Shown: piece by piece, positions 1 through 64,000 of the stretch
Layout of the letters: each line of letters begins with the position of its first letter
Position numbering within the stretch: the stretch's first letter is position 1
Origin: a virus
Reading direction: 5' to 3' (one strand)
DNA length: 64,000 nucleotides
IMG/VR virus record: IMGVR_UViG_3300005436_000501
Span: 62,001-126,000 of that record
Made by a program: the position numbers and the translations under genes
Notes under the pieces: generated by a model
Databases searched by the model: none
Told to the model about the DNA's origin: nothing
What the model saw: the letters and a program-made list of their open reading frames with translations, nothing else

Positions 1-365
1 CCCGCCGGGGGGTGCTGGCCGAGGTACACGTCGACGGCGGCCTGCACCTGTGCGTCGGACGGGCCCGGGCCCTGCTCGCCCTGGGGGCCGGGCGGTCCGG
101 CCTGCGCGATGATCGACGCCGGGGGTGGCGCCGACGGGGAGATGCCGTGCGCTTTGAGTTGCTGCTCGGTCGTGCCCAGGGCCGCCGCCAACTGGGCGAT
201 CGCGGTGCTCTGGACGCTGATCTGCTGGCCTTGCGCGTCCAACTGGTCGCTCGCGGCGCCGAGCCGGGTCACCATCCACACCAGCACCAGCACCGCGAGC
301 AGCGCGAGCAGCCACACCGACGTCCACAGTCCGCGGCGCCGCACGACATCGCTGACCGGCCTCAT
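1..365 (-). CDS. Membrane-anchored collagen-like phage protein (partial)
   Basis: The gene starts with ATG at 365 and runs off the left edge, so only about 121 residues are visible. A positively charged N-terminus (VVRRRGLW) precedes one strong membrane segment at about residues 14-35. A Gln/Ala-rich helical stretch follows, then a short collagen-like piece (PPGPQGEQGPGP) and the start of another helix (DAQVQAAVDVYL). Similar one-helix proteins with Gly-Pro-X stretches sit beside lysis and tail genes in actinophages. The start lies just after the stop of the upstream gene, so the two are probably co-transcribed. Function unknown; surface or lysis accessory is an inference. Confidence 0.7.
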   Translation of the reverse strand, partial: MRPVSDVVRRRGLWTSVWLLALLAVLVLVWMVTRLGAASDQLDAQGQQISVQSTAIAQLAAALGTTEQQLKAHGISPSAPPPASIIAQAGPPGPQGEQGPGPSDAQVQAAVDVYLGQHPPA

Positions 366-367
366 CG

Positions 368-787
368 CTAATGGATCCCCTTCGATGCGGCGAGCGCGGC
401 CACGATCACCCCCGCGAGCGCGACCGCCACCGCCAGCAATCCGACCGCGCGCTGCCACGTGAATTCGCTGCGTTTCTCCCGCTCCGCCTTGAGCGCCGCG
501 ATCTGCGCGCGGTTCTCGGCGCGCGCCTGCTCGATCTCCTTGTCGAGGTCCTCGCGCAGTTCCTTGACGTCGCGTTCGTGGGCGGTGCGCAGGTCGCCGA
601 CGGCGCGTTCGATGCGTTCGCGGTCCACCACGGACTGCGCGATGTGGTCGGCGAGTGCTTTCTGTAGCGCCTGGTGCGCGGTCTCGTAGAGCCGCGCGGG
701 TACGGAGTCCGTGGCGAGTTGCCGCTGGGCCTTGTCGAGGCGGTCGAGGTTGCGGGCGAGTTCGCCCAGAGTCAGGTCGTCGGCCAC
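368..787 (-). CDS. Coiled-coil protein with C-terminal membrane anchor
   Basis: 139 residues. The N-terminus (LTLGELARNLDRLDKAQRQL) and a long charged heptad-like helix at about residues 55-110 suggest a coiled coil. One hydrophobic segment at about 115-135 ends at a short tail. This architecture (soluble coil, single C-terminal helix) is common in the lysis cassettes of Streptomyces phages, where such proteins are annotated as holin-like or membrane proteins. It is followed within 3 bases by the next membrane protein gene and preceded by the endolysin gene. A holin or spanin-like role is inferred from position only. Confidence 0.75.
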   Translation of the reverse strand: MADDLTLGELARNLDRLDKAQRQLATDSVPARLYETAHQALQKALADHIAQSVVDRERIERAVGDLRTAHERDVKELREDLDKEIEQARAENRAQIAALKAEREKRSEFTWQRAVGLLAVAVALAGVIVAALAASKGIH

Positions 788-838
788 GGGCGGCCTCTCT
801 CGTTCGGCCGGGGTCCGGGGCCGACGGGTGGCGCGTGC

Positions 839-1753
839 TCAGTTCTTCGCGGCGGCGCTCAGGGCGGCGCCGAGGTGCTGCTCGAGGGTCACGGCGAACT
901 GGTCGGCGGTCAGTTGCACACCCTGCGCCGCGGCGGTCTCAAGTGCGGGGCCGAGGGTGGATGCGAGCGCCGCGGCGAGCGCGGCGACGTCCACGGCGGG
1001 CGGCGAGGACAGGGCGGCGACCGTCTTGTTGAGGTTCGCGAGCGCCGAGGCGAGCGCCGCGGTGCCCGTCTTGCCGTCGTTCGTCGCGACCCACGCGCCG
1101 TGGGCGAGCTGCCCGAGCGGCACGTTGTGGCCGGTGCTGCCGTCGGGGAAGGTGACGTCCTCGCGGCCGTAGTTGTAGACCGCCGCGGCGACGGCGGCGA
1201 TGTCCTGTTGTGTGAGCGGCATGTCTGCTCCTCGGGTGTCCCACAGGGGTGTGTCGGCGGCCACGACGGACAGGTCCCAGGGGTGCCCGAGTTGCGTGTC
1301 GCCGGCGTATTGGCGCGCCGCCCACCCGGACGCGAGCCGGGTCGCGGCGGCGTCGCGGTCCCAGTTCGCGACCCAGTAGCCGCCGGAGGGGCGCGGGTTG
1401 CCCAGGACCGTGGACTGCTGCCCGTACACGGCCACGAGCCACCCGGCGGCGTGTACCGCGGTGTCGTAGGCGCGCAGGTATATCGGGTCGACGCGGTCTT
1501 CGAAGTCGAGCGCGGTCAATGTGCCCGCCGGCTGGCCGTGGGCGCGGCACCAGGCGATCAGCGCGGCGGCGTCTTTCGCGGGGTCGCCGCCGATGTTGCG
1601 GGTCAGGATCGGCAGCCGGTAGCGGCAGGGGATCGCCGCGACTTCCTCGTCGGTCCACACGTGGGGGGTGTCGCCGTGGACGTAGAACGCCCAGGCGTCG
1701 ACCTTCGGGTAGGCGGCGGGCGGGTTTGCCGAGTCACCCATGATCGGGTTCAC
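839..1753 (-). CDS. Endolysin, GH25/DUF1906-like glycoside hydrolase domain
   Basis: 304 residues from a GTG at 1753 that overlaps the upstream stop by four bases (GTGA). The N-terminal ~190 residues resemble the TIM-barrel glycoside-hydrolase-like domain (DUF1906/GH25 type): VDAWAFYVHGDTPHVW at the start, LTALDFEDRVDPIYLRAY with acidic residues in the middle, and GYWVANWDRDAAATRL near the end. The C-terminal part has a helical linker and repeats typical of cell-wall attachment or oligomerisation regions. The likely role is cleavage of host peptidoglycan at lysis, secreted or released with the neighbouring membrane proteins. No signal peptide is visible, which fits holin-dependent release. 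Catalytic residues cannot be assigned with certainty. Confidence 0.75.
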   Translation of the reverse strand: MNPIMGDSANPPAAYPKVDAWAFYVHGDTPHVWTDEEVAAIPCRYRLPILTRNIGGDPAKDAAALIAWCRAHGQPAGTLTALDFEDRVDPIYLRAYDTAVHAAGWLVAVYGQQSTVLGNPRPSGGYWVANWDRDAAATRLASGWAARQYAGDTQLGHPWDLSVVAADTPLWDTRGADMPLTQQDIAAVAAAVYNYGREDVTFPDGSTGHNVPLGQLAHGAWVATNDGKTGTAALASALANLNKTVAALSSPPAVDVAALAAALASTLGPALETAAAQGVQLTADQFAVTLEQHLGAALSAAAKN

Positions 1754-1998
1754 GGCGTGTCTCCGTCGCCCGTGCGCTGCGGATGTGCGTCGAGGTGTTC
1801 GCGCAGGTCGGCGAGTTGCGCCCGGGTCTGTTCGGCGAGGTCGCGCTGCGCGGCGAGTTCGGACAGCAGTTGCGCGTGGCGTTTCGCCGCGGCGGTGTCG
1901 ACGCGCCTGGACACGGCGCGCCACGCCGCGGTGGGGATCGCTGCGGCGGTGAGCGCGGTCAGGGCCGTGCGGACGCGGGCGGTGTCGGGTCGGCTCAT
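1750..1998 (-). CDS. Small helical protein of the lysis cassette
   Basis: 82 residues. A weak hydrophobic stretch at about residues 10-27 is followed by a charged coiled coil (RHAQLLSELAAQRDLAEQ). It overlaps both neighbours by four bases, so translation is coupled to the endolysin downstream and the DUF1003-like protein upstream. No family was recognised. Its position suggests an accessory lysis protein. Confidence 0.6.
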   Translation of the reverse strand: MSRPDTARVRTALTALTAAAIPTAAWRAVSRRVDTAAAKRHAQLLSELAAQRDLAEQTRAQLADLREHLDAHPQRTGDGDTP

Positions 1999-2498
1999 CG
2001 GGCGGCTCCCGTCGGGGGTGTGAAGCGGTCGAGGATCTGCTGGATCTGCGCGAGGATCCGCAGGGCGGCCTGGTCCTGGACGTGGAGGTGGTTGTCTTGC
2101 GCCTGGAGGTGGCGTTGGATCTCGGCCGCCTCGTGCAGGACGGCTTCCGCGTCTTTATATGTGGCTTCCGAGCGGGCGTCAGCGGCCTTCGCCTGGATAT
2201 TCTGGCCTACGATCACAATTGGCAGGAGAATCAGCTGTAAAAAATTGCTGCTAATCCAGGCAACTATGATCGTCATATTATGGGAGGAGATCGCAGATGG
2301 GAGGCTCAGCAGGGCGACGGCGGTGAAAACATATGCCGCCCACATCGTTCCAACCGAGATGGTTATCAACAACCCGAGTCGGGCGTTGAGTCTTCCAAGC
2401 ACGCCGCTCGACCTGGCGCGATGGTCCTCCACACGCACCGGCCCCCGAGCCTTCCGCTCTTCGCGATACGGGTGCGGGACGTGCTCGTAGAGGCTCAA
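1995..2498 (-). CDS. DUF1003-like two-helix membrane protein
   Basis: 167 residues if translation starts at the TTG at 2498, six bases after a GGGGAG ribosome-binding site. Longer ATG/GTG starts exist upstream but would overlap the divergent HNH gene. Two membrane helices (about 42-65 and 76-97) flank a short loop. The second ends in IVIVGQNIQAKAADARSEA, the pattern of DUF1003 proteins, and a long C-terminal coiled coil follows. DUF1003 proteins are of unknown function and occur in bacteria and some actinophage lysis cassettes. The segment is less GC-rich than its surroundings, as is the adjoining HNH gene, hinting at recent insertion nearby. Confidence 0.65.
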   Translation of the reverse strand: MSLYEHVPHPYREERKARGPVRVEDHRARSSGVLGRLNARLGLLITISVGTMWAAYVFTAVALLSLPSAISSHNMTIIVAWISSNFLQLILLPIVIVGQNIQAKAADARSEATYKDAEAVLHEAAEIQRHLQAQDNHLHVQDQAALRILAQIQQILDRFTPPTGAAR

Positions 2499-2516
2499 CT
2501 GAATCTCCCCGCCCGG

Positions 2517-2522
2517 TATAAT
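2517..2522 (+). promoter_or_regulatory. Perfect TATAAT -10 box, probable leaderless start for the HNH gene
   Basis: TATAAT at 2517-2522 lies seven bases before the ATG at 2529, exactly where transcription would begin. No Shine-Dalgarno sequence precedes the ATG, so a leaderless mRNA is likely. No good -35 box is visible. Confidence 0.5.
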
Positions 2523-2528
2523 TATTAC

Positions 2529-3284
2529 ATGACGAGTTTGACGCTGAAGCCCTGCGAAGAAACCGACTGCAAGAACCCGTCGAAGGCTCGTGGGCTGTGC
2601 ATGAAGCATTACAACTATCACACTTGGCGGGGAACGCTTCCGCCGCTTAAAAGCTTTACCGACCCCGCATCCCGGTATGAACACTGGATCGACCGGAGTG
2701 ATCCGTCCGGCTGCTGGCTATGGGGCGGTGCGCTCAGTAGCGGATACGGCGTCATCGCGGTCAACGGCGGCAACGACTACGTCCACAGGTGGGCCTACGA
2801 GACGTTCGTTGGCCCGATACCTGATGGCCTGATAGTCGGGCATGTCTGTCACGACCTCGACCTGACATGCCGGGGAGGTGAGTGCGTCCACCGTCGTTGC
2901 GGCCGTCCGGATCACTTGTCTCCGATGAGTAAGGGCGACAACCTCCGCGCGGGGCGCATGGCAATGCTCACGCGGGAGCGCGGGCAGATCCGTAGGGCGA
3001 CGCGCACGCACTGCCGTAACGGCCACGAGTGGACTGAGGAGGACCTGTACATCCGGCCCAGTGACGGCGCCCACATCTGCCGGGCGTGCACTCGGGAGTC
3101 CGGCGAGAGGTACAAGAGAAAGCTGGGGATCGCCACCCGGCCCTACAGGGACAGGGCCGAGTGCCCGCAAGGCCACCCCTACGATACGGTCAACTCTCAG
3201 GGTTCCCGCGTGTGCACGATCTGCGCGAAGGAAGCGCAGGCGCGCTATCGGGAACGGATGCGACAGTCCCGGCTGACCGCGTAG
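2529..3284 (+). CDS. HNH homing endonuclease with zinc knuckles
   Basis: 251 residues on the strand opposite its neighbours. An N-terminal Cys/His knuckle (CEETDCKNPSKARGLCMKHY) is followed by a central HNH_3-type nuclease core: WLWGGALSSGYGVIAV, VHRWAYETFVGPIP, VGHVCHD and CGRPDHLSPMSKGDN. Two further Cys-rich repeats (HCRNGHEW..CRAC and CPQGHPYD..CTIC) end the protein and probably bind DNA. Free-standing HNH genes like this are mobile and spread by cutting unoccupied phage genomes. The lower GC, opposite orientation and private -10 box support a recent insertion between the lysis genes and the PLD-like gene. Confidence 0.88.
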   Translation: MTSLTLKPCEETDCKNPSKARGLCMKHYNYHTWRGTLPPLKSFTDPASRYEHWIDRSDPSGCWLWGGALSSGYGVIAVNGGNDYVHRWAYETFVGPIPDGLIVGHVCHDLDLTCRGGECVHRRCGRPDHLSPMSKGDNLRAGRMAMLTRERGQIRRATRTHCRNGHEWTEEDLYIRPSDGAHICRACTRESGERYKRKLGIATRPYRDRAECPQGHPYDTVNSQGSRVCTICAKEAQARYRERMRQSRLTA

Positions 3285-3288
3285 AGGC

Positions 3289-3822
3289 TCACGGCTTGGC
3301 CGCAGCCTGAAGCATGCGGTGGTGAATGGCGTCCACGCGGGCCCGCGCCTCCCCGGCCACCAGGGGGTCGCGGATGACGACGAACGCATTGTCCTGGGCG
3401 CTCTCGCCCGACGCGGACCAGTTCGTCGAGCCCGTGACCACATCGAGGCTGTCGCAGATCAACAGCTTCATGTGTTGGATGGCGCCCTTCTCCGAGCGGC
3501 CCACCGCGATCGACGACGCCGGGTACGCCTCGTGCTCCAGCAGTTTGCGCTCGTGCACCCCGCCGGCTTGGCTCGAGTCGAGGGTCAGTTGCACAAACAC
3601 GCTCTTGTCGGCGAGCTTCTCGTGCAGTGCGTCCGCGACCTCTTCGTCATCGAACCCGTAGACCGCGACTATCAGGGAGGACGTCGAGGCGCGGATCAGA
3701 TCGAGCAGCGCCGCATGAATGTCGTCGACCGGCGAATACAGGGTCCTGAGGTTCGCGGGATAGCCGGGCGGGTAGCCGCCGACTTTGTACTGGTCGAGCG
3801 CGGCGAGGTCGGGCAGCGCCAT
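3289..3822 (-). CDS. Phospholipase D-like (PLDc) domain protein
   Basis: 177 residues with one HKD motif: HMKLLICDSLDVVTGSTNWS contains the H-x-K-x4-D-x6-G-S signature and the following Asn. PLD-like domains hydrolyse phosphodiester bonds; single-motif forms usually dimerise and are often nucleases (Nuc type). A GGAGG site lies upstream of the ATG. It sits between the HNH insertion and a secreted SGNH hydrolase in the tail/lysis block. It could attack nucleic acid, phospholipid or a phosphodiester-linked wall polymer. There is no signal peptide, so nuclease activity inside the infected cell is the simplest reading. Confidence 0.8.
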   Translation of the reverse strand: MALPDLAALDQYKVGGYPPGYPANLRTLYSPVDDIHAALLDLIRASTSSLIVAVYGFDDEEVADALHEKLADKSVFVQLTLDSSQAGGVHERKLLEHEAYPASSIAVGRSEKGAIQHMKLLICDSLDVVTGSTNWSASGESAQDNAFVVIRDPLVAGEARARVDAIHHRMLQAAAKP

Positions 3823-3831
3823 GGCAACCTC

Positions 3832-5007
3832 CTACAGTGCGCCGAGAGGAACGACGCCGGCCATGACGTCGTAGCCGGCGGAGCCCGGGTGCAGGTGGTC
3901 GCCGGAGTCATAGAGGCTGTTCAGCGCGAGCGGGTTGCTGGTGCTCATGGCGGCGCCGTTGAAGTCGACGCAGCCGTCCGCCGTGGAGCCGCCGCTGAAG
4001 ACCCAGGAGTTGTAGATCTCCCGCTGCGTCTCGAAACCCGATGCGCACTGGGGCGCGCCCGCGCAGGGTGTGAGGGTGGCGAGCAGTACCCGCACCCCGG
4101 CGGCGTGCGCCTGCGCGATCAGCGTGTTCTGCGCCGCCTCCAACGTCGCCGCGCTGACTCCGCCGCGCAGGTCGTTGATCCCCGCCGCGTCGATCACCGT
4201 GCGCACCCCGGACACCGCGAGCACGTCGCGGCCCCACCGGTTGGCGAGGTCCTGGTTGCCGGGCTGATCCTGCGTCACCCAGTCCCCGACGATGCCCATG
4301 TCGACGACGCCGTACCCGCCGGGCGCGGCGCGGGCGGCGAGGTAGTCGGGCCAGCGCGTGTCGGCGTCCACGACGGCGCCGGTGCCGTCGGTGATCGAGT
4401 CGCCGACCGCGACGACCGTCTGCGGGCCGGCGGTGTCGACGTCGAGCCCGGTCAAGTACGTGGTGAAGTTGAACATGTTCGTCACCGCGGGATGGGCGAT
4501 GCCGGTGACGTCGCTGCCGATGATGTTGTATTCCTGCTCGTCCGGCAGTTGGTGCACGGGCGCGGAGGTGATCCCGGCGCCGGGTGGGATGTAGAGGCTG
4601 ACCAGCAGCCGGGTGTCCGCGGTCACGGGCAGCGGCACGGGGTCGGACACCGCGGACGCCCCGGGTGGCAGGGTCACGGAGGACGCGCCGCCGAATGTGG
4701 CCTGCACCGGTGCCGCCTGGGTCCACGCGCCGTCGAGCTGCACACCCACCGAGACGCGCCCGAACGTCGCCGTGCTGGTCGCGAAGGTATTCGCGAGGTG
4801 GACGCGGACCTGCGTGCCGCCGAGCGAGACCCGTGCCGCCATCCGCAGCGTCTGCGACTGCCACGGCCCGACGGGGATCGCCTGCGCCTGCGCGGTGCCC
4901 CACGACGCCGACCAGGCGACCGGCAGCCCCGCGGCGCGCGGACCCGCGAACAGTGCGGCCGCGGCGGCGAGCAGTGCGGCGGCGCAGACGGCGATACGGC
5001 GACTCAT
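3832..5007 (-). CDS. Secreted SGNH/GDSL hydrolase
   Basis: 391 residues. A signal peptide occupies about residues 1-26 (MSRRIAVCAAALLAAAAALF). A beta-rich N-terminal region of about 150 residues follows, then an SGNH esterase domain with all blocks visible: VVAVGDSITDG (nucleophile Ser), GIND (block III) and LHPGSAGYD (block V Asp-His). Relatives are secreted actinobacterial GDSL esterases. In a phage tail/lysis block it may deacetylate or de-esterify surface glycans or mycomembrane-like lipids, or it may be a lysogenic-conversion gene altering the host surface. It overlaps the tail protein gene by one base (TGATG), so it belongs to the late operon. Confidence 0.88.
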   Translation of the reverse strand: MSRRIAVCAAALLAAAAALFAGPRAAGLPVAWSASWGTAQAQAIPVGPWQSQTLRMAARVSLGGTQVRVHLANTFATSTATFGRVSVGVQLDGAWTQAAPVQATFGGASSVTLPPGASAVSDPVPLPVTADTRLLVSLYIPPGAGITSAPVHQLPDEQEYNIIGSDVTGIAHPAVTNMFNFTTYLTGLDVDTAGPQTVVAVGDSITDGTGAVVDADTRWPDYLAARAAPGGYGVVDMGIVGDWVTQDQPGNQDLANRWGRDVLAVSGVRTVIDAAGINDLRGGVSAATLEAAQNTLIAQAHAAGVRVLLATLTPCAGAPQCASGFETQREIYNSWVFSGGSTADGCVDFNGAAMSTSNPLALNSLYDSGDHLHPGSAGYDVMAGVVPLGAL

Positions 5008-5543
5008 CAGGCGTGCCCCCAGTAGACGGCCATGCCGGGCTGCGGCCCGGTCGTGAAGGTGGTGAGAGCGCCACCGCTGGTCTGATACGCGCCGAGCTCC
5101 ACATAGTCGCCTGCGTTGAGCTGCAGGATCCCCGCGGTCGCGGTCGCGGTCGGCGTGGATGCGGCGGTCACGGCCTGCGCCCACACGTCGAAATAGACGA
5201 CGCTGCTGCCGTTCTTCAGCAGTCGCGCGACCCTGACTCCCGTGCCGTTGGTCGCGAACGCGGCGACACCGATCACCAGGTACCAGCCTGTGACCTGCGC
5301 CGTGTACCTGGAGTTATTGGTGATGTTGGAATGTCCGCCATATGAGTCGTTGACGGTGGAGTCGAACGTCACCGGGGTGACGGCGCTGTTCGGGATGCTC
5401 TGGACGCTGCCCTGGGTGATCTGCGCGATCGGCGGATTGAGCAGGAACGTCCCGAGGTCGCGCACGCCCGCGTTGAAATACGAGCCGACCTCGGTCTCGC
5501 CGGGCGTGAACGTGCGCGGGATCGGGACGGCGAGGTTCGCCAC
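5007..5543 (-). CDS. Tail appendage protein with C1q/TNF-like head domain
   Basis: 178 residues. The N-terminus (FTPGETEVGSYFNAGVRDLG) is the attachment region often seen in actinophage tail appendages. The C-terminal ~130 residues have the alternating pattern of a C1q-like jelly roll (SRYTAQVTGWYLVIGVAAF, NGTGVRVARLLKNGS, LQLNAGDYVELGAYQTSGG). It is preceded by a GGAG site and follows the large minor tail gene. The probable role is a trimeric receptor-binding knob at the tail tip. Confidence 0.75.
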   Translation of the reverse strand: MANLAVPIPRTFTPGETEVGSYFNAGVRDLGTFLLNPPIAQITQGSVQSIPNSAVTPVTFDSTVNDSYGGHSNITNNSRYTAQVTGWYLVIGVAAFATNGTGVRVARLLKNGSSVVYFDVWAQAVTAASTPTATATAGILQLNAGDYVELGAYQTSGGALTTFTTGPQPGMAVYWGHA

Positions 5544-5600
5544 CAGGGCACCTCCGGGCTCGGGTCGGCCCGGGAGGGCGGATTACGTGTCGGGTGGCTG

Positions 5601-8600
5601 TCAGTACGCAACGCGGCTGGTCGCCGCTATCTGGCTGGGCGCGGTGTCGCCCGGCGGCAGCGGATCGCACACCCCGTCGCCCGCCGCATGGTTCTGCGTC
5701 AGGTTCTGGTACAGCGTGATCACGCAGGTGGTGTAGCCCGGGTACGACGTCGCCACCGACAACACCTGCGGGCACACCTGGAACGCCGACGCCGACGCGG
5801 CCTGCTCGAGCTGCAACGCGTCCGCCTGCCACGTCCACGCCCCAGCCGGCGCAGTCGCGGTGAGCAGCAACCCGATCTGCGCCCACACCGTGTTTGCGGG
5901 AGCCGTCGCAGTCACCGTCATCCGCGTCCACGCCGCGGACGGCGCCCCGGTCAGGACCGTGGTGCCCGAGTTGGCCTGCGCGAGGCTCGTCCCGGTCGCG
6001 TCCGAGAATTTGAGGTAGATCTGCACGGTGGGGTTCGCGCCGGTGGTCGCGGACCGCACGTACTCGCTGGCGGTGTACACCAGTCCCGCGGTCACCGGGA
6101 CCTTGAGGACGTACATCAGGCCCTTGGTGGGTACGACGCCGCCCGCGACGCTGACCGCCCATACGTTGGCGCCCTGCTGCGCCGACCCGGACGCGGTTAC
6201 GGTGGGGGTGCCCACGTCCGACGACAGACCCCACGCCGCCCCTGACGTGCCCGCCGCGAGCGGGAGTGCGCCCTCGCCCGCGGTCGCGATGTTCGGGTGC
6301 AGCAGGTTGTAGCCCTCGAACTGGGGTGTTCCCGGGGAGAGCCACAGCAGGTCGCCGGTCGAGAGGTCGGACCCGAGCGCGTTGGTCTTCCCGTCCGCCG
6401 GCGCGTTCACCGTGATCGCGTTCGTACCCGAGGACGCCGCGGCGGCGAAGCTCGTGGACAGCGCGCCGAGCACCGACTGCGAGTCGTACGTGGTGGGGTC
6501 GGTGATCCCGGGCGGCAGCGGTTCGCATGCGACCGTGCCTATGGCGTGGGTGAACGCCAGGTTCGGGGTGACGTTCAGGGTGGCGCTGTTGTAGCCCGGG
6601 TTCGTCGCGGGCAGTGGCGGCACGACTGTCACAGTCTCCGCGCGCACCGTGCCCGGCTCGAGCGTCAGCTGCTGGTTCTGCGGCATCGACGCGGCGAGCG
6701 GGTTGACCGCGGAGTCGAGCAGCGCGTTGATCGAGATCGAGGACGCGCCCGCAGTGGCCTGCGCGTGCAAACTGGTGTGCATCGCCCCGAGCACCCAGTA
6801 CGACGCCAGGTTCGCGGGCGAGCACTGCAGGGTGACGAACACCTCGGGGCCCTCGGGATCCCACTCCCATTCGATCTTCTCGACGAAGCCGTTGAAACTG
6901 ATCTGTGGGGCGCCGTTCGGCCGCCGGTTGACCTGGATCCGCATCCCGAGCTCGAGTTGCAGGCACACCAGGAAAAGACCCGGCACAGCGCTGGGGTGCA
7001 GGCGCAGCGTGGACACCCGCATCTGCGCGGTCCTGTACTGCGACAGCAGATACGCGGCGGCGTCGGCAGCCTCGGCCGGGGACGTGGTATTGACGGTGCG
7101 CTGGTAGACGCGGGGCCAGTTGCGCAGCGCCGACGCCGTGTCGATCGCCGTGAACGTCGAACCCTGGTATTGGGTGACCTGGACGTTGTTCGCGATGTGC
7201 GACGGGTCGTCGTCGAACTCGACGACCTCGAACGGCCACTCACCGGTGGCGGTGTGCTCGCCGAACGTGAACACGGGGACGGTTTTGTTGTAGCGGGCGT
7301 TGCGCGCCTGGAACGTCAGGGCGCCGCCGCTGGAGACGAAGAAGTCGCCGTTTTCCGTCAGGGTGATGTTGTTGATGGCGTCGAGGGCGGTGGCCCCGGT
7401 CAAGTCGCTCGCGGGGCCCATCGACGCGGTCACGCCGGCGTCGATGGCGGTGGGCCCGGTCCACGGGATCCAGTTCAGGACCCGCTGTACGCGCGCCCCG
7501 GTGGACTCGCCGGAGGACGCGGAGCGCCAGGACGCGTAGAGGTTCGCGGCCTGCGCGGTGGTCAGTGCCGTCGGCAGTTCGATCGCGTGCGCGATGTCGC
7601 CCTCGTAGCCCTGCTGGAACCACTCGCCGCCGTACAGGATCGCCGCGCCGAGGGTGTCGGCGGTGATCCCGGTGGGGTAGCGGGCCACGGAGTTCGTCGC
7701 GACCTGCACGCCGTCGACGTAGTAGCGCATGAACGTGCCGCCGGTGCCCGCCGGGTCCACGGTCATGATGACCTGGTGCCAGTTGCCGTCGCAGATGGAT
7801 GAGGCGCCGTTGTAGAACAGCCCGAAGTTCGAGGAGTTGACGCAGTTGAGGGAGATCACCCCGGCGGGTGAGATCTGCATCCAGAACGAGGAGAGGTTCC
7901 CGGTGCTCCAGGTGGTCGGGTAGGCGGTCCACAGGCTCATGACGTTGCTGCCGCCGGGCACCGTGGAGGTGCGGAACGCCAGGATCCTGCTCCAGCCGCC
8001 GGACACGGGCGGCCCCGGGGTCGCGGTGGTCTTGTGCAGTGCGACGTACGTCTCGGCGAGCTGGACGTTCGAGCCCGACAGGACGTTGTTGACCGTCGCG
8101 ACCGGTCCGGCGGCCCCGGTGAACAGGCCCGACGGCGACAACGCGGCGGTGATCGAGGTGCCGAGGGTGAGCGAGCCGACACCGTAGGGGCTGTTCTCGA
8201 TCGGCGCCGCGCCCCGTTTGCCCGCCAGGTCCGCGACCGAGGAAACCCCGGCGGGGTCGCTGAGGGGGTAGTAGAAGTTCGGGCCGAGCGCGAGCACCTC
8301 GTTGACGTACGGGTCGCGCAGGGTGACCTGGGATAGGGCCGCGAACGCGTCCACGCCGACGACGTCGCACTGGCCGTAGGTGGCGTCCTGCTCCGACCAG
8401 GACTGCGGCCACCGCTCCACAAACGGGGTGATCACCGAGAACACGGCGCCGGTGTCCCGCCACGCCGACGCCGTCGCCGCGGCTTCGAACTGGCATCCGG
8501 TCAGGTACGCCACATTGGTCGCGGTGGTGCTGGCGGGGGTGGTGATCGCCAGGGACAGGCGTCCCCACAGCGCCCCGGCCGGCGCGGTCCCGGTCACGCT

Positions 8601-9827
8601 CGCGCGACCCCACGCCCCGGTGGCGAGGGTGAGGGGGGATCCTGCGCTGGTGCCGAGCGACACTGCGGTCGCGCCGTACCAGGTGATCGTGGGGGTGATC
8701 GCGAGGGTCGCGTCCGCGGAGGCGGCGCGCAGCGAGTAGACCGACGCCGTGTACTGCGTCGCGGCGACCACCTGAACGTTGTCGCCGACGGGCCCGGAGG
8801 ATGCGGCGCCGAACAGGAGTGGCGATGCGCTGGTCGTCGCGGCCGGGGTGGTCCACGCCAGGGCGTTGGTGTGCCCGGTCGGCGCCGCCAGTAGCGCCGT
8901 GGCGTAGGCGACGGACCCGGCGGTGGGGTACAGCCACCCGGTGGCGCTCTGTGCGTCGTAACCGCCGGAGGCGATGTTGCCGGGGAACAGGTTCGGCGGG
9001 ACGGCGAACGGGACCTGGAACGGGGTGGGGAAGTAGCTGTTCTCGAACTGCAGTCCGTCGAACTGCGCGGACGCGGTCGCGGTAGTCGTGGTGCCGAGCA
9101 CGGCGCGGATCGCGCAGTACTGGGTGCCGGGCGGCGCCGTCCCGGACGCGGACAGCGTCACCCAGCTTGTCGATCCGCCGGTGATGGCGACGCCGGCGCC
9201 GCTGGTGGTGGAGATGAGCGTCCCGGTGGCGCTGTACCAGTCGATCGCGACGCTCAGGGTGAGGTTCTGTACGGTCGCGAGCACCCGCGCCTGGGTTTGT
9301 GCGGCGTAGGCGGCGCCGGGCTGCGCGTCCACGACGGCGACGGCGAGCAGGTTTTGCGGCGCTGCTGCGCCGTTGGGTACGGACACCTGGTAGACCTGCG
9401 CGCCCTGGTATGCGGATCCGGAGGCGGCGAGGGTGAGCGGGTATCCGGCGCCACAGCTCACGTTCATCGACGCGGGCGGTGCGATCCCGGCGGGGTAGCC
9501 GGTACCTTCGCCTGCGGTGGACTGGTCGGGGGTGAGCCAGTTGGGGCCGGGCGTGCAGCGGATGCGCGCCTGGCGGTAGGGCACGACGTTGGGGGCGTAG
9601 GGCGACGCGGTGTTGCTGGGGTCTAGGGCGCCGTCGGGGTTGGCGAGGGTGGGGCGCCATTGCCCGGTTTCGTTGGCGTCCTGTTCGTATTGGCGTCCGC
9701 GTTCGCTGGACCAGGGGTATTGGGTGCGCCAGGACTGGTCGGTCCAGTAGGGGGGGATGGTGGTCTGGTTGGGGTCAGCGTTGAACGCGACCTGGTAGAA
9801 GATGGGTGGGATGGTGGGGACCGCCAA
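5601..9827 (-). CDS. Large minor tail protein with LamG-like and carbohydrate-binding modules
   Basis: 1,408 residues from a TTG at 9827. The N-terminus (residues ~40-90, ERGRQYEQDANETGQWRPTL then NPDGALDPSNTASPYAPNV) matches the conserved start of long actinophage minor tail proteins. Jelly-roll carbohydrate-binding-like modules recur near residues 100-260, 285-440 and 1230-1370 (VYTASEYVRSA, WTWQADALQLEQA). A LamG/concanavalin-like lectin domain lies around 590-760 (CDGNWHQVIMTVDP, MRYYVDGVQVATNS). A baseplate-hub-like segment follows. It sits directly downstream of the tape-measure gene, the normal place for distal tail, hub and receptor-binding functions, here fused in one chain. Confidence 0.85.
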   Translation of the reverse strand: MAVPTIPPIFYQVAFNADPNQTTIPPYWTDQSWRTQYPWSSERGRQYEQDANETGQWRPTLANPDGALDPSNTASPYAPNVVPYRQARIRCTPGPNWLTPDQSTAGEGTGYPAGIAPPASMNVSCGAGYPLTLAASGSAYQGAQVYQVSVPNGAAAPQNLLAVAVVDAQPGAAYAAQTQARVLATVQNLTLSVAIDWYSATGTLISTTSGAGVAITGGSTSWVTLSASGTAPPGTQYCAIRAVLGTTTTATASAQFDGLQFENSYFPTPFQVPFAVPPNLFPGNIASGGYDAQSATGWLYPTAGSVAYATALLAAPTGHTNALAWTTPAATTSASPLLFGAASSGPVGDNVQVVAATQYTASVYSLRAASADATLAITPTITWYGATAVSLGTSAGSPLTLATGAWGRASVTGTAPAGALWGRLSLAITTPASTTATNVAYLTGCQFEAAATASAWRDTGAVFSVITPFVERWPQSWSEQDATYGQCDVVGVDAFAALSQVTLRDPYVNEVLALGPNFYYPLSDPAGVSSVADLAGKRGAAPIENSPYGVGSLTLGTSITAALSPSGLFTGAAGPVATVNNVLSGSNVQLAETYVALHKTTATPGPPVSGGWSRILAFRTSTVPGGSNVMSLWTAYPTTWSTGNLSSFWMQISPAGVISLNCVNSSNFGLFYNGASSICDGNWHQVIMTVDPAGTGGTFMRYYVDGVQVATNSVARYPTGITADTLGAAILYGGEWFQQGYEGDIAHAIELPTALTTAQAANLYASWRSASSGESTGARVQRVLNWIPWTGPTAIDAGVTASMGPASDLTGATALDAINNITLTENGDFFVSSGGALTFQARNARYNKTVPVFTFGEHTATGEWPFEVVEFDDDPSHIANNVQVTQYQGSTFTAIDTASALRNWPRVYQRTVNTTSPAEAADAAAYLLSQYRTAQMRVSTLRLHPSAVPGLFLVCLQLELGMRIQVNRRPNGAPQISFNGFVEKIEWEWDPEGPEVFVTLQCSPANLASYWVLGAMHTSLHAQATAGASSISINALLDSAVNPLAASMPQNQQLTLEPGTVRAETVTVVPPLPATNPGYNSATLNVTPNLAFTHAIGTVACEPLPPGITDPTTYDSQSVLGALSTSFAAAASSGTNAITVNAPADGKTNALGSDLSTGDLLWLSPGTPQFEGYNLLHPNIATAGEGALPLAAGTSGAAWGLSSDVGTPTVTASGSAQQGANVWAVSVAGGVVPTKGLMYVLKVPVTAGLVYTASEYVRSATTGANPTVQIYLKFSDATGTSLAQANSGTTVLTGAPSAAWTRMTVTATAPANTVWAQIGLLLTATAPAGAWTWQADALQLEQAASASAFQVCPQVLSVATSYPGYTTCVITLYQNLTQNHAAGDGVCDPLPPGDTAPSQIAATSRVAY

Positions 9828-9878
9828 CGCCGCACCGCCCCCCGTGTGCGCCGCGTGCGGGCCGGACGTTGCGGGGCG

Positions 9879-12776
9879 TCAGTTGCCGATGCCGGCGAGT
9901 GCGAGGTTGTTGCGGGAGTTGCGCTGCTGGTAGCGCAGCACCTCCGTGCGTACGACCTTCGCGATCCCGGCGTCGGAGTGCACGGCGCCCTGCACGTTGA
10001 CCACGACGATCACGCCGTTGCCCGCGGACGTGCCGCCGCCGACACCGGACCCGGCCAGGTTCAGCCCGGCCGTGGGCGACCCGAACCCGCGCAGTGCCGC
10101 GTTGCCGAGGCCCGCAGTCGCGGCCTGCGCGGCACCGTGCATGGACGCGATGCCGTTGACGAGGCCCTGGCCGATGTTCATGCCGAGTTCGTGGAAAACA
10201 GTCGAGGGAGAGTGCGCGCCGATCAGGGACTTGAATCCACCGACAATCTTGGAGCCCACGGACTTGACCGCGTCCCAGGCGGCGGACGCCATGCTCTCCA
10301 CGCCGTGGACCAGGCCCATGATGAGGTCCTTGCCCGCTTGAAACAGCCAGCTGCCCGCATCCTTGAAGAAGCTGACGATCGCACTCCACACGGCCTTGAT
10401 CGCGCCGACGATGCCGCTCACCGCGTCCTTGATCGCGCCGATGAAGCCGTCCCAGATGGCTTTGACCGCGCCGAGCACGGTGCTCTTGATGTCGCCGAGT
10501 ACGGAGGTGAAGATCCCCTTGATGTCGTTCCACACGGTCACGACAAGGTTCTTCACGTCGCCCCAGAGCTTGCCCCATTGGCCGGTGACCAGATCCGCGA
10601 AGATCTTCAGCACGCCCTTGATCAGGTCGAGGGCGGTGTTGACGACCCCGGTGATCACATCCCACGCGGCCTTGAAGATCCCTGCGACGACGTCCCACGC
10701 CGCCTTGATCACGCCGGTGATGATCGAGAGCGCGCCCTTCACGATCCCGGAGATGAAGTCCCATGCGGCCTTGACGATGCCCTTGATCAAGTCCCATGCC
10801 ATGTGGAAAACGCCTTGCACGACGTCCCATCCGGCACGCACGACGCCCTTGACGATGTCGAGGTAGCCGCGCACGAGACCAGAGATGAAGTCCCAGGCGG
10901 TCTTTACCAGGCCCACGATGTGGTCCCAGGACTGAGCGAAGAAGTCCTCGATCTGCGAGAGGTGGTCCGAGATCAGCGACACGAGCTTGCCGCCGGTCGC
11001 GTTCCAGATCGTGGCCAGGCTGCCCCAGATCGACGACAGGTCGCCGGAGATCTTGTCCCACTCGGCGGTGATCGGCCGGGTCAGCCTGTCCCAGGTGTCC
11101 TTGATCCAGGTGATGGCCTTGCCGCCGGTGCCGTCCCAGATCGCCTTCAGGCCCGCCCACTGAGTCTTGAAGAACCCGGAGATGTCGCCCCACACACGCT
11201 TGAACGCGCCCGACACGTCGTCCCACACGTGCTCAAGGAAGTGCGCGACGTCGGCGCTGATCCTCTTGATCTCGCCCCAGACCGTGCTCCAGTGCTTGAC
11301 AAGCTCGACGATCCCGATCGTGATCAGTGCTATCGCGGCGACGATGGCCGCCGCGATCCACACGATCGGGTTCGCGAGCAGCACCGCGTTCCACTCGATC
11401 GTCGCGATCGTGGCGGCGGTCAGCCCGACAACCAGGGCGCCGAGCGCGACACCGAGCCCGAGCAGCACGACCTTGTGTCGGCCGAGCCACGCCCCCGCGG
11501 TGGTGATCCAGCCGATGAACTTCTGCAGAACCGGGATCAGGACATTGCCGATCTTCACGCCCCACACGTCCAGGGCCGCGCCGATCTGCTTGATCTGCTG
11601 CCCGAACTGCGCCTGCTGCGCCTTCCACGCCTCCTGCGCCTGCGCCGCCCTCGACGCGGCCGTCCCGTACGCGTCCGTCTTGGTCTTGAACCGGTCCATC
11701 TCGCCGAGCAGCGTCATCATCGTGCCGCTCGACTTGCCGCCCCCGAACATCGCCGACAGCGCCGCGGACTGCTTGACCGCGGCAGAGCCGGACGTCTCCA
11801 GGTTCGTCTTGAACTGCGCGAGCAGTGTGGTCTGCTGGTCGAGCGGGACACCCATGTCGGTGAGCGACGCCGAGTAATTCTTGAGCTCGGCCTGCTGCTC
11901 GACGAGCGAGAGCTTCATGGCCTTACCGGCCGGATACGTCTTCTCGAGATGCGCCTTGAGGTCCTCGAGCGCCGCGGACAGCCCGCCGGGGCCGCGCATG
12001 TCCTGCGCCATCTGCCGGCTGCTCATGCCGATGGAGTTGTACGCGTCCTGCGCCTTCTGCGTGGGCGCGGACATCATCGAGAACGTCATGCCCAGGCGCG
12101 TCGCGGCCTCGTTCGCGGGAGTGACGTTGTCGGTCAGGGTCGCCAGCGCCGCGCCCACGTCCTCGAACGACAGTCCGGCGGCGGCGGCCTTGGGCAGGAT
12201 CCCGGTGCCGATCGCTTCGGCGAGCTGCTGCATCTTCATGTCGCCCATGCCGACCGTGGTGTTGAGCAGGTTCCCGGCGTCGGCGGCGTCCTTGACGCCC
12301 TTGATCTGGCTCGCCATCACGCCGACCACGGCCTGCGCGGTCGTTTCGAAGTCGGACTGGCCGATCTGTGAGAGCTTCGAGGAGGCGGTGAGGATGTCCA
12401 TGGCCTGAGCGCCGCGGAACCCGGCGGACTCGATGTGGTACAGGCCTTCGGCGAGGGTCTCGGGTCCGATGCCGACAGCGGGCGCCAGGGCGAGCACGGA
12501 GCCCTTGAGCTTGTCGACCTCCTGCTGGGAGGCGCCGGCCTGGGTATGGACCATCTCCATGGCCTGGTCGAAACCGGTGGCCATCTTTACCGACTCGTAG
12601 CCCACCCCGACGGCGGCGACGCCGATACCGAGCAGCGCGACCTTCCCGAACGCGCCCGCCTGCTCCATAGACGTCTTGGTGGCGTCCATCTCGCCGCGCG
12701 CCTCGCCCATCGCCGCCTTGAAGCCGGTGATGTTGCCGAGCAGATACGCCACAGTCGGAGGCAAGAATCCCGCCAT
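9879..12776 (-). CDS. Tail tape-measure protein
   Basis: 965 residues. The N-terminal ~300 residues carry the TP901-type tape-measure core (GMGDMKMQQLAEAIGTGILP and AGLSFEDVGAALATLTDNVT). Two hydrophobic helices at roughly 445-500 (VVLLGLGVALGALVVGL) can enter the host membrane. The C-terminal half is a tandem series of Trp-containing 11/22-residue units (AAWDFISGIVKG, AAWDVVAGIFKA, AAWDVITGVVNT), the usual helical measuring rod. The protein fixes tail length and is ejected before DNA. It is followed by the large minor tail gene and preceded by the frameshifting chaperone region, giving canonical siphovirus order. Confidence 0.95.
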   Translation of the reverse strand: MAGFLPPTVAYLLGNITGFKAAMGEARGEMDATKTSMEQAGAFGKVALLGIGVAAVGVGYESVKMATGFDQAMEMVHTQAGASQQEVDKLKGSVLALAPAVGIGPETLAEGLYHIESAGFRGAQAMDILTASSKLSQIGQSDFETTAQAVVGVMASQIKGVKDAADAGNLLNTTVGMGDMKMQQLAEAIGTGILPKAAAAGLSFEDVGAALATLTDNVTPANEAATRLGMTFSMMSAPTQKAQDAYNSIGMSSRQMAQDMRGPGGLSAALEDLKAHLEKTYPAGKAMKLSLVEQQAELKNYSASLTDMGVPLDQQTTLLAQFKTNLETSGSAAVKQSAALSAMFGGGKSSGTMMTLLGEMDRFKTKTDAYGTAASRAAQAQEAWKAQQAQFGQQIKQIGAALDVWGVKIGNVLIPVLQKFIGWITTAGAWLGRHKVVLLGLGVALGALVVGLTAATIATIEWNAVLLANPIVWIAAAIVAAIALITIGIVELVKHWSTVWGEIKRISADVAHFLEHVWDDVSGAFKRVWGDISGFFKTQWAGLKAIWDGTGGKAITWIKDTWDRLTRPITAEWDKISGDLSSIWGSLATIWNATGGKLVSLISDHLSQIEDFFAQSWDHIVGLVKTAWDFISGLVRGYLDIVKGVVRAGWDVVQGVFHMAWDLIKGIVKAAWDFISGIVKGALSIITGVIKAAWDVVAGIFKAAWDVITGVVNTALDLIKGVLKIFADLVTGQWGKLWGDVKNLVVTVWNDIKGIFTSVLGDIKSTVLGAVKAIWDGFIGAIKDAVSGIVGAIKAVWSAIVSFFKDAGSWLFQAGKDLIMGLVHGVESMASAAWDAVKSVGSKIVGGFKSLIGAHSPSTVFHELGMNIGQGLVNGIASMHGAAQAATAGLGNAALRGFGSPTAGLNLAGSGVGGGTSAGNGVIVVVNVQGAVHSDAGIAKVVRTEVLRYQQRNSRNNLALAGIGN

Positions 12777-12843
12777 TGCGAGGCACCCCCACCCCGCGTG
12801 GACTAGGCGTGCGGCGGCGGACTACGGCGCAGGGGGTGGCGTG

Positions 12844-13293
12844 CTACGCGTGGACGGCAGCGCGCCACGCCTTGGAGAACACGGCCGACAGGCGCCCCGA
12901 GTCGATCAGGTGTTGCAGCGCCGGCCCCAGGTACGGGCGGGCGGGCAGTGCCGTCGCGCCGCCCCGGCCGGTCACCCCGCCGAGTTCCTGGATACGCCCA
13001 TACACTGCCGTCGGACCGACCCCCGCGCGCCACGTGGCCGGCCCGACGCGCGCGGGCCCCTCTACTTTCACCGAGCGGCGTAGCGCGCCCGTCACCAGAT
13101 CCGGGGGCGCGCCCGGCGCGGAGCTCGTCGGCTCACCCTTGGCGTGCGACCCGATCGAGAGGTCCTCCTTCGTTTCCGCCTCGATCAGGTGCGCGCCCGC
13201 GGCCACGGCCTCGCGGGACGCCACGTCCGCCGCGACCACCATCGCCTCGATCGCGGCCGTGAACTCGGCCACGCCCAGGAGTTTGACGTCCAT
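12844..13293 (-). CDS. HK97 gp10-like head-tail/tail completion protein
   Basis: 149 residues starting MDVKLLGVAEFTAAIEAM. The order of an N-terminal helix pair, a basic strand (GALRRSVKVEG), GPTAVYGRIQELGG and a C-terminal helix after ARPYLGPALQ is typical of the HK97-gp10-like family, which completes the neck or tail terminator. The phrase YGRIQELGG..ARPYLGPAL is diagnostic. Its position between chaperone and tape measure is unusual; in many actinophages this gene lies before the major tail gene. It shares one base with the stop of the frameshifted chaperone reading frame. Confidence 0.75.
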   Translation of the reverse strand: MDVKLLGVAEFTAAIEAMVVAADVASREAVAAGAHLIEAETKEDLSIGSHAKGEPTSSAPGAPPDLVTGALRRSVKVEGPARVGPATWRAGVGPTAVYGRIQELGGVTGRGGATALPARPYLGPALQHLIDSGRLSAVFSKAWRAAVHA

Positions 13294-13885
13294 CAGCGCC
13301 ACCGCCGATCCTCGCGCTCGTTGCGCACCTCGTCGAACACGGCGGCGACCGGGAGCATCCGGTGGTAGAGCTCCACCGGCAGGTCGTCTACTTCTTGCGG
13401 GGTCCAGCCCCAGCGCTCCGCGAACGCGACGTAGATTTGCGCGTCGTCCCACCCGGTCCAGATGTCCCTGTGCTCGGGGACAGTGCCGCCCTCGAGCCGG
13501 GCCCGGATCCGGCGGAGGGCACGGAAGGGGACTCGGGATTGTCGTAGTCGTCGGGGGTGACCTTCTCGCCGCGTAGTTCCATCAGCCGCGTGGCGACCTG
13601 GGTGACGTATTCGTGGCCGAGCAGCGTCTCGTAGTCGTCGATGGTGAGCTCGTCGATCGAGTCGAACAGCTCGGAGGGCAGCGGCAGCAACTCCCCGTCG
13701 TCGCCGGTCACGTTCCAGTCCTGCACGAGGATCGCGATGACACCGTCGGTGATGTCGACGGCCATGCCGCCCTGGCGCTGGTCGCGGCTGGTGACGGCGC
13801 GCATGACGGCGCGTTGGTGCTTGGCCTTGAGCTTGTCGGGGGGCAGCAGGTCCGCCCACGCGCCCGACGGGAGGTCTATCTTCAT
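13293..13885 (-). CDS. Tail assembly chaperone, long frameshifted form (gpGT-like)
   Basis: The short chaperone frame (13388-13885) overlaps a second open frame offset by -1 that continues to 13293 and encodes a coherent acidic/aromatic tail (VPEHRDIWTGWDDAQIYVAF, WTPQEVDDLPVELYHRM). That tail has no start codon of its own at a sensible place. This is the layout of gpG/gpGT frameshifting in siphophages, where a minor fraction of ribosomes slip to make the fusion that recruits tail-tube subunits to the tape measure. The shift is expected near 13523-13531, where the minus strand reads TCCCCTTCC. No perfect X-XXY-YYZ heptamer is present, so the exact slip site is uncertain. Confidence 0.6.
13388..13885 (-). 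CDS. Tail assembly chaperone, short form (gpG-like)
   Basis: 165 residues beginning MKIDLPSGAWADLLPPDKLK. An early basic segment (KHQRAVMRAV) and acidic mid-region (FDSIDELTIDDYETLLGHE) match actinophage chaperone proteins encoded between the major tail gene and the tape-measure gene. The last ~45 residues after DYDNPESPS are Ser/Gly/Arg-rich low-complexity, as expected when selection acts on the overlapping -1 frame instead. It keeps tape-measure and tube subunits soluble during assembly. Confidence 0.75.
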   Translation of the reverse strand: MKIDLPSGAWADLLPPDKLKAKHQRAVMRAVTSRDQRQGGMAVDITDGVIAILVQDWNVTGDDGELLPLPSELFDSIDELTIDDYETLLGHEYVTQVATRLMELRGEKVTPDDYDNPESPSVPSAGSGPGSRAALSPSTGTSGPGGTTRKSTSRSRSAGAGPRKK

Positions 13886-13900
13886 CCGGATCCTTAACCG

Positions 13901-14914
13901 TCACACATACGTCGAAGCGGCAATGGCGTTCTGGAGGCTGAGCGTCGCCGGCCCGTAGCCGCCGCTCGTGCCGATGTTCGTGGTGTTCAGCACGCACTCC
14001 CCAGTGGCGTCGAACATGATCGCCTCGGAGCCGAAGTTCGGCTTGGCCTCGGTGAACGCGGCCTGCTGCATGTCGACCTGCACCACCAGGGCGTTCGACA
14101 GGGTCAGGCCGTTGTTGAGGATGAACTGGATCTGCGGCTGGGTGTTGTTGCGCATGTACGTCAGCGGCGACTCGTCAGCGGCGACGAAACTCAGCTTCCA
14201 GTCCACGGTCAGGCCGCCGCGCTGGATGATGTACGGGTTCTGCGAGTTCTGCGCGGTGAAGTACGGCTTGAGTGCCCGCTTGAAGTTGAACTCGCCGCTC
14301 GCGCACGAGAGCACCGGTGCGCCCACGACCGTGCCGCCCACGCCGAGCTGCGACTGCCACGACGGCAGCGGCTTGGCCGTGGTGAACGTCGCCGTAGGGG
14401 TCGCCGCGGCGACATTGCTGATCCAGGACGCGGCCTTCGCCGTGTACGTGAGCAACTCGCTCTCGGCGTTGAACTTGAGCCCCACCTCGGACACGCACGT
14501 GCCGGAGAACTGCCGGGCCTGATGGGTGGGCTCCGCCATGTAGTACTGCGTCACCGTGTGCGTCGTCGGCTGGCCGCCGCCGGTGTTGAGCAGCGAGAAT
14601 TTGTGCGTGAACGGGGCGCTGGCACCGGTGGTGTCGTCGGCGCCGAACAGGTTGCCGATCAGGTATCCGAGTTCGTCGGCGAATACCGGCCCCTCGAAGT
14701 CCAACTCGCCGAGCTGGACGCCCTGGATGATGCCGAACGCGTCGTCGGCCATCACCCCGCGCAGGCCCTTGTCTTTCAACCAGGTGGGCTTGTCGTTCCA
14801 GTCGAATTTCGTGACCGGCATGAACGCCGCCGGCGCGACCGGGATGCCGGGCGTCACGTCCCGGGCGAAGCCGATGAACCGCTTGATGCTCGGGAACGTG
14901 CTGGGTGCGGGCAT
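13901..14914 (-). CDS. Major tail (tube) protein
   Basis: 337 residues. The start (PSIKRFIGFARDVTPGIPVA) and the pattern of beta strands (DFEGPVFADELGYLIGNLFG, HTVTQYYMAEPTHQARQFSG, VGLKFNAESELLTYTAKAAS) are those of actinophage tail-tube subunits with a gpV-like fold. It lies just before the frameshifted chaperone genes and after small connector genes, as expected. It should be among the most abundant virion proteins. Confidence 0.9.
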   Translation of the reverse strand: MPAPSTFPSIKRFIGFARDVTPGIPVAPAAFMPVTKFDWNDKPTWLKDKGLRGVMADDAFGIIQGVQLGELDFEGPVFADELGYLIGNLFGADDTTGASAPFTHKFSLLNTGGGQPTTHTVTQYYMAEPTHQARQFSGTCVSEVGLKFNAESELLTYTAKAASWISNVAAATPTATFTTAKPLPSWQSQLGVGGTVVGAPVLSCASGEFNFKRALKPYFTAQNSQNPYIIQRGGLTVDWKLSFVAADESPLTYMRNNTQPQIQFILNNGLTLSNALVVQVDMQQAAFTEAKPNFGSEAIMFDATGECVLNTTNIGTSGGYGPATLSLQNAIAASTYV

Positions 14915-14920
14915 GGCCGG

Positions 14921-15262
14921 TTACGCCTCCGTCGCGGTTTCGTCGGCCGCACCCGTGGGCGCCGGCTCGGGGGTGGCCTCGGCTTCGGCCCGCGCGGCGT
15001 CGGCGCCCTGCTGGGCGTCGAAGTCGGACTCGGTTGCCGGGGACAGGTCGCGGTGGGTCGGGGTGCGCTGCAGGTGCGCGATCCGGCCGGGCGCGAGCAC
15101 GGCCGTGGCGCCGTCGCCCAGGACCACCAGGTCGACCAGTCCGCTGTTGCGGAACCAGCCGCCCCGGTCCGGCTCGGCGGTGGCTGTCTGCTCGACCGGT
15201 GCGGGCGGCGGCGCGGTCTCCTCGGTTAGCGCCGGGGCGGGCGGGCGGGCGCGTGGAGGCAT
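14921..15262 (-). CDS. Small Ala/Pro/Glu-rich structural-module protein
   Basis: 113 residues. Low-complexity arms (Pro/Ala at the N-terminus, Ala/Glu at the C-terminus) flank a short folded core (WFRNSGLVDLVVLGDGATAVLAPG) resembling the small strand-rich cores of head or tail decoration proteins. It is placed directly upstream of the major tail gene. Function not recognised. Confidence 0.6.
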   Translation of the reverse strand: MPPRARPPAPALTEETAPPPAPVEQTATAEPDRGGWFRNSGLVDLVVLGDGATAVLAPGRIAHLQRTPTHRDLSPATESDFDAQQGADAARAEAEATPEPAPTGAADETATEA

Positions 15263-15328
15263 GGCTCGGCTCCCCTTTCGGGTGCGGGTCGGAAAGGGGT
15301 GCGGGCGGGTCGGGGCGTGGCCGGGCGG

Positions 15329-15766
15329 TTACTTCCAGGCGTGGGTGTGCCGGCGCCCGGCCGCGTAGGGGGAGCGCATGCCGCGGATCCGTTTGCCCTT
15401 CTTGAAGCGCGAGGCCAGCCGGGTGTGGCCGCGCTTGAAATGGGACGGGCGGATGCGTTCACGCCTCGGGCGCGCGGCCCGGCCGCGGTGCGTGGACGCC
15501 GCACGCCGGGCGGAGTGCCGGTGACCGGCACGCCGCGCAGGCCGGTGCTTGACGTGCGAACCCTTGTGCGGGTGCTTCAGCCCCTTGCGGCGCTTCGGGT
15601 GTCGGCGCGGCGCCCCTTTATGCCCGTGATGCTTGGCGTGGCTGCCCTTGTGCGGGTGCTTGCGGCCCTTCTCGCGGGCGCTGAGCTTCTTGCGGGTCGC
15701 CGCGGACTCGGGGCGGCGCTTGCCCGGATGGCGTCGGGCGCTGTGGCGTCTCGCGCGCCCTGCCAT
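15329..15766 (-). CDS. Highly basic His/Lys/Arg repeat protein
   Basis: 145 residues, nearly devoid of acidic residues and dominated by Arg, Lys, His and Ala. A KHPHKGSH-type unit occurs twice (KHPHKGSHAKHHGHKG and KHPHKGSHVKHR), with further RRH/HSARR copies. Short basic proteins of this kind in actinophages lie in the head-tail connector region and may bind DNA in the capsid or tail, by analogy with histone-like tails. ATG at 15766 follows the upstream stop after one base, so it is in the late operon. Composition alone makes function a guess, but its strict operon placement supports a real gene. Confidence 0.65.
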   Translation of the reverse strand: MAGRARRHSARRHPGKRRPESAATRKKLSAREKGRKHPHKGSHAKHHGHKGAPRRHPKRRKGLKHPHKGSHVKHRPARRAGHRHSARRAASTHRGRAARPRRERIRPSHFKRGHTRLASRFKKGKRIRGMRSPYAAGRRHTHAWK

Positions 15767-15767
15767 G

Positions 15768-16298
15768 TCAGGCCTGGAGGTACTCGGTCGCGCCGAACCG
15801 CATCAGCAGATACGACTTGGTCAGCTCGTCCTTCGTCTCCGGCTGCCCGTACTCGATCTCGAGCCAATCGTGCTCGCCCTCGATCGCCTCGCCCGCCTGG
15901 AACACGGCGAGACCCAGGGTGCGGTCCTCGCGCAGCCGCACCTTGAGCGCGTCGCGCAGCGCGTACACGTCGTCCTGCGCGTCTTCTGCGTGCGGGGTGC
16001 GCGAGCGGATGTAGCAGTGCAGCTCGACCGTGTACGCGGCGCGTTTGAGCCCCGAAACCGCGCCACCGACCGCCTTGCGGGTCTCGTGCTCGTGGGGGAT
16101 GAACACCACGATCTGGCAGCCGGTGCGCGACGCGGCGGGCAGCCCCTGGAAATAGTCCTGGTGGTTGTCGCGCTTCGCCCAGGCGCGCCGTACGATCCCC
16201 ACTCCAGGCACCGGCGAGGAGCGGTAGGTGCGGGTGACCGGGTCGTAGGGCCCGCCGAAGTACTGGCAGATACCGTCGAGCGCACTCTGGATGGTCAT
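15768..16298 (-). CDS. Tail terminator/minor head-tail protein
   Basis: 176 residues (MTIQSALDGICQYFGGPYDP). The sequence has the profile of tail terminator proteins between the connector and major tail genes in siphophages: an N-terminal helix, central strands VELHCYIRSRTPHAEDAQDD and WLEIEYGQPETKDELTKSY, and a helix rich in Arg (VYALRDALKVRLRED). It overlaps the connector gene by four bases. The role would be to cap the growing tail tube. Confidence 0.65.
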   Translation of the reverse strand: MTIQSALDGICQYFGGPYDPVTRTYRSSPVPGVGIVRRAWAKRDNHQDYFQGLPAASRTGCQIVVFIPHEHETRKAVGGAVSGLKRAAYTVELHCYIRSRTPHAEDAQDDVYALRDALKVRLREDRTLGLAVFQAGEAIEGEHDWLEIEYGQPETKDELTKSYLLMRFGATEYLQA

Positions 16299-17179
16299 CG
16301 GATCCGGCGTAGCCGCTCGAGCAGCCGCTCGGCCTCGTCGATCAGGCCGGAGCCGTCCTTGCGCGAGTCGTTCTGCCGTGTGCCGCTCGCCTGGCGCGAG
16401 TCCGGGTACGCGTCCTCCGCGGCGGTGTCCGGGCGCAGCAGTTGCGCGATCGTGTAGTTGGTCACCGCGAGCCGCGCGTCGTGCTCCATGTTCGTGAAGT
16501 CGTGCCCGACCGCGTGCGCGAACACGGCGGGCGCCGCCAACGGGACCGCCGTCACCACCGGGGGCACGGCGACCGCGGGTGGCGCGAACGCCGAGGAGAC
16601 GGTCACCGTCTCCTCGGCGCCCGGCTCCCAGATCCGGTAGGAGGCGCCCGGCTGGATCCCGGTCGGGTCCGTCACGCTCAAAGACGTGGCGCCCAGGGAT
16701 GCGGACGCCGCCAGGGTCGTGGCGACATACCCGGCCGTGTACGTCAGCTGCGCGTACACCTGGCAGCCCGCGCCAGGCGTACCGAACTGGAGCGACCCCG
16801 ACCAGGGGCCGCCCGCGCCGATCGTGATCTCGAGGTTGCGCCCGTCCTCGCTCCACACGCTCGGGTTCGCGATCGTGGTCATCGCCGTGGGCGTGTAGCC
16901 GTAGCCGACCGAGGAGACCGCGATCACAGGCCCGTGATCGGGGTGGATCTTCAGGGTGCCGGTCCGGCTGAAGCGGGTGCGCAGGTTCTGGACGTTCTGG
17001 TGCGCGAGCAGCGGCTGCTCGAGATAGCCGTCCGCCCACGCCGAGGACATCAGCAGCAGGTTGTTCAACTCGGCTGCCTGGTCGGCGGTCAGGGCGTCGC
17101 CGTAGCGCAGGTCGTCCAGGTCCAGGTAGGTGGGGTGGGCGGTGAACGCGGCGACGGACACGAACGGGGTGACGATCAA
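16295..17179 (-). CDS. Head-tail connector (gp6-like) protein with inserted domain
   Basis: 294 residues from a TTG at 17179 preceded eight bases upstream by GGGAGGCGG. The N-terminal helices (LDDLRYGDALTADQAAELNN, LLLMSSAWADGYLEQPLLA) and the C-terminal helix bundle (HDARLAVTNYTIAQLLRPDT) resemble gp6-type connector subunits. Residues ~75-200 form an extra beta-rich insert, making it longer than the usual ~120-residue family member. It would form the ring joining portal and tail. Confidence 0.7.
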   Translation of the reverse strand: MIVTPFVSVAAFTAHPTYLDLDDLRYGDALTADQAAELNNLLLMSSAWADGYLEQPLLAHQNVQNLRTRFSRTGTLKIHPDHGPVIAVSSVGYGYTPTAMTTIANPSVWSEDGRNLEITIGAGGPWSGSLQFGTPGAGCQVYAQLTYTAGYVATTLAASASLGATSLSVTDPTGIQPGASYRIWEPGAEETVTVSSAFAPPAVAVPPVVTAVPLAAPAVFAHAVGHDFTNMEHDARLAVTNYTIAQLLRPDTAAEDAYPDSRQASGTRQNDSRKDGSGLIDEAERLLERLRRIR

Positions 17180-17250
17180 CGGGTCCGCCTCCCGGTGTTC
17201 ACGGGCGGCGCGTCACGCCGAACGGGGAGCGGGTGGCGGTGCGCGCCGGG

Positions 17251-17445
17251 TCAGCGGGTGTTCGGTGGGTCGGTGTTTTCGGCGCCGATCCACGCCCCGG
17301 CCGGATACACGGCCACGACCCACTCGCCGCGGCCCTCGCGGGCGGTGACGACCAGGTTCCCGGCGTCGTCGACCGACACGTCCTGGCCCGCGTCGTGCAC
17401 GACTTTCTCGGGGCGCGGGCCGGCGAGCCGAACGGTGACGGGCAC
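17251..17445 (-). CDS. Small beta-rich structural-module protein
   Basis: 64 residues from GTG at 17445, which overlaps the upstream TAG by one base. VPVTVRLAGPRP and NLVVTAREGRGEWVVAVYPA form four probable strands. No family recognised; it lies among connector genes. Confidence 0.6.
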   Translation of the reverse strand: MPVTVRLAGPRPEKVVHDAGQDVSVDDAGNLVVTAREGRGEWVVAVYPAGAWIGAENTDPPNTR

Positions 17446-17906
17446 TACTGGGCCGACGCGATCAGGGCGGTGACGGTCGGGGCTGTTCCGCCGGTCAGCA
17501 CGGTGAGGTTCGCGCGCACATACCGTACGGCCTTGCCGGTGGCGGTCTGCACGTCGCCGGTGGTGGAGGTGGACGTCGCGAGCGTCGCCCACGGCCCCGC
17601 GGCGGCGAGCGATCCCTCGAGCAGGACCGTCACCCCGGTCGGTGACCCGGTCGTAGAGGTCTGCAAGGTGTGTGCGGAGCGTACGACGCCGAGGTCGGTT
17701 ACGGTGCCCGGCCCGGTCGATGTCGCGGCCGACAGTGACGCGACGGGACCGGCGCCGCTGGACGTGGGCAGGGTGCCGCCTGCGCCGACGGCGAGCACGT
17801 TGCCCTCGCCGTCGGTGATCGCGACGGCGCGCGCGGCCGGGGTGGTCAGGTTGGTTGCGGGCTGGGTGACGCATGCGCCGCCGGTGCCCTGCACGATGGA
17901 CGCCAT
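17445..17906 (-). CDS. Structural-module beta-sandwich protein
   Basis: 153 residues. Ser/Thr/Gly-rich strands (VTDLGVVRSAHTLQTSTTGS, GVTVLLEGSLAAAGPWATLA, AVRYVRANLTVLTGGTAPTV) give the profile of a small carbohydrate-binding or decoration domain such as actinophage head fibres. The start ATG overlaps the upstream stop by one base. Probably a capsid or neck decoration protein. Confidence 0.6.
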   Translation of the reverse strand: MASIVQGTGGACVTQPATNLTTPAARAVAITDGEGNVLAVGAGGTLPTSSGAGPVASLSAATSTGPGTVTDLGVVRSAHTLQTSTTGSPTGVTVLLEGSLAAAGPWATLATSTSTTGDVQTATGKAVRYVRANLTVLTGGTAPTVTALIASAQ

Positions 17907-18289
17907 CAGGGTGTGGTGTCCGCGACGCGCACCCACTGGCCGTGCGCGCAGCCGATGCTTCCTGCACCGGGGGGCGGTCCGGCGGGGTTGCACTCGCGGC
18001 ACGGGGCTCCGGGCTCACCGGCGGCCGTCTCCCAGTGGAAGGACGGCCCCGCCGCAGGTTCGGCGGGCGCGTCCCCGGCGGGCTTGTCGTCCGCGGGCTT
18101 GGCCCCGCCCTCACCCGCCGACGCCAGCTTCGGCTCCGGGGCACTGTCTGGCGTGGCGGCCGGGTCCGGCTCGGTGTGCGGGGTAGCGGCCGCAGGGTTC
18201 TTCGCATCCTTGGGCGCCACCGCGCTGTCCGGCTCGCTCGCGTCCGCTGCGGGCTTCGCCGCGGCGCTCTTGCGCGGGGTGGTGGGCAT
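17906..18289 (-). CDS. Ala/Pro-rich protein with C-terminal Cys motif
   Basis: 127 residues. The first ~85 are low-complexity Ala/Pro/Asp/Lys. The C-terminal 40 contain GAPCRECNPAG and GSIGCAHGQWVRV, which look like a small metal-binding tail (Cys, Cys, Cys, His). It is overlapped by one base at both ends. No family recognised; by position it is a head-associated accessory. Confidence 0.55.
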   Translation of the reverse strand: MPTTPRKSAAAKPAADASEPDSAVAPKDAKNPAAATPHTEPDPAATPDSAPEPKLASAGEGGAKPADDKPAGDAPAEPAAGPSFHWETAAGEPGAPCRECNPAGPPPGAGSIGCAHGQWVRVADTTP

Positions 18290-18552
18290 CAGCTCTCCCT
18301 CTCGCACTCGCCGCCGCAGCGCGAGCACTTCTTCACGAACGATCCGAATCCGCACGACCCGCACCGGTAGCCGATCGAGCGGCGGGTGCCGCCCGACAGG
18401 GACGCCGGGAACGCGCCCTCGGACCGCAGCGCCTTGACGTGCATCGGGTCCTGCACGTCCATGATCCGGCCCGGGTATCTGGTGACCTGGCCGCTCTGGG
18501 CGCCCTTGACCTCCATGCCTGCGACCGTGCTGCTGGGTGCTGCCAGGCGCAT
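18289..18552 (-). CDS. Zinc-ribbon protein downstream of major capsid
   Basis: 87 residues ending in a clear zinc ribbon (YRCGSCGFGSFVKKCSRCGG, two CxxC knuckles). The N-terminal half has strands (GMEVKGAQSGQVTRYPGRIM). Short proteins with ribbons immediately after the major capsid gene are frequent in Streptomyces phages. Function unknown; capsid decoration or a DNA-binding role is possible. Confidence 0.65.
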   Translation of the reverse strand: MRLAAPSSTVAGMEVKGAQSGQVTRYPGRIMDVQDPMHVKALRSEGAFPASLSGGTRRSIGYRCGSCGFGSFVKKCSRCGGECERES

Positions 18553-18620
18553 GCGGGACTCCTTTCACGACACGGCGCCCGGCCCGGTTGAGCCGGGCGC
18601 CGCTCGGTATCAGGGGGCGA

Positions 18621-21421
18621 CTATCCGGCGGAAACGCCCGAGATGCAGCCGTTCCAGCCGGGTGCGTAGCATAGGTGAGTACCGAACCAGTAGCTCGACG
18701 ACTCGTACGCGAACTGCGTCACGGGCCAGTCGATCCCCATGAAGTCCTGCACGTTGCAGATCGCCCACACGTTGCTGACCTGCGAGTCGGGGATCGGCAG
18801 GGTGTCCGAGATGATCGGACACACGCCCTGCGGCAGCCACGGCGAGACTTCCATCTCGACGTGCTTGCCCGTGGTCTCGTTCACGATCGCGACGGCGACC
18901 GAGCCGAGCGTGACCCCGGCGACCTGGTCCTGGGTGACCTGCAGGATGTAGTTGTTGGACTCGCCGGTCTTGAGCGTCGCGGACAGCTGCTTGCGGTCGG
19001 CGCCGTTGAACATGACCCGGTCGGGGTCGGCCTTGACCGAGTTGTAGAGGCTGGCGAACGCGGTCTGGAACTCGCCGCCGGGGGTCGCGGTGCCGAACGC
19101 CGAGTTCAACTTGACGTTGTAGCCGGACGAGGTGCCCATCGTCCAGGCGAGGATCCCGTCGTACCCGGCGGAGTACGCGGAGGTGTCGGCGGTGGGCGGG
19201 TTCGCTCCCGCCACCGGGATCGCGCCCTGCAGCACGATGCCGGTACCGCCAGCGCCGCCGCCGTTGACGGACTGGTTCGGGAACCGGCCGTACAGGAAGA
19301 ACGCGGAGTTCGCCGGCTGGGAGGCTCCCGTCCCGATGTACACCTTGTATCCCAGCGCCGCCGGGACGTCGGTCAGGCGCAGCACCACGTTGTGGCCCGC
19401 GGTCGGCGCGATCGTGGCGACGGTGGAGACGACGGACTCGCCGAACGCGCCCGCGTCGGAGGTGACGTACACGTAGATGTTCGTGGTGTACCCGGTCAGG
19501 GCGGCCTGCCCGGTGCCGAGGGTGTTGTCCACCAGCGACGTGCCGGTGGGCGCGGCGAGAGCGCCGGCGTACCCGGACGCGGTGCCGCGGCCCATGATCA
19601 GCATCCGCTCCTCCATCAGCTTGCTGGCGTACAGCAGGCTGGTGCGCGAGAGCTGGCGGATGTCCTGATACCCCTGGCCAGCATATTGGGCGGACCAGGT
19701 GACCTCGTCGGACATCGAGAACTGCGAGTGCGGCAGCACGACGTCGTAACCGGCGTACGCGATCTTCGGGCCGCGCGCGTAGTACAGCGAGTTGCTCGCG
19801 CCCGACGGGGCGAAGTTCGTCTGGCTGCTGTCGGCGATACCGGGGTGGATGTTGCCGACGCCGCCGGTGCCGGAGCCGGTGATCCCGGAGATCACCTTGA
19901 ACCGGTGCGAGGTGCCGAAGCCCTTGATCCGCGGCGTGCGGTTGCTGACCGGCGTCGGACGGGGAGCGAGGAACTTTGCCAGATTTGTTACCGAGCCCCG
20001 TCGGCTCGGGCCGCTTCATTTCTGCGCGGCTCTGCATGTCTCCATGCAGCTCGGACTATGCCACCACCTGCTGCTTCCGGTGATCCTTCCACCGGATGTG
20101 GACCGGATTGGACTGAGGGTTCTTCCTCATCCAAACCCCGTAGCACTTCTGGGTGCAGAACTTCTTCTCGTAGGTCCGGTTCGTCCGGTGCTCGACGAAG
20201 ACATTTCCGCAGCCGGTGCAGGTGTGCTCGATCTGAGCACCCTTCCAGCTTGCGTTGTCCTTGCCGCGCCCACTCCGACGGATGTCAGCGATCGGATCCG
20301 TGTCGGGTGTCAGTCCAACGGCGTCCGCGACCGACCGGACGCAGGCGTCCGGGTCAGCGTTGATCTGGGTTCCGTTGAACCGGAAGACCTTGTAGCCCAC
20401 ATCGGCGAGTTCGGCGTCGCGCACTGCGTCGAGCGCCTTGCGACGCTCGAGTCGGTGCGACAGTCCGTCGGCCTCGATGATCACGGGAGCCTGAAGAAGC
20501 TCGATATCGACGACATAGCGGCCGAGGTGGCATCGCTGTGTCGTGAACGAGAGTCCTGCACGTTTGAGTGCTCCATGGAGCAGCTTTTCCAGCGGAGAGT
20601 CCGCCGACGAGCCTCGCAGCTCATCGAATCGCTTAAGCGGACTCACTCGGTGCGCTTCCTTGAACTCCGGAGTGTTGCATGCGGCCCTGTGTGCAGCCTT
20701 GCGCTCGTCACTCCACACCCACGTTCGCCCAGTCATGGGCTTGCGGGCGATACCAAGGCGCTTCATCGCGTTCTCTACCGGCTTGCGTGAGCAGCCGTAC
20801 AGTTCCGCGACAGCGCGTTGCGGCCCGAGTCGGTCGTAATCCGCCTGGAGGTTGCTCCAGTCCAACAGGTGCCCCGCATCTAGTCTCTACGGACTCGCCC
20901 CTACGAACGGGGATTGCCTCGGCGTTTTCCACATGACCTGGACGCTCTAAGTATATTGCGCCCAGCGAAGGACTTTCACCGATACAGCGGGGTTCTCAAC
21001 TGCGCATCACTGCGCAGCGGCCCTACGAAAACGAAGGCGCCTCGAGGTCGAACGCGACGAGGCCAGTTCCAACGGGGGACGTGAGGTTGATGTCCTTGAC
21101 CAGGTCCGGCTGCTGCCCCTTGAGGGCGTCCAGCGCCGCGGCCACCGACGCGACGGCGTCCGGGGACATCGACTTGACCAGGTCCGGCGAGCCGAGCGCC
21201 TTCTGCAGGTACTCGATCGCGTTGGTCGGGCGCGGGCTGAAGTCGATCGGGTGGCCGGCCTTGAAGCTGGTGACGATCTCCTCGCGGGTCAGTTCCCGCT
21301 CGGGAACGCACTGGATCGACTTGACCAGTTCGTCGAAGCGGATGGAGACCTCGGCCTTGGACAGCTTCGCGGACTCCGGGGACTCACCGAACATGAGCTC
21401 GACGTTCGTGGGCAGAGCCAT
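18621..21421 (-). CDS. Major capsid protein, HK97 fold, split by a group I intron
   Basis: The gene is in two exons: exon 1 at 21421-21035 (129 codons, MALPTNVELMFGES...) and exon 2 at 19979-18621 (452 codons plus stop). Joining them gives ...VGTGLVAFDLEAP|AKFLAPRPTPVSNRTPRIKG..., which restores the conserved HK97-type capsid stretch (FDLEAPAK followed by TP.RNR.PR.KG) exactly in frame. The spliced product is 581 residues with the N-arm/delta-domain region first. Unspliced, exon 1 would terminate four codons into the intron (SFS then TAG), so splicing is essential for virion production. The gene lies directly after the protease/scaffold gene. Confidence 0.88.
19980..21034 (-). mobile_element. 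Group I intron in the major capsid gene
   Basis: About 1,055 nt. Exon 1 ends GCGCCT and its GCCUU can pair with AGGGC in the intron (P1, with the U-G wobble at the splice site). A perfect P2 hairpin (CTGCGCA, GTGA loop, TGCGCAG) follows. P3 forms between 20987-20992 and 20872-20877 (CCCCGC with GCGGGG). The R motif AGAGACTAGATG lies at 20878-20889 and its GACTA (20881-20885) pairs with TAGTC at 20054-20058 to make P7. P9 is a perfect 7-bp hairpin with a GAGA loop at 20032-20049. The intron ends with G at 19980. The endonuclease gene sits in the P8 region and its stop overlaps P7. Confidence 0.88.
20056..20865 (-). CDS. Intron-encoded EDxHD (DUF559/Vsr-like) homing endonuclease
   Basis: 269 residues from a TTG at 20865. 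Residues 1-45 carry a small HTH (RAVAELYGCSRKPVENAMKR). The nuclease core is Vsr/DUF559-like: SPLEKLLHGALKRAG, YVVDIELLQAPVIIEADGLSH (the E-x-D-G-x-x-H active-site cluster) and FRFNGTQINADPDACV. A C-terminal zinc-binding domain follows (CTGCGNVFVEH, FCTQKCYGVWMRK). It is fully inside the capsid intron and would cut intronless capsid genes to drive homing. Enzymes of this fold were first described in phage introns as I-Bth0305I-type. Its translation is probably coupled to intron RNA processing because its ends overlap core helices. Confidence 0.88.
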   Translation of the reverse strand: MDWSNLQADYDRLGPQRAVAELYGCSRKPVENAMKRLGIARKPMTGRTWVWSDERKAAHRAACNTPEFKEAHRVSPLKRFDELRGSSADSPLEKLLHGALKRAGLSFTTQRCHLGRYVVDIELLQAPVIIEADGLSHRLERRKALDAVRDAELADVGYKVFRFNGTQINADPDACVRSVADAVGLTPDTDPIADIRRSGRGKDNASWKGAQIEHTCTGCGNVFVEHRTNRTYEKKFCTQKCYGVWMRKNPQSNPVHIRWKDHRKQQVVA

Positions 21422-21445
21422 GGGCCCTGCTCCTTCCATGCGAAA

Positions 21446-21465
21446 GGCCCCGCACTGGCGGGGCC
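21446..21465 (-). terminator. Hairpin between protease and major capsid genes
   Basis: GGCCCCGC, loop of four, GCGGGGCC; on the minus strand it is followed by TTTCGC. It lies 25 bases before the capsid start, so it probably tunes read-through or protects the abundant capsid mRNA rather than stopping the operon. Confidence 0.5.
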
Positions 21466-21481
21466 GGGTGGTCGGGGGGGG

Positions 21482-23542
21482 CTATGCGGCGGCCTTCGCG
21501 AGCAAGGCGCGGGCACGGTCGCGGTAGCCCTGGGCGAGGTCCCGGTTCGCCGAGAACATCTCGGCCTTAGCCAGGAGTTCGTTCGCCTGGGCGTGCAGCG
21601 TGTCGGCGTCGCTCTTGGTCGCTGCGCCCTGCTGGGCGGCGGTGCGAGTCAGGGCGGGCCCGCCGGGCTGCGGCAGGTCCTTGACGGCCTCGAATGCGCT
21701 GGCCTTCGCGAGGTCCACCGTGAGCGCCGTGAGGCGCTCCTCGTCGGCGGCCCTTGCCTCTGCCACGGCGCTCTTCACGAGGTCTTCGAGTTCTGCCTTG
21801 GTCATGCCCTGCGGCTCGGTGGCCGCAGGAGTCTCGGGTGTGTCGTTCTTCGTAAGGGCTGCGGCGACGGCGGCCTTGACGAGGTCGGCAGCCTCGGCCT
21901 TGGTGAGCAGCTGCTCGACCTCGGGCGCGTGGGCAGCGTCGGGCGCGTCTGCCTTCGCGGCGGTCTTGGCCGCTGCCTTCTTCTTTGCCGCAGACTTCTC
22001 GTCGTCGCCCTCGGTGTCATCCTCTGCGTCGGCGCCGTCGGCGCCGTCGGCGCCTTCCCCGTCGGCCGCGTCGGCAGCGCCCTTCTTCTTGAACGGCGGC
22101 GCGAGGTTCGGGTTCTTCTTCCCGTCCGCCTTGAGCAGGTCCTCGCCGTCCGCCGGGGCGTCGGAGAGCATCATCACCGCGTCGTCCACGCCGGACTGCT
22201 CGCTGCGCTCGTTAGCCTGGAACCACTTCAGTGCCCTTACGGCATCGAGCAGCAGCGCGATATCGCAGGCCTCGTTCAGGTTGCCCATCGCGAGCGACTC
22301 GGCCTCGGACACGATCAGCTTCGCGATCGCGGCGATGGCGTCCTGCGCGCCCTGGATGTCGTCAGTCTCGTCCACGCCGCCGGCCGCTCCGCCGCCGTCG
22401 TCGGCCTTGGCGAGGTCCGGGACGAGCGCACGCACGTCACGCAGCACCGCCTCGGCCTTCTCGATCGCCTCCGGGTCGGCGTCAGCCTTCGCCGCGTCGT
22501 CCTTGAGCGAGCCGTCGGCATTCCAGTTCTCGGGCACCATGCCCTCCAATCCGAGGGCCTGGGCCCGCTTGCGGATGTGCTTTCTCACGTCGTCGTGGTC
22601 GGCGTTGCCGCGACCCACGGCCTTGATTGCGCGGCGCAGATCGGCCTTCGTCTTGATCACATAGGAGGGGTCGCCCTTCGCGTTCGGCATCGCCTGACCC
22701 GCCGCCAGCGCCTGCCGCTTCTCCTCGGCCGTGTACGCCTTGTCGAGCGACTCGTAGGTCTGCGCCTTGTAGGCGTCCGCCGCCTCACGTACCGCGCCTA
22801 CCAGTGCCTCGTCGCTCACGAGACGCCCGGACACAGTCACGTTGACCACCACGGGCGCCGCGGGGGAGTCCGTCTTGGCGGTCTCAGCGTCCTGCTCGGC
22901 TACGGCCTGAACCGAGGCCCCGGCCCCGGCGAGGTCGGCAAGCGCCTGCTTTACGGGGGAGGCGAGGCGGTCGAAGAGTTCGGGCGGCAGTCCGTAGGTC
23001 GGGGACGCGACGCGCTCGAGCGTGGGCTCCTCGACGATCTGGAGTTCCCCGGCGCCATCGGACTTCGCGAGCGGCAAGCGCCAGTGATCTGAAATCGTCG
23101 CCGTGGGCAAGCACGGGCTATCTACGAGGCTTGATTCACATATCCTGCCAGCGACGACGGTCCCGCCTGGCGCGTCGGCCTTGGTGTAGTCGAGGCGGTG
23201 GCCGCGCACGCCGATGGAGAAGCCGTTGAGGACACCCTCTTCGACCTTCTCGACAGCCTCGCGGTCGACGACCTTCGCGCCGATGTACCAGCCGTCGTCC
23301 TTCTCCTCGAGTTCGATGGCCTTGCCGACGGCGCGTCGATGATCATGGCCCTCGCGGATGTTACCGGCGCGGGTGAACCACTCGGGGACGGCAGTCCTGA
23401 GCCAATCCGCTGACATGCGCTGCTGGTCATGGTCGAGATCCGTGCCGGTCAGCTTCCCGTACACGTACAGGTGGCCCGTCGTCGGGTCCTTCTCGCGCTT
23501 CGTGATCGGCGCGTAGAGCTCCAGCACCGCAGGCAGCGCCAT
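21482..23542 (-). CDS. Capsid maturation protease fused to scaffold
   Basis: 686 residues from ATG at 23542 (GGAGGCGAC site). The N-terminal ~160 residues resemble the HK97-type prohead protease: a His in REGHDHRRAVG, a Ser in NGFSIGVRG and the conserved SSLVDSP strand. Residues ~190 onward are helical, rich in Ala, Asp, Glu and Lys, with a very acidic stretch (EGADGADGADAEDD) and Lys/Ala repeats, typical of a scaffold tail. A small DUF-like helical region around 290-345 (KTKADLRRAIKAVGRGNADH) is also present. The tail guides shell assembly and is then degraded by the protease. It precedes the capsid gene and follows the portal gene. Confidence 0.85.
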   Translation of the reverse strand: MALPAVLELYAPITKREKDPTTGHLYVYGKLTGTDLDHDQQRMSADWLRTAVPEWFTRAGNIREGHDHRRAVGKAIELEEKDDGWYIGAKVVDREAVEKVEEGVLNGFSIGVRGHRLDYTKADAPGGTVVAGRICESSLVDSPCLPTATISDHWRLPLAKSDGAGELQIVEEPTLERVASPTYGLPPELFDRLASPVKQALADLAGAGASVQAVAEQDAETAKTDSPAAPVVVNVTVSGRLVSDEALVGAVREAADAYKAQTYESLDKAYTAEEKRQALAAGQAMPNAKGDPSYVIKTKADLRRAIKAVGRGNADHDDVRKHIRKRAQALGLEGMVPENWNADGSLKDDAAKADADPEAIEKAEAVLRDVRALVPDLAKADDGGGAAGGVDETDDIQGAQDAIAAIAKLIVSEAESLAMGNLNEACDIALLLDAVRALKWFQANERSEQSGVDDAVMMLSDAPADGEDLLKADGKKNPNLAPPFKKKGAADAADGEGADGADGADAEDDTEGDDEKSAAKKKAAAKTAAKADAPDAAHAPEVEQLLTKAEAADLVKAAVAAALTKNDTPETPAATEPQGMTKAELEDLVKSAVAEARAADEERLTALTVDLAKASAFEAVKDLPQPGGPALTRTAAQQGAATKSDADTLHAQANELLAKAEMFSANRDLAQGYRDRARALLAKAAA

Positions 23543-23566
23543 GTCGCCTCCTCCGGGCATGCGAAA

Positions 23567-23590
23567 GGGCCGCACCGACCGGTGCGGCCC
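23567..23590 (-). terminator. Strong hairpin between portal and protease genes
   Basis: Perfect 10-bp stem GGGCCGCACC / GGTGCGGCCC with a GACC loop, followed on the minus strand by TTTCGC. It has the same layout as the hairpin before the capsid gene. Confidence 0.55.
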
Positions 23591-23611
23591 TTCGTGAGTT
23601 GGTGTGGCGGA

Positions 23612-26600
23612 TCAGCCGTCCGTCGCGCCGACGCCGGCGCGGTCCGCCGGGGCGATCTCCGCGAGCGAAACGGTCACCGGCATGGGCGCGCACCGGCACC
23701 GAGTATGTCCAGGTGGTGATAAATCGCCGCTCTGGAAAGCCGCTCCGAGCGGCACGGCGCCCTCGGCCTCGTTCGGTTCGCAGACGCTCGAACACACGCG
23801 ATCATCATCAGCCGAGGCCCAGTAGGTGGCCTCAATGCCGTTGGCCCGGTACGTGTCCATCGACGCGGCGCTCGTTGCTCGCGCCAGTTCCGTGATCGCG
23901 ACCGCTTCGGCCCACGCGGGGTCATCGAGGATGCCGCGCAGTACCCCGGCCAGGGTGGCGGCCGAGTCTCCGCGCGCCAGGGCGTCGGACAGCGCCTTGG
24001 CCAGCTTGTCCAGGCGGTTGCTGGCGATCGACTTGATCGTGATCCCGGCCCGGTCGAGCAACAGCGCTAGTCCGTTGCGGCCGTTCTCGTCCAGGACCAG
24101 CCGGGCGGCGTCCACGTCTCCCGGGACCCACCGCGACCAGTCCACGCGCGCGCTGCCGGTCAGGACGGCGGTCGCGGACAGGTCCCCGATGACGTAGCCC
24201 TCGGTCCACAGCCCCACGATCAGGCCAGCGAGTACCACGGTCAGGTCCACACCACGTTCGGCGAGCCAGGAAGCGGGGTCCTGGGTGTAAGTGTCGGGGC
24301 CGGGCGGGTCGTCGGTGAAGTCGTTGGGCAGGTCGGGTTCGTCGGCCTTTCCGAGCATGGCGATGCGGTGCGCGATCCACGCCTCGGCAAGTGCTCGGGC
24401 ATTCAGGGCGCCGCGCATGGCTGTGCGGATGCGCGGCTTCCAGGCGGCGGCGGTCTGCTTGTCTCGGTCCCAGCCCGGCCAGTGCGGCCGGTCCGGGTCA
24501 CCGGCTTTTGGGACTTTGCCGACACCGCCCGCGGGCGCGAACACGATGCGCGGGTCGGCGAACATGTCGTCGGGCGCGTCGGCTTTGGTCAGGATCCGGG
24601 CGTGGAAGGCGCGGCCGGGCTTGGGGTTGCGGCGCGCCCAGTTGCGATAGGCGGCGATCTCCGCCTTGACGGACTGCGTGGTGGCTGGCGTCGGCGCGCC
24701 CTCGGACGCGTCCGACTCTTCGCCGTCACCGTCGTCGCCCTGGTCGTCCTCGAACTGGTCGGGCACGCCGTCCGCGTTGTCGTCCTTGTTCGGGGGCGAC
24801 TCCAGGGGCGTAACCGTCTCCCCTGCGGGCGCCAGCTTCGACGCGCCCTCCAGGAAGATCACGCCGCGGCTGGTCACCACGATCGGCATGTCCGCCTCGG
24901 GGAACGCATACCTCGGCAACCCGAGCCGGTCGCGGTCCTCGTTGTACGTCATCCGCGCGCTCTTCACGCGGGTGTCGGCAACCGCGTCGGCCGCCGCTTC
25001 GTCCTCGTCCTCGAGTCCGAGGATCTTGAATTCGAGTTCGCCGGGCATCCCCAGGTGCCGCCGGGAGATCCCGGTGACCAGTCCCTGGATCCACCGGTAC
25101 GTCGGCATGGTGGCGTTGCGGTCCTTGATGTCCGCCTGACCCTCGTGGTACCCGCTGGAGCCTAGACCGCCGGTCTCGGTGAAGTTGAGCTCCGCGATGG
25201 TCGTGGCGAAGTGCGCGGCGAGCTGCTTGAGCAGGAACAGGTCGTACTCGGGCTTGTAGCGCTCGGCGACGTCCGCGTGGGATTCGAGCTCGAACCCGGG
25301 CGGCAGGATCCGCATCCGGTGCCGCTCGAGCGTCTGCCCGGACCAGGCGTCGTTCAGGGCGGTCTCGTACTCCAGGACCTGCTGCGGCGTCCATGAACTG
25401 GTGGCGTTGTTGCGCAGCAGCCCGGCGGGCACGGTGCCGTCGGTGAACTCGGCGCGGATCCAGGCGCGCCGGCGCAGCCACACGTCGAGGTCCTCGAGGC
25501 ACTGCTCGACCGCGCTGAAGCCGTAGAGGGTCTCGGTGCGCACGTTGCGCCGCTTGTAGATCAGGGTGTCGGGCGCGTAGCCGTTGATGACCTTGCCCTG
25601 GTCGTCCACGTCTGCGACGTACTCGCCGCGCGGAAAGCCCCACAGGATCTGCTGGTACGCCGGGTTGGGCGGCAGGGGCTTGCCGCCGCGGTAGTCCCGC
25701 AGCACCTTAATGGTGTTGCCGCACCAGGCCGGCTTGCCGTTGCGCCGCACGTACAACACCTCGTTCGGCACCGACACGCAGAACACGTCGCCGTCATACG
25801 GCACCCCCTCGACACGCCACGTGCGAGCTTGCGTGTTCGACAGTCGGACCGAATACTTTGGCCGCATGTTCCCCGAGTGGATAACACGTCCATCACGCAT
25901 CACCGAGTCCGCGGTGGCCACGCTACGACTCACGTTGGCGCACTTGCCGATCTTCTGCGCGATCTCCTGTAGATCGTCAGCCATGCGGGGGCTGCACGTC
26001 GTGATGGTCTGACGATTCCCGTCGTAGCAGCCATCCCCCAGCATGTAGAAACGCCAGAAGATCTCAAGCTGGCGCGCAGACATGTTCTTGACGATGTCCG
26101 GGACATGCTTCTCGTGCGCTTTCCCGAACTGCGCAAGGTAGGAGTGGAGGCACTTCCGGCTGATGACGAACGACTTGCCGGTATGGCATACCTCGCGGCC
26201 GAAGATCCGCATGAGCAGGTCGCGGAACGGGCCGTATCCCTTCGACGCGGGGTCTTGCGTGATGCAGACGGCGTCCTTCTTCGCGCCGGTAACGCAGCCC
26301 TCGGAGAGGTACGCCCCCATGAAGGCCGCGAAGTCGTCGCCGCTGCACTCGAACGGCAGCGACGTGGTACGTCCAGAGGCGGCCAGTTTGAACTCGGCCA
26401 GGTCGGCGCCGATCCAGTGCGATGTCATCGGGATCTTCGACGCTTGGCCATTGCCGAATTCAGCCAACTCGGCTGCCGTGACAATTGCCTCGCCGCGATC
26501 CTGCCAGCGGGAGCCGCCCAGCGCGCGGGGCTTGGCGGTCACGAGCATCCGATGATTGCCCGTGACGAGGACATCCAGGGACTTCGACGTGAAGTGGTAG

Positions 26601-27475
26601 AGGTCGCCCTTGTGCGGGGCGCGGTGGAAGTACGTGGCCTGCTGCCACTCGAAGTCGTGCGTCTTGGGGTTGCGCGTCGCGAAGTCATCGTCGACGCGGG
26701 TGTCCGCGAAGCGGAGCCAGCCGCGTCGCGTCAAGACTTCAGTGTCGTCGGAGTAGCAGGACCCGTCCAATATCTCTAAAGCGTACAGGTCGCCGCCGTA
26801 CGTGCGCCTGGGATAGATCGCTAGGGCGTCCAACACGAGGTGCTCTTCGAGGAGTTTTCCGATCCAGTCGGTCCAGTCCTCGTCCTGGCCGGGGTCGGGC
26901 TTCTCCCAGAACGCGGAGCAGCGGGCGATCTCGGGTCCGAGGCGCCTGCGCAGGTCCGCCTCGACGTCGGCACGCGCCGAGGAGGGACTGTCGGCCTGCG
27001 CTTTCGCAACGGCCGACTTGGTGATGGTGATCGCCCATTCGAGGGTGGAGATCTCGTCCTTGCGGATCTGGATACAGCGCCGCGGGATCCCGCCGGCCGC
27101 GGCGGCGTCGCGCAGCACCTTCCACGGCACGAGCCGGTCGGTGACGCCGGGCAGGTTCGTGGAGACGGGGTATTCGCCGAAGCGGGGTTCGGGCCGGCCG
27201 GAGTCGCGCCGTACGGGGTCGATCGCGGCGGGGATCAGGGCGAGGCCGGGTCCGAACGCGACCTGCGGGTCCAGGCGTGGCAGCGGGTTGAAGCCGCCGC
27301 TGGTGGCCGGGGCGGTGTTCACGGCGGCGAGCAGCGCGGCGACCTGCGTTCCGGTGTAGGTGGTCGCTCCGGGTCCGACACCAGGCACCATAGCCTTGGT
27401 CATTTCGGCTTCGGTGCTGCGGCGCACCTGGTAGTGCTGGTTGCCGCCCTTGCGGTTGCGGTTGCGGCGACTCAC
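23612..27475 (-). CDS. Portal protein fused to MuF-like domain, interrupted by an intein
   Basis: 1,287 residues as translated, 939 after removal of the intein at residues 240-587. The extein has portal features: an N-terminal region with VPWKVLRDAAAAGGIPRRCI, the clip/stem segment after DGSTIKVLRDYRG, and LKQLAAHFATTIAELNFTET. After an acidic linker (~residues 950-980) the C-terminal ~250 residues are a MuF/SPP1-gp7-like minor head domain (ITELARATSAASMDTYRANG, ADDDRVCSSVC, PPGHTRCRC). Portal-MuF fusions occur in actinophages. Twelve copies would form the DNA gate at one capsid vertex. The intein sits right in the conserved DGS|TIK site, so it must splice for assembly. Confidence 0.9.
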   Translation of the reverse strand: MSRRNRNRKGGNQHYQVRRSTEAEMTKAMVPGVGPGATTYTGTQVAALLAAVNTAPATSGGFNPLPRLDPQVAFGPGLALIPAAIDPVRRDSGRPEPRFGEYPVSTNLPGVTDRLVPWKVLRDAAAAGGIPRRCIQIRKDEISTLEWAITITKSAVAKAQADSPSSARADVEADLRRRLGPEIARCSAFWEKPDPGQDEDWTDWIGKLLEEHLVLDALAIYPRRTYGGDLYALEILDGSCYSDDTEVLTRRGWLRFADTRVDDDFATRNPKTHDFEWQQATYFHRAPHKGDLYHFTSKSLDVLVTGNHRMLVTAKPRALGGSRWQDRGEAIVTAAELAEFGNGQASKIPMTSHWIGADLAEFKLAASGRTTSLPFECSGDDFAAFMGAYLSEGCVTGAKKDAVCITQDPASKGYGPFRDLLMRIFGREVCHTGKSFVISRKCLHSYLAQFGKAHEKHVPDIVKNMSARQLEIFWRFYMLGDGCYDGNRQTITTCSPRMADDLQEIAQKIGKCANVSRSVATADSVMRDGRVIHSGNMRPKYSVRLSNTQARTWRVEGVPYDGDVFCVSVPNEVLYVRRNGKPAWCGNTIKVLRDYRGGKPLPPNPAYQQILWGFPRGEYVADVDDQGKVINGYAPDTLIYKRRNVRTETLYGFSAVEQCLEDLDVWLRRRAWIRAEFTDGTVPAGLLRNNATSSWTPQQVLEYETALNDAWSGQTLERHRMRILPPGFELESHADVAERYKPEYDLFLLKQLAAHFATTIAELNFTETGGLGSSGYHEGQADIKDRNATMPTYRWIQGLVTGISRRHLGMPGELEFKILGLEDEDEAAADAVADTRVKSARMTYNEDRDRLGLPRYAFPEADMPIVVTSRGVIFLEGASKLAPAGETVTPLESPPNKDDNADGVPDQFEDDQGDDGDGEESDASEGAPTPATTQSVKAEIAAYRNWARRNPKPGRAFHARILTKADAPDDMFADPRIVFAPAGGVGKVPKAGDPDRPHWPGWDRDKQTAAAWKPRIRTAMRGALNARALAEAWIAHRIAMLGKADEPDLPNDFTDDPPGPDTYTQDPASWLAERGVDLTVVLAGLIVGLWTEGYVIGDLSATAVLTGSARVDWSRWVPGDVDAARLVLDENGRNGLALLLDRAGITIKSIASNRLDKLAKALSDALARGDSAATLAGVLRGILDDPAWAEAVAITELARATSAASMDTYRANGIEATYWASADDDRVCSSVCEPNEAEGAVPLGAAFQSGDLSPPGHTRCRCAPMPVTVSLAEIAPADRAGVGATDG
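25715..26758 (-). mobile_element. LAGLIDADG intein in the portal protein
   Basis: 348 residues, from Cys1 (CYSDDTEVLTRRGW, block A) to a terminal Asn (VLYVRRNGKPAWCGN, block G), followed by Thr as the +1 nucleophile. Block B is VTGNHRML (T-x-x-H). Two LAGLIDADG dodecapeptides are visible (FMGAYLSEGCV and FYMLGDGCYDG), so it carries a DOD homing endonuclease. Block F is YDGDVFCVSVPNE. The usual penultimate His is replaced by Gly, a known but uncommon variant. Its reading frame is continuous with both portal halves. Confidence 0.93.
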
Positions 27476-27521
27476 CGGGGATCCGACCCCCTCGGCGCGG
27501 TCGGGGTGGCATCCTCAGTGC

Positions 27522-27785
27522 ATGCGGATCACACTGCAACAGCAGGCGGAGCCGGGCTGCGTCTTCGCCGGGGATGCCCTGGACGCGAACATCGGCCGGA
27601 CGGCCCCGGTCAATCTGGGCGCCCACCGGGCCGAGGGCGTCATCGTCGCGGCGCGCGTAGTCGACAACGGCGAAGCGATGGAGGTGACGGTCGAGGTGGC
27701 CGAGGATGAACAGGTGCGGCACCTGGAGTCCGCGCTCAAACCGCCGCTGGGCCGCTACTCGATCGGCGCGACGCCACCAGTCTGA
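27522..27785 (+). CDS. Small plus-strand protein inside the late operon
   Basis: 87 residues from ATG at 27522. The sequence (PVNLGAHRAEGVIVAARVVD, MEVTVEVAEDEQVRHLESAL) alternates like a compact beta protein, and similar short strand-rich proteins are found in other actinophages. It is transcribed against all neighbours and its 3' end overlaps the convergent minus-strand gene by 31 bases. No function recognised. Opposite orientation between TerL and portal is atypical. Confidence 0.6.
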   Translation: MRITLQQQAEPGCVFAGDALDANIGRTAPVNLGAHRAEGVIVAARVVDNGEAMEVTVEVAEDEQVRHLESALKPPLGRYSIGATPPV

Positions 27786-28237
27786 TCGCCACGCAGACTC
27801 GTCGGCCTTTGCGCGAGCCGCTCAAGTTGCTCCGGCGTCGGACTGTGCGGCAGGCCGCCAACCGGGTATTGCGCCGAGCGCGGCCCGGGCCGGGCGGCGG
27901 CTTTCAGCGGGCGCACGAGGTATTCGTACCGGAACTCGACGATCGGCAGCGGGTGCAGGGTGGCCGCGCCGATGAGCCCGGCTTCGGTGAGCAGCCGGGC
28001 CGCGATGGCGCAGGCGGCGGCGGTGACCTCGCCTGTGCTCATGCCTGCGGTGTGCTCGTCCCAGCGCAGGCTGAACCTGATGTGCCGAGCAGCCCAGTCG
28101 TCCACCCCGGGAGGACTCCACGGGGTCACGGTGACGTCCGGGTGTGCGTCGGGCAGCGAATCGACCGGGATGAGCGTGATGTCGCCCGGTCCGGGGCCGT
28201 ACACGGTAACCCTCTGTCGCCGAGTAGGTTCGGTCAT
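27755..28237 (-). CDS. Conserved hypothetical phage protein
   Basis: 160 residues beginning MTEPTRRQRVTVYGPGPGDI. The core (DDWAARHIRFSLRWDEHTAG, LPIVEFRYEYLVRPLKAAAR) is an alpha/beta mix without a recognised motif. The ATG overlaps the upstream stop by four bases. It is part of a small-gene group between TerL and portal. Confidence 0.6.
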   Translation of the reverse strand: MTEPTRRQRVTVYGPGPGDITLIPVDSLPDAHPDVTVTPWSPPGVDDWAARHIRFSLRWDEHTAGMSTGEVTAAACAIAARLLTEAGLIGAATLHPLPIVEFRYEYLVRPLKAAARPGPRSAQYPVGGLPHSPTPEQLERLAQRPTSLRGDQTGGVAPIE

Positions 28238-28746
28238 CGTGTCACGACCTCGATCGGGATCAGCGGGCGCGAACCCTCGGGACGGTCTGCGGGTGGCAGG
28301 TCCCCGAGGTACGAGCACTGCGGGTCGAGGTTCGCGGCCCGCTCGGCGCTGGGCGCCTGTCCGTACCAGGGGAAGTTCGCGCAGATCGGGGGCTTGGAGT
28401 CTTGGGCGGCGCACAGCCGGGTATGGCGGTCGAACAGGTCGCAGTCGTAGTCGTTCGCGTCCCCGCCGCGGCGGCGCCAGTGCTTCGCGGCGAAGTCGGC
28501 GTTGCGGCGGGTGGAACCGTCCGGGGCGAACATGCCCACGGCGCGGGCACGTGACTCGGCGCTGTCGTCGTTCCAGCCGTTGGCGCGCCAGTACGCCCAG
28601 CCCTCGTCGGTAGAGGGGTCCGGGACACCCGCAAGGCGCTGCGTGGTCCACATTGCGAGGGTGTCGGCCGCCCACTGCGAGAGCGTCACCGGATCGCAGC
28701 AGCAGCCGCACCTGGCGCAGCCGAGCGTCGAAGCGAAGTCGGTCAT
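28234..28746 (-). CDS. YkgJ-type cysteine-cluster protein
   Basis: 170 residues. The N-terminal cluster CARCGCCC (C-x2-C-x-CC) and later DCDLFDRHTRLCAAQDSKPP..CANFPWYG match the YkgJ/UPF0153 family of proposed Zn or Fe-S chelating proteins. A YkgJ-like protein in a phage packaging block is unusual. It might bind metal for a neighbouring Cys-rich protein or act as a redox/RNA-linked accessory. It overlaps both neighbours by four bases. Confidence 0.75.
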   Translation of the reverse strand: MTDFASTLGCARCGCCCDPVTLSQWAADTLAMWTTQRLAGVPDPSTDEGWAYWRANGWNDDSAESRARAVGMFAPDGSTRRNADFAAKHWRRRGGDANDYDCDLFDRHTRLCAAQDSKPPICANFPWYGQAPSAERAANLDPQCSYLGDLPPADRPEGSRPLIPIEVVTR

Positions 28747-28985
28747 GTAGTGATAATGCCGAGCTGGATCCTCGGCGGGAACGCCGCGTAGATCATCGAA
28801 CACATTCCGCAGTACCCGGGTACGGGCTGCTTGCGCACACAGCCGGGACAGAAGTACTCGGGGACGTCGAACTCGAACGTGTAACCTGCGAGCGCCGCCG
28901 CGAGGGACTGCGTCTCGGGCCACGCGAGCCGCTCCGGATCAACCGCGCAACCGGCCTGTGGCGTGTCGAACTCGGGGTCGCCCAT
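28743..28985 (-). CDS. Small zinc-finger protein
   Basis: 80 residues. YFCPGCVRKQPVPGYCGMCS gives a four-Cys ribbon (CxxC..CxxC). The rest is short and acidic. It sits between the YkgJ-like gene and a small Cys/His protein, forming a run of three metal-binding candidates just after TerL. Confidence 0.6.
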   Translation of the reverse strand: MGDPEFDTPQAGCAVDPERLAWPETQSLAAALAGYTFEFDVPEYFCPGCVRKQPVPGYCGMCSMIYAAFPPRIQLGIITT

Positions 28986-29209
28986 CAGGCGATCGGGACT
29001 CCGTTGAGCAGCCCGCTGGCGCACACGGCCTCGTGGGCGTCGCGGGTGCGCAGGTCCCGGGCCAGGGCGTGGGAGTCGTTCGAGGTCCAGTGCGCGCCAC
29101 AGAACTGGTGACCGCCAGCGCGGCACAGCAGCACCCGGAACAGTCCGTTCGTCGCACCGAAACTGCCGCCGAGCCGTCGCGGCCACAACACCCCGGACCA
29201 CCACCTCAC
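28985..29209 (-). CDS. Small Cys/His protein following TerL
   Basis: 74 residues from GTG at 29209, overlapping the TerL stop by four bases. LLCRAGGHQFCGAHWTSNDS suggests a Cys2His2-type metal site; the helical remainder ends AVCASGLLNGVPIA. No family recognised. Translational coupling to TerL is strong. Confidence 0.55.
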   Translation of the reverse strand: MRWWSGVLWPRRLGGSFGATNGLFRVLLCRAGGHQFCGAHWTSNDSHALARDLRTRDAHEAVCASGLLNGVPIA

Positions 29210-30702
29210 GCCGCTGCGGTGAGCCCGCGCAGCCACTCCATCGCCTGGTCCGCTGACCCGTGACCCCCGAGGAGCCGGGACACCGCCTGCGACATCGTAT
29301 CGACCTGATCGTCGTGTACCGCATTCGGGAAACCCGCGTGCTCCTCGATGAACGCCGCCACCCACGGCGCCGACGACGGGTCCGGCAGATGCACGTTGTG
29401 CGCCTCGACGAACGGCGCGACGGCCGAGGCGCGCGCGTACTTGGAGTCCTTCGGCGTCACCGCGATCAGGCCGGGAACCCGCGAACGCAGTTGTGCGATC
29501 ACGGCCGGTCCGTTCGCTTTGTCCTCGACGAGTTTCCCGTTGGCCTGTGGCCACTTCGCCGTCAGCGCCTCGAACGCCTTGCACGTAGCGGGGAAGTCGA
29601 GGCGGTCGCGCACCTGGTCCAGCAGGTACACGTCTGCGCCGCGCCGCCCCCACACCTGCCCGACGACATAATCCGAAACCTTTGTGTCCTTGAACGCCAT
29701 ATCCCAGGACTGGACGAGTTCGTCCATGCTGTCCGCGCGCCATGCGCCGTCGCTGCCGCAGCGGGCCAGCGCAGGACTGTAGTACTGCCAGTCGCCCCGT
29801 TTGAACAGCGTGCCCTCGGCCGGCGCGGGCCGTCCCTGGTAGAGGGCGTTCCAGACGCGCGCGCCGACCGCCGTCTTGATCTGCTCCCACTGCTCGCGGG
29901 TTCGCTTGCGTGCCGAAGGAAGGAACTCGCCGACCGGTCGTCCGAGCGGATCGTGCTGCCCCTTGTTCGGGTCGTGGTCCGCTTGAGCCGGGATGTTGAT
30001 GACTCGCCAGCGGTGGCCGTCCGCGGCGGCGAGCATGCGCCCGGCCAGGTCGTCCTCGTGCCAGCGGGTAAGGATCAGGATGACCGGCGCCCCGGGCGCG
30101 AGGCGCGTGTTCCCGACCGCGAGCCAGAACTTCCAGACCCGCTCGCGCCAGGTCGCCGACTGGGCCTGCGCCTCGTCCTTGATCGGGTCGTCGATATAGA
30201 GGATGTCGGCGGGGCGCCCGGTCAACCCCGCGGTGATGCCGACGCTGCGCACACCGCCGCGGCGCCCGGCGATACGCCACCTGCGGGCCGCGCCGTTGTC
30301 CGGGGCGATACGCAGACCGAGGTCGAGTTCGTCGTCTTCGCCGCTATTGGAGGTGATGTGGTTGCGGATGTTGCGGCCGAACTCGTCCGCGAGGTCCTGT
30401 CCATAGGAGACGATCGCGATGCGCAGGTCCGGGTTGCGGGTGAGCATCCACAGCGGGCCCACCGTGGTGACGCGGGTCGATTTGCCTTCCTGCGGCGGCA
30501 TGCTGATGATCAGTCGGTCGCAGCGACCTTCCGCCACGTCCACCAGTGCGGCGTCGATCAGGTCGAGTGCCCGGGTCTGGACCGTGCTCGGGTCGATCGC
30601 ACGGGCGAGGATCCCCGGGGTGACCCACGGCTGAACCTCGCTGCGGTCGCACTCTTCGTCGATGTGCTCCGCTGTGCGCTCAAGCAGGTCCATCCCGGCC
30701 AC
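29206..30702 (-). CDS. Terminase large subunit
   Basis: 498 residues from GTG at 30702 (an ATG at 30693 is an alternative). The ATPase has a Walker A-like MPPQEGKST at about residues 68-76 and a Walker B ILYIDDP at about 170, followed by a coupling motif (VILILTRWHEDDLAGRM). The C-terminal RNase H-like nuclease shows VQSWDMAFKDTKVSDYVVGQ, VEDKANGPAVI and the terminal acidic HDDQVDTMSQAV. It cuts concatemeric DNA and pumps it through the portal. It follows TerS by 11 bases. Confidence 0.97.
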   Translation of the reverse strand: MAGMDLLERTAEHIDEECDRSEVQPWVTPGILARAIDPSTVQTRALDLIDAALVDVAEGRCDRLIISMPPQEGKSTRVTTVGPLWMLTRNPDLRIAIVSYGQDLADEFGRNIRNHITSNSGEDDELDLGLRIAPDNGAARRWRIAGRRGGVRSVGITAGLTGRPADILYIDDPIKDEAQAQSATWRERVWKFWLAVGNTRLAPGAPVILILTRWHEDDLAGRMLAAADGHRWRVINIPAQADHDPNKGQHDPLGRPVGEFLPSARKRTREQWEQIKTAVGARVWNALYQGRPAPAEGTLFKRGDWQYYSPALARCGSDGAWRADSMDELVQSWDMAFKDTKVSDYVVGQVWGRRGADVYLLDQVRDRLDFPATCKAFEALTAKWPQANGKLVEDKANGPAVIAQLRSRVPGLIAVTPKDSKYARASAVAPFVEAHNVHLPDPSSAPWVAAFIEEHAGFPNAVHDDQVDTMSQAVSRLLGGHGSADQAMEWLRGLTAAA

Positions 30703-30713
30703 CTGCTTAGGGG

Positions 30714-31319
30714 CTAGGCGACCGAGCGAAGTCGTCGCGCGACCGCGCGCTTCGCGGCGACGGCGTCCTCACCGTCCAGCCCGACATCCCGGATCGCTTC
30801 AGCGACAGCCTTGGAGATCAGCTCGACCTTGTCCTGCTCGATGCGTGTCAGCCGTTCGTCGATCCGCAGCCGCGCGTACGACGACAGGACGGTGTTCGCC
30901 CGGTCCATCGCCCGCTCGTAGAGTTGCACGACGGCCTGGATCTGGACGCCTGCGTACTCGGATTCGTAGCCGACGACCTGCAGGTCGTCGAGCAACTTGT
31001 CCATCAGGTCCAGCCACGCCATGACGCGCCCGGCGAACGCGGCGTAGGCGGCCAGCGGATTCTCTACCGGGGCGGACTCGGGAGCGACCTTGCCGAAGAG
31101 TTCGCGCGCTTCACGATCAACCAATTCGACCAACTCGGCGTGCCCGGCTTTCGCCCCGGCCGGCGCGCAGCCGCCGTGAAGCTTGCATCGGCCGGCGCCC
31201 GCGTGGTCGGTGCCCCAGCCGGCGGGTCGCGTGCACAGTCCTTCGCCCTGCTTCTTCTTGCCGCCGCAGTGCCGACTGTCATGGATGGGGGGGCGGTTGC
31301 CGCCTGTCATGGATGGCAC
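30714..31319 (-). CDS. Terminase small subunit-like protein with HGG motif
   Basis: 201 residues from GTG at 31319 (ATG at 31310 possible). The N-terminal Cys/His region (RHCGGKKKQGEGLCTRPAGW, HAGAGRCKLHGGCAP) is the zinc-binding 'HGG' start typical of actinophage small-terminase genes. The helical C-terminal part (AGRVMAWLDLMDKLLDDLQV, RIDERLTRIEQDKVELISKA) suits oligomerisation and TerL contact. It is directly upstream of TerL and recognises the packaging site. Confidence 0.85.
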   Translation of the reverse strand: MPSMTGGNRPPIHDSRHCGGKKKQGEGLCTRPAGWGTDHAGAGRCKLHGGCAPAGAKAGHAELVELVDREARELFGKVAPESAPVENPLAAYAAFAGRVMAWLDLMDKLLDDLQVVGYESEYAGVQIQAVVQLYERAMDRANTVLSSYARLRIDERLTRIEQDKVELISKAVAEAIRDVGLDGEDAVAAKRAVARRLRSVA

Positions 31320-31368
31320 CGAAGTTCGACGGCCTTGTGGTCGTGGCCGTCATCGGGCGGTGGGGACA

Positions 31369-31788
31369 TCAGGGACTCGCCGGCGCGCGGTTGTCGCTCG
31401 TGCAGACGCAGGCGCTGTAGCCGCCGCAGTCCGCTTGGTGGAGGTGATCGCAGGTGTCGGGCTTCGGCTGCGCGGCGATGCGCGCCGGATGCTCGACCGG
31501 GCGCTGCGTCCCGTCGGGTTTCACGCACGGATCGCCCACGGCGGCGGCGCAGTCGGGGCACGGCACCGGCTGCGGTTCGGTGTGGGTGCATGTCGACACC
31601 AAGGCGTGGTCGCCGCACCCGTGGACGGTGACGCGCACCACGCCGCTTCGGTCCTGTACGTAGCTGGGGTTCCCGGACGCGATGATCGACGCTTCGAGCG
31701 CGGACCAGTGCGCCGCGGCCTCGACGTCGGTCGCGTAGCGCTCCCAGTGCATTTCCGCCGGGGCGCCGCAAATGTGGCAGTCGGGCAC
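31369..31788 (-). CDS. Cys-rich zinc-binding phage protein
   Basis: 139 residues from GTG at 31788 (AGGGGG site). The sequence has several Cys pairs: CHICGAP at the start, VPCPDCAAAVGDPC in the middle with the KPDGTQRPVEHPAR phrase typical of small zinc-finger proteins of actinophages (zf-CPxC type), and DCGGYSACVC near the end. It probably binds nucleic acid or tRNA-like targets; no tested function is known to me. Confidence 0.65.
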   Translation of the reverse strand: MPDCHICGAPAEMHWERYATDVEAAAHWSALEASIIASGNPSYVQDRSGVVRVTVHGCGDHALVSTCTHTEPQPVPCPDCAAAVGDPCVKPDGTQRPVEHPARIAAQPKPDTCDHLHQADCGGYSACVCTSDNRAPASP

Positions 31789-31799
31789 GGCACGCCCCC

Positions 31800-32663
31800 T
31801 TACGCGGTGCGGGTGAGCACGATGCGCTCGACCTGTCCGATGAAACCGGTCGCGGACGCGTTCTGCGTGAGCATCGCGAGGGTGACGGTGTGCTGACCGG
31901 CGCCTATCGTGAGCCCGGTCAGGGCGCTGCGGGTGGGGGTGAGGCTTGCCGCGTATCCGTCGATCGTGCCGGCCGTGACGCCGTCGATCTTCACGGTGTA
32001 GATGCCGCGCGACTGGAACCGCGGGTGGAAAAGCTCGAACGTGTAGGTGCCCACGTCACAGGCGAAATCGAGACTGATCGTGTCGCCCTGGGTGCCATCA
32101 CTTTGGTTGACCCACCCGTAGAACGCGGGATCCGCGATGTACGTGGGCGTCCACGCCCCGACGGGCGCGACCACGGTCGACGGCTGGCCGTTGGCCTGGA
32201 TGGCGACCTGCCGGGAGAACGTGCTGGCGCCGGCTGCGGCGAAGGTGACGTCGACTCGGTTGCTCGCGGGATTGTCGGCGGCGGTGACGGTCGCGTTGGC
32301 GCCCGCGATCAGGTTTACCTCGGACCGGACGCCCTTGACGGTGCCGCCGACCGCGACCTGCACTGGGGCGGACGGGGTCGGCGGGACACCCGCGAGAACC
32401 TGGCTGAGGTTGTACGGGCCGCCGCTGGCCGGGACGATGATGCTCGCGATCGTCTGGCCTGCGGTGACCTGGTAGAACGTGCCCGCCGTGTTCGGGGTCA
32501 GATCCAGGGACCAGTTGCCGCCGTTGTCGCTGCGGATCGTCGTCGGCGTGCCGGTCGCGGCGCCGGGGTTGAGCGGGCTGCCGCTCATCGGCGTGATGCC
32601 GACGCTGGTGTATTTGAGGGGCGCGCCGCCCGAGTCGGTGGCTGTGCCCTGGATGACGGTCAT
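31800..32663 (-). CDS. Appendage protein with N-terminal strand repeats and carbohydrate-binding-like domain
   Basis: 287 residues with a GGAGGTCC site before the ATG. The start (TVIQGTATDSGGAPLKYTSV) is a carboxypeptidase-regulatory or Big-like domain. The C-terminal ~140 residues have a CBM-like jelly roll (GDTISLDFACDVGTYTFELF, GIYTVKIDGVTAGTIDGYAA, HTVTLAMLTQNAS). Lying upstream of TerS, away from the main tail block, it may be a capsid fibre or receptor-binding accessory. Confidence 0.7.
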   Translation of the reverse strand: MTVIQGTATDSGGAPLKYTSVGITPMSGSPLNPGAATGTPTTIRSDNGGNWSLDLTPNTAGTFYQVTAGQTIASIIVPASGGPYNLSQVLAGVPPTPSAPVQVAVGGTVKGVRSEVNLIAGANATVTAADNPASNRVDVTFAAAGASTFSRQVAIQANGQPSTVVAPVGAWTPTYIADPAFYGWVNQSDGTQGDTISLDFACDVGTYTFELFHPRFQSRGIYTVKIDGVTAGTIDGYAASLTPTRSALTGLTIGAGQHTVTLAMLTQNASATGFIGQVERIVLTRTA

Positions 32664-32721
32664 CGCGCGGACCTCCTGTCTGTCGCGTGCAGGGGCCAGC
32701 GCGGGCGGCGCGCGGGTTCGC

Positions 32722-33234
32722 CTACCGGTCTTGCGCCAGGGCGAGCCGCGCGAGGTCCGCGGGGACGACGTAGCCGGACCAGCGGTGGTCGTCGAAGATC
32801 TGCCAGCCGCCGAGCTGCGCGGCCTTGTCGGCGAGGCGGCTGCAGATCGCGTGGCCGGTGGCGTCGATGTAGTCGCGCAGCCCGGGGATCGGCAGGTGGA
32901 AGCGGTGCGCGGCGAGGGCGAAATATTCGAGCGCCGAGTAGGGGGTGTCTTTGAGGTGCCGGGCTGCGGCGGTGACGCTGTCGCGGTGTTGCGCGGGGCA
33001 GCGCAGCCACAGGACGGGGCGGTCGTCGTATTCGGTGAGGCTGGCGATGCGGGCTCCGCCGGGTTCGGCTTCGAGGAGTTCGCCGTCGCCGAGGTAGACG
33101 AAGCAGTGTTCCCAGGGCTGGAATCCGTCGCCGAGCAGGTACTGGCCCAGGGAGATGAGGCGGCCGGCGTCGCCGTGGATGGTAGTGATGCCGATGTCGC
33201 CCGGTTCGGGGGCGGCGGCGCCGGTCGCGGTCAC
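32722..33234 (-). CDS. Permuted NlpC/P60 (YiiX-like) papain-fold amidase
   Basis: 170 residues from GTG at 33234 (GTGA overlap). The order of motifs is that of a circularly permuted papain fold: PGDIGITTIHGDAGRLISLG, then WEHCFVYLGDGELLEAEPGG with the catalytic His, and AICSRLADKAAQLGG with the catalytic Cys near the C-terminus. Such enzymes cleave peptidoglycan peptides, lipids or protein amides. It could be a virion-associated lysin or a late effector. Small holin-like and Ig-like genes lie immediately upstream in the same operon. Confidence 0.75.
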   Translation of the reverse strand: MTATGAAAPEPGDIGITTIHGDAGRLISLGQYLLGDGFQPWEHCFVYLGDGELLEAEPGGARIASLTEYDDRPVLWLRCPAQHRDSVTAAARHLKDTPYSALEYFALAAHRFHLPIPGLRDYIDATGHAICSRLADKAAQLGGWQIFDDHRWSGYVVPADLARLALAQDR

Positions 33235-33407
33235 TGCGGGGGTCGGCGGGTCCACGTGGTCGTTCCGATGCCGCACAGGTGCAGCGCGACGCAGACGAGG
33301 CCTGCGAGGATGAGGCTGGTCGGGGAGAACCAGGCGTTGGTGTGGTCGCCGGATCCTGAGAGGACGAAACCGATCCCGAAGAGGATCGCGGCGATGATGG
33401 CGAGCAT
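33231..33407 (-). CDS. Two-helix holin-like membrane peptide
   Basis: 58 residues (MLAIIAAILFGIGFVLSGSG, then WFSPTSLILAGLVCVALHLC): two membrane helices joined by a short polar turn, basic C-terminus (TTTWTRRPPQ). It starts three bases after the stop of the upstream gene and overlaps the amidase start. The pairing with a peptidoglycan-type hydrolase suggests a holin or pinholin, making a second lysis-like pair besides the one at the left edge. Confidence 0.6.
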   Translation of the reverse strand: MLAIIAAILFGIGFVLSGSGDHTNAWFSPTSLILAGLVCVALHLCGIGTTTWTRRPPQ

Positions 33408-33409
33408 GC

Positions 33410-33958
33410 TCAGCCGGCGGGCGCGGGGGCGGGCTGGTCGGTGACCGGTCCGGCGGTCAGGCCCAGCGAGGTGGCCGGGCCGCTGACGACGTCGAACACG
33501 AACGGCGCCGAGTTGCCGGACGCGTCGGTCGCGGTGAGGGTGACGCCGGTCGCGGGGATAGCGCCGAGCAGGGTGACCGAGAGGGTGTCGGCGGACACCT
33601 CGAGCGGCTTGACGGCGGTGGTGTTGTCGACGGTCCACTCGACGGTGTCGCTGGTGGGCTGACCGGCGGCGTCCTTGGGGGTGGCGGTGATGACGACCTG
33701 CTGGCTGTCGCCGAGTTCGAGCGCCATGTCTTCTCCTGTGGTGGTGGGGGCGACCGCGCCGGTGCGCTGGTCGGTGATGGGTCCTGCGGTCAGGTCGAGT
33801 GAGAGCGGCGCGATGAGCCAGGCGTAGATCTCTTCGGCGGCGTCGAGGATCTCCTCGGTGCGCTGGTCGAGGCCTGCGCGGCGGGGGCCCATTTCGTTTG
33901 CGTCGATGCGGGCGGCGAGGTCTGCGGCGGCTTCACGCAGGCGCATCCGGTCGCTCAT
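33410..33958 (-). CDS. Big/Ig-like domain protein
   Basis: 182 residues with a GGAGGCGAC site. An N-terminal helix (RMRLREAAADLAARIDANEM, IDAAEEIYAWL) precedes an immunoglobulin-like domain with Big_2 character (SQQVVITATPKDAAGQPTSD, VTLTATDASGNSAPFVFDV). The phrase LTAGPITDQRTGA recurs near the C-terminus as LTAGPVTDQPAPA, an internal duplication. It is probably a capsid decoration protein that adheres to cell-surface glycans. Confidence 0.65.
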   Translation of the reverse strand: MSDRMRLREAAADLAARIDANEMGPRRAGLDQRTEEILDAAEEIYAWLIAPLSLDLTAGPITDQRTGAVAPTTTGEDMALELGDSQQVVITATPKDAAGQPTSDTVEWTVDNTTAVKPLEVSADTLSVTLLGAIPATGVTLTATDASGNSAPFVFDVVSGPATSLGLTAGPVTDQPAPAPAG

Positions 33959-33996
33959 GTCGCCTCCGGTTCGTTGTGGTCCAGTGCCGAGCGTGG

Positions 33997-34278
33997 TCAG
34001 TTCGCTCCGGCGCAGAGGCGTTCGTCGGGTTCGAGCGGCCGGGCCGGCAGCACGAACGTGCAGGCGCCGAGTTGCGCGATGCGTTCACCGGCGGGCCACC
34101 AGGGCGGGCCGTCGTTCTCTTGGCCTTCGGGTACGGCGACGCGGCCCTCGTACCAGGGCGTGTTGTCTTGCAGGGTGTGGCCGCAGGCGGCGCAGGTTTG
34201 GACGGGTCCGACGGGTGGGGCGGCGGTGTGCACGGTCCACGGCTCGTCGTCGGGGTCCTGGATCGCGGCGCGCGTCAC
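33997..34278 (-). CDS. Small zinc-knuckle protein
   Basis: 93 residues from GTG at 34278, four-base overlap with the preceding gene. QTCAACGHTLQDNTPWYEGR has one CxxC followed by further Cys (GACTF, ERLCAGAN), a likely zinc knuckle. No family recognised. Confidence 0.55.
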   Translation of the reverse strand: MTRAAIQDPDDEPWTVHTAAPPVGPVQTCAACGHTLQDNTPWYEGRVAVPEGQENDGPPWWPAGERIAQLGACTFVLPARPLEPDERLCAGAN

Positions 34279-34712
34279 GTCTCCGCGATCCGCATCTCGG
34301 CGACCGCGTACCGGAACAGCGCGGTGCGGAAGCTCTGGCCGTCTTGCGTGGGGACGGCTTTGCCGCGTCCGATCGGCTTGCCGTCGGCGTCGACCAGTCG
34401 CTCCAGGGTTGCGGTCGTGACTCCGCGCGGGTCGACGTTGACGCGCAGGTTGAGCACGTCGGCGGTCCACTGCTCGCCGGTGTCGGCGTCCGCGACCACG
34501 ACACCGAAGCCGGGAACGGCCAGTCCCGCCGGGCGGGGCCAGGTGATGACGACGCGTCCGGCGAGTTCGTCGGCGCGCGGGACCTCGCGTTGGCCGGGGC
34601 AGTCCCGGTCGACGATGACGGGGGTGACGCTCACGCTGATCGGGTCGAGCGGGCGGCAGACGCAGTCCGGGCCGTGCTGGGTGCCGACGACGGCTTGGAC
34701 TTCGCGCGCCAT
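34275..34712 (-). CDS. Conserved hypothetical protein
   Basis: 145 residues starting MAREVQAVVGTQHGPDCVCR. The middle (RVVITWPRPAGLAVPGFGVV, DLRVN-type strand RVNVDPRGVTTATLERLVD) resembles a small beta-barrel accessory. Overlaps neighbours by 1 and 4 bases. No function recognised. Confidence 0.55.
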   Translation of the reverse strand: MAREVQAVVGTQHGPDCVCRPLDPISVSVTPVIVDRDCPGQREVPRADELAGRVVITWPRPAGLAVPGFGVVVADADTGEQWTADVLNLRVNVDPRGVTTATLERLVDADGKPIGRGKAVPTQDGQSFRTALFRYAVAEMRIAET

Positions 34713-35107
34713 CAGGCGGTGGCGGGTGTCGCGGCGAGGAACGCAGCCCACGCCTCGGGTGCGGCATGCCAGCGGCAACGGTCGGACCCGGGGATCGCGT
34801 GGCCGGTGCAGCCGGGTCCGTCGTTGGCCGGTTCGTCGCAGGGCCGGTGCGGTGCGGCGTCAAGCAGTCGCAGCGACTTCTTGGCGTTGACGCACCCCTG
34901 CCCGGAGGTGGGGATCGTGCCGGGCTTGCGGGGTCGCGCGGCCTTGGTGTCGGCGCGGCGTCGGCGGGTGCGGCGGGACTCTTCGCGCAGGGTGCGGGCG
35001 AACATCCCGGGCATGGCGCTGCGGGCCGGTTCGGGCTGCTCGACGACGGCGTGCGGCTGGATCATCGCCATCTTCGCGCGCAGCAGGAGCGTGTTCGGGC
35101 TCGCCAT
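34712..35107 (-). CDS. Basic Cys/His protein
   Basis: 131 residues starting MASPNTLLLRAKMAMIQPHA. The C-terminal part PCDEPANDGPGCTGHAIPGS..RCRWH looks like a zinc-binding fingerprint (C-C-H-C-H), and the middle is Arg/Lys-rich (REESRRTRRRRADTK). Nucleic-acid binding is likely. Directly precedes the Acb2-like gene in reverse order of transcription (downstream of it). Confidence 0.55.
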   Translation of the reverse strand: MASPNTLLLRAKMAMIQPHAVVEQPEPARSAMPGMFARTLREESRRTRRRRADTKAARPRKPGTIPTSGQGCVNAKKSLRLLDAAPHRPCDEPANDGPGCTGHAIPGSDRCRWHAAPEAWAAFLAATPATA

Positions 35108-35421
35108 CAGGCGTTCGCCTCCGGCTTCTCGTTGCGGGCGATCGCGGCGTTGGCCCACATGACGACCTGTTCGAGGTTCGTCAGGGCGAGCGAGCGTTCC
35201 CGTGACGGCGGGCACAGTCGATCGAGCAGGCAGGCGAGGTCGAGCCCGGCGGCGCGGATCTGCTCGTAGCGCTGGGGCTGGTCGCCGGTCGGCGGATGAT
35301 AGGTGAACCGGTTCGCCAGGTCGTCGCCGGTCGGCAACGGCACTGCCGCGACCGGATCTGCAGATCCGGAGTCCTTGAGTTCGTTGGGTGACACGGCGCC
35401 GGATGGGCTGGTCCCGCTCAA
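35107..35421 (-). CDS. Acb2/Tad1-hairpin family protein (DUF7681-like), predicted anti-CBASS sponge
   Basis: 104 residues from TTG at 35421 (GTG at 35394 possible). After a ~35-residue variable leader, the family core is plain: NRFTYHPPTGDQPQRYEQIR, then GLDLACLLDRLCP and SRERSLALTNLEQVVMWANA ending AAIARNE. This is the helical hairpin of the Acb2/Tad1 domain. Acb2 of Pseudomonas phages binds cyclic di- and trinucleotides and blocks CBASS immunity; Tad1 relatives sponge Thoeris signals. It lies in an operon of small accessory genes behind the packaging module, a typical place for anti-defence genes. Ligand preference cannot be read from sequence. Confidence 0.82.
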   Translation of the reverse strand: MSGTSPSGAVSPNELKDSGSADPVAAVPLPTGDDLANRFTYHPPTGDQPQRYEQIRAAGLDLACLLDRLCPPSRERSLALTNLEQVVMWANAAIARNEKPEANA

Positions 35422-35422
35422 C

Positions 35423-35725
35423 TCAGGCGCCCTTGCCGGTCTCGGCGACGGCGGTCTCGACGTCGCTCACGGCTTCTGCGCCGAGCTTCGCGGCGTCCGC
35501 GCCGGCTTCGTGCTCGGCCGGGACGACACCCTGCGTCTCAGCAGTCGCTACGAGCTGGGCCGCATCGGCCTCGGCTTCGTGCTCAAGCACGGGCGCGTCG
35601 CCGCGCAGCTCCTCGTACACGTTCTTCGCTTGTCCGGCGAGGTGGTGGCCTTCGGCGTCGAGTGCCGCCCACAGGGCGCGGGCCTTGTCGAGGGCTGCCT
35701 CGTATGCGGCCTTCATCGCGGCCAT
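35423..35725 (-). CDS. Small acidic helical protein upstream of the Acb2-like gene
   Basis: 100 residues, almost wholly alpha-helical and Ala/Glu-rich (MAAMKAAYEAALDKARALWA, AGQAKNVYEELRGDAPVLEH). The stop is followed within two bases by the TTG of the Acb2-like gene, so the two are translationally linked. It could be a DNA-mimic-like inhibitor because it is strongly acidic, but this is a guess. Confidence 0.6.
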   Translation of the reverse strand: MAAMKAAYEAALDKARALWAALDAEGHHLAGQAKNVYEELRGDAPVLEHEAEADAAQLVATAETQGVVPAEHEAGADAAKLGAEAVSDVETAVAETGKGA

Positions 35726-35925
35726 CAGGTCTCCAGGGGTCTTGGTTTCGTGTCGCCGACCCGGCGGACGAGGACTTCGAGGTCGCGTCCGTCCCAGTCG
35801 CCGGCGAGCAGGAGGGTGGCGCCGTTGTCGACGACCCGGTGGATGCGTACCTGGATCTCGTCGAGGTGCGGGTCGTTGGATCTAACGGCGAGCAGGTCGC
35901 CCGCTCGTGGCGGTCGGTAGGCCAT
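35725..35925 (-). CDS. Small beta protein
   Basis: 66 residues (MAYRPPRAGDLLAVRSNDPH, then VRIHRVVDNGATLLLAGDWD). Strand-rich with a short SH3-like pattern. The stop overlaps the next start by one base. No family recognised. Confidence 0.55.
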   Translation of the reverse strand: MAYRPPRAGDLLAVRSNDPHLDEIQVRIHRVVDNGATLLLAGDWDGRDLEVLVRRVGDTKPRPLET

Positions 35926-35945
35926 GGGGTCTCCGGCCGGGCGGG

Positions 35946-36173
35946 TTACCGGGCGAGCGTGTGCAGGATGTGCAGCAGGAGCGTCGAGAAGATCGAGAGT
36001 GCGTATTCGAGCGCTCCCAGCAGGATCAGGTTCAGGATGGCGAGGACCACCAGGGCGGCCAGCAGGAGGCGTTGCACGGTGGCGGCCGATCGTGCGCGGG
36101 CGGATCGGGTCAGGCCGGGCTGAGGATTCCGTCGCGCAGCCACCAGTGCCCGTCGCATTTGCCGCGGCGCCAC
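35946..36173 (-). CDS. Single-pass membrane peptide
   Basis: Up to 75 residues from GTG at 36173; a GTG at 36077 would give 43 residues and avoid a 64-base overlap with the upstream gene. Only the membrane part is convincing: QRLLLAALVVLAILNLILLG and ALSIFSTLLLHILHTLAR. It may be a small membrane effector or superinfection factor. Start uncertain. Confidence 0.45.
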   Translation of the reverse strand: MAPRQMRRALVAARRNPQPGLTRSARARSAATVQRLLLAALVVLAILNLILLGALEYALSIFSTLLLHILHTLAR

Positions 36174-36478
36174 GTCGGGCAGCCCAGTGACGGGGTGAGC
36201 GTCGGGCGTTCACGCGGGCCGGTCATGACCCAGCGCGGCGCATCCCACCCGGAGACCGGTTCGGTTCCGAGGGTGCCGCCCGCGCAGCCACCGCAGCCGG
36301 GGCAGATCCAGTCGAACTGGCCGCCCTGGATGTGAAGCAGTGTTTCGCCGGTGGCTGCGATGTGCCGAACGCGGGCGTCGTGGGGGTTTTCGCCCTCGGT
36401 GTGCTCGATCTGTTGGAGCCAGGCGATGCGGTCGACGTCCTCGGTGGTGACGTGCACCCGGTAGGAGCGCACGCTCAT
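36110..36478 (-). CDS. DUF6527-like Cys protein
   Basis: 122 residues (MSVRSYRVHVTTEDVDRIAW). FDWICPGCGGCAGG gives a zinc knuckle, and GPRERPTLTPSLGCPTWRRG with DGHWWLRDGILSP is the characteristic ending of DUF6527 proteins in phages. Function unknown. It overlaps the upstream gene by four bases. Confidence 0.65.
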   Translation of the reverse strand: MSVRSYRVHVTTEDVDRIAWLQQIEHTEGENPHDARVRHIAATGETLLHIQGGQFDWICPGCGGCAGGTLGTEPVSGWDAPRWVMTGPRERPTLTPSLGCPTWRRGKCDGHWWLRDGILSPA

Positions 36479-36801
36479 GACCCAAGCCGGGTGCCGTCGC
36501 CGTCCCACACGAACTCGGACACAGGGCGGTGCATGCGACAGGCGACGCAGTACGTTGCCCCATAGAAGCCGGGCTGCCGGGCGTACGTCTCGGCTAGCGC
36601 CTGCGACATGGTGGTGAGCGCGCCGCACGGCGGGGTCGCGCCGGTGTGCAGGTAGGAGCGGCGCACGGGGCGCACGAACCCCTTGGCGCGTTCGGCTTCG
36701 GACAGCACCAGGTACGCCTCGGCCTGCGGGGTGGGTTCGTCGTCGGCGCCGTGAGTGAGGCGCGGGTCGTCGGGGTCGGTCACCAGGTCGGCCACGGTCA
36801 C
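36475..36801 (-). CDS. Conserved phage protein with Cys pair
   Basis: 108 residues from GTG at 36801 (GAGGGAG site). QAEAYLVLSEAERAKGFVRP, PVRRSYLHTGATPPCGALTT and YGATYCVACRMHRPVSEFVW are a pattern shared by short actinophage proteins. It is the first gene of the leftward accessory operon, with strong intergenic hairpins immediately upstream. Confidence 0.65.
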   Translation of the reverse strand: MTVADLVTDPDDPRLTHGADDEPTPQAEAYLVLSEAERAKGFVRPVRRSYLHTGATPPCGALTTMSQALAETYARQPGFYGATYCVACRMHRPVSEFVWDGDGTRLGS

Positions 36802-36828
36802 TCCCTCACGGCAGCCAGGTACGAGGGT

Positions 36829-36860
36829 TTCCCGCGCGAGCTTTTGGAGGCGCGCGGGAA
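36829..36860. terminator. 10-bp perfect hairpin upstream of the accessory operon
   Basis: TTCCCGCGCG at 36829-36838 pairs with CGCGCGGGAA at 36851-36860 across a 12-base loop. Lies in the 150-base gap before the leftward operon starting at 36801. Confidence 0.5.
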
Positions 36861-36867
36861 GTTGGGG

Positions 36868-36928
36868 TCCGGCCGCCGGTCCGCGGGGTCCCCGCCTCGA
36901 CCCGGAGAAGCACGGACCGGCGGCCGGA
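36868..36928. repeat. 16-bp perfect inverted repeat with nested palindrome
   Basis: TCCGGCCGCCGGTCCG at 36868-36883 is perfectly complementary to 36913-36928. The loop begins with GCGGGGTCCCCGC (36883-36895), itself a palindrome, and a GAAGTT/AACTTC pair (36858-36863 and 36930-36935) extends the base of the stem. It could be a terminator of the gene at 36952, an RNA processing site or a protein-binding site; there is no T-run. Confidence 0.55.
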
Positions 36929-36951
36929 GAACTTCGGTTACTCGTCGCCGG

Positions 36952-37158
36952 TCAGCGCTGTGGCCGCCACACTTCAGCCAGCAGGACCAGGATGCTGAAC
37001 GCGCGCTTGGTCTCCACGTTGCCGTCGAAGAACCGGCCGTGGGCCAACGTGATCGCGTCGGGGTCGGCGCCTGCGCGGCGTGCGAGGGTGGACAGGTCGG
37101 CGAACGCGTCGATCATGCTGCGGCGGCCGTTGTTGAACCGGTCGCGGATCTCGTCCAT
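36952..37158 (-). CDS. Small helical protein
   Basis: 68 residues (MDEIRDRFNNGRRSMIDAFA, KRAFSILVLLAEVWRPQR). It looks like a small DNA- or protein-binding helix bundle. Its start codon is embedded in one arm of a GTCCATA/TATGGAC inverted pair, the same heptamer as the array at 62.1-62.3 kb, suggesting shared regulation. Confidence 0.6.
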   Translation of the reverse strand: MDEIRDRFNNGRRSMIDAFADLSTLARRAGADPDAITLAHGRFFDGNVETKRAFSILVLLAEVWRPQR

Positions 37159-37171
37159 ACCCTCTATGGAC
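37153..37171. promoter_or_regulatory. GTCCATA-N5-TATGGAC inverted pair at a start codon
   Basis: GTCCATA at 37153-37159 and TATGGAC at 37165-37171 flank five bases; the minus-strand ATG of the 68-residue gene lies inside the first arm. The half-site is identical to the nine-copy array at 62145-62331. A repressor bound here would block translation start and early elongation. Confidence 0.4.
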
Positions 37172-37237
37172 GTCGCACCGCGCGGGACTGTCCGGTGCGG
37201 ACTTGTTGACAGTCGGCGCCGTTACGGAAAAGCCGAA

Positions 37238-37259
37238 AGCCCCGCACGGTGGCGGGGCT
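37238..37259 (-). terminator. Terminator hairpin after the GIY-YIG gene
   Basis: AGCCCCGC, six-base loop, GCGGGGCT; on the minus strand it is followed by TTCGGCTTTTCC. It lies 34 bases beyond the stop of the leftward GIY-YIG gene. Confidence 0.65.
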
Positions 37260-37292
37260 TCGGTGGGCGCGTCGCGAGATCCGGCCGGAATC

Positions 37293-37952
37293 TCAAGCGG
37301 CGATGGACGGATTCTGCCCGTCCGCGGTGATCGGTTTTGCGCCAGCCTTCGCGCGCAGCTTGTTGATGTACTTGATCAGGTCCGGGCCGGGCGAGAACCA
37401 CTCGCCGTGCAGCCGCAGGTGACCGAACTTCGCATGGAGCGCTTCCTCGAGTTGCCGGTGACCCGGCTCGGTCGCAAGGATGGCCGCGTCGGCGAGGCTC
37501 TGGGCGCGCTTCTGCGGATCGATGCTGTAACCGATCTTGATGATCCGGTCGTGCCGCATGAAGTACACCTTGCTGAGAGCCTCGTGCTCAGCGCGGGAAT
37601 GTCCCGTCGCGAGTCGGGCCGAGGCCGCCAGCCGCGCAGCCTCCGCCGCGTCAAGGATCGCCTGCTCTTCCTCGCTGAGGGTTTCGCCGAGCGCCTTCCT
37701 GCGCATCAGGCCAGCCTTGTACTCGACGTCCCGGCCGAGAGAGAACTGGGTCTTGAGGCGCCGCGCGTGGTCTTCGCAAAGGGGTACGTCGTAGTCCCGC
37801 AGGCCAGCGAAGCGGCAGCCCTTCCATGCGCACTGCTCGGACGGCGCCACATCGGGGACGGTGATCGCGATCCGCGCGCCGCAGCCGCAGCGGAACGCCC
37901 CGCGACCCCGTAGCGCGTCAAGCGTCATCGCCCGGCCGCAGCCGCAGCGCAC
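37293..37952 (-). CDS. GIY-YIG (T5orf172/MUG113-like) endonuclease with zinc finger
   Basis: 219 residues from GTG at 37952; longer starts would run through the terminator at 38024-38052 and are unlikely. The N-terminus holds two zinc pairs (VRCGCGRAM, FRCGCGARI) and a further Cys/His set (CAWKGCRFAG, PLCEDHAR). The C-terminal ~85 residues are a GIY-YIG-type domain: KVYFMRHDRIIKIGYSIDPQ (the Y..IKIG motif with Arg after), a Glu in PGHRQLEEALHAKF, and HGEWFSPG. It stands alone between its own upstream hairpin and downstream terminator, the signature of a mobile free-standing endonuclease gene. It may also serve in host-DNA breakdown. Confidence 0.82.
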   Translation of the reverse strand: MRCGCGRAMTLDALRGRGAFRCGCGARIAITVPDVAPSEQCAWKGCRFAGLRDYDVPLCEDHARRLKTQFSLGRDVEYKAGLMRRKALGETLSEEEQAILDAAEAARLAASARLATGHSRAEHEALSKVYFMRHDRIIKIGYSIDPQKRAQSLADAAILATEPGHRQLEEALHAKFGHLRLHGEWFSPGPDLIKYINKLRAKAGAKPITADGQNPSIAA

Positions 37953-38023
37953 TGTGATCTCGCTGATCTGTACTCCCGCGATATGAATTGGCTCAGTCCC
38001 ATTATCGCAGGTCGGAGACGGCA

Positions 38024-38052
38024 GAGCGCCCCGCTTTAGGGGCGGGGCGCTC
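38024..38052 (-). terminator. Terminator hairpin between HTH gene and GIY-YIG gene
   Basis: GAGCGCCCCGC (38024-38034), seven-base loop, GCGGGGCGCTC (38042-38052): an 11-bp perfect stem. It closes the leftward HTH operon and isolates the endonuclease gene. Confidence 0.65.
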
Positions 38053-38143
38053 GATGCGGCACTCGGTCTCCGGAGTCGGCGCGCTAGGCGCCCGTCGAGT
38101 GCCGGAACCTGAAAGGGGCGCTGTGCACCCACTGTCCGCGAGG

Positions 38144-38383
38144 TTACGCCACGGGGCGCAACTTCGACAACATCTCATCGCGCCTGCGCTTGCGTGTCGC
38201 GGTCCTGCGGCGCTGGTCGCGCTCGACGCGCATCACGTCGGCGATCATCACGACCCTGCGGCCGTCCGCGGTCCGGTAGGCACTGAGCAGTTTGAGGTGG
38301 ATCCAGCGCTGGACGGTGCGCTCGCTGCGGCCGGTCTGCTCGGCGGCCTGAGCGAGGGTGACGGGGATGCCGGTCGGCTTCAC
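38144..38383 (-). CDS. Small HTH (excisionase/MerR-like) DNA-binding protein
   Basis: 79 residues from GTG at 38383, four-base overlap with the gene before it. VTLAQAAEQTGRSERTVQRW is a helix-turn-helix, LLSAYRTADGRRVVMIADVM the wing, and a very basic tail (RRRTATRKRRRDEM) ends it. The layout is that of MerR/Xis-type proteins. It may control the neighbouring early genes or assist recombination. Confidence 0.75.
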   Translation of the reverse strand: MKPTGIPVTLAQAAEQTGRSERTVQRWIHLKLLSAYRTADGRRVVMIADVMRVERDQRRRTATRKRRRDEMLSKLRPVA

Positions 38384-39201
38384 GCGGCCACGGCCGGTGC
38401 GACGTGTCCGCCGGTCAGCAACTGGATCAGCCACAGGTACTCGGTTTCCTGGTACAACCTGGCGCAGCCGCCGAGCCGTTCGCTGCATTCGACGTACCAG
38501 GCTTTGCCCGCGATGCCCTCTTCTTGGATGAGGGTGAGCATGTCGCAGCTCGGGCAGGGTGCGGGCAGGTGGCGCCGCACGGGCTTGTTCTTGACCATGG
38601 CGACGGCCACCCGGTGCAGCCGCCAGATCTCGGACGCGAAGTCGCCGGCGCACTCGGGGCGCTGGATCATCGCCGCGTAGTTGGTGTTGAGGTACTCGAC
38701 CGACGCGGCGAGGTCGGCTGCGGGGCCCCCGGTGTCGGCGGCGGCCTGGTGTCCGAGGTGATGCCGCAGGTCGTCTTCCCAGGTGGTGATGGTGCGGCGG
38801 ATCTCGTCCTGGTGGTCGGCGCCGGGGCTCGGGCTGGGGGGCACGTCGCTGCGTCCGCGGCGTTCCTCGTCGGCGCTGGCGGTTCTTGTGAGGAACTTGA
38901 CCGACCCGAGTGCTGTGTGGGCGAGGGGGAGTTCGCGCAGGGCTCCGCGGACGACGGCGGCGCATTTGCGGCACAGGACGGGTTCGCCGGGCCACGGTTC
39001 GATGTCGGGCGCCTGCGGTTCGGCGCCGGTGTACCCGGTTTCGGTCCAGCGGGCGGCGGCTTTGGTGTGGGCGTCGGTGGCTTCGCGCCAGCGGTTGTTG
39101 CAGCGGAAGACGCAGGGACCTTCGGAGGTGATGCGCGGTTCGGGTTCGGGGGCCGGTTCGGGCTGGGAGTGGATCCAGTACGGGCGTTGGTATCGTGGCA
39201 T
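38380..39201 (-). CDS. DUF7340/7341-like phage protein with zinc domains
   Basis: 273 residues starting MPRYQRPYWIHSQPEPAPEP. PVLCRKCAAVVRGALRELPL opens the folded part, the helical middle ends with EYLNTNYAAMIQRPECAGDF and IWRLHRVAVAMVKNK, and a zinc ribbon closes it (PCPSCDMLTLIQEEG, YVECSERLGGC). This architecture is frequent beside HTH genes in actinophages. Function unknown. A strong hairpin lies 55 bases upstream of its start. Confidence 0.7.
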   Translation of the reverse strand: MPRYQRPYWIHSQPEPAPEPEPRITSEGPCVFRCNNRWREATDAHTKAAARWTETGYTGAEPQAPDIEPWPGEPVLCRKCAAVVRGALRELPLAHTALGSVKFLTRTASADEERRGRSDVPPSPSPGADHQDEIRRTITTWEDDLRHHLGHQAAADTGGPAADLAASVEYLNTNYAAMIQRPECAGDFASEIWRLHRVAVAMVKNKPVRRHLPAPCPSCDMLTLIQEEGIAGKAWYVECSERLGGCARLYQETEYLWLIQLLTGGHVAPAVAA

Positions 39202-39256
39202 GGCGCGGCTCCCGGGCGTGCGGCTGTACCGTTGGGGAGTCGCCAGCGATCGTGTC

Positions 39257-39283
39257 GGGCGCCCCGCTGGTCACGGGGCGCCC
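39257..39283. terminator. 10-bp hairpin in the intergenic region
   Basis: GGGCGCCCCG (39257-39266), seven-base loop, CGGGGCGCCC (39274-39283). The 218-base gap 39202-39419 holds this and a second hairpin and no gene. Confidence 0.5.
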
Positions 39284-39370
39284 TCGTGCTGTTGGTGCGA
39301 GTGTGCTGGGTGTTGATCGGCCGTGCAACTTCGATCGGACACGCTCGGACGCGGCCTATCCTGGAACGAC

Positions 39371-39399
39371 GAACCCCGCCACTTCGGATGGCGGGGTTC
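39371..39399 (-). terminator. Terminator hairpin after the 85-residue gene
   Basis: GAACCCCGCCA, seven-base loop, TGGCGGGGTTC: 11-bp perfect stem 21 bases downstream of the leftward gene ending at 39420. The minus strand continues GTCGTTCC, so there is no T-run; termination in high-GC phages often lacks one. Confidence 0.6.
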
Positions 39400-39419
39400 G
39401 GCTTGCGTGCGGGGTACGG

Positions 39420-39677
39420 TCAGGCGTCTTTGGCGCTCTTGAGGTCGGCGACGACGGTGCGCGGGTCGACCGTGGTGGTGGCGAAGTTGTAGCGCCAGAT
39501 GTCCAGTGCCTGGCCGAACAGGACGCGGTCCCCGTCCAGGTCGATCGCTTCACGCCAGGTGGCTGCGGGGATCCCGGTCTCGGCTTCGAGGGTTTCGGCG
39601 AGCGCGTCGGCCATGCCGTCGGCGTAGGCGCTGGTGTCGGCGTGCATGTAAACGGTGATGTTCCGGTCGGTGGCCAT
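39420..39677 (-). CDS. Small conserved hypothetical protein
   Basis: 85 residues (ITVYMHADTSAYADGMADAL, AIDLDGDRVLFGQALDIWRY). Mixed alpha/beta with no recognised motif. Starts one base after the stop of the upstream gene, in a short early operon 40538 to 39420. Confidence 0.6.
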   Translation of the reverse strand: MATDRNITVYMHADTSAYADGMADALAETLEAETGIPAATWREAIDLDGDRVLFGQALDIWRYNFATTTVDPRTVVADLKSAKDA

Positions 39678-39678
39678 G

Positions 39679-40362
39679 TCAGTCGCCTTCCGTGGTCGGG
39701 GTGTCGCGGAGTTCGAGGTTGCTGGTCTCGTTGTTGCGCGGGTCGCCGTCGCGGTGGTGGACCTGCTTGCCGGACCTCCACGTCCCGGCCGCCCACTGCT
39801 CGATGTCGGCCAGGTCCCACAGCGGGGTGCGCCCGATGTGGCGGCGCGGTTTCGGCGCCTGGCCGCGGGCGACGTACCCGGTCCAGGTGCCCGGGGCGAT
39901 CGGGCGATCGTGCTCGCGCAGCCAGGTCAGGACCGTGTCGCGGGTCATGCCCGTGTCGGCCGCGCCCGCCTCCAGTGAGGGCACGGGTGCGGCGGGGTGC
40001 GCGCCGAGCGGATGCCAGTCGGGGGGGATGCGGCGGGCCTGCTGCTCGAGATATTCGGCGGGGCTCATCGTCGAGGTGGCGGGGTAGTCGGACCAGCCGC
40101 GCCAGGCGCGCCGCTCGGGTTGCGCGGCCTGCGCGTCGGTGTACCACAGGGCCCAGTCGGGGGCGGTGTCGCGGATGGGGCGGTCGCGCTGCACCCAGAT
40201 ATCCACGGCGGTGCGCAGCGGGGTGGCGGCGACGGCTTCGACCAGGGCGCGGGCGCGGGGGGTGAGGGTGTCGAGGTCGACGTCTTCGTAGAGGGCGGCC
40301 ACGGGGTTGCCGTCGTCGTCGGTGGTGTCGCGGCGCAGTTTGACGCGGACGGTGTTGCCCAT
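39679..40362 (-). CDS. HTH protein with C-terminal HNH-like motif
   Basis: 227 residues. The N-terminal ~115 residues are unknown (DVDLDTLTPRARALVEAVAA). Residues ~135-190 hold a DNA-binding segment (GMTRDTVLTWLREHDRPIAP, GRTPLWDLADIEQWAAGTW) like a phage excisionase/AlpA-type HTH. The last 22 residues, KQVHHRDGDPRNNETSNLEL, match the HNH/AP2-associated nuclease core (HH..D..NN...NL), but the rest of an HNH domain is absent. It may be a decayed HNH enzyme fused to an HTH, or a metal-binding DNA protein. Confidence 0.65.
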   Translation of the reverse strand: MGNTVRVKLRRDTTDDDGNPVAALYEDVDLDTLTPRARALVEAVAATPLRTAVDIWVQRDRPIRDTAPDWALWYTDAQAAQPERRAWRGWSDYPATSTMSPAEYLEQQARRIPPDWHPLGAHPAAPVPSLEAGAADTGMTRDTVLTWLREHDRPIAPGTWTGYVARGQAPKPRRHIGRTPLWDLADIEQWAAGTWRSGKQVHHRDGDPRNNETSNLELRDTPTTEGD

Positions 40363-40538
40363 CAGTCCTCCTGCTCGAGGCGCGCGGCTTCGGCGTCGAA
40401 GGGTTCGGCGAGGGTGACGGGGGTGTCGGTGCGGTAGGCGGTTTCGAGGAGTTCCTGGGGTCCGACGGCGGCGTAGTGGCCGGGGTGTCCGTAGCGGCGG
40501 CCGTCGGCGATTTTGACGGGGATGTCGGCGTTTTCCAT
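40362..40538 (-). CDS. Small leading gene of the early operon
   Basis: 58 residues from ATG at 40538 (MENADIPVKIADGRRYGHPG). The stop overlaps the next start by one base. A dyad operator lies ten bases upstream of the ATG, so this is the first gene of a controlled leftward operon. No family recognised. Confidence 0.6.
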   Translation of the reverse strand: MENADIPVKIADGRRYGHPGHYAAVGPQELLETAYRTDTPVTLAEPFDAEAARLEQED

Positions 40539-40547
40539 AACCCCAAG

Positions 40548-40587
40548 GTACAGCGTGAGGCTGTACAGTGCCAAGCTGTATGGCGGG
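40548..40587 (-). promoter_or_regulatory. Promoter and dyad operator of the early operon
   Basis: GTACAGC (40548-40554), five bases, GCTGTAC (40560-40566) is a perfect dyad; a third half-site GCTGTAT lies at 40575-40581. On the minus strand a TTGGCA-like -35 and a TACCTT-like -10 with about 18-base spacing overlap the dyad. A repressor here would block transcription of the 40538 operon. Confidence 0.5.
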
Positions 40588-40599
40588 TCGGGGGCGGAC

Positions 40600-41247
40600 T
40601 CAGCGCGCGAACACCAGCAGCGCGACCGCGCCCAGGCCGAACGCTGGCGCGAAAAACAGCGTCTCCAGCTTGTTCCCGGTGCGCTGGATCACGGGGAGCA
40701 TGTAGTGCCGCCGGTGCGGCCAGAGCAGCGGACAGCCCTCTTTGGTCAGACAGTCACCGGCCAGGTGCGCGAGGATCCCGGCCGCGACCGACCACGGCAG
40801 CCACGACAGATCCGGCAACAATACCCACGTCGCGACCGCGGCGAGGAACCCGAACCCCGAGGACGCGCCCGGAGCCAGCCGAAGCGCGCGAGCCGCGAAC
40901 GTGTAGAGCAGGAACAGCGCACCGATCTCGAACCAGCGGCCGAACACCGCGTCGCCGAGCCACGTCAGCAGCGGGACCAGGGCGGCGAACAATAGCGAAT
41001 GCGTGGCGTGGCGGTGCCCGCCCGAAAGCCGGTGCACGATCCGGGTCACCGCCTTGCTGACCGGGCCGAACGTAAAGGCGATAGTGGCCGAGTCGTGGTC
41101 AGCATCTGCCAGCAACGCGGCACCCGCAGTGGCCAGCAGACCCGCAGCGACCGCGCCCCAGTGCGGGTGAACACCCACCGTGGGCGCGAGGCTGCACAGC
41201 CCTGCGAACGCGGTGCACCCGGACAGCGCGTGCGAGTGGCCGAGCAT
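40600..41247 (-). CDS. YdjM/DUF457-like membrane metal-dependent hydrolase
   Basis: 215 residues with about five membrane helices. LGHSHALSGCTAFAGLCSLA, ADADHDSATIAFTFG, SGGHRHATHSLLF and LAHLAGDCLTKEGCPLLWPH carry the conserved His/Asp set of the LexA-regulated YdjM family of integral membrane hydrolases. Homologues are frequent in plasmids and temperate phages, often under SOS control; biological role unclear, but membrane phospholipid or cell-surface modification is plausible. It overlaps its upstream gene by one base and ends the transfer-like operon. Confidence 0.85.
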   Translation of the reverse strand: MLGHSHALSGCTAFAGLCSLAPTVGVHPHWGAVAAGLLATAGAALLADADHDSATIAFTFGPVSKAVTRIVHRLSGGHRHATHSLLFAALVPLLTWLGDAVFGRWFEIGALFLLYTFAARALRLAPGASSGFGFLAAVATWVLLPDLSWLPWSVAAGILAHLAGDCLTKEGCPLLWPHRRHYMLPVIQRTGNKLETLFFAPAFGLGAVALLVFAR

Positions 41248-41528
41248 CAGGCGGCCTCGTCGATACGTCGCAGGGTCTCGGCCCCGAACGGGTCCAGGCG
41301 CACACCCGGTTTGCGTCCGACGGCGAGGATCTGGTCGAGCAGTTGCCGGTACTCGGCGCGCGCCTCGGGCGGCAGCGCGAACACCTGGGCGCGTGCGTGC
41401 GCGTGGTCGCCGTTGGCGGCGGCGCGCAGCCCGGTCTCAATCAGCGCGCTGACGGCGCCGTCGGCCGGGCCGGCGTATTCGTGCACCTGCCGTTCGCGCC
41501 CGAGCGTGATAGCGGTGATCTCGGCCAT
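41247..41528 (-). CDS. Small helical protein in the transfer-like operon
   Basis: 93 residues (ITLGRERQVHEYAGPADGAV, PPEARAEYRQLLDQILAVGR). Mostly helical, no motif recognised. It follows the FtsK/TraB-like gene and overlaps the YdjM-like gene by one base. Confidence 0.6.
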   Translation of the reverse strand: MAEITAITLGRERQVHEYAGPADGAVSALIETGLRAAANGDHAHARAQVFALPPEARAEYRQLLDQILAVGRKPGVRLDPFGAETLRRIDEAA

Positions 41529-41553
41529 GGTCGTGTCGTCTCCTTCGGGGTGG

Positions 41554-43617
41554 TCAGGCCGCAGCCTGGTAGTCGGTGTCGGCCCACATGCCGGGGTCGG
41601 TGCCCAGCGCCGCGTACACCCCGTGGGTGACGCGCAGGATCCTCCCTGCGTCCACGTCGCGCCTGAGCGCCTGGGAGACGGCGGACGGGTTCAGTCCGAG
41701 TTCGGTCACCAGCGCCCCGGAGGTGACATGCCCCGGGTGCTGCGCGAGGTAGGCGCGGATCAGCTCGCGCGCGCTGCCCACGGCGGGCGTTTCGCCCTGC
41801 TCCGCAGCGTCGCGGGCGGCGGCGGTACCGGATGCCGCACCGACGGCGGGGGCGGCGTCCTGCGTCTGCGCCGCTTTCGCCTCGGCCGTGTCCGCTGCGG
41901 TCGCCAGCGGCGTCAAATGCGCTGTGCTGCCGGCGTCCGCCCAGTCGAACACGGCGTTGTCGTCGAGGAAGAACGTGCGGAACTTCGCCGGCCGGTCCGC
42001 GCCCAGGATGTAACCCAGGCCGAAGGTCTTGGATCCGTCGGGGAACTGCTCCTCCAGCAGTCGCGGGTCGCCCGGCAGCTTCGGGAACGCCCCGCCCGTG
42101 ATCGCGTCCTCCGTGCGCAGGCACACCACCGACATGGACGCGAGCAGCGGCCGGATCGTGAACGAGTTGCCGAGCTCCGCGATCGACGGGATCTGGGTGA
42201 CCAGGCGCAGCCGCACGCCGCACTTGCGGCCCATCGACACCAGCCGCTCGATCAGCCACTTGGCGCGCGGGTGCGCGAGCACCATCGGCGCCTCGTCGAT
42301 GGTGACCGACAGGATCGGCAGGTCGAGGTCCAGGCCGAGCCGCGCGTAGGCGGCCGGGTCGTAGTAGCTCAGTCCCTTGTGTTCGCGGCCCTTGTCGTCG
42401 AACCATTTGACCTGCGCGAGCAGCTTGTTGCGCGCGATCATCTCCGCGAACGCGTCCTCGAGCATCGCCAGGCCCTCGACCGGTCCGCGCGCGAACCGGT
42501 CGACGCGGTCCTGCCAGTCGGGCAGCGACTGGCCCTCCTGCGGATCGCAGATCCAGGACACGATCAGGTGGCGTCCGTGCGGGTCGGTGGCGTGGCGTTC
42601 GCACAGCAGCGCCTGGTCCAGGTACCGGGACTTGCCGGAGCCCGAGCAGCCGACGACCACTTCCATGTTGGTGCCGGACTTGGGCTCCCAGAAGCGGATG
42701 CGCGCGGGCTGGCCGTTGATGCGCCGCCCGACGGTGGCGCATCCGGTGTCCAGGTCGATGGCGGGCCCGGGGAACGCGACGTTCTCCTGTAGGAGGTTCG
42801 TGGTGAAGATGGCGACGCGGGCGCGGTCTTCGCGCTGGTCGTCCCACCGCTCGAATGAGATCATCTGGCGGGCGGTGCCGCGCTGCGCGGCCATGCGCTT
42901 GTGCACTGCGAGGGATATCAGGTCGTCGTAGGACTGGCGGTCGGCGTCGAGTTGCACGTCCAGGTATGCGCCCAGCTTGTCGGCGCCCACGGCCAGGAGC
43001 TTGGACCCGGGGGCGAAGCCGCTGCGTTCCGGGGCGGCCTTCGCGGCCCACCAGGCGGTGATCTCTTCGCGTAGCGCGGAGTACTGGTCGCGCTCGGCCC
43101 GGGGCGCGCTGGTGCGCTCCCGGCGGCGAAGGTGTCGCGCCCACCAGGTGCCGGAGGCGGCGAGCGCCCCGGCGCCGAGGACGTCCAGGGCGAGCGGCGC
43201 GGTGGGGGACAGCGCTGTGGCGGCGCCCAGGTAGAGCAGCGCGGCGGTGTAGGCCAGGGCGTAGTAGGCGCGGCGCATCAGCGAGGGCGCGCGGTGTCGG
43301 TCGCGGCGGTAGAGCAGGTATCCGGCGAGCAGGAGTGCGGCGTACAGCAGTGGCCAGCCGAGGGCGGGCCCGTGTGCGGCGCCCTCGGCAGCGGCGAGCA
43401 CGACCCCGCCCGCAGCGGCGGGCGCGAACTCCTTCGGGTGTGTGGCCGCGCCCTTGACTGCGGCGACGGTCAGGTCGAGGGCGGCGTGCCCGGCCCGGCT
43501 GGCCCCGGCGCGGGCGAGCGCGCCGAGTTCGTCGGCGATGCGCTCGCCGACGCCGCCGCGCGCCGGGGCCGCGGGGGCGGTGCGGCGCGGCGGGGGCCGG
43601 TAGTCGGTGTCGCGCAT
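41554..43617 (-). CDS. FtsK/SpoIIIE-TraB-like DNA translocase
   Basis: 687 residues from ATG at 43617 (GGAGG site). Membrane helices lie at about 68-80, 88-103, 117-132 and 140-155. The ATPase has Walker A VVGCSGSGKS at about 321-330 and Walker B LPILSVTIDEAP, with an arginine-rich RRLVSMGRKCGVRLRLVTQI-like sensor region. The last ~70 residues form a winged helix (LGLNPSAVSQALRRDVDAGR). This is the layout of actinobacterial TraB-type translocases, which move double-stranded DNA between cells and recognise short repeats through a C-terminal winged helix. It heads a block with DUF2637 and other membrane genes like the spd genes of Streptomyces elements. Confidence 0.85.
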   Translation of the reverse strand: MRDTDYRPPPRRTAPAAPARGGVGERIADELGALARAGASRAGHAALDLTVAAVKGAATHPKEFAPAAAGGVVLAAAEGAAHGPALGWPLLYAALLLAGYLLYRRDRHRAPSLMRRAYYALAYTAALLYLGAATALSPTAPLALDVLGAGALAASGTWWARHLRRRERTSAPRAERDQYSALREEITAWWAAKAAPERSGFAPGSKLLAVGADKLGAYLDVQLDADRQSYDDLISLAVHKRMAAQRGTARQMISFERWDDQREDRARVAIFTTNLLQENVAFPGPAIDLDTGCATVGRRINGQPARIRFWEPKSGTNMEVVVGCSGSGKSRYLDQALLCERHATDPHGRHLIVSWICDPQEGQSLPDWQDRVDRFARGPVEGLAMLEDAFAEMIARNKLLAQVKWFDDKGREHKGLSYYDPAAYARLGLDLDLPILSVTIDEAPMVLAHPRAKWLIERLVSMGRKCGVRLRLVTQIPSIAELGNSFTIRPLLASMSVVCLRTEDAITGGAFPKLPGDPRLLEEQFPDGSKTFGLGYILGADRPAKFRTFFLDDNAVFDWADAGSTAHLTPLATAADTAEAKAAQTQDAAPAVGAASGTAAARDAAEQGETPAVGSARELIRAYLAQHPGHVTSGALVTELGLNPSAVSQALRRDVDAGRILRVTHGVYAALGTDPGMWADTDYQAAA

Positions 43618-43648
43618 GCCGTGACCTCCTTCGGGTTGGCGGAATTGG

Positions 43649-44203
43649 TCAGTGCTGCCGGAGCGTCGGGGGCGCGCCGTCCGCTTCGGCTGCGCGCGCC
43701 TCGTCGGCCTGGTTGAGCCGCCAGCAGGCGACGGCGTCACCGTGGGACGGCCGACAGTTGGCGTGGTCGACGCGCCCGTCGACAGCGGATGAGAGCAGCG
43801 CCTGGGCCAGGTCGCGCTCGCCCTGGAGCGCGACCACGTTGTGGCGCTCGGCGCCCGCCGTACACGGGCGCAGCGCGGCGAAGACGACCGCGAGCAGGTG
43901 GCGTGACGCGGCGACCGGCATGGCGAGAGCGAGCAGGGTCAAGTCCGGGCACTGCGGAACCTGGGCGGAAAGGACGGTCACCGGCCGGTCGATGGGCTCG
44001 CCGAGCGGATGCGGTTCCCACGCAGGCGATTCGGTGGCGCGCCCGAGAACGCGGGTCCAAAGCGTGGCGACGGCGTCGGGCAGCGGCTGGTTCGGGTCGG
44101 CCGCGAACGGGCGCGTGTCGCGGTGGCGCAGGAAGTCGACGATCGCGATGGACTGCACGGGATCGGCTGCGCCCACGGCGCCGGGGTGGATGGGGCGGGT
44201 CAT
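43649..44203 (-). CDS. Transfer-module protein of unknown function
   Basis: 184 residues (TRPIHPGAVGAADPVQSIAI...). No membrane segment; an alpha/beta profile with PVTVLSAQVPQCPDLTLLAL. It lies between the FtsK/TraB-like gene and a membrane protein in one operon. No family recognised. Confidence 0.55.
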   Translation of the reverse strand: MTRPIHPGAVGAADPVQSIAIVDFLRHRDTRPFAADPNQPLPDAVATLWTRVLGRATESPAWEPHPLGEPIDRPVTVLSAQVPQCPDLTLLALAMPVAASRHLLAVVFAALRPCTAGAERHNVVALQGERDLAQALLSSAVDGRVDHANCRPSHGDAVACWRLNQADEARAAEADGAPPTLRQH

Positions 44204-44228
44204 GGCGGTTCCTCCGGGATGCGGCGCG

Positions 44229-45371
44229 TTAGCTGGCGGGCAGTTGCGGGGCGCCGGCGGCGGGCAGCGCGTCCTGGCCGCCGGTGTCGGCGACGCCGTA
44301 GAACGCGCCGTGCGCCCCGGAATGCCCGGTCGCCATCGCGGCCTCGGCGTGCGGCATCTGGTGGCTGGCGAGCACGTCGAGCGCGGTGCGCGCGGTCTCG
44401 TGGTAGTTCGCCGCGGCGGACGCCATCACGGACGCGGTCGCGGCGGCGTCGTGGCACTGCGCGGAGAACGTCGCGGTCTGGTCGCGGTAGACCTGGCCGG
44501 CTTCGAGCAGGGCGTGGTAGGCGGCGGTGGACTCGGGGTCGACGCGCAGCATCGCCATCGCGGCGACGGCGTGTTCGAGGGAGGTGGTTTCGTCGGTGAC
44601 GCGGGCCGCGGTCTCCCCGGCGAACTCCGCTCCGGCGATCATGGAGGCGGAGGCGGCGGCGGCGTCTTCGGATTCCATGCCGGCGACTTGCGCGGTCTGG
44701 CCGGTGAAGTGGACGAGGGACTCGAGGTCGGTGATGTCGGCGGCCATGGTGTCGGGGTACTCCTGGGGCTTGGGGACGAGGTGAAGGGGGACGCGGCCGA
44801 GTCGGCGCAGGGCGACCAGGATCGGGGTGGGTGCGGCGGGTGCGTCGCCGGGTTCGGTGGCGGCGTCCTCGGGGGCCGGGGCGGGTGCGGTCCCCGGGCG
44901 CGGGGGCGTGTCTCCGGAGCCGGGCGGCGGGGAGTCCGGCCCGGGGGTCGGCCCGGGTGCTGCCGCGGCCCGCGGGCCGCGGGGGGTGTCGGCCGCGTCC
45001 GGGGCGGCGTCGCGTGCGGGGCGTCGTCGTTCGTTCCAGTCGCGGGCGCGGCGCGCGCCGGCTGCGGTGTGGCGGCGTCCGGCCCGGTACAGCTCGATCC
45101 CGGTGGCCCAGCCCAGGGCGAACCCGACGCCGGTGGCCCAGCCGAAGCGGTGCGCGGCGTGCAGGGTGCGGCCGTGCACCAGCGCGCCGAACCGCCCGGA
45201 CCGGGTGGTCGGGGCGGTGGCCGCGGCGCCCGCCGCGGTGGCGGGGGCGCCGGAATCGGGGCTCGCGCCACCGGGGGTGCGCAGCGACTCGCGCACCCCG
45301 GCGGCGGCGGACACCGCCAGCACGATCAGGTAGTAGCCGACGATCGCGTCGAGCAGGTCCTTGAACGTCAT
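44229..45371 (-). CDS. Membrane-anchored protein with helical C-terminus (Spd-like)
   Basis: 380 residues. An N-terminal membrane helix (VGYYLIVLAVSAAAGVRESL) is followed by a second hydrophobic stretch (FGWATGVGFALGWATGIELY), a Pro/Ala-rich linker and a long helical C-terminal region (LESLVHFTGQTAQVAGMESE, HAVAAMAMLRVDPESTAAYH). Such membrane proteins with coiled tails flank TraB genes in actinobacterial conjugative elements and help DNA spread within mycelium. Function inferred only from context. Confidence 0.6.
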   Translation of the reverse strand: MTFKDLLDAIVGYYLIVLAVSAAAGVRESLRTPGGASPDSGAPATAAGAAATAPTTRSGRFGALVHGRTLHAAHRFGWATGVGFALGWATGIELYRAGRRHTAAGARRARDWNERRRPARDAAPDAADTPRGPRAAAAPGPTPGPDSPPPGSGDTPPRPGTAPAPAPEDAATEPGDAPAAPTPILVALRRLGRVPLHLVPKPQEYPDTMAADITDLESLVHFTGQTAQVAGMESEDAAAASASMIAGAEFAGETAARVTDETTSLEHAVAAMAMLRVDPESTAAYHALLEAGQVYRDQTATFSAQCHDAAATASVMASAAANYHETARTALDVLASHQMPHAEAAMATGHSGAHGAFYGVADTGGQDALPAAGAPQLPAS

Positions 45372-45380
45372 CGCCGCCCC

Positions 45381-46034
45381 CTACACCAGGTGCGCGACGA
45401 GAGGGCCGACGTGCGCGGCGACGGCGGCGTACACCCAGGTCGCGCCCTGTCCGAAGTAGCCGGGCACGAGGGTGAACAGCATCGGGCCGAGGAACACGAG
45501 CAGGTCGGCGTCGCCGTGGTGGGCCTTGCCCTCGATCAGGTCGGCGAGCAGGTGCAGGCCGCGCCACAGTGCGAGGATCGCGACGAGGCTGAATCCGAGG
45601 GTCGCGGCCTGGTGCCCGGCGCCGGGGAACAGGTTCACCAGCCAGTGGAAGGCGCTGTCGGCGCGGCGGGCGCACCACAGCACGATGGTGCCGATGAAGG
45701 TGCCGGACGCGGCGACGCCGGCGACGGCGAACAGGGCGAGCGCGGTCCATCCGGCGAGGTGGCGCAGCAGGTCCAGGGGTTTCGCGCCGCTGTTCCCCAT
45801 GCCGGTGTCGGGTGTCGCGCGGCCCCGGCCCCGGGACGAGGCGGTGGTGCGGCGGCCGCGCAGCCCGCCGCGGATCGCGGTGGCGCGGGAGTTCAGGGAC
45901 GCGGCGACGGTGGGTACGCGGCGGCGCAGGATCAGGGCGAGGATGAGGCTGACGGCGGTGAGGCCGAGCAGCGAGACGCTGGTTTGGGCGGGGGTCAGGC
46001 CGGTGGTCATGGCCGGCGGCGCTAGGGCGCGCAT
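45381..46034 (-). CDS. Multi-pass membrane protein of the transfer-like block
   Basis: 217 residues from ATG at 46034 (GAGGAG site). Helices at about 15-35 (SLLGLTAVSLILALIL), 95-118 (WTALALFAVAGVAASGTF), 145-165 and 185-212 (FLGPMLFTLVPGYFGQGATW) indicate four passes. A Ser/Arg/Gly-rich cytoplasmic loop separates the first two. It is placed like spd membrane genes. No named family recognised. Confidence 0.6.
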   Translation of the reverse strand: MRALAPPAMTTGLTPAQTSVSLLGLTAVSLILALILRRRVPTVAASLNSRATAIRGGLRGRRTTASSRGRGRATPDTGMGNSGAKPLDLLRHLAGWTALALFAVAGVAASGTFIGTIVLWCARRADSAFHWLVNLFPGAGHQAATLGFSLVAILALWRGLHLLADLIEGKAHHGDADLLVFLGPMLFTLVPGYFGQGATWVYAAVAAHVGPLVAHLV

Positions 46035-46055
46035 CGGGGTCTCCTCGATTTCACA

Positions 46056-46072
46056 CCCGTGAACTTCACGGG
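46056..46072. promoter_or_regulatory. CCCGTGAA-C-TTCACGGG palindrome upstream of a transfer gene
   Basis: Perfect 8-bp arms around one base, 22 bases before the ATG at 46034. Its core GTGAANTTCAC recurs at 59759-59769 before the replication operon. A related but everted dyad TTCACTGTGAA lies at 46142-46152. Likely operator of a shared repressor. Confidence 0.55.
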
Positions 46073-46211
46073 CGGTTTGGGCGGCGATTCGGGGGATCTT
46101 GCTGGTGGGGCCGATCTTGCCTGCGTGGAGCGGCTGTCAATTTCACTGTGAATTCGTGGCGCGGCGACTGGGCGTGCTTGGCGGCTGGAACCCCCGGGCG
46201 GCACGGGTGGA

Positions 46212-46727
46212 GGGGTGTCACGTGCCGCCCGGGAGCGCTCGGGGGTGTCACCGGTGGGGGTGTCATGAGGCGCGCCGTTCGGGGGTGTCGTCCGCGTCCC
46301 GGGGGGTGTCACCGGCGGGGGTGTCGCTGCGGCGGCGGCTGCGTGTCACGCGCACGTAGACCTTGTCGACGGTGACACCCCGTGCGGCGAGCAGCGCCAC
46401 GACGTGGGAGGCGACACGGTCGGGCAGCAGGTCGTCCAGGCGCCGCACGGCCTCCGCGTTGGACATCTCCGCCCAGGCCGGGGGGCCTGCGGCGTCGAGG
46501 ACTTTGAGGTCGGCTTCGAAGTCGGCGTGGCTGAGCGGCACGGTGACACCCGTAGCGGGGGGTGTCGCTGCGGCGGTGCGCGATACCCGGGGCTTGCGGG
46601 GTGCGGTGCGGGGCGCTGATACGCGGGGTTTCGCGGGGCGTATCACCCGGGGGGTGTCACTCGCGCGGGGGGTGTCGACGGCCGGGGTATCAGCGGGGGT
46701 GTCGGCTGCGGGCGGCGTGGGGGTGTC
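46212..46727. repeat. Array of 8-bp GGGGTGTC repeats
   Basis: Exact copies start at 46212, 46242, 46257, 46282, 46303, 46318, 46559, 46651, 46669, 46696 and 46720 (11 in direct orientation) and one inverted copy at 46374. Six fall within 114 bases around the stop codon of the DUF2637 gene and two lie entirely beyond it, so coding need does not explain them. In the coding part they create Asp-Thr-Pro runs. Short direct octamers near spd/tra genes act as TraB recognition sites in Streptomyces plasmids; this is a candidate transfer locus. Confidence 0.6.
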
Positions 46728-47402
46728 CGCTTCGCCGAGGCTGATGCTCAGGCGCACCGCGGCGGACACCTTCCAGCGCCACGCGCGCCCGTGGGTGTCG
46801 CGCAGGGCGGCGATCCGGGCCAGGCGCGCCCGCTCCTGGGCGAGCGCGGCCGGGTAGGAGTTGGTGCGCCACAGCACCATGCGCCGCCACAGCTTCAGCG
46901 TCGGCCAGGGGGACAGCAGCCAGCGGGCGGCGGGGATCGGTTCGCGCAGGTTCGCGTCGCCCTTGAGCGCGGTGCGCCGCACCACGTGCCGCATCAGTTC
47001 GACGAACATCACCCACACCGACGGCATCAGCACGTGTGCGATGCGCCCGGCCGGGTCGCCCCCTGCGGCGTAGTTGAGGGCGACGGTGCCGAAGGTCGCG
47101 CCGTACACGGTGGCGCGGGCGAGCGGGTGGCTCATGCCGAGGCGGTTGAGGACCAGGTCGACGCCGGAGAACACCAGGACGGTCAGGTCGACGACGAGGG
47201 GTACGAGCCACGCCCAGCGGGGACCGAAGCTGGGGGTCATGCGCTCGGACACGGCGTGGAAGGACAGGGTCATGCCGGCGACGGCGATGAGGGCGGCGAG
47301 GATCCCGATGACGACGGTGACGGTGGTCCAGCCGGCGCCGAGGGGTTCGGGGTCGTTGTGTGTGTCGTGGGTGGTCATGGCCGCCTCGGTGGTCGTGGTC
47401 AT
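46263..47402 (-). CDS. DUF2637 membrane protein (Spd/transfer-associated)
   Basis: 379 residues with a GGAGG site. The N-terminal ~150 residues are the DUF2637 domain: helix 1 VTVVIGILAALIAVAGMTLS, FHAVSERMTPSFG, helix 2 AWLVPLVVDLTVLVFSGVDL, then YGATFGTVALNYAAGG and HVLMPSVWVMFVELMRH. The soluble C-terminus contains DTP repeats (ADTPADTPAVDTP), an Arg/Pro/Ala-rich linker and a small helical domain (LSHADFEADLKVLDAAGPPA, VASHVVALLAARGVTVDKVY). DUF2637 proteins are common in Streptomyces plasmids and AICEs, usually beside transfer genes. Confidence 0.82.
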   Translation of the reverse strand: MTTTTEAAMTTHDTHNDPEPLGAGWTTVTVVIGILAALIAVAGMTLSFHAVSERMTPSFGPRWAWLVPLVVDLTVLVFSGVDLVLNRLGMSHPLARATVYGATFGTVALNYAAGGDPAGRIAHVLMPSVWVMFVELMRHVVRRTALKGDANLREPIPAARWLLSPWPTLKLWRRMVLWRTNSYPAALAQERARLARIAALRDTHGRAWRWKVSAAVRLSISLGEADTPTPPAADTPADTPAVDTPRASDTPRVIRPAKPRVSAPRTAPRKPRVSRTAAATPPATGVTVPLSHADFEADLKVLDAAGPPAWAEMSNAEAVRRLDDLLPDRVASHVVALLAARGVTVDKVYVRVTRSRRRSDTPAGDTPRDADDTPERRAS

Positions 47403-47462
47403 CGTGGTCGCCTCCTTCGGGACGGTCGGGGCCGGCCGGTGGCGGCCGGGCGGGTGTGGTGG

Positions 47463-47528
47463 CTACTCAGTGGTCGTGGCCTGGGCGCCGGGGAAGGCGG
47501 TGCGGCCGGTGGTGGTGTGGGTGGTCAC
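47463..47528 (-). CDS. Possible 21-residue peptide (uncertain)
   Basis: GTG at 47528 overlaps the upstream stop by four bases (GTGA) and reads VTTHTTTGRTAFPGAQATTTE to a TAG. The overlap style matches the operon, but composition is low-complexity and no partner is known. Confidence 0.25.
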   Translation of the reverse strand: MTTHTTTGRTAFPGAQATTTE

Positions 47529-47731
47529 GGGCGCAGTCCGAGCAGTGCGAGGACTGCGTCGGTGTGCTCGGCGGCGGCTTTCGCGGCGCAGGCGCGTTCG
47601 TCGGGGTGCAGGGTGGGGTCGCGGGCTTCGCGGGTGGCGCGTTGGAAGTCGGCGTCGCGGTCGCGCAGTTCGGTTTCGGCGGCCGGGGTGAGGGGGTCGG
47701 GGGTCGGGCAGTTCTGGGGGTCGGCGGTCAT
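47525..47731 (-). CDS. Small helical protein
   Basis: 68 residues with AAGGAG before ATG (AAETELRDRDADFQRATREA, ACAAKAAAEHTDAVLALLGL). Helical, no motif. Part of a chain of small overlapping genes leading into the transfer block. Confidence 0.55.
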   Translation of the reverse strand: MTADPQNCPTPDPLTPAAETELRDRDADFQRATREARDPTLHPDERACAAKAAAEHTDAVLALLGLRP

Positions 47732-47746
47732 GGTCAGGCTCCTTGC

Positions 47747-48085
47747 CTAGATCGCGGGAAAACCGTCGAGGGACTGTCCGTAGCCGGGAAGATCGGCTGC
47801 GGTGTCGCGGTGGCTGTTGGCCCGTGCGGCGGCGCGGGCGCGGTCGATGCCGCGGCGGGCTGTCTTCTCGTCCACGCCGAGTGCGGCGGCGAGGTTGCGG
47901 GCGGCGCGGGTGGGGCCGCCGGTGGCGAGGCTGTAGGCGAGGGCGACGTCGGCGGGGGTGTGCGGGGTGGGGTGGCCGTCGAGCAGCCGCTGTGCAACGA
48001 CCTCGTCGGCGGGGCCGGCGGGGGTGTCGACGCTCAGGCCCCGGGAGACGACGGTACGGCGCGGGCGGATGTCGGTGGCGGTCAT
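47747..48085 (-). CDS. Small DNA-binding-like protein of the transfer operon
   Basis: 112 residues (MTATDIRPRRTVVSRGLSVD). The C-terminal part TPADVALAYSLATGGPTRAA, LAAALGVDEKTARRGIDRAR looks like an HTH of the phage/sigma-like type. Its ATG overlaps the stop of the gene before it by four bases (ATGA). Confidence 0.55.
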   Translation of the reverse strand: MTATDIRPRRTVVSRGLSVDTPAGPADEVVAQRLLDGHPTPHTPADVALAYSLATGGPTRAARNLAAALGVDEKTARRGIDRARAAARANSHRDTAADLPGYGQSLDGFPAI

Positions 48086-48240
48086 AGGACGGGCGCCTTC
48101 CGGCTGGGCGCGGCGGTGATCGTGACGCGCTGCGCGAGGGCCGCGGTGTCGGTGTCGCAGCGGTCGTGCGGGGTGCCGGTCAGGCACGGCACGCACACGC
48201 TCAGAGTGCGGGTCGGGGTCGCGGTGATCGCGGGGCTCAT
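48082..48240 (-). CDS. 52-residue Cys protein
   Basis: ATG at 48240. SVCVPCLTGTPHDRC gives a likely zinc knuckle, with strands VTITAAPSRKAPVL at the end. Both ends overlap neighbours (ATGA on each side). Too short for family assignment, but coupling to both neighbours supports it. Confidence 0.5.
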   Translation of the reverse strand: MSPAITATPTRTLSVCVPCLTGTPHDRCDTDTAALAQRVTITAAPSRKAPVL

Positions 48241-48398
48241 CGGGTCACCGCCGTCCGGGCGGGGTGTGCCTGCTCGGTGTGGTGGGTCTCGGCGCGGATC
48301 GCGGCGGACGCGGAGGCGTATCCGGCGCGCACGGTGTGGCAGCCGGGGGTGGTGCAGCGGAAGCCGGGGGTGGGGGAGTGGGGCTCGTGGATCGTCAT
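48237..48398 (-). CDS. 53-residue Cys/His protein
   Basis: ATG at 48398. GFRCTTPGCHTVRAGYASAS then ETHHTEQAH forms a C-x4-C plus His-His pattern. It resembles the short zinc-knuckle proteins common in Streptomyces conjugative elements. Overlaps both neighbours by four bases. Confidence 0.5.
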   Translation of the reverse strand: MTIHEPHSPTPGFRCTTPGCHTVRAGYASASAAIRAETHHTEQAHPARTAVTR

Positions 48399-48871
48399 CG
48401 GGCCACCGTCAGCTTGTCGGCCTCGAGGGTGGCGGTGACGAGTGCGTCGAGCGCCTCGGCGACGGTGATCATGATGTTGTGCTTGAGCACCACGAACCCG
48501 GCGAGTTCGGCCGCGCTCGGGGTCCAGCCGGTGGGGCGGGCGGGGTGGCGCAGCAGCTCGCGGGCGCAGTCCAAGGTGAGGGTGCGGGCGTGGTCGATCG
48601 CAGCCCGGGCGGCGGCGAGGCTGCGGGGCAGCCCTTCGGGCGTCGTGGTGATCCGGGCGGCGGACTCGGCGAGCGACTTGTGGTGGGCGCGGTTGGCGGC
48701 CTGTGCGCGCGCCATGCCGACGCCGAGGTCGAACACGGCCATGGCGTGGCCGGGGGCGGCGGTCTTGCGCGCGTCGCGCAGTCCCGCGGTGTAGCCGCGC
48801 AGGTAGGTCTGGTTGTCGCGCTCCAACTGCTCGGCGCTCTCGCCGGTGATGCTGGGCTGTACCTTGGTCAT
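48395..48871 (-). CDS. Helical protein at the head of the transfer operon
   Basis: 158 residues (MTKVQPSITGESAEQLERDN). A long helical body (AVFDLGVGMARAQAANRAHH, RSLAAARAAIDHARTLTLDC, LKHNIMITVAEALDALVTAT) with no motif. An AAGGG site precedes the ATG. Probably the first gene of the leftward operon after the XRE regulator. Confidence 0.55.
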   Translation of the reverse strand: MTKVQPSITGESAEQLERDNQTYLRGYTAGLRDARKTAAPGHAMAVFDLGVGMARAQAANRAHHKSLAESAARITTTPEGLPRSLAAARAAIDHARTLTLDCARELLRHPARPTGWTPSAAELAGFVVLKHNIMITVAEALDALVTATLEADKLTVAR

Positions 48872-48961
48872 CAGTGCCGACCCTTCGGACTCAACGGACT
48901 GCGGGTTTGGTGCGAGGCCCTGCCTTGGTGTCTTCAGCACCTCGGCGGGGCCGACTGGCTT

Positions 48962-49231
48962 CTATGCGGCGGCCGGTAGAGCCGACTCCAGCTCGGCCTC
49001 GGCGCACTCGTTCTCCACGACGAACAACTCGTCGAAGGACCACTCGGGATAGGTCGCGAGGATCGCCGCGATAGTGCGGGCGCTTGGCGTCTCGTGCCCG
49101 TTGAGCAGTCGGCTCAGCGTCGGCTGGTTGATGCCGGTGGCGTCCGAGCGCTGAACGTTGGTGCGGTGTCCCGCAGTGTTGGCGACCTTTGTGAACTGGG
49201 CCGCGTTGAGCCGGATCTTGACGGCGACCAT
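48962..49231 (-). CDS. XRE-family regulator (leftward)
   Basis: 89 residues from ATG at 49231 (GAAGGAG site). VAVKIRLNAAQFTKVANTAG begins it and the HTH is GINQPTLSRLLNGHETPSAR, followed by AAILATYPEWSFDELFVVEN. It stands divergently from a second XRE gene at 49407. Such pairs form lysis/lysogeny-type or copy-control switches. It is the likely controller of the leftward transfer operon that follows it. Confidence 0.82.
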   Translation of the reverse strand: MVAVKIRLNAAQFTKVANTAGHRTNVQRSDATGINQPTLSRLLNGHETPSARTIAAILATYPEWSFDELFVVENECAEAELESALPAAA

Positions 49232-49273
49232 GCTTTCTCCTTCGTGGTGTGGGGCTCGCTTCCGAGCGTACGC

Positions 49274-49371
49274 GCATAGTATGCTCAACGCAAGACAGTC
49301 TTTCCGTAGTGCAATGAACCATCGGAGGTGGCTGTGCGGCCCACCGCGGCAAGTTGTATGCCCGGCGCATA
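49274..49371. promoter_or_regulatory. Two GCATA/TATGC dyads in the divergent XRE spacer
   Basis: GCATA-G-TATGC lies at 49274-49284 and TATGC-N5-GCATA at 49357-49371. The same half-site is used with two spacings, in the 175-base gap between the divergent regulators. The second sits at the expected -35 position for the rightward gene. A TACAGT -10 box at 49395-49400 puts transcription start at the ATG (leaderless). Confidence 0.55.
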
Positions 49372-49406
49372 TCGATCGTTGCCCGCCAGCGCGTTACAGT
49401 GCAGCC

Positions 49407-49883
49407 ATGGCCGCGCAAGACCAGGACACGGATGCCGCGTTCGTTGCATGGCTGCGGGACAGGGTCGAGGAACGCGGTTACGCCCTCGACGGTCGCGCCC
49501 GCCGTGCCGGCGGACAGTCGCTGCTGGCGGCCAAGGCCGGAGTCCCGCAGTCGGTGATCAGCCGCGCACTGAGCGGCCGGGGCAAGCCGTCGATCGAGAC
49601 GCTGATCGGTCTTGCGCACGCACTGGACACGGACGCCGCGGAGATGATGGAGCGTGCGGGTTACACGCGGCAGGCGCAGATCGTGCGCGCGGCCCGTTCG
49701 CGTGGCGGGGATGGGCTGGACGACGTACTCGACCGGATCGAGGCTTCCGGGCTGCCCGTGGGGGCGCGGCGGGAGCTTGCCAGCCAGTACCGCCGACGCT
49801 TGGCCCAGTTGGACGCGGACATTCTCGGGATGCTCGATGCCGTTCGCGCCAGCGTGGATCCGGTAGGCGCCGACAAGACCTGA
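49407..49883 (+). CDS. XRE-family regulator (rightward)
   Basis: 158 residues from ATG at 49407. Residues ~28-80 form a Cro/cI-type HTH: GQSLLAAKAGVPQSVISRAL, SGRGKPSIETLIGLAHALDT. The C-terminal half is helical (GLDDVLDRIEASGLPVGARR, DILGMLDAVRASVDPVG). It lacks a Shine-Dalgarno site, consistent with a leaderless mRNA as in many phage repressors. It precedes the replication ATPase gene and probably controls it and/or its divergent partner. Confidence 0.82.
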   Translation: MAAQDQDTDAAFVAWLRDRVEERGYALDGRARRAGGQSLLAAKAGVPQSVISRALSGRGKPSIETLIGLAHALDTDAAEMMERAGYTRQAQIVRAARSRGGDGLDDVLDRIEASGLPVGARRELASQYRRRLAQLDADILGMLDAVRASVDPVGADKT

Positions 49884-49896
49884 TTCTCCCCAGGCG

Positions 49897-50235
49897 GTGC
49901 GTGTGACCGCCCTGGACACGCAGTACGTCTCCGTGGCTGACGCCCCGTGCGGCTGGTCGGTCGCGTTCATGGTGCAGGTACTGCACGCCCACAGCCTCGA
50001 GATCGCGCAGCGCGAAGCCGACGCGCACGCGTACGGATACGCCGCCGGGCTCGAAGCGGGCCGCGCGCAGGCCGAAGCCGAGATGGACGCCTGGTGGGCC
50101 ATGCTCGCCCGCCGCATCAGAGCCGACGCCGACCGGATCCGCAGGCCGATACCCGAACCTGCGGCACGCCCGCAACCGGACGACGCCATGTGGTTCACGA
50201 ACGCCGAGTGGGCGAGCTGGGCGGGAACCCCGTGA
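49897..50235 (+). CDS. Small helical protein between regulator and RepA-like gene
   Basis: 112 residues from GTG at 49897 (GTG at 49903 equally possible). HAHSLEIAQREADAHAYGYA, GLEAGRAQAEAEMDAWWAML and MWFTNAEWASWAG. Helical with Ala/Glu-rich coil. Stop overlaps the RepA-like start by four bases, indicating translational coupling. Confidence 0.6.
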   Translation: MRVTALDTQYVSVADAPCGWSVAFMVQVLHAHSLEIAQREADAHAYGYAAGLEAGRAQAEAEMDAWWAMLARRIRADADRIRRPIPEPAARPQPDDAMWFTNAEWASWAGTP

Positions 50236-51473
50236 CCGACATCCTGTCCGCACAACCCGGCGACGCCCAGCAGTTGCGCGACCTCGGCTGGGACGAAGCC
50301 GACATCAGCCGCCACGCGCCCGAACCCGACGACGAACCCACCGGCGCCGACAGTTGGCGCCCCGTCGACCTCGGCCCGCTGCTCGACGGAAGCTACAACC
50401 CGCCCGTCCCCACAATCGGCAGACGCGACGACGGCGTAGGTCTGTTCTACCCGGGCCGTATCCACGCCCTCATCAGCGAACCCGAAGCAGGCAAGACCTG
50501 GTTCGCGTGCATGGTCAGCGCCTCGGAGATCGCGCAGGGGAACGAGGTCGTGTTCATCGACTTCGAAGACTCGGCGGCGGGCATCGTGCCGCGCCTGCTC
50601 GACCTCGGCGTGCCCGCGGAGTCGATCCGCGAACGGTTCGTCTACATCCAGCCCGACGCGGCACCAGGACTGGCTGGCATGGTGAGCCTTATGGAGGCGA
50701 TCACGTCGCGCACGAGCATCGTGTGGATCGACGGCGTCACCGAGGCCATGTCGCTGTACGGACTGAACCCGCAGGTCGACACCGAGGTCGCCGCGTTCGG
50801 CAAGCGCCTGATGAAGCCGATCGCCAAGACGGGCCCCGCGGTCGCGGTGCTCGACCATGTGGTCAAGAACCAGGATTCGCGCGGCCGGTGGGCCACCGGC
50901 TCGCAGCACAAGATCTCCGGCCTGAACGGCGCGGCGTACATCCTCACGAACGTGGACCGCTTCGGCGTGGGCTTGAAGGGCCGGTCGCGTGTGTCGGTGT
51001 CCAAGGACCGTCCCGGCCAGGTCCGGCGGCACTGCGTGCGCACGGAGTCGGTGCCCGGCGGCTGGCCGTTCGGAGACATGGTCATCGACTCGCGGCCCGG
51101 CGGGGTGCTCGCCCACCTGTACCCGCCGCCCGAGCGCGCCGCGGCGGCCAGCGCGGACGACGGGCCGCGCCTGCCGCAGGAGGTGATGGAGAAGGTCTCC
51201 AGGCTCTTGGAGGACGCACCCGAGGGGCTGAGCAAGAACGCGGTCGAGACGATGCTCGGCGGTTACGTCAAGAAGGTGCGCACGGCGATCGAACTGCTGG
51301 ACCGGGCCGGCTTCATCGCTGCGAAGGCGGGTGGCGTGGGCAAGCCGACGATCTGCCATTCGGTGCGCCCGTACCGCGTCGGCGCGGACACCTCGGCTAC
51401 CTCGGCTATACCTCGTCTGGACCTCGGCGCAGACGAGGCCGACCCAACCTCGGCTACCTCGGCTCCCCTTTAG
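50232..51473 (+). CDS. RecA-fold RepA-like ATPase/helicase
   Basis: 413 residues from GTG at 50232. AAA_25/RepA-type motifs: Walker A ALISEPEAGKTWFACM at about 78-93, Walker B TSIVWIDGVTEAM at about 165, and a conserved AVAVLDHVVKNQDSRGRWAT (D-H motif) with a GSQHK turn. A C-terminal winged-helix-like segment (GLSKNAVETMLGGYVKKVRT, AIELLDRAGFIAAK) follows. Related hexameric RepA helicases unwind plasmid origins. The last ~40 codons are repetitive (ATSAT...) because they overlay a DNA repeat array, and the stop lies in the loop of a 15-bp perfect palindrome. Probably the replication helicase or initiator of this element. Confidence 0.78.
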   Translation: MTDILSAQPGDAQQLRDLGWDEADISRHAPEPDDEPTGADSWRPVDLGPLLDGSYNPPVPTIGRRDDGVGLFYPGRIHALISEPEAGKTWFACMVSASEIAQGNEVVFIDFEDSAAGIVPRLLDLGVPAESIRERFVYIQPDAAPGLAGMVSLMEAITSRTSIVWIDGVTEAMSLYGLNPQVDTEVAAFGKRLMKPIAKTGPAVAVLDHVVKNQDSRGRWATGSQHKISGLNGAAYILTNVDRFGVGLKGRSRVSVSKDRPGQVRRHCVRTESVPGGWPFGDMVIDSRPGGVLAHLYPPPERAAAASADDGPRLPQEVMEKVSRLLEDAPEGLSKNAVETMLGGYVKKVRTAIELLDRAGFIAAKAGGVGKPTICHSVRPYRVGADTSATSAIPRLDLGADEADPTSATSAPL

Positions 51474-51531
51474 GGGAGCCGAGGTACGCAGACGAGGTCG
51501 GCGCTCCCCGAAGACGAAGGCGACCTCGTCT
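51390..51531. repeat. Iteron-like ACCTCGKCT array with palindrome
   Basis: Direct copies of ACCTCGGCT begin at 51390, 51399, 51447 and 51456, and related copies (ACCTCGTCT/ACCTCGGCG) at 51410, 51421 and 51523. Inverted copies are at 51478-51486 and 51490-51498. The perfect palindrome TACCTCGGCTCCCCT-TT-AGGGGAGCCGAGGTA spans 51455-51486 and contains the TAG stop of the RepA-like gene. Such arrays next to a replication ATPase are typical of plasmid origins. Confidence 0.6.
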
Positions 51532-51560
51532 AGATCTCTCAACGACCGAAAGGACGACCC

Positions 51561-51833
51561 ATGGACGACCTGCCACGCTCGATCACCGACCACCTCGCCG
51601 GGCACCGCGACGCCGCAGCGTTCACCCGCACGATCCTGGCCAGCCAGCCCGAGCAGGCGCTCGCACTGTGGCTGGCGCTCGACGGCGACGAACGGTTCGA
51701 ACTGGTCGCCGCGCTCGCCGCCCAGTCGGCCGGCTACCTGTCGATGCTGCTGGGCAGCGAGGAGGCGGCGGTCGAGGTCCTCGACTCTGTCGCGGTCAGG
51801 CTGGCGCTCAAACGCGAGACCGGAGGCGAGTGA
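51561..51833 (+). CDS. Small acidic helical protein
   Basis: 90 residues (MDDLPRSITDHLAGHRDAAA, QALALWLALDGDERFELVAA, EEAAVEVLDSVAVRLALKRE). Helical and acidic, no motif. It follows the repeat array, so transcription must pass it. Confidence 0.6.
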   Translation: MDDLPRSITDHLAGHRDAAAFTRTILASQPEQALALWLALDGDERFELVAALAAQSAGYLSMLLGSEEAAVEVLDSVAVRLALKRETGGE

Positions 51834-51951
51834 CGCACTACGGGTGTGGCGGCCCTGTCGGCCGGCGGAATGGATTCCGGCCGAACCGCTATCCGCCGTC
51901 GAAGTGAAGTAGGTACGGTGTCGGTGGGTGGCTACTGAAGGAGTTCCGGGG

Positions 51952-52239
51952 ATGCAGGACGAACCGCGCAGCGAGCCGACGCTCGCGCAGGTGCTCGCCG
52001 CAGTCGAGGCGCTGGCCGCACAGGCCGGGCGCATCGACGGCAAGCTCGACGCGCTGAATACCGCAGTCGGCGAGATGAACGAACGCGTCGAGCACGTCGA
52101 GGCGATGCTCGACCAGGTCGGGGAAGACGTGGTCGCGGTCAAGGTCAACCAAGGGTTCACCGACCGGCACATCGCGGACTTCCAAACCTGGGCGCGCCGC
52201 CACCAGGGCAACCCGAACGCGCACGGCACTGCGGCCTGA
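51952..52239 (+). CDS. Coiled-coil protein A
   Basis: 95 residues from ATG at 51952 (GGAG site; a GTG at 51928 would be upstream of that site). SEPTLAQVLAAVEALAAQAG, IDGKLDALNTAVGEMNERVE is a heptad-repeat coil. It is a paralogue of the next gene (shared EPT..VLAAV.ALAA start). Similar small coils occur after replication genes in Streptomyces plasmids; function unknown. Confidence 0.6.
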   Translation: MQDEPRSEPTLAQVLAAVEALAAQAGRIDGKLDALNTAVGEMNERVEHVEAMLDQVGEDVVAVKVNQGFTDRHIADFQTWARRHQGNPNAHGTAA

Positions 52240-52251
52240 GAGGGGAGCGGG

Positions 52252-52695
52252 ATGAGCGAGCCGACGATCGGCGACGTGCTGGCCGCAGTGCAGGCACTGG
52301 CAGCGAAACTCGACGCGCAGGGCGAGACCCTGGCCGGGCACGGGCTCGCACTCGAAGCACTGAACACGAAGGTCGACGCGCAGGGTGCCACGCTGACCGG
52401 GCACAGCCAGGCACTGAAAACCCTCGCGTTCAACTTCGCCGCCCGCGCCGAGCTGGACGAATCCCGCCACGCCGAGGTCACCCAGGCGCTCGAAGCGCTC
52501 GCGGACCTCGCCCACACCCACCACGCGCAACTCGCCGGGCTGCCCGAGGACATCGGCGGCGACATCCGCGCGGCCGAGGCGCGGGTCACCTCCCGGCTCG
52601 AGGACCTGCGGCGCGCGGTGCACGCGCTGAAGACCGACTTCGTGCGGCACACCAACGACCCGCACGCGCACCACCGGCACGGCAACGCGGCCTGA
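52252..52695 (+). CDS. Coiled-coil protein B
   Basis: 147 residues (EPTIGDVLAAVQALAAKLDA). Repeated units LDAQGETLAGHGLALEALNT and VDAQGATLTGHSQALKTLAF make a tandem coil. A His-rich tail ends it (HTNDPHAHHRHGNAA). It lies 13 bases after its shorter paralogue, probably a tandem duplication. Confidence 0.6.
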   Translation: MSEPTIGDVLAAVQALAAKLDAQGETLAGHGLALEALNTKVDAQGATLTGHSQALKTLAFNFAARAELDESRHAEVTQALEALADLAHTHHAQLAGLPEDIGGDIRAAEARVTSRLEDLRRAVHALKTDFVRHTNDPHAHHRHGNAA

Positions 52696-52808
52696 CCCGG
52701 CCCGAACCCGTTCTTGCGCTCCACGCGATTCAGTACATTGGTTGTGTCCGGCGCATTCGATGATGCGGCGGTGCAGCGGCAGTGCAGTGCCTGAGGCGGG
52801 CGGCCGGA

Positions 52809-53492
52809 ATGGTTGTGGTGGAGAAGTGGACCGGTGAGCGCGCCTGCCTGCTGCAAGCCGCTCTGCGCGCCACGAACGAATCGTTCGCGCACAGGTTGGG
52901 GATCGCGGTGCGCACCGTGGCGGCCTGGCACGCGGACCCCGCACTGGTACCGCGCGGCGAGGTGCAGGCGATCCTCGACACCGCCCTGGAGCAGGCCCCG
53001 GACGCCGCGATCCAGCGGTTCGAGGCGCTGCTGTTCACCCCGCTGCCGTCCTTCAAGCCCCCGGCCACTCAGCGCGGCCACGCCCAGCCCCTGACGGTCG
53101 CTGTGGCGGTCGTGCGCCGAGGCGACAGCGTGCTGCTCGTGTGCAGGCGCGGCGGCGAGGGCGGCGGTCTGCGGTGGCAGTTCCCCGCCGGTGTCGTGAA
53201 GCCCGGCGCGGACCCGGCCGCGGTCGCCGTCGCGGAGACCCTGGGCGAGACCGGCGTGCACGCCGCGGTCGCCCGACCACTGGGCCGACGTGTGCATCCG
53301 CTGACCGGGGTCGTGTGCGAGTACCTGCTGTGCGACTACCTGACCGGGGACGCACGCAACGCCGACGAACTGGAGAACCTGGACGTCGCGTGGGCGCCCG
53401 TCGGTAGCCTGGGCAGGTTCATCCCGCCCGAGACCGTGTATCCGCCGATCCTCGACGCCCTGGAGATGCCCCGTGACCGAGCCGACGACTGA
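52809..53492 (+). CDS. HTH-Nudix fusion with degenerate Nudix box (Pif-like)
   Basis: 227 residues from ATG at 52809 (an ATG at 52782 is possible but has no site). Residues ~15-75 form an HTH of phage-repressor style (TNESFAHRLGIAVRTVAAWH). The C-terminal ~150 residues have a Nudix fold (LTVAVAVVRRGDSVLLVCRR, GLRWQFPAGVVKPGADPAAV), but the Nudix box is altered: Glu after G-x5 is Ala, the Arg of REUxEExGU is Ala and the next Glu pair is GE. Catalysis may be weak or absent. pSAM2 Pif, a Nudix protein, blocks redundant transfer; this and the next gene could give similar immunity. Confidence 0.7.
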   Translation: MVVVEKWTGERACLLQAALRATNESFAHRLGIAVRTVAAWHADPALVPRGEVQAILDTALEQAPDAAIQRFEALLFTPLPSFKPPATQRGHAQPLTVAVAVVRRGDSVLLVCRRGGEGGGLRWQFPAGVVKPGADPAAVAVAETLGETGVHAAVARPLGRRVHPLTGVVCEYLLCDYLTGDARNADELENLDVAWAPVGSLGRFIPPETVYPPILDALEMPRDRADD

Positions 53493-53892
53493 GTCCGCGG
53501 CCAAGCCGCCGATCGCCGCCGCGGTCATCGTCAAGGACGGCCGGGTGCTCATGGTGCGCCGCAGGGTCGCCGAAGGGACGCTGTCGTGGCAGTTCCCGGC
53601 CGGGGCGGTCGAGGCGGGGGAGAACGCGGCGGACGCGGCGGTGCGCGAAACCGCCGAAGAGACCGGGCTGAAGGTGTGGGCCGCAGAGTTTCTCGGGCAG
53701 AGGCTGCATCCCGCGACCGGGCGCCGCATGACGTACGTCGCGTGCGACGTCCTCGACGGGGAAGCCGTGGTCGGGGATCCCGAGGAGTTGGACGCGGTCG
53801 AGTGGGTGGACGCCGCGCGGCTGGCCGAGCTCGTGCCGCTCGGGTTCTTCGCCCCGGTGCAGGCGTACCTCGACGAGGCGCTCGCCGTCTGA
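53473..53892 (+). CDS. Nudix hydrolase
   Basis: 139 residues overlapping the HTH-Nudix gene by 20 bases. The full Nudix box is present: GAVEAGENAADAAVRETAEE (ending ETGL), preceded by LSWQFPA. Substrates are nucleoside diphosphate-X compounds. Together with the degenerate copy upstream this suggests duplication and divergence of an active and a regulatory form. A role in transfer or superinfection exclusion, by analogy with pSAM2 pif, is inference. Confidence 0.85.
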   Translation: MTEPTTESAAKPPIAAAVIVKDGRVLMVRRRVAEGTLSWQFPAGAVEAGENAADAAVRETAEETGLKVWAAEFLGQRLHPATGRRMTYVACDVLDGEAVVGDPEELDAVEWVDAARLAELVPLGFFAPVQAYLDEALAV

Positions 53893-53908
53893 GCCCGGCC
53901 GCCGGTCA

Positions 53909-54235
53909 TCATGCGGCGCCGGCCCACTGGTCGTAGACGTACAGGTACGCGCCGTGCTGCCCGGTGGGCGCCTGGTAGATGATTTTGCCGGCGGGCAGCG
54001 CCACCATGAGATCGGCGGCGATCAGCTCCGCGGCCTGCTGCGTGTCGTGGCCCGCGAGCAGGGTGATGTATGCGCCGCGGGAGCCGTCCGGATTCTCGCG
54101 CACGCTCGACGCGGTGGGCCGGTAGCCCGCCGCCCAGTCGTCGCGCTGGGTGAGCCGTGCCAAGCCTACAGCGGTCAGCCGGCCGGGGGCCTCGGCGAGC
54201 GCGAGGCGCTGCGCCGCGCGGGCGCGCCGGCTCAC
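53909..54235 (-). CDS. Last gene of the leftward small-gene operon
   Basis: 108 residues (VGLARLTQRDDWAAGYRPTA, GSRGAYITLLAGHDTQQAAE, GQHGAYLYVYDQWAGAA). Mixed alpha/beta with paired GAY strands. No family recognised. Converges with the Nudix operon across a 16-base gap with no visible terminator. Confidence 0.55.
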   Translation of the reverse strand: MSRRARAAQRLALAEAPGRLTAVGLARLTQRDDWAAGYRPTASSVRENPDGSRGAYITLLAGHDTQQAAELIAADLMVALPAGKIIYQAPTGQHGAYLYVYDQWAGAA

Positions 54236-54435
54236 CGCCGGTCGCCGTCCCGCCCGGGCCCGTCGCCGAGCAGCGCCCGCACGTCCGCGCTGATCTCCCG
54301 CGCCATCTGCACCGCCGCGTCCAGTTCCAGCGCCAGCGAGTCGGCGCGCGCGGCGAGGTCGCGCACGGTGTCGGCGAGCAGCGGCTCACCGTGTTTGCGC
54401 AGGAACTGCTCGGCCTGGGTCAGCAGATCCGTCAT
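54232..54435 (-). CDS. Small helical protein
   Basis: 67 residues (MTDLLTQAEQFLRKHGEPLL, LALELDAAVQMAREISADVR). Helical; overlaps both neighbours by four bases. Unknown. Confidence 0.55.
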   Translation of the reverse strand: MTDLLTQAEQFLRKHGEPLLADTVRDLAARADSLALELDAAVQMAREISADVRALLGDGPGRDGDRR

Positions 54436-54875
54436 CGGATCGCCGCCAGCATCAGCGCGGACACCAGCAGCGCCCCGTGGTGCAGCGCCTGGTCGGCAAG
54501 GTACATGCCGCTCACTCCGCCGGAGTTGAGGTCCGCGAAGCCCCGCTTGCGGGTGTGGACCAGGATCCAGCGCACCGGCCAGCGCCGGTCCAACAGCGCG
54601 TGCGTCCCCGCGGACCACACGGTCGCGAGCACCGCACCGAGCGCGGTGATGTGCAGCGGCAGCAGCCACCACACCAGCGCCGTGAGCGCGATCAGGGTGA
54701 CGTGGTAGGCGGCGACGTGCCGCAGGTTCGCCAGCCAGCCCGTAGCGCCCGGGGATGCCTTCGTTAGGGCCTGGGCGTGGGTCTGTCCGGTGACGTGGTC
54801 GGCGAGGTTGTGCGCGACCAGCAGCAGCGGCAGTGTCGCGGCGAACGTGAGCAGGGACTGCGGATCGGCGGTCAC
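54432..54875 (-). CDS. DUF3307-like membrane protein
   Basis: 147 residues with four hydrophobic helices. LLLVAHNLADHVTGQTHAQA contains the conserved H..AD....Q pattern of DUF3307, followed by LRHVAAYHVTLIALTALVWW and WILVHTRKRGFADLNSGGVS. DUF3307 proteins are of unknown function. In this operon it is the only membrane protein. Confidence 0.65.
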   Translation of the reverse strand: MTADPQSLLTFAATLPLLLVAHNLADHVTGQTHAQALTKASPGATGWLANLRHVAAYHVTLIALTALVWWLLPLHITALGAVLATVWSAGTHALLDRRWPVRWILVHTRKRGFADLNSGGVSGMYLADQALHHGALLVSALMLAAIR

Positions 54876-55228
54876 CGGGTCACCTTCATCCGGTTGGGCG
54901 CGTTGATGACCAGCGCCAGGGCGGGTTCGGCGGCCGCGGTCAGGCTGGAGAAGACCCCGGTGCGCGCGTCGTCGATCAGCAGGCGGTCGTGCCCGGGGTG
55001 GGTGCGGCGCAGGTGCTCGGCGAGCAGGAAGGCGCGGTATTCGGGGTCGTCGACCTCCACGTCGGCGCGCAGTGTGCGGCAGGTGCAGGTCAGGCGTATT
55101 TCGCCCGGGGTGTGGTGGCTGATGGTCGCGACCGGCGGCGGCCCGGGCTCGATCGCGGCGGGCTTGGCGGGCACCTGCACCATGACGGGGTCGGCGCCCA
55201 GCGGTACGCGGATCGCGCAGGACGGCAT
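54872..55228 (-). CDS. Unknown protein with Cys pair
   Basis: 118 residues (PSCAIRVPLGADPVMVQVPA, EIRLTCTCRTLRADVEVDDP, LLAEHLRRTHPGHDRLLIDD). The middle holds TCTC and the next segment HLRRTH, so a zinc-finger-like fold is possible. Overlaps neighbours by 4 and 1 bases. Confidence 0.55.
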   Translation of the reverse strand: MPSCAIRVPLGADPVMVQVPAKPAAIEPGPPPVATISHHTPGEIRLTCTCRTLRADVEVDDPEYRAFLLAEHLRRTHPGHDRLLIDDARTGVFSSLTAAAEPALALVINAPNRMKVTR

Positions 55229-55671
55229 CAGGCGGCCCGCCCGACGGTGGGCGCGGGCTCCGAACGGGTCGCGCGGCGGGAGCGCAACCGGTTGACCGTG
55301 TCGGGCGCGAAACTCAGCGCCTCGGGCCGGTCCAGCAGCGAGCCCAGGATCTGGAAATACTGCGCGGCACCGAACCCGAACCGGTCGCGGACCGCAGCCT
55401 CGCACGCGTCCGCGTCGTCGAAACGCGGCGCGCGCCCGGCGAACGCGAGCACGGCGCGCTCGATGCGGGTCAGCGCGCCCAGGCGTACGACCCCGGACCC
55501 GCGCACGGCGAGCACCGCGGCCACGAAATCGGCCAGCGACGTGCCCTGGAGCCCCTTTCGCCGGTCTGTGATGTCCCGGCGCTCGAGGCGGTCGAGCCAC
55601 GCGTCGTAGTACGCCCGGTCGCCCGCCGCCCGGGTGATGTCGGGCGCCTGGCGTGGTCGGCCCATCACCAT
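55228..55671 (-). CDS. DUF3263-like DNA-binding protein
   Basis: 147 residues from ATG at 55671 (GTG at 55674 possible). The C-terminal ~85 residues match the DUF3263 pattern: LGALTRIERAVLAFAGRAPR, CEAAVRDRFGFGAAQYFQIL and GSLLDRPEALSFAPDTVNRL. This HTH-like domain occurs in actinobacterial regulators and phages. It may be the regulator of the small-gene operon. Confidence 0.7.
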   Translation of the reverse strand: MVMGRPRQAPDITRAAGDRAYYDAWLDRLERRDITDRRKGLQGTSLADFVAAVLAVRGSGVVRLGALTRIERAVLAFAGRAPRFDDADACEAAVRDRFGFGAAQYFQILGSLLDRPEALSFAPDTVNRLRSRRATRSEPAPTVGRAA

Positions 55672-55949
55672 CACGCACCCGCCTTCGGGTCGTCGCCGTT
55701 GTCGAGGATGTACGCCGCGCCGGCCCGCCAGGCGTCGCTGAGCGCCCCGTCGAGGGCTTGGCCGAGCGGGGAGCCCGCAGCGGCCCCCAGGCGCCGCAGC
55801 AGGCCCGCCACGGCCCCACGGCGTGCGCGCTCGGCCTCCGGAGTCCCGGCGGCGTCCACGGCGCCGCAGCGGGCTTGTGGGGCGTCGGGTGTGGCGACGG
55901 GGCGGAGGTGGGTGCGGGTGTCGGGCACCGCACGCAACCGGGCGGCCAT
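55671..55949 (-). CDS. Small Ala/Arg-rich protein
   Basis: 92 residues from ATG at 55949 (GTG at 55952 also possible). DAAGTPEAERARRGAVAGLL, GSPLGQALDGALSDAWRAGA. Helical C-terminal half. Unknown. Confidence 0.5.
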   Translation of the reverse strand: MAARLRAVPDTRTHLRPVATPDAPQARCGAVDAAGTPEAERARRGAVAGLLRRLGAAAGSPLGQALDGALSDAWRAGAAYILDNGDDPKAGA

Positions 55950-56293
55950 CACACGCCCACCGTTCCGCGCAAGGCCTCGGCCGTGTAGAACCCGGCCATC
56001 TGGTCGCCGTCGGCGATCGCGTCATAGGCGAGCAGCGCCATCGCGAGCGGCCGGATCTGGTCGCGGTCCAGGCTGATACTGGTCAGCCCCGCGATCAGGT
56101 TCAGGCGCGTGCCCTCGCTCGCGCGGGTCAGGAACAGCACGGCCAGGTCCACGGCGTCGGGGCTGGCGTGGCGTTCGCCGAAGTCGAGCTCGAGGGTGCC
56201 GCTGAAGCAGGCGCCGTCGTAGCCGGGGTCGTGGGGGTCCAGCGGGTGGCTGGTGCACCACGCGGCGTGCGGGCCGGGCTGCAGCGGGCTCAC
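55949..56293 (-). CDS. Unknown small protein
   Basis: 114 residues from GTG at 56293. WCTSHPLDPHDPGYDGACFS, GTLELDFGERHASPDAVDLA, GLTSISLDRDQIRPLAMALL. Cys/His pair near the N-terminus and a helical body. A similar WC..H....C.G layout is seen in other Streptomyces plasmid and AICE proteins. Function unknown. Confidence 0.55.
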   Translation of the reverse strand: MSPLQPGPHAAWCTSHPLDPHDPGYDGACFSGTLELDFGERHASPDAVDLAVLFLTRASEGTRLNLIAGLTSISLDRDQIRPLAMALLAYDAIADGDQMAGFYTAEALRGTVGV

Positions 56294-56610
56294 GGCGTCC
56301 ACGCCCCGGGCAGTTCCTGCCGTGCGCGGTCCAGTGATTCGCCGACGGGGCTGAGCCGTTCGCTCGCCCTGATCAGGTGCGTGGCGATCAGGGCGCGGGC
56401 GGCGGCGTTCAGGCCGGGCACCCGGTGGAGTGTCTCGGTGAGGTGGTCGAGCAGGTCGCCCAGGGCGGTGATCAGGTTGTCGTCGCCGGTGCCGTTGAGG
56501 GTGCGCAGCAGCGCGGCGAGGTCGTCGGGGGTGGCGGGCTGCCAGGTGGCGGCGTCGCGGAGCCTGGTCAGGGCGGGGGCGAGGATCGGGTGGGGGGTGT
56601 GCTCGCTCAT
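56290..56610 (-). CDS. Small helical protein
   Basis: 106 residues (DDLAALLRTLNGTGDDNLIT, LGDLLDHLTETLHRVPGLNA, TERASERLSP-type end). Strongly helical. Overlaps both neighbours by four bases. Unknown. Confidence 0.55.
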   Translation of the reverse strand: MSEHTPHPILAPALTRLRDAATWQPATPDDLAALLRTLNGTGDDNLITALGDLLDHLTETLHRVPGLNAAARALIATHLIRASERLSPVGESLDRARQELPGAWTP

Positions 56611-56912
56611 CGCGGTCCGTCCCATCCGGCGGCCGAGGCGTTGCTCGACGCGGTGGGCCCGGGGCCGGCCGGGACGGGCCGCAGGAGCGCCTGCATCTCG
56701 TCGGCCAGGACCCAGCGGGCGCGTTCCCCGTGCGGGCCGTGCGCGGTGATGTGCGCGAGCGCGGGCAGCGCGGTCTCGTCCAGGGCGGTTTCGGTCACGG
56801 TGTGCCAGGCGCCGAACAGCGGCAGCAGGTCCCCGGGCTTGACGTCGCGGGCCGGGACACTGAGCGGCGTGAAACCGGCGGGGTCCACGGCGACGGGGGT
56901 GTCGGTGTTCAT
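56607..56912 (-). CDS. Small beta-rich protein
   Basis: 101 residues (VDPAGFTPLSVPARDVKPGD, LLPLFGAWHTVTETALDETA, HGERARWVLADEMQALLRPV). The phrase V.PGD followed by strands resembles a short SH3-like or Hint-like barrel. Unknown. Confidence 0.55.
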   Translation of the reverse strand: MNTDTPVAVDPAGFTPLSVPARDVKPGDLLPLFGAWHTVTETALDETALPALAHITAHGPHGERARWVLADEMQALLRPVPAGPGPTASSNASAAGWDGPR

Positions 56913-57121
56913 CGCGCTGCTCCGTTCCGGGTGGGGGTGAGCTCGATCGCGAGCCTCGCCCACGCGTACGACTGGGCCAGCGGCCCGCCGGGCATCGCCC
57001 GGATCTCGGCGATACGCCGCGCGGTTTCCTGCTGGCGGGCGCGGCGGTCCGCGAGGGAGCTTTCCGCGGCGGCGGCCAGAGCCGCGGCGATACCGGCGGG
57101 GACGGGCTGCTGCGGGTTCAC
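56909..57121 (-). CDS. Small helical protein
   Basis: 70 residues from GTG at 57121, four-base overlap. GIAAALAAAAESSLADRRAR, QQETARRIAEIRAMPGGPLA. Helical. Unknown. Confidence 0.5.
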   Translation of the reverse strand: MNPQQPVPAGIAAALAAAAESSLADRRARQQETARRIAEIRAMPGGPLAQSYAWARLAIELTPTRNGAAR

Positions 57122-57327
57122 CGGGCCACCGCCGCCAGGACCGTGTCGGCGGGCAGGCCGCGGAACTCGGCGACCAGGTTGCGCAGGTCCGCCAACTCGA
57201 GCGGCGTGAGGGCGTTCAGGAGCCTCACGGCGCGGGTCACGGACGTCGCGCGCTCGGTGAACGCGGCCACGGTGGCGGCGGTCGGCGGGTCCGCGAGGAT
57301 CGGGGCGGGCAGCGTCGCCGTGCTCAT
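57118..57327 (-). CDS. Small helical protein
   Basis: 69 residues (TAATVAAFTERATSVTRAVR, LLNALTPLELADLRNLVAEF). Helical, four-base overlaps at both ends. Unknown. Confidence 0.5.
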   Translation of the reverse strand: MSTATLPAPILADPPTAATVAAFTERATSVTRAVRLLNALTPLELADLRNLVAEFRGLPADTVLAAVAR

Positions 57328-57542
57328 CGGGCACCTGCCGCGGCGAACTCGAGCAGGCTGCGGACCTGGCGGCGGGTCGGGCGGGCGCCGGAGCGGCGCA
57401 GGGCGTTGCGCAGCCGGGCGAGGTCGGCCTCGCCGTAGCCGCCGACCGCTGCAGTCGCGATCGCGTGCTGGACGCGCTCCAGGGGGCGCGCGGCGGGCTT
57501 GTCGGCGGGGCTGTCGCTGAGGGGTTGTACGGTGGTGGTCAC
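57324..57542 (-). CDS. Small helical protein, head of a sub-operon
   Basis: 72 residues from GTG at 57542, ten bases after GGAGG. PLERVQHAIATAAVGGYGEA, DLARLRNALRRSGARPTRRQ. It opens the run of overlapping genes leading left to 53909. Confidence 0.55.
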   Translation of the reverse strand: MTTTVQPLSDSPADKPAARPLERVQHAIATAAVGGYGEADLARLRNALRRSGARPTRRQVRSLLEFAAAGAR

Positions 57543-57627
57543 GATCCTGATCCCTCCAAGGTCCGGATCCGGCCCCGTCGCTGCTTGCATCAGTGGCGGG
57601 GCCGCCTGCTATTCGGGGTGGTGCTGC

Positions 57628-57660
57628 GTGGCCGCCCCGGACTCGAACCGGGAAGTGTGC
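57628..57660 (-). other. tRNA 3'-end-like fragment (T-arm), possible att-related sequence
   Basis: On the minus strand CCCGG-TTCGAGT-CCGGG is a complete T-arm with a seven-base loop, followed by GCGGCCA where an acceptor 3' strand would be. No matching TGGCCGC 5' strand or anticodon arm lies upstream, so it is not an intact tRNA. Elements that integrate at tRNA genes carry just such a 3' fragment in attP. Confidence 0.35.
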
Positions 57661-57676
57661 CGCTCGGCCTGATCGG

Positions 57677-57862
57677 TCAGTCGGCGTCGCGGCGGAACTC
57701 GGGGCGCCAGCCCTGCTCGAGCGCCTGGCCGGGGGTGGTGTCGACCGGGGTGCGGTGCCCGCCGCGGTCCACGTGGGTGACCGTGGTGGCGTCGGGGGTC
57801 TCGGTGACGGTGAGGATCTCCCCGCGGCGCTGCGGGTGGGAGTGGGTGGTGATGCGGGTCAC
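57677..57862 (-). CDS. Small protein of the leftward operon
   Basis: 61 residues from GTG at 57862 with GGAG upstream (HPQRRGEILTVTETPDATTV, HVDRGGHRTPVDTTPGQALE). Strand-rich. Flanked by the tRNA-like fragment downstream and a 13-bp hairpin upstream. Confidence 0.55.
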   Translation of the reverse strand: MTRITTHSHPQRRGEILTVTETPDATTVTHVDRGGHRTPVDTTPGQALEQGWRPEFRRDAD

Positions 57863-57905
57863 GGGGTGCTCCTTCGTTCGTCGTCGGCTGGTTCGGGGGT
57901 GGCGC

Positions 57906-57941
57906 CCCGCCCGGGGGCCCTGGATTTAGCCCCCGGGCGGG
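57906..57941 (-). terminator. 13-bp perfect hairpin
   Basis: CCCGCCCGGGGGC (57906-57918), ten-base loop, GCCCCCGGGCGGG (57929-57941), between two leftward genes. Probably a terminator or mRNA-stability hairpin separating the 58.0-58.8 kb genes from the small-gene operon. Confidence 0.6.
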
Positions 57942-58010
57942 TGGTGCTGTCGACTGGTGTTGGCGCATCGGTCGGGTGCCGCGGCGCCGCCTATCCGGCG
58001 CCGGGACGAC

Positions 58011-58259
58011 TTATGCGGCCTGGTCGGCCGTGGTGGTGGGGCGGGTGGGGCGGTTGCCGAGGACCCAGTCCAGGTAGTCGGCGCCGAGGATCACGTCCAG
58101 GTCCGCGTCGGTCACGGTGCGGCGGGCGATCGGGCCGTTGCCAGCCAGCGCGTCCCGCAGTGCGTCCGAGCCCTCGGCCTGGTAGCGGCGGGTGACGTCG
58201 CTGGGGATGTCGCCGGGGTCCGCGGGCGGCGGCAGGACGGGGGCGTCTACGGTGGTCAT
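58011..58259 (-). CDS. Small protein
   Basis: 82 residues from ATG at 58259 (PADPGDIPSDVTRRYQAEGS, DALRDALAGNGPIARRTVTD, ILGADYLDWVLGNRPTRPT). Acidic helical. ATGA overlap with the upstream gene. Unknown. Confidence 0.55.
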   Translation of the reverse strand: MTTVDAPVLPPPADPGDIPSDVTRRYQAEGSDALRDALAGNGPIARRTVTDADLDVILGADYLDWVLGNRPTRPTTTADQAA

Positions 58260-58543
58260 CGCTCGCAACCGCCCGCGTCCACGGTCTTCTGCGCGACATC
58301 CTGCGCGGTCTCGCACGGTCCGTCGTGGCCGAGGTCGTAGCAGCACCGCTCACCGTTGACGTCGGTCGGGCACTGCGGGTTGTCCGGCTCGTCCTCGGTG
58401 CAGATCTCGCGGAGCCGGGCCATGAACTGTGCGGCGCCGCGGACCTGGGCGCGCTTGGGGCGGTTCGGGCGGTTCGGGTCGTTCTGGCGGGCCATCGCGG
58501 ACTGGTAGGCCATCGGGTCCGACTGGGGGTTGGTCGCGGGCAT
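58256..58543 (-). CDS. Small Cys protein
   Basis: 95 residues from ATG at 58543 (GGAG six bases before). REICTEDEPDNPQCPTDVNG and RCCYDLGHDGPCETAQDVA suggest a zinc-binding or disulphide fold. Unknown. Confidence 0.55.
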   Translation of the reverse strand: MPATNPQSDPMAYQSAMARQNDPNRPNRPKRAQVRGAAQFMARLREICTEDEPDNPQCPTDVNGERCCYDLGHDGPCETAQDVAQKTVDAGGCER

Positions 58544-58552
58544 CACGGGCTC

Positions 58553-58774
58553 CTAAGCGGCGGCGGGGACGGGGGCGGGCTCGGTCAGGGTGCCGGCCTC
58601 GACTGCGGCCAGGTAGCGCTCGCACTCCGACTCGCGGATGTGGTACTTGCCGCCCGCGACGTGCTGCATCCCCTTGATCCGGCCGGTGCGGATCAGGTCG
58701 CGCACACCGCTTGGACTCTTGCCGAGCACGGGCGCTGCTTCGGTGACGGAGAGCCACCTGTCCGTGTTGGGCAC
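58553..58774 (-). CDS. Excisionase/MerR-type HTH protein (Xis-like)
   Basis: 73 residues from GTG at 58774, five bases after AGGAGGG; a longer ATG start would bypass that site. DRWLSVTEAAPVLGKSPSGV is the HTH, followed by RDLIRTGRIKGMQHVAGGKY and IRESECERYL, the standard phage/AICE excisionase pattern. It is the first gene behind a well-formed promoter with an operator in the spacer. It may direct excision or activate the downstream small genes. Confidence 0.8.
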   Translation of the reverse strand: MPNTDRWLSVTEAAPVLGKSPSGVRDLIRTGRIKGMQHVAGGKYHIRESECERYLAAVEAGTLTEPAPVPAAA

Positions 58775-58818
58775 TGTCGCCCTCCTTCGGTTCTGTTGGG
58801 ACTGTTCGGATTGCTTCA

Positions 58819-58847
58819 ACACTACCGCTCTATCATAGAGTCGTCAA
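58819..58847 (-). promoter_or_regulatory. Promoter of the Xis-like operon with a dyad in the spacer
   Basis: On the minus strand TTGACG (58842-58847) and TAGTGT (58819-58824) are 17 bases apart. The spacer contains the perfect dyad CTCTAT-C-ATAGAG at 58828-58840. Its CTAT/ATAG core resembles the AGCGCTATAGCGCT operator of the adjacent GntR gene. Confidence 0.65.
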
Positions 58848-58875
58848 TGCTGGTAATCTTTGGAGTGCAAGAAAA

Positions 58876-58900
58876 AGCCCCAGGCACCTGGCCTGGGGCT
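58876..58900 (-). terminator. Rho-independent terminator of the GntR gene
   Basis: AGCCCCAGGC, five-base loop, GCCTGGGGCT, followed on the minus strand by TTTTTC. The best-formed intrinsic terminator in the window, 24 bases after the GntR stop. Confidence 0.9.
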
Positions 58901-58923
58901 GTGCAACCTCTACGGGAGGAGGG

Positions 58924-59664
58924 CTACTCGTGGACCGGCAGGTCGTACTCCAGCAGGTAGCGGTCTCCGCCGAACACCATCACCAGCGCCTCGATCGGAA
59001 GCCGTCCGTCCGTGTATGTGACCCGCAGCAGCCGAAGCACGGGGGTGCCGGGCGGCAGCCGCAACTCGCGGGACTCGCTCGCGGTCGGCATACGCGTCTG
59101 CACCCACTCCTTCGCAGGATGGCGGGGAATGTAGCCGAGCCTGCGCAGCGCGGCGAGCGAGCCGCCCTTCAGCCCGCTGGGGGAGTCGAGCTCCGTCCCG
59201 CGTGCGATCTCCACCGGGAAGTACGAGTCGACCAGCTCGATCGGCTTGCCCTTCTCGACCATCAGCCGACTGCGGCGTACCACGCGCACGCCCTCGTCCA
59301 GCCCCAGCTTCTCGGCGACGTCGCTTGGGGGCACCACCTCGGAGATGCCGAGCAGGCGGGAGGGTGCGCGGAATCGGGCGGGCTCGTCCCCCGGTGGGGG
59401 CGACGTGTAGTCGGCCGACCTGCTAACGGTCCGCTCGACGAACCGGACGAACACGCCCTTGCCCTGCTTGGACTCGACGAGGCCGGCGGCCTTCAGCGCG
59501 CGCACCGCGGCCTGGGCGGTGGAGTTCGAGGTGTCGTACTGCTCGATCAGGGCGCTCACGGACGGGAGCGCCTCGCCGGGCTGGATCTCGCCGTTCTCGA
59601 TCCGTGCACGCAGGTCGTTGGCGATCTGGACGTAGGCCGGAGTCTCGCCCCCGAGCTCGGACAT
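58924..59664 (-). CDS. GntR-family (HutC-type) repressor
   Basis: 246 residues. The N-terminal winged HTH is typical GntR (YVQIANDLRARIENGEIQPG, LPSVSALIEQYDTSNSTAQA, GLVESKQGKGVFVR). The C-terminal ~160 residues are a UTRA/HutC effector domain (VPPSDVAEKLGLDEGVRVVR, PIELVDSYFPVEIARGTEL, LRLLRVTYTDGRLPIEALV). HutC-type regulators of Streptomyces plasmids and AICEs (KorA/KorSA, TraR) repress replication and transfer genes. It stands between the Xis-like operon and the divergent primase operon, has its own terminator, and its promoter region holds a palindromic operator, so autoregulation is likely. Confidence 0.92.
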   Translation of the reverse strand: MSELGGETPAYVQIANDLRARIENGEIQPGEALPSVSALIEQYDTSNSTAQAAVRALKAAGLVESKQGKGVFVRFVERTVSRSADYTSPPPGDEPARFRAPSRLLGISEVVPPSDVAEKLGLDEGVRVVRRSRLMVEKGKPIELVDSYFPVEIARGTELDSPSGLKGGSLAALRRLGYIPRHPAKEWVQTRMPTASESRELRLPPGTPVLRLLRVTYTDGRLPIEALVMVFGGDRYLLEYDLPVHE

Positions 59665-59709
59665 GACGGCGCTCGCCTTCTTTCGTCACCATGCTGGCAT
59701 AGCGCCATT

Positions 59710-59749
59710 AGCGCTATAGCGCTCTACGCTACACCGGATGTTGCATCAA
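59710..59749 (-). promoter_or_regulatory. GntR promoter with AGCGCTATAGCGCT operator
   Basis: AGCGCTATAGCGCT at 59710-59723 is a perfect 14-bp palindrome; a third AGCGC lies at 59701-59705. On the minus strand a TTGATG -35 (59744-59749) and TAGAGC -10 (59721-59726) are 17 bases apart and the palindrome covers the -10 and start, as for an autorepressor. Confidence 0.6.
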
Positions 59750-59758
59750 GTGATCGTT

Positions 59759-59769
59759 GTGAAATTCAC
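59759..59769. promoter_or_regulatory. GTGAAATTCAC operator before the primase operon
   Basis: An 11-bp palindrome 47 bases upstream of the primase ATG. The same GTGAANTTCACG...GGGCG context occurs at 46059, suggesting a shared repressor of replication and transfer genes. Confidence 0.55.
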
Positions 59770-59816
59770 GAGGGCGCAGGCCCCGGGCGGGTAGCCAAGC
59801 GCGCCGGGGTCGCGCC

Positions 59817-60761
59817 ATGACCACACCCACCCTCGGCGCGCTCGCCCTGGTCTACGCCGAACGCGGCTGGCACGTCTTCCCCGTCACCCCCAACGGCAAA
59901 GCCCCCGCCATCCCCGCCGCACATCCGGCGGGCGACCCGCAGCGCGGCGCCTGCAAGGGCGAGTGCGGGCGGCTCGGCCACGGCCTGTACGACGCCACGC
60001 TCAAACCGGACCAGATCCGCCACTGGTGGGGCTACTGCCCGAACGCCAACATCGGCATCAACGCGGGCGCCTCCGGCCTGGCCGTCCTCGACCTCGACGC
60101 AGGCAAGGACCAGCCCGCCCAAGTGCTGCCCGACCAGGGCGACGAACCTACGCCGCAGGGCGTTCACACCGGCGCGGACGTGCTCGCGTGGCTGTCCGAA
60201 CGAGTCGGCGCCCGGATCGAGTTCGACACCTACGCGGTACGCACCCCCTCCGGCGGCGAACACCTCTACTACCGGCAGCCGGACCCGCCGATCGGCAGCA
60301 GCGCGGGGCGCCTGGGCTGGGCGATCGACGTGCGCGGCATCGGAGGCTCCATCATCGCCGCCGGGTCCCGCCGCGACGGACGTGAGTACGTGTTCGCGGG
60401 CAACCCGGACCCGGCGCCGCTGCCCGCGTGGATCGCGAGGCTGCTCGCGCCGAAACCCCGCCCGCCGCGCACCGGGACGCCGCCCGACTTCAGCGGCGCG
60501 AACGGCTCGCGCTACCTGGTCGCCGCGCTGCGCGGGGAGATCGACGCCGTGCTCAAGGCCGCGCCGGGCACCCGTAACGACACCCTGAACCGGGCCGCGT
60601 TCAACCTCGGCCAGGTCGCCGCACAGCGCGGACTCCCGCTGGACGCGGTGCGTGCGATGCTGATCGATGCCGGGCACGAGATCGGGCTGGAGGCGCACGA
60701 AGTCGCCGGTACCGTCGATTCCGGCCTGCGCGCCGGCCAAGCACAGCCGAGGCGCACATGA
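59817..60761 (+). CDS. Bifunctional DNA primase/polymerase (Prim-Pol)
   Basis: 314 residues. Prim-Pol motifs are clear: LALVYAERGWHVFPVTPNGK at the start, CKGECGRLGHGLYDAT with a zinc-like Cys pair, motif I AVLDLDAG (D-x-D), motif II TPSGGEHLYY (catalytic His) and motif III IDVRGIGGSIIAAGS. The C-terminal part (DTLNRAAFNLGQVAAQRGLP) is helical. It makes primers and can copy DNA, as in replication initiators of Streptomyces AICEs and plasmids. It overlaps the helicase gene by four bases and belongs to the same operon. Confidence 0.93.
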   Translation: MTTPTLGALALVYAERGWHVFPVTPNGKAPAIPAAHPAGDPQRGACKGECGRLGHGLYDATLKPDQIRHWWGYCPNANIGINAGASGLAVLDLDAGKDQPAQVLPDQGDEPTPQGVHTGADVLAWLSERVGARIEFDTYAVRTPSGGEHLYYRQPDPPIGSSAGRLGWAIDVRGIGGSIIAAGSRRDGREYVFAGNPDPAPLPAWIARLLAPKPRPPRTGTPPDFSGANGSRYLVAALRGEIDAVLKAAPGTRNDTLNRAAFNLGQVAAQRGLPLDAVRAMLIDAGHEIGLEAHEVAGTVDSGLRAGQAQPRRT

Positions 60762-62137
60762 CCGTCACCGCGGACGACCTGATCGCCGAGCACGCCCCCG
60801 GGCTCCTAGACGCGGCCGAGACGGACAAGGAGCCCGCCAAGCGTCCCGGACTACTGCCCGAGGAGTTCTGGGCGGCCCGCGACGTCTTCGGCCACATCCG
60901 CCGCGCCGCGTACGCCGAGGCCCGCTCCGGCGACGTGCTGTTCTACACGACACTCACCCGGCTCGCCGGAATGCTCGACCACCGCATCAAGATGCGCACG
61001 GGCATCCTCGGCCGGGGATCGATGAACTTCTACACGGCGCTGGTCGGCGCGTCCGGCGCGGGCAAGTCGTCCGGCGCGTCCGGGGCGCGCGAACTGATCC
61101 CTTCGAACAACCCCGAGTTCCGCGACGGGCTACCGCTGGGTTCCGGCGAGGGAGTCGCCGAGGTCTTCATGGGCGTCGTGGACGAGGACACGGGCGAGAT
61201 GCGCAAGGGCGAGCCGGTCACGGCCAAGGTCCGCAAGCAGGTACGACACAACGCGTTCTTCTACGTCGACGAAGGCGAACGGCTGACCCAGCTCAACTCG
61301 CGGCTCGGTACCGTGCTCGCCGAGACGCTGCGCAGCGCCGCGATGGGCGACACGCTCGGGCAGACCAACGCGTCCGAGGACCGCACCCGCTATATCGCGC
61401 CGGGCAGCTACAGTCTCGGCCTCGTCATCGCCTACCAGCCGACCACGGTCACCGCGCTGCTCGCCGATGGGCACACCGGCAGCCCGCAGCGGTTCTTCTG
61501 GACATGGGCCGAGGACCCATCCATCCCGTTCGACGCGCCGGAGCACCCCGGACCGCTGGCCCTGGACCCGTGCGTGGAGAACGCGCAGCGCAACCTCGAC
61601 ATCAGGTTCCCCGCGAGCGTCCAGGAGCTGATCCGCCGGGAACGCGTCCTACGGGGCCAGGGAAAGATCGAGGTCGCCGAACTGGACGGCCACCACCGGT
61701 TCATGACCGCGAAGATGGCCGCGCTGCTCGCATTGCTCGACGGCCGCTTCGAGGTCGACGAGACGGACTGGGATCTTGCCGAGATGGCGTGGCAGTCCTC
61801 GTGCGCGGTGCGCGATTCCCTCGTACGCCGGGCGAAGCTCGAGTCCGAGGCGGCCCGGGAGCGCGAACAGGATCAGAAGGTGCTGCTCGCGGTGCGCGCC
61901 CACGGCGCCAAGCGCGGAGCCGATCTGCGGCTTGAGCGCATAGCGATCGCGGTGCGGCGCGCGGTGTCGAAGGCGGGGCCGGGCGGGTTGTCGTTCAACG
62001 GCGTGAAGATGGCGATCGCGAGCCGGGACCGGGACGCGCTGGAGGAGTCGATCGACGTCGCCGTCTCGCGGGGCTGGATCTACGAGGACGGCGAGCGGTT
62101 CTGTATCGCGACCGAGTTCGAGAACGCGGACGCGTAG
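60758..62137 (+). CDS. DUF3987-type replicative helicase
   Basis: 459 residues. DUF3987 architecture: LAGMLDHRIKMRTGILGRGS, Walker A TALVGASGAGKSSGA at about 94-108, HNAFFYVDEGERLTQLNSRL (Walker B), and ALRSAAMGDTLGQTNASEDR-type sensor region. The C-terminal part contains a winged-helix-like segment (GGLSFNGVKMAIASRDRDAL). It pairs with Prim-Pol in many mobile elements, forming a self-contained primase-helicase. The stop is followed by the TATGGAC repeat array. Confidence 0.85.
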   Translation: MTVTADDLIAEHAPGLLDAAETDKEPAKRPGLLPEEFWAARDVFGHIRRAAYAEARSGDVLFYTTLTRLAGMLDHRIKMRTGILGRGSMNFYTALVGASGAGKSSGASGARELIPSNNPEFRDGLPLGSGEGVAEVFMGVVDEDTGEMRKGEPVTAKVRKQVRHNAFFYVDEGERLTQLNSRLGTVLAETLRSAAMGDTLGQTNASEDRTRYIAPGSYSLGLVIAYQPTTVTALLADGHTGSPQRFFWTWAEDPSIPFDAPEHPGPLALDPCVENAQRNLDIRFPASVQELIRRERVLRGQGKIEVAELDGHHRFMTAKMAALLALLDGRFEVDETDWDLAEMAWQSSCAVRDSLVRRAKLESEAAREREQDQKVLLAVRAHGAKRGADLRLERIAIAVRRAVSKAGPGGLSFNGVKMAIASRDRDALEESIDVAVSRGWIYEDGERFCIATEFENADA

Positions 62138-62144
62138 TTGATCT

Positions 62145-62331
62145 TATGGACATCGGAGGCGGTATGGACGCTATGGACATATGGACGCGCGTCCATACCC
62201 CCCCTCGCGCGCAGAATTCAGCGCCTCTAGAACTACCAGATACAACAACAAAAAGGACATCTTGTCTTTTCGTGCGCGCGCACGACACGACCCCTATGGA
62301 CACATGTCCATATGTCCATAGCGCGTCCATA
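62145..62331. repeat. Nine-copy TATGGAC/GTCCATA iteron-like array, low GC
   Basis: TATGGAC at 62145, 62163, 62172, 62180 and 62295; GTCCATA at 62191, 62306, 62314 and 62325. TATGGACGC|GCGTCCATA (62180-62197) is an 18-bp perfect palindrome and TATGGACACATGTCCATA (62295-62312) is another inverted pair. Between the two clusters lies an AT-rich stretch (about 62220-62270). The whole gap 62138-62360 has no credible gene. Layout fits a replication origin or a multi-site operator. Confidence 0.7.
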
Positions 62332-62360
62332 GTCCAGAGCATCCGACGAGGAAGCCGATC

Positions 62361-62966
62361 ATGATTGCCGACAGAAGCCTCACGGCCCAGAGCACACCCA
62401 CCGTCACGATCGGCGCCCTAACGGTCGGACAGATCCACTGCCTGCCGGAAAACGACGCGACCTGGGTGCGCACAGGCCCCGGCACAGCGCTCCCGAGCCG
62501 CCTGAACGCCCGATTCGTCGTAGCCGACCCCGCCGTCGACGTCACCATGCGCATCCTCGTGGACGGCAGCGGCAGGCCCGTCGTCGGGAGCCTGACCATC
62601 GACTGCAAACCCGGCGTCAATGTCTCGATCACCCTCATGAGGCGCCTGCCGGTCGACGCGATGATGCGCGAAGCGCTCAACCGGTCCGCCGTGCAGCGAC
62701 CCGAACCGACGCCGGCCGAGGCGCCGAAGTACACACGGTTCAGGCCGGTCGACGAGGACCGGGTCAAGCGCGTCGCGGAGGTCTACCGGCTGGCGCTCGC
62801 CGGCGGCAGCATCGCCCCGACGGAGGTGGTTGCGGCGACGCTCGGCTACTCGAGGGCGACCGCGTCCAGGGATGTGCGGCGCGCCCGGAAGGTCGGCCTG
62901 ATACCGCCCCTCGCGGAACTGCGCCTATGCGGGTCCGAGGCGCCGCGAAAGGAGAAGTCCGCGTGA
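62361..62966 (+). CDS. DUF6214-like protein 1 with HTH
   Basis: 201 residues. The N-terminal ~110 residues form a beta domain (VTIGALTVGQIHCLPENDAT, RILVDGSGRPVVGSLTIDC). The C-terminal ~75 contain DRVKRVAEVYRLALAGGSIA, VAATLGYSRATASRDVRRAR, an HTH of the kind found in Streptomyces DUF6214 proteins. It is the first gene after the repeat array and may bind it. Its stop overlaps its paralogue's GTG by four bases. Confidence 0.7.
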   Translation: MIADRSLTAQSTPTVTIGALTVGQIHCLPENDATWVRTGPGTALPSRLNARFVVADPAVDVTMRILVDGSGRPVVGSLTIDCKPGVNVSITLMRRLPVDAMMREALNRSAVQRPEPTPAEAPKYTRFRPVDEDRVKRVAEVYRLALAGGSIAPTEVVAATLGYSRATASRDVRRARKVGLIPPLAELRLCGSEAPRKEKSA

Positions 62967-63382
62967 GCGCCGATCGCCCGACGAGGCTCGAAGTCGAGAC
63001 CCTGACCGCCGCGCTGGAACGTGGATGGGCTCCGCCGCTGCCCGTCACCGCGCACCTCGACCTCGCCGTGACCGTCCTCGCGTCCATGAGCGGCGAGGAC
63101 CAGCGGCCCGAACCGCAGTACGACCAGGACGGCTACCTGGCCGGATGGCACGGCATCGCGCCCGTGCGCCCGCAGGCACCGAAACGGCGCGACAGCGTGA
63201 CGCGCAAGCACCTCGAAGAGGTTGCCGAGGTCTACCGCCAAGCCGTCGAGGACGGGGCGGCTCCGACGATGGCCGTGGCCACCAGGTTCAATGCCTCGCA
63301 TTCGACGGCAACCCGCTGGGTCGGGATGGCGCGCCACCCGAGAAACCCTGCCGTTTATCCTCGACGTACCTTGACACGATAA
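62963..63382 (+). CDS. DUF6214-like protein 2 with HTH
   Basis: 139 residues from GTG at 62963. The C-terminal region (KHLEEVAEVYRQAVEDGAAP, VATRFNASHSTATRWVGMAR) is paralogous to that of the preceding gene. The N-terminal part (LTAALERGWAPPLPVTAHLD, DQDGYLAGWHGIAPVRPQA) is shorter. The two probably arose by duplication and bind related DNA sites. Confidence 0.7.
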   Translation: MSADRPTRLEVETLTAALERGWAPPLPVTAHLDLAVTVLASMSGEDQRPEPQYDQDGYLAGWHGIAPVRPQAPKRRDSVTRKHLEEVAEVYRQAVEDGAAPTMAVATRFNASHSTATRWVGMARHPRNPAVYPRRTLTR

Positions 63383-63399
63383 ACTCTGGGGTATATGTT
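63353..63399 (+). promoter_or_regulatory. Strong promoter with GTTTATC/GATAAAC dyad
   Basis: TTGACA (63371-63376), 17-base spacer, TATGTT (63394-63399). GTTTATC (63353-63359) and GATAAAC (63378-63384) form a perfect 7-bp inverted pair around the -35 box, overlapping the stop of the gene before. It drives the genes leaving the right edge. Confidence 0.75.
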
Positions 63400-63438
63400 G
63401 GGGGTGTCGGCAGGGAGAACGACCCGAGGGAGACCGCA

Positions 63439-63849
63439 ATGACCGCCACCGCCACAATCGAGCAGACCGCCGGACAGACCTTCACCGCCCACATGCTCAA
63501 GAACCTCGGCATCGGCTCCCGGACCCGCCTGCGCCAGTCGCTGCGCGAGGACATCCTCGACGCCGTCGTCAACGCCGCCACCATCCCCGGCTACTACAGC
63601 GAGACCCGCGCCGCCGCCTTCAGCCCCGCCTACGCCGTCGTCAACGGCTACCGCGCCAACTCCGGCGGCAGCAGGATCGACGCGATCGTCGGCTGGTACT
63701 TCCGCGAAGGACTCTCCGCCTACCAGTTCGTGAAGATGCTCGGCCGCATGGTCGACGCGGGCGTCACCACCAGCTACCAGGCCGAGCAGTTCTTCAGCGG
63801 CCTGCGCGACGAGGCCAACGCCGCCTACGCCGCCCGCTACGCCCGCTGA
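63439..63849 (+). CDS. Unknown protein of the right-edge operon
   Basis: 136 residues (GAGGGAG site). A helical protein: TFTAHMLKNLGIGSRTRLRQ, LREDILDAVVNAATIPGYYS, VGWYFREGLSAYQFVKMLGR. Repeated short helices and conserved aromatic residues; no family recognised. Located behind a strong promoter, so probably expressed early or constitutively. Confidence 0.6.
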   Translation: MTATATIEQTAGQTFTAHMLKNLGIGSRTRLRQSLREDILDAVVNAATIPGYYSETRAAAFSPAYAVVNGYRANSGGSRIDAIVGWYFREGLSAYQFVKMLGRMVDAGVTTSYQAEQFFSGLRDEANAAYAARYAR

Positions 63850-63859
63850 GGGGACCGAG

Positions 63860-64000
63860 ATGGCCCACGCGCTCGACACGACCCGCGACGAATGGCAGGC
63901 CGACGCCGCCCGCTCCGTACGCCTGTCCTGCTACCCCTACCAGCGCATCCCCGCCGACCACCCCGTCCACGCCTGGTCGCAGGCGGCGCAGGACCTCGGC
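63860..64000 (+). CDS. Partial gene at the right edge
   Basis: ATG at 63860 (GAGGGGACC site); 47 residues are visible (MAHALDTTRDEWQADAARSV, LSCYPYQRIPADHPVHAWSQ) and the frame stays open. Co-transcribed with the preceding gene. No family can be assigned. Confidence 0.55.
   Translation, partial: MAHALDTTRDEWQADAARSVRLSCYPYQRIPADHPVHAWSQAAQDLG

What the first reader, a model, noticed from the sequence alone, without database searches (positions are those of the whole stretch)
19980..21034. Group I intron with an EDxHD endonuclease inside the major capsid gene
The capsid frame breaks four codons after exon 1 and resumes 1,055 bases later. P1, P2, P3, R/P7 and P9 can all be drawn from sequence and the predicted splice joins ...FDLEAP|AKFLAPRP... 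in frame. The resident endonuclease is DUF559/Vsr-like, the rarer I-Bth0305I class. A capsid gene dependent on RNA splicing is uncommon in actinophages.
Basis: partly seen in the sequence, partly recalled or inferred. Interest (0 to 1): 0.85.

Follow-up and report, generated by a model that had tools for sequence, protein, structure and literature searches.

The report
Capsid-gene intron from a capsid-only family
A self-splicing RNA insert (group I intron) that carries a DNA-cutting gene sits inside the gene for this soil phage's shell protein, and it belongs to an apparently undescribed family in which every clear member found lies inside that one gene, at many different positions.

Summary
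A 1,055-base insert (21034 to 19980, minus strand) interrupts a major capsid protein (MCP) gene. More than 30 uninterrupted relatives (best 95% aa, 90% nt, no gap) cross the junction. Two independent contigs carry the same intron at the same base. It is a group I intron: unconstrained folding gives P1-P6, P8 and P9-P9.2; P3, P7, P8 and P9.1 are supported by compensatory changes in nine relatives (23 of 48 pairs changed on both sides); U precedes the 5' site and G ends the intron. Rfam's model misses it, but hits introns sharing its 3' element. The 269-aa ORF is a DUF559 nuclease whose predicted fold matches I-Bth0305I and NGO0050.

A search keyed only on the endonuclease found 25 strong loci (about 20 phages), all inside MCP genes, at about eight positions; ORF-less introns add more, with up to four introns per gene. 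Endonuclease phylogeny follows insertion site (8 changes, minimum 7; shuffled 17.9). Intron and exon histories disagree, and -1 is T in 9/9 occupied but 1/34 empty sites: homing. Capsid introns are precedented (LittleE, crAss-like phages); this capsid-confined DUF559 lineage appears undescribed. Splicing and cleavage are untested.

The parts
21035..21439 (-). MCP exon 1 (135 codons, ends GAG GCG CCT = E A P)
   Evidence: homologues
18621..19979 (-). MCP exon 2 (452 codons + stop; starts GCA AAG TTC = A K F)
19980..21034 (-). group I intron, 1,055 nt, first base U, last base G (omega G)
21000..21017 (-). P2 hairpin CUGCGCA/UGCGCAG (6 of 7 pairs with two-sided changes)
20987..20992 (-). P3 5' strand CCCCGC
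20919..20982 (-). P4-P5-P5a domain; P4 UCGGUG (20982-20977)/CGCCGA (20924-20919), P5 UCC (20972-20970)/GGA (20930-20928)
20898..20912 (-). P6a hairpin CCCC/GGGG (least well aligned helix)
20881..20885 (-). P7 5' strand GACUA (R element), guanosine-binding site by analogy
20872..20877 (-). P3 3' strand GCGGGG
20866..20871 (-). P8 5' strand CACCUG; the ORF fills the P8 loop
20056..20865 (-). endonuclease ORF, 269 aa, TTG start: HTH (6-37), DUF559 nuclease (about 91-183), C-terminal Cys-rich zinc-ribbon-like domain (about 211-248); its TAG stop lies inside the P7 3' strand
20065..20070 (-). P8 3' strand CAGGUG (also coding)
20054..20058 (-). P7 3' strand UAGUC (S element)
19991..20049 (-). P9 (20049-20044/20037-20032), P9.1 (20030-20026/20014-20010), P9.2 (20009-20003/19997-19991); 3' element shared with many phage group I introns

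Best explanation
A mobile group I intron. In late transcripts the RNA folds into a P3-P9 ribozyme, takes a guanosine at P7, cuts after the U of ...GAGGCGCCU (held in P1 by the intron's GGGC) and joins it to GCAAAG..., so that full-length capsid protein can be made (splicing inferred). The ORF in the P8 loop encodes a DUF559-type homing endonuclease with an HTH and a zinc-ribbon-like end; it is inferred to cut intronless MCP genes at DLxAP|, after which repair copies the intron in. The intron belongs to a lineage whose endonucleases have diversified onto different sites within the MCP gene family, each site with its own endonuclease subfamily.
For: Junction and empty sites. Same intron at the same base in two other contigs, and at the equivalent DLxAP| site in much more divergent capsid genes. 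Covariation: 95% of cells paired, 23 of 48 pairs changed on both sides, 0/500 shuffles reach this, slid controls collapse; P1-P6, P8 and P9-P9.2 appear without constraint, z -2.6. The shared 3' element adjoins Rfam group I hits in 10 of 15 sampled contigs; sibling intron L049a hits RF00028 at 42.8 bits, E 2.4e-9. DUF559 E 5.5e-14; fold matches 3hrl and 3r3p; endonuclease dN/dS about 0.2. Mobility: the window and L034 share 51% aa in exon 1 but 80% in the endonuclease and 87% in the 5' intron RNA; T at -1 in 9/9 occupied against 1/34 empty sites. MCP confinement: 25/25 strong endonuclease loci are in MCP genes; the endonuclease tree follows the site.
Against: Rfam's group I model does not find the window intron even at E 10, and J8/7 (GUGGCA) departs from the usual AAGAUA. 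No RNA data and no cleavage assay. MCP identity rests on synteny (terminase, portal, protease upstream) and distant homologues, one annotated 'major head protein'; HK97 MCP is found only at E 0.09 and the MCP fold prediction failed.
Confidence: 0.92

Rival explanations
1. Dead intron or disrupted capsid gene: the insert no longer splices and the phage or prophage is defective.
For: The window core is too divergent for Rfam; no transcript data.
Against: Both exons are open and at 95% aa identity to an intact relative; helices are kept by compensatory changes; the endonuclease is under purifying selection (dN/dS about 0.2); the same element is intact in L008.
Confidence: 0.05
2. Intein or programmed frameshift rather than an intron.
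For: The neighbouring portal gene of this phage does carry an intein-like insert.
Against: In-frame TAG three codons into the insert; the ORF has its own start and stop; no Hint-type family hit; RNA covariation across non-coding parts; U before and G at the end.
Confidence: 0.01
3. Group I intron, but the endonuclease mainly serves phage-phage competition (cutting the MCP genes of co-infecting relatives) rather than being a plain selfish homing gene.
For: All strong members target the MCP gene, which a competitor cannot lose; lineages persist at conserved MCP motifs.
Against: No assay; plain homing into conserved sites predicts the same pattern.
Confidence: 0.2

Closest known systems
Mycobacteriophage LittleE MCP intron (Cluster J; PMC3706429)
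   Same: Probable group I intron in an actinophage MCP gene, U/G splice bases, spliced in infected cells, ORF for a homing endonuclease
   Different: 819 bp; the ORF lies on the opposite strand and is LAGLIDADG-like; a single case; that capsid does not turn up in the searches with this one
I-Bth0305I (EDxHD/Vsr-like homing endonucleases; reviewed in PMC3943268) and its intron
   Same: Vsr/PD-(D/E)XK-like nuclease domain with extra DNA-binding modules, encoded in a phage group I intron; predicted fold matches 3r3p
   Different: No sequence match found; DUF559 family; different domain set (HTH + zinc-ribbon-like); target gene is MCP
Vsr-domain endonucleases in terminase introns of Bastillevirinae (PMC11878797)
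   Same: Vsr-like nuclease in phage group I introns of a head/packaging gene
   Different: Terminase genes of Bacillus phages; sequence relation not tested here
Multi-intron MCP genes of crAss-like phages (PMC7886860)
   Same: An MCP gene split by several group I introns (five fragments in one genome)
   Different: Phages of Bacteroidetes; endonuclease types and site lineages not described as one MCP-confined family
NGO0050 (PDB 3hrl), DUF559
   Same: Nuclease domain by sequence (E 6.6e-5) and fold
   Different: Stand-alone bacterial protein of about 100 aa, no intron

Membership tests
Group I intron | P3/P7 pseudoknotted core with P4-P6 and P8, R/S elements | tested here: met
   Drawn and counted on nine relatives: P3 100% paired with 3 pairs changed on both sides, P7 100% with 2, P8 100% with 3; GACUA/UAGUC as R/S
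Group I intron | U at the 5' exon end paired to the intron (P1), G as last intron base | tested here: met
   ...GCCU|UCG and ...AUCUG|GCA; P1 in the free fold; T at -1 in 9/9 occupied DLxAP sites
Group I intron | Exact excision restores the host frame | tested here: met
   Ungapped alignment to intronless homologues
Group I intron | Match to Rfam RF00028 | tested here: not met
   Window: nothing to E 10. A curated-model threshold, not a defining feature of the class; relatives with the same 3' element exceed it and sibling L049a reaches 42.8 of 50 bits
Group I intron | Self-splicing with guanosine in vitro or spliced RNA in vivo | not testable with these tools
   needs RNA
Homing endonuclease (DUF559, EDxHD/Vsr-like) | Nuclease domain of the family | tested here: met
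   PF04480 52.4 bits against cutoff 20.6; fold to 3hrl and 3r3p, probability 1.00
Homing endonuclease (DUF559, EDxHD/Vsr-like) | Residue signature E-D-x-H-D | tested here: inconclusive
   E93, D120 and E131 invariant in 11; H137 in 9 of 11; no residue-level superposition on I-Bth0305I was made
Homing endonuclease (DUF559, EDxHD/Vsr-like) | Mobility: intron and host-gene histories disagree, empty alleles exist | tested here: met
Homing endonuclease (DUF559, EDxHD/Vsr-like) | Cleaves the empty site | not testable with these tools
   needs protein

The most novel reading that the evidence does not exclude
A lineage of intron-encoded DUF559 endonucleases is confined to one essential gene, the major capsid gene, and radiates among many sites within that gene family, loading single capsid genes with up to four group I introns; the confinement may reflect a role in competition between co-infecting phages.
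Probability: 0.3. Interest if true: 0.8.

Novelty: new variant of a known kind. Interest (0 to 1): 0.62.

Why it matters
A recent survey calls the gene preferences of phage group I introns unexplained (PMC12350094). Here is a natural series for that question: one endonuclease lineage, one target gene family, about eight insertion sites each with largely its own endonuclease subfamily, occupied and empty alleles from closely related phages, and intron-free relatives in Streptomyces and Actinacidiphila genomes. It also shows that such genes are easily mis-annotated: the window intron is invisible to Rfam, and no relative of the endonuclease was found in 50,697 public phage records.

Tried and rejected
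Rfam at gathering and at E 10 on the window: nothing; kept as evidence against. Nucleotide patterns from the intron's R/P8 and P9 regions found only the two close relatives. A single-sequence endonuclease search of viral contigs confirmed none; the alignment queries worked. The MCP AlphaFold model had pLDDT 43 and was not used. An L050 splice call that added six residues was judged an artefact: the boundary after AACCT gives ANL|ILLQ as in L071/L190; numbering on that reference beyond residue 262 is therefore six too high. L183 was first labelled site 160 in the tree; reading its sequence puts it at YPV|YT. L049b was dropped from the covariation alignment because it misaligned. A search of 395 Streptomycetaceae genomes gave only partial DUF559 matches in two. 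Intein and frameshift explanations were rejected on the frame and the RNA covariation.

Full report
THE OBSERVATION. On the minus strand an open frame of 138 codons (21439-21023) ends in ...FDLEAPSFS-stop, and a frame beginning AKFLAPRP... reopens at 19979. Joining 21439-21035 to 19979-18621 gives 587 codons. A tblastn-confirmed scan of viral contigs found 34 relatives of this spliced protein; nearly all run across the junction without a break, the best at 95% identity over 587 aa and 90% ungapped nucleotide identity. Two do not: L008 (MCP 81-85% identical) has a 1,060-bp insert at the same base, and L034 (exon 1 about 50% identical) has the same insert cut off by its contig end. So the insert is real, precisely bounded and recurrent.

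One subtlety: because the empty alleles read CC(G/C)|G and the window CCT|...TG|G, DNA alone allows the boundary to slide by one base.

THE RNA. With the ORF removed, free folding of intron plus short exon ends gives P1 with a UUUU loop, P2, P3, P4, P5, P5a, P6a, P8, P9, P9.1 and P9.2, energy z-score -2.6; P7 (GACUA/UAGUC), which forms the pseudoknot, was added by hand. On nine related introns (alignment A4) the drawn structure is paired in 95.0% of cells, 23 of 48 pairs have changes on both sides, and 0 of 500 shuffles reach this; sliding the partners by one to three columns drops pairing to 31-44%. P3, the hallmark long-range helix, is 100% paired with three pairs covarying (C-G to U-A, G-C to C-G); P7 and P8 are 100% paired with two and three. 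A partly circular element remains, since the drawing started from the window sequence and the rows are related; three rows lack the 3' half, and P6a aligns poorly.

Rfam RF00028 does not match the window even at E 10. Two bridges make the class secure. The 3' element of this intron (UGCAGAGNNNNGCAGAAAUGNNNNNNCC, then GUAACA and the final G) occurs in over 100 viral contigs, usually just after an (A)UAGUC-like P7 strand; in 10 of 15 sampled contigs an Rfam Intron_gpI hit above threshold was found, ending at the element. And L049a, an ORF-less intron in a related MCP gene, is matched by RF00028 over the full model at 42.8 bits, E 2.4e-9, against a gathering score of 50. The window type differs from these in its P4-P6 part, and J8/7 (GUGGCA) is unusual; I did not assign a subgroup.

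THE PROTEIN. The ORF (20865-20056, TTG start) fills the P8 loop, and its stop codon lies inside the 3' strand of P7, so translation to the end and folding of the core compete (inference). The nuclease domain is DUF559, E 5.5e-14, with PDB sequence match 3hrl. AlphaFold2 on eleven family members gives mean pLDDT 80; Foldseek matches 3hrl and the I-Bth0305I catalytic domain 3r3p with probability 1.00, target TM 0.72-0.75, E 0.02-0.07. An N-terminal HTH and a C-terminal Cys-rich domain flank it. dN/dS against L008 and L034 is about 0.2 (Nei-Gojobori), so the ORF is maintained.

THE HOST GENE. The frame follows terminase, portal and an XkdF-like protease frame and is related to a protein annotated 'major head protein' in Alicyclobacillus phage MMB025, which has similar neighbours. 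HK97 MCP appears only at E 0.09 and structure prediction failed. I take it as MCP by synteny. Intronless relatives in Streptomyces and Actinacidiphila genomes suggest a Streptomycetaceae host.

MOBILITY. The window and L034 are 51% identical in exon 1 (aa) but 80% in the endonuclease and 87% in the 5' intron RNA, while L008, with exons 82-85% identical to the window, has an endonuclease only 74% identical. The intron has moved independently of the exon. At the DLxAP| site, the base before the intron is T in 9 of 9 occupied alleles but in 1 of 34 empty ones, which prefer G or C there (Fisher p 1.8e-8, not corrected for relatedness). That is what the P1 U.G pair or co-conversion during homing would give.

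THE FAMILY. A scan for the intron's 5' core, blind to the gene, found eight contigs, all with the intron in an MCP gene. A scan with the endonuclease profile found 30 loci: the 25 strong ones (E below 1e-26) all lie inside MCP genes; after removing duplicates that is about 20 phages, 23 with the window, L040 and L083. The weak five (E 5e-11 and weaker) were not placed in introns. As contrast, of 121 generic 3' elements only about six lie by this MCP family, and the strong members of this endonuclease family are among those; two weaker matches (L063, L136) lie elsewhere. One stand-alone DUF559 frame lies directly behind the MCP gene in L083.

SITES. In-frame splice reconstructions (with corrections) put endonuclease-bearing introns at about eight positions of the MCP family, for example GT|V, DLxAP|, YPV|YT, YT|xFRN, NVP|YRF, DISA|L and NL|ILLQ, plus one near residue 50; ORF-less introns add others, including FAG|QG and QG|FED and several near the C-terminus. 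Some calls are ambiguous by a few codons. Single genes hold up to four introns (L180, and L187 counting one near the N-terminus). On a tree of 29 endonucleases, eight site labels need 8 changes (minimum 7; shuffled mean 17.9, none of 200 as low), and correcting L183 removes one apparent exception. Thus each site has largely its own endonuclease lineage. The DLxAP| site is shared between capsid proteins only about 25% identical.

KNOWN AND NEW. Capsid introns are known: LittleE (PMC3706429), which also cites Tuc2009, and multi-intron MCP genes in crAss-like phages (PMC7886860). Vsr-like intron endonucleases are known: I-Bth0305I (PMC3943268), terminase introns in Bastillevirinae (PMC11878797), and an outgroup in phage group II introns (PMC12350094). 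I found no description of a DUF559 lineage confined to MCP genes, and no relative in 50,697 phage records; absence from the held library is weak evidence. Hence: new variant of a known kind. Shown: the insertion, the structure by covariation, family distribution, site-tracking phylogeny, incongruent histories. Inferred: splicing, cleavage, homing, and any role in competition.

Noticed in passing
window 26758-25715 (minus), inside ORF 27475-23612: Portal protein gene carries an intein-like insert of about 348 aa (starts CYSDDTEVL, ends WCGN before T), so neighbouring head genes hold a protein-level and an RNA-level splicing element.
   Followed up: partly
L048, L049, L180, L187, L183: MCP genes with two to four group I introns each, several ORF-less and roughly 240-370 nt long.
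   Followed up: partly
L083:1269-2092 (minus): Free-standing DUF559-type frame directly downstream of an MCP gene.
   Followed up: no
L047, L048, L049: Two kinds of ribozyme core (window-like, and one with the classical AAUUGCUGGGA/AUCAGCAGCC P and Q elements) carry related endonucleases in MCP genes, even in the same gene, suggesting core exchange or deep divergence.
   Followed up: no
L053-L170: A conserved group I 3' element (P9/P9.1 with GCAGAAAUG loop, then GUAACA) marks over 100 viral introns and could serve as a search handle for introns that Rfam misses.
   Followed up: partly

What the first reader, a model, noticed from the sequence alone, without database searches (positions are those of the whole stretch)
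35107..35421. Predicted anti-CBASS (Acb2-like) cyclic-nucleotide sponge
The domain NRFTYHPPTG...SRERSLALTNLEQ...MWANAAIARN is the Acb2/Tad1 hairpin. Acb2 proteins neutralise CBASS (and some Thoeris) signals. In a Streptomyces-like host, where CBASS is common, this is a concrete functional prediction, and its neighbours become anti-defence candidates.
Basis: partly seen in the sequence, partly recalled or inferred. Interest (0 to 1): 0.8.

Follow-up and report, generated by a model that had tools for sequence, protein, structure and literature searches.

The report
Acb2-like immune-signal sponge in actinophage
A phage of a probably actinobacterial host carries a small protein of the known Acb2 family, which most likely soaks up the alarm nucleotides bacteria use against phages; it is an ordinary new member of a family already annotated in many such phages.

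Summary
Residues 40-96 match the whole of Pfam PF24729 (Acb2_Tad1_hairpin) at 88 bits against a cut-off of 27, E 4.6e-25. The predicted fold is a short helix plus a long helical hairpin, as in Acb2, without Tad1's beta domain. The best Foldseek match among solved structures is T4 Vs.4 (Acb2), though with a poor E-value. Of the five Vs.4 residues reported to contact cGAMP, two are kept or conservatively changed (Y8 to Y41, K23 to R56). H11, R79 and F82 become P44, A92 and A95, so ligand choice cannot be read off. The family is common: 338 of 50,697 phage records match, and actinophage members are already published as Acb2. The record is a tailed phage whose nearest terminases are mostly from Arthrobacter and Glutamicibacter phages; a Streptomyces-like host is unproven. 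The neighbouring genes are almost never found beside acb2 in 80 related contigs, so nothing supports calling them anti-defence genes. Verdict: correct call, new member of a known kind, low novelty. Open question: which signal this Tad1-flavoured subfamily (phrog_1454) binds.

The parts
35107..35421 (-). acb2-like gene, 104 aa, TTG start; Acb2/Tad1 hairpin domain at residues 40-96
   Evidence: PF24729 E 4.6e-25; phrog_1454 E 3.1e-30; model with helices 32-38, 48-69, 74-97
35134..35304 (-). coding stretch of the hairpin domain
   Evidence: the genome search places the match at G000:C1:97134-97304, i.e. window 35134-35304
35423..35725 (-). upstream neighbour ORF, 100 aa, no family match; ends 1 base before the acb2 TTG (possible translational coupling)
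   Evidence: not found near acb2 in 80 related loci
34712..35107 (-). downstream neighbour ORF, 131 aa, no family match at E<0.2 (tested without its first 12 residues); its ATG overlaps the acb2 stop (TGATG)
   Evidence: not found near acb2 in 80 related loci
29206..30702 (-). terminase large subunit, same strand, about 4.4 kb downstream; identifies the record as a tailed phage
   Evidence: phrog_38 E 8.1e-110; nearest records listed

Best explanation
The gene encodes a small Acb2-type sponge. The protein most likely folds as a short N-terminal helix plus an antiparallel helical hairpin, assembles into a hexamer through the alanine/leucine faces of the hairpin, and holds cyclic di- and/or trinucleotides in pockets between protomers, using Y41 and R56. 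By lowering the free signal during infection it would keep a CBASS-type (or related cyclic-nucleotide) effector from killing the host. Shown here: gene, domain, predicted monomer fold, residue conservation. Inferred: hexamer, ligand binding, anti-CBASS action.
For: PF24729 E 4.6e-25 over the full profile; T4 Vs.4, whose cGAMP binding (Kd about 30 nM) and hexamer are reported in PMC10097602 (passages), matches the same profile at E 7.1e-20. AF2 model pLDDT 86 with helices 32-38, 48-69, 74-97, the layout that PMC12043709 gives for Acb2. Foldseek PDB ranks 1-2 are Vs.4, prob 0.98-0.99; of the 8 BFVD matches at E<=0.001, 7 are named Acb2/Tad1 hairpin proteins and one has no name. hhalign of 47 family rows vs 13 Vs.4 rows, E 1.8e-4, puts Y8 on Y41 (45 of 47 rows Y) and K23 on R56 (R in 47 of 47); hexamer residues L29, A66, A77 are L62, A79, A90 (L 35, A 47, A 47 of 47). 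Relatives found are mostly in phage collections (338 of 50,697 phage records; 6 of 72,556 plasmid records).
Against: Three of five cGAMP-contact residues of Vs.4 differ: H11->P44, R79->A92 (A in 47 of 47), F82->A95 (A in 47 of 47), although Pseudomonas Acb2 also has A at the F82 position while keeping R at R79 (alignment). Hexamer residue A73 is V86 here. Foldseek E 0.36 and VIA Z about 6 are no better than unrelated helical hairpins. hhalign probability only 49%. No binding or infection data; host and its defences unknown.
Confidence: 0.8

Rival explanations
1. A sponge of the same fold, but for a different signal: the subfamily keeps the Tad1-like helix signature (SRE..LALT..E..MW.N) and has lost R79/F82, so it may take cyclic trinucleotides or another messenger rather than cGAMP-type dinucleotides, and antagonise something other than dinucleotide CBASS.
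For: R74 (46 of 47 rows), E75, N91, A92, A95 invariant or nearly so; profile search hits Tad1 chains only through this 20-residue stretch; H11, R79, F82 of Vs.4 not kept.
Against: Y41 and R56, at dinucleotide-contact positions of Vs.4, are also kept; trinucleotide-site residues could not be read (the relevant papers are not held).
Confidence: 0.3
2. A Tad1-type anti-Thoeris protein that sequesters gcADPR.
For: Shared hairpin; Tad1 chains match at E 0.003 and appear at Foldseek rank 4 (prob 0.21).
Against: No strand in the model; [quoted passage not shown]
Confidence: 0.07
3. The domain has been co-opted for an unrelated phage function (for example a small helical structural or regulatory protein) and binds no immune signal.
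For: No functional test of a phrog_1454 member was found; PHROGs lists it as unknown function; the gene lies upstream of the terminase gene.
Against: Invariant polar residues (Q48, R56, E75, N91) over 47 divergent rows fit a binding site; Pfam and published annotations treat the family as Acb2-like.
Confidence: 0.12

Closest known systems
Acb2 of T4 (Vs.4, PDB 7uq2)
   Same: Same Pfam domain over the full profile, same helix layout, Y8/K23 and three of four tested hexamer residues kept or conservatively changed
   Different: H11, R79, F82 and A73 differ; shorter linker between the long helices; query has a 31-residue N-terminal coil if the TTG start is right
Acb2 (p26) of Pseudomonas phages (PDB 8h2j, 8ixz)
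   Same: Same fold class (VIA Z 5.8-6.0, tied with unrelated rows); also A where Vs.4 has F82
   Different: Keeps R at the R79 position; not found by the query or family profile in the PDB sequence searches
Acb2 homolog 43 (PDB 9ptq)
   Same: Best solved-sequence match of the family profile, E 3.7e-5
   Different: No paper found for it in the searches made; its ligand is unknown to me
Tad1 (PDB 7uav, 8kbb)
   Same: C-terminal helix motif SRE..ALT..E..MW.N
   Different: Tad1's N-terminal beta-sheet is absent here
Putative Acb2 of actinophages Xandras gp101 (PMC11953737, passages) and Statler gp57 (PMC13348362, part 1 of 2 read)
   Same: Xandras gene 101 matches the query by tblastn, E 1e-4, 28.9% (H114); same kind of host group
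   Different: Annotated by homology only; more distant in sequence

Membership tests
Acb2 (anti-CBASS 2) | Acb2/Tad1 hairpin domain (PF24729) | tested here: met
   88 bits vs cut-off 27, profile 1-58
[quoted passage not shown]
   Predicted model, pLDDT 86: H32-38, H48-69, H74-97. A prediction only; structural scores do not separate it from other helical hairpins
Acb2 (anti-CBASS 2) | Dinucleotide-contact residues (Vs.4 Y8, H11, K23, R79, F82) | tested here: inconclusive
   Y41 and R56 fit; P44, A92, A95 do not
Acb2 (anti-CBASS 2) | Hexamer-interface residues (Vs.4 L29, A66, A73, A77) | tested here: inconclusive
   Query L62, A79, V86, A90: 3 of 4 identical; assembly itself not predicted
Acb2 (anti-CBASS 2) | Hexamer binding cyclic di-/trinucleotides | not testable with these tools
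   Needs purified protein
Acb2 (anti-CBASS 2) | Relief of CBASS during infection | not testable with these tools
   Needs plaque assays; host unknown
Tad1 (Thoeris anti-defence 1) | N-terminal antiparallel beta-sheet joined to the hairpin | tested here: not met
   No strand in the model; residues 1-31 are coil, block-mean pLDDT 67-78 over residues 1-30
Tad1 (Thoeris anti-defence 1) | C-terminal hairpin helix with SRE..ALT..E..MW.N | tested here: met
   Query residues 72-94 align with Tad1 chain residues 88-110; profile match
Tad2 | Tad2-like domain (PF11195) in the record | tested here: not met
   No match in the 127,094-base record

The most novel reading that the evidence does not exclude
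phrog_1454-type proteins form a separate and widespread third branch of the Acb2/Tad1 hairpin sponges, spread over actinophages, Paenibacillus phages and uncultured viruses, whose invariant SRE / N91-A92 / A95-R96 helix replaces the R79/F82 pocket of T4 Acb2 and binds a different messenger from the one known for Vs.4; the signal could point to an uncharacterised actinobacterial nucleotide-signalling defence.
Probability: 0.2. Interest if true: 0.55.

Novelty: new member of a known kind. Interest (0 to 1): 0.22.

Why it matters
It confirms that a sequence-only reader called an anti-defence family correctly, and gives a compact test case from a common branch of the Acb2/Tad1 family for which I found no experiment. 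A 2024 preprint (PMC11722364, passages) calls Acb2 relatively rare and restricted to specific phage groups; the hairpin domain is found here in at least 338 phage records with one query. Knowing which signal this branch binds would tell which cyclic-nucleotide defences matter in actinobacteria.

Tried and rejected
Tad1 membership: rejected for lack of the beta domain. One relative, L017 (171 aa), has an N-terminal extension that I suspected from memory to be Tad1-like; phmmer of the whole protein and of the first 93 residues gave no PDB match and Pfam gave only the hairpin plus a sub-threshold hit, so this was dropped.

Anti-defence island: 15 neighbouring or nearby window proteins plus two more ORFs were searched in the 80 related loci. 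Hits: terminase 1 of 80, the 31800-32663 protein 1 of 80, the 34275-34778 protein 1 of 80, portal 2 of 80 (short pieces), all others 0 of 80. One further query (named p35725) was read in the wrong frame by my script and is void; it was redone correctly (0 of 80). Only 39 of 80 loci are 12 kb or longer and 20 are under 8 kb, so the denominators are generous.

Regulatory palindrome: a perfect 18-base palindrome lies inside the N-terminal coding part (35352); 4 such occur in the window against a mean of 0.98 in mononucleotide shuffles, and one other (30972) shares its CTGCAG core; not pursued.

Host: no tRNA gene in the window; nearest terminases are Glutamicibacter, Microcystis and Arthrobacter phages, nearest primase relatives are Gordonia and Mycobacterium phages at about 30%. 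Actinobacterial host likely, genus not determined. A nucleotide-level search of 29001-36000 found only the terminase stretch in its 8 listed rows of 38.

Fold comparison: Foldseek against PDB gave no match at E<=0.001, and VIA-align ranks a Synechococcus protein of unknown function (4dci, Z 6.5) level with Vs.4 (Z 6.3); fold alone would not carry the claim.

One search was swamped by unrelated 'locking' papers and says nothing about 9ptq.

Dropped rows: the family alignment A1 holds the query and 46 of the 80 loci, chosen by me for short clean ORFs; long-extension, truncated, duplicate or fused ones (including L029, whose ORF my script missed) were left out. Of the 35 loci of the Vs.4 scan, 12 plus T4 itself went into A2.

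Full report
What is there. The ORF at 35107-35421 on the minus strand is real: 104 residues from a TTG, containing the quoted segments. It sits in a tightly packed same-strand gene string: the upstream ORF stops one base before the TTG and the downstream ORF starts inside the stop codon. The window is bases 62001-126000 of a 127,094-base virus record. Codon bias is weaker in the first 34 codons, so the true start could be GTG at codon 27.

What it is. Residues 40-96 cover the whole Pfam model PF24729, Acb2/Tad1 hairpin, at E 4.6e-25; phrog_1454 matches at E 3.1e-30. It is the only such domain in the record. tblastn finds relatives in 338 of 50,697 phage records at E<=1e-3: Mycobacterium 198, Paenibacillus 59, Gordonia 43, Streptomyces 16 and others; in 207 of 230 candidate stretches of viral contigs, of which 80 were kept; in 21 of 41 candidate stretches of bacterial genome contigs (not checked for being prophages); and in only 6 of 72,556 plasmid records. 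In 47 aligned rows F39, P44, Q48, R56, E75, A79, A90, N91, A92 and A95 never change.

Fold. AlphaFold2 with that alignment gives helices 32-38, 48-69 and 74-97, mean pLDDT 86, with residues 1-31 as coil. This is the short helix plus two long antiparallel helices that the review PMC12043709 (two of four parts of the text read) describes for Acb2, without Tad1's beta-sheet. Foldseek's first two PDB matches are T4 Vs.4 (probability 0.98-0.99, E 0.36); Tad1 is fourth at 0.21. VIA-align gives Vs.4 Z 6.3 and Acb2 Z 6.0, level with unrelated hairpins, so the structural scores alone are weak; the sequence profile is what carries the assignment. In the viral library the seven named matches at E<=0.001 (of eight) are all called Acb2/Tad1 hairpin proteins.

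Pocket and assembly residues. PMC10097602 (passages) reports that Vs.4 binds cGAMP with Kd about 30 nM as a hexamer, that Y8 and F82 stack on the bases, that Y8, H11, K23 and R79 make polar contacts, and that L29, A66, A73 and A77 are needed for the hexamer. The profile alignment maps these to Y41, A95, P44, R56, A92 (contacts) and L62, A79, V86, A90 (hexamer). Thus Y8 is kept, K23 becomes the invariant R56, three of four hexamer residues are identical, while H11, R79 and F82 are lost. Pseudomonas Acb2 also has alanine at the F82 position but keeps R79. The family instead has a C-terminal helix motif shared with Tad1. So the machinery for a hairpin sponge is plausible, but the preferred ligand is open.

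Surroundings. The record is a tailed phage: terminase 29206-30702, a portal-MuF fusion 23612-27475, tape measure 9879-12776, minor tail protein 13901-14914. The terminase is nearest to Glutamicibacter (60%), Microcystis (59%) and Arthrobacter (52-55%) phages. Together with 70.5% G+C this makes an actinobacterial host likely; 'Streptomyces-like' was not shown. acb2 lies about 4.4 kb 5' of the terminase on the same strand. In 6 of the 60 spread rows (464 records in all, E limit 10) the relative lies within 1.2 kb of the record start; this positional hint was not tested. Neighbouring genes do not travel with acb2: at most 1 of 80 loci for any near neighbour. No Tad2-like domain is present.

Literature. 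Actinophage proteins have already been published as Acb2 on homology grounds: Statler gp57 (PMC13348362, first of two parts read) and Xandras/BigBubba (PMC11953737, passages), the latter stating that the role in mycobacteriophage infection is unknown. My query matches Xandras gene 101 at E 1e-4. I found no functional test of a phrog_1454 member in the searches made, which cover only openly licensed papers.

Verdict. A new member of a known kind, low surprise. What would make it interesting is a measured ligand.

Noticed in passing
window:23612-27475 (-): Portal-MuF fusion gene with an in-frame insert at about residues 239-588 that looks like an intein (starts CYSDDTEVL.., LAGLIDADG-like blocks, ends ..RNGKPAWCGN-T); PHROG matches at the edges of this part are to thymidylate synthase and ribonucleotide reductase families, which commonly carry inteins (recalled).
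   Followed up: partly
window:41554-43740 (-): 728-aa protein with a weak FtsK/SpoIIIE ATPase match and a C-terminal winged helix (AbiEi_4), not far from a DUF2637 protein at 46263-47402; resembles actinobacterial plasmid transfer genes (recalled) and might mean a phage-plasmid.
   Followed up: no
window:59817-62137 (+): Prim-Pol protein followed by a primase/polymerase-like protein on the opposite strand to the structural genes; relatives in Gordonia and Mycobacterium phages at about 30% identity.
   Followed up: no
window:37293-38132 (-): MUG113/T5orf172 domain protein near acb2, and an HNH protein at 39679-40362.
   Followed up: no
window:40600-41247 (-): YdjM-type inner membrane protein match (PF04307, E 1.3e-20).
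   Followed up: no
window:30971-30990 and 44963-44982: Two perfect 20-base palindromes.
   Followed up: no
L017:372-887 (+): 171-aa relative with a long N-terminal extension before the hairpin; possible different domain architecture of the family.
   Followed up: partly
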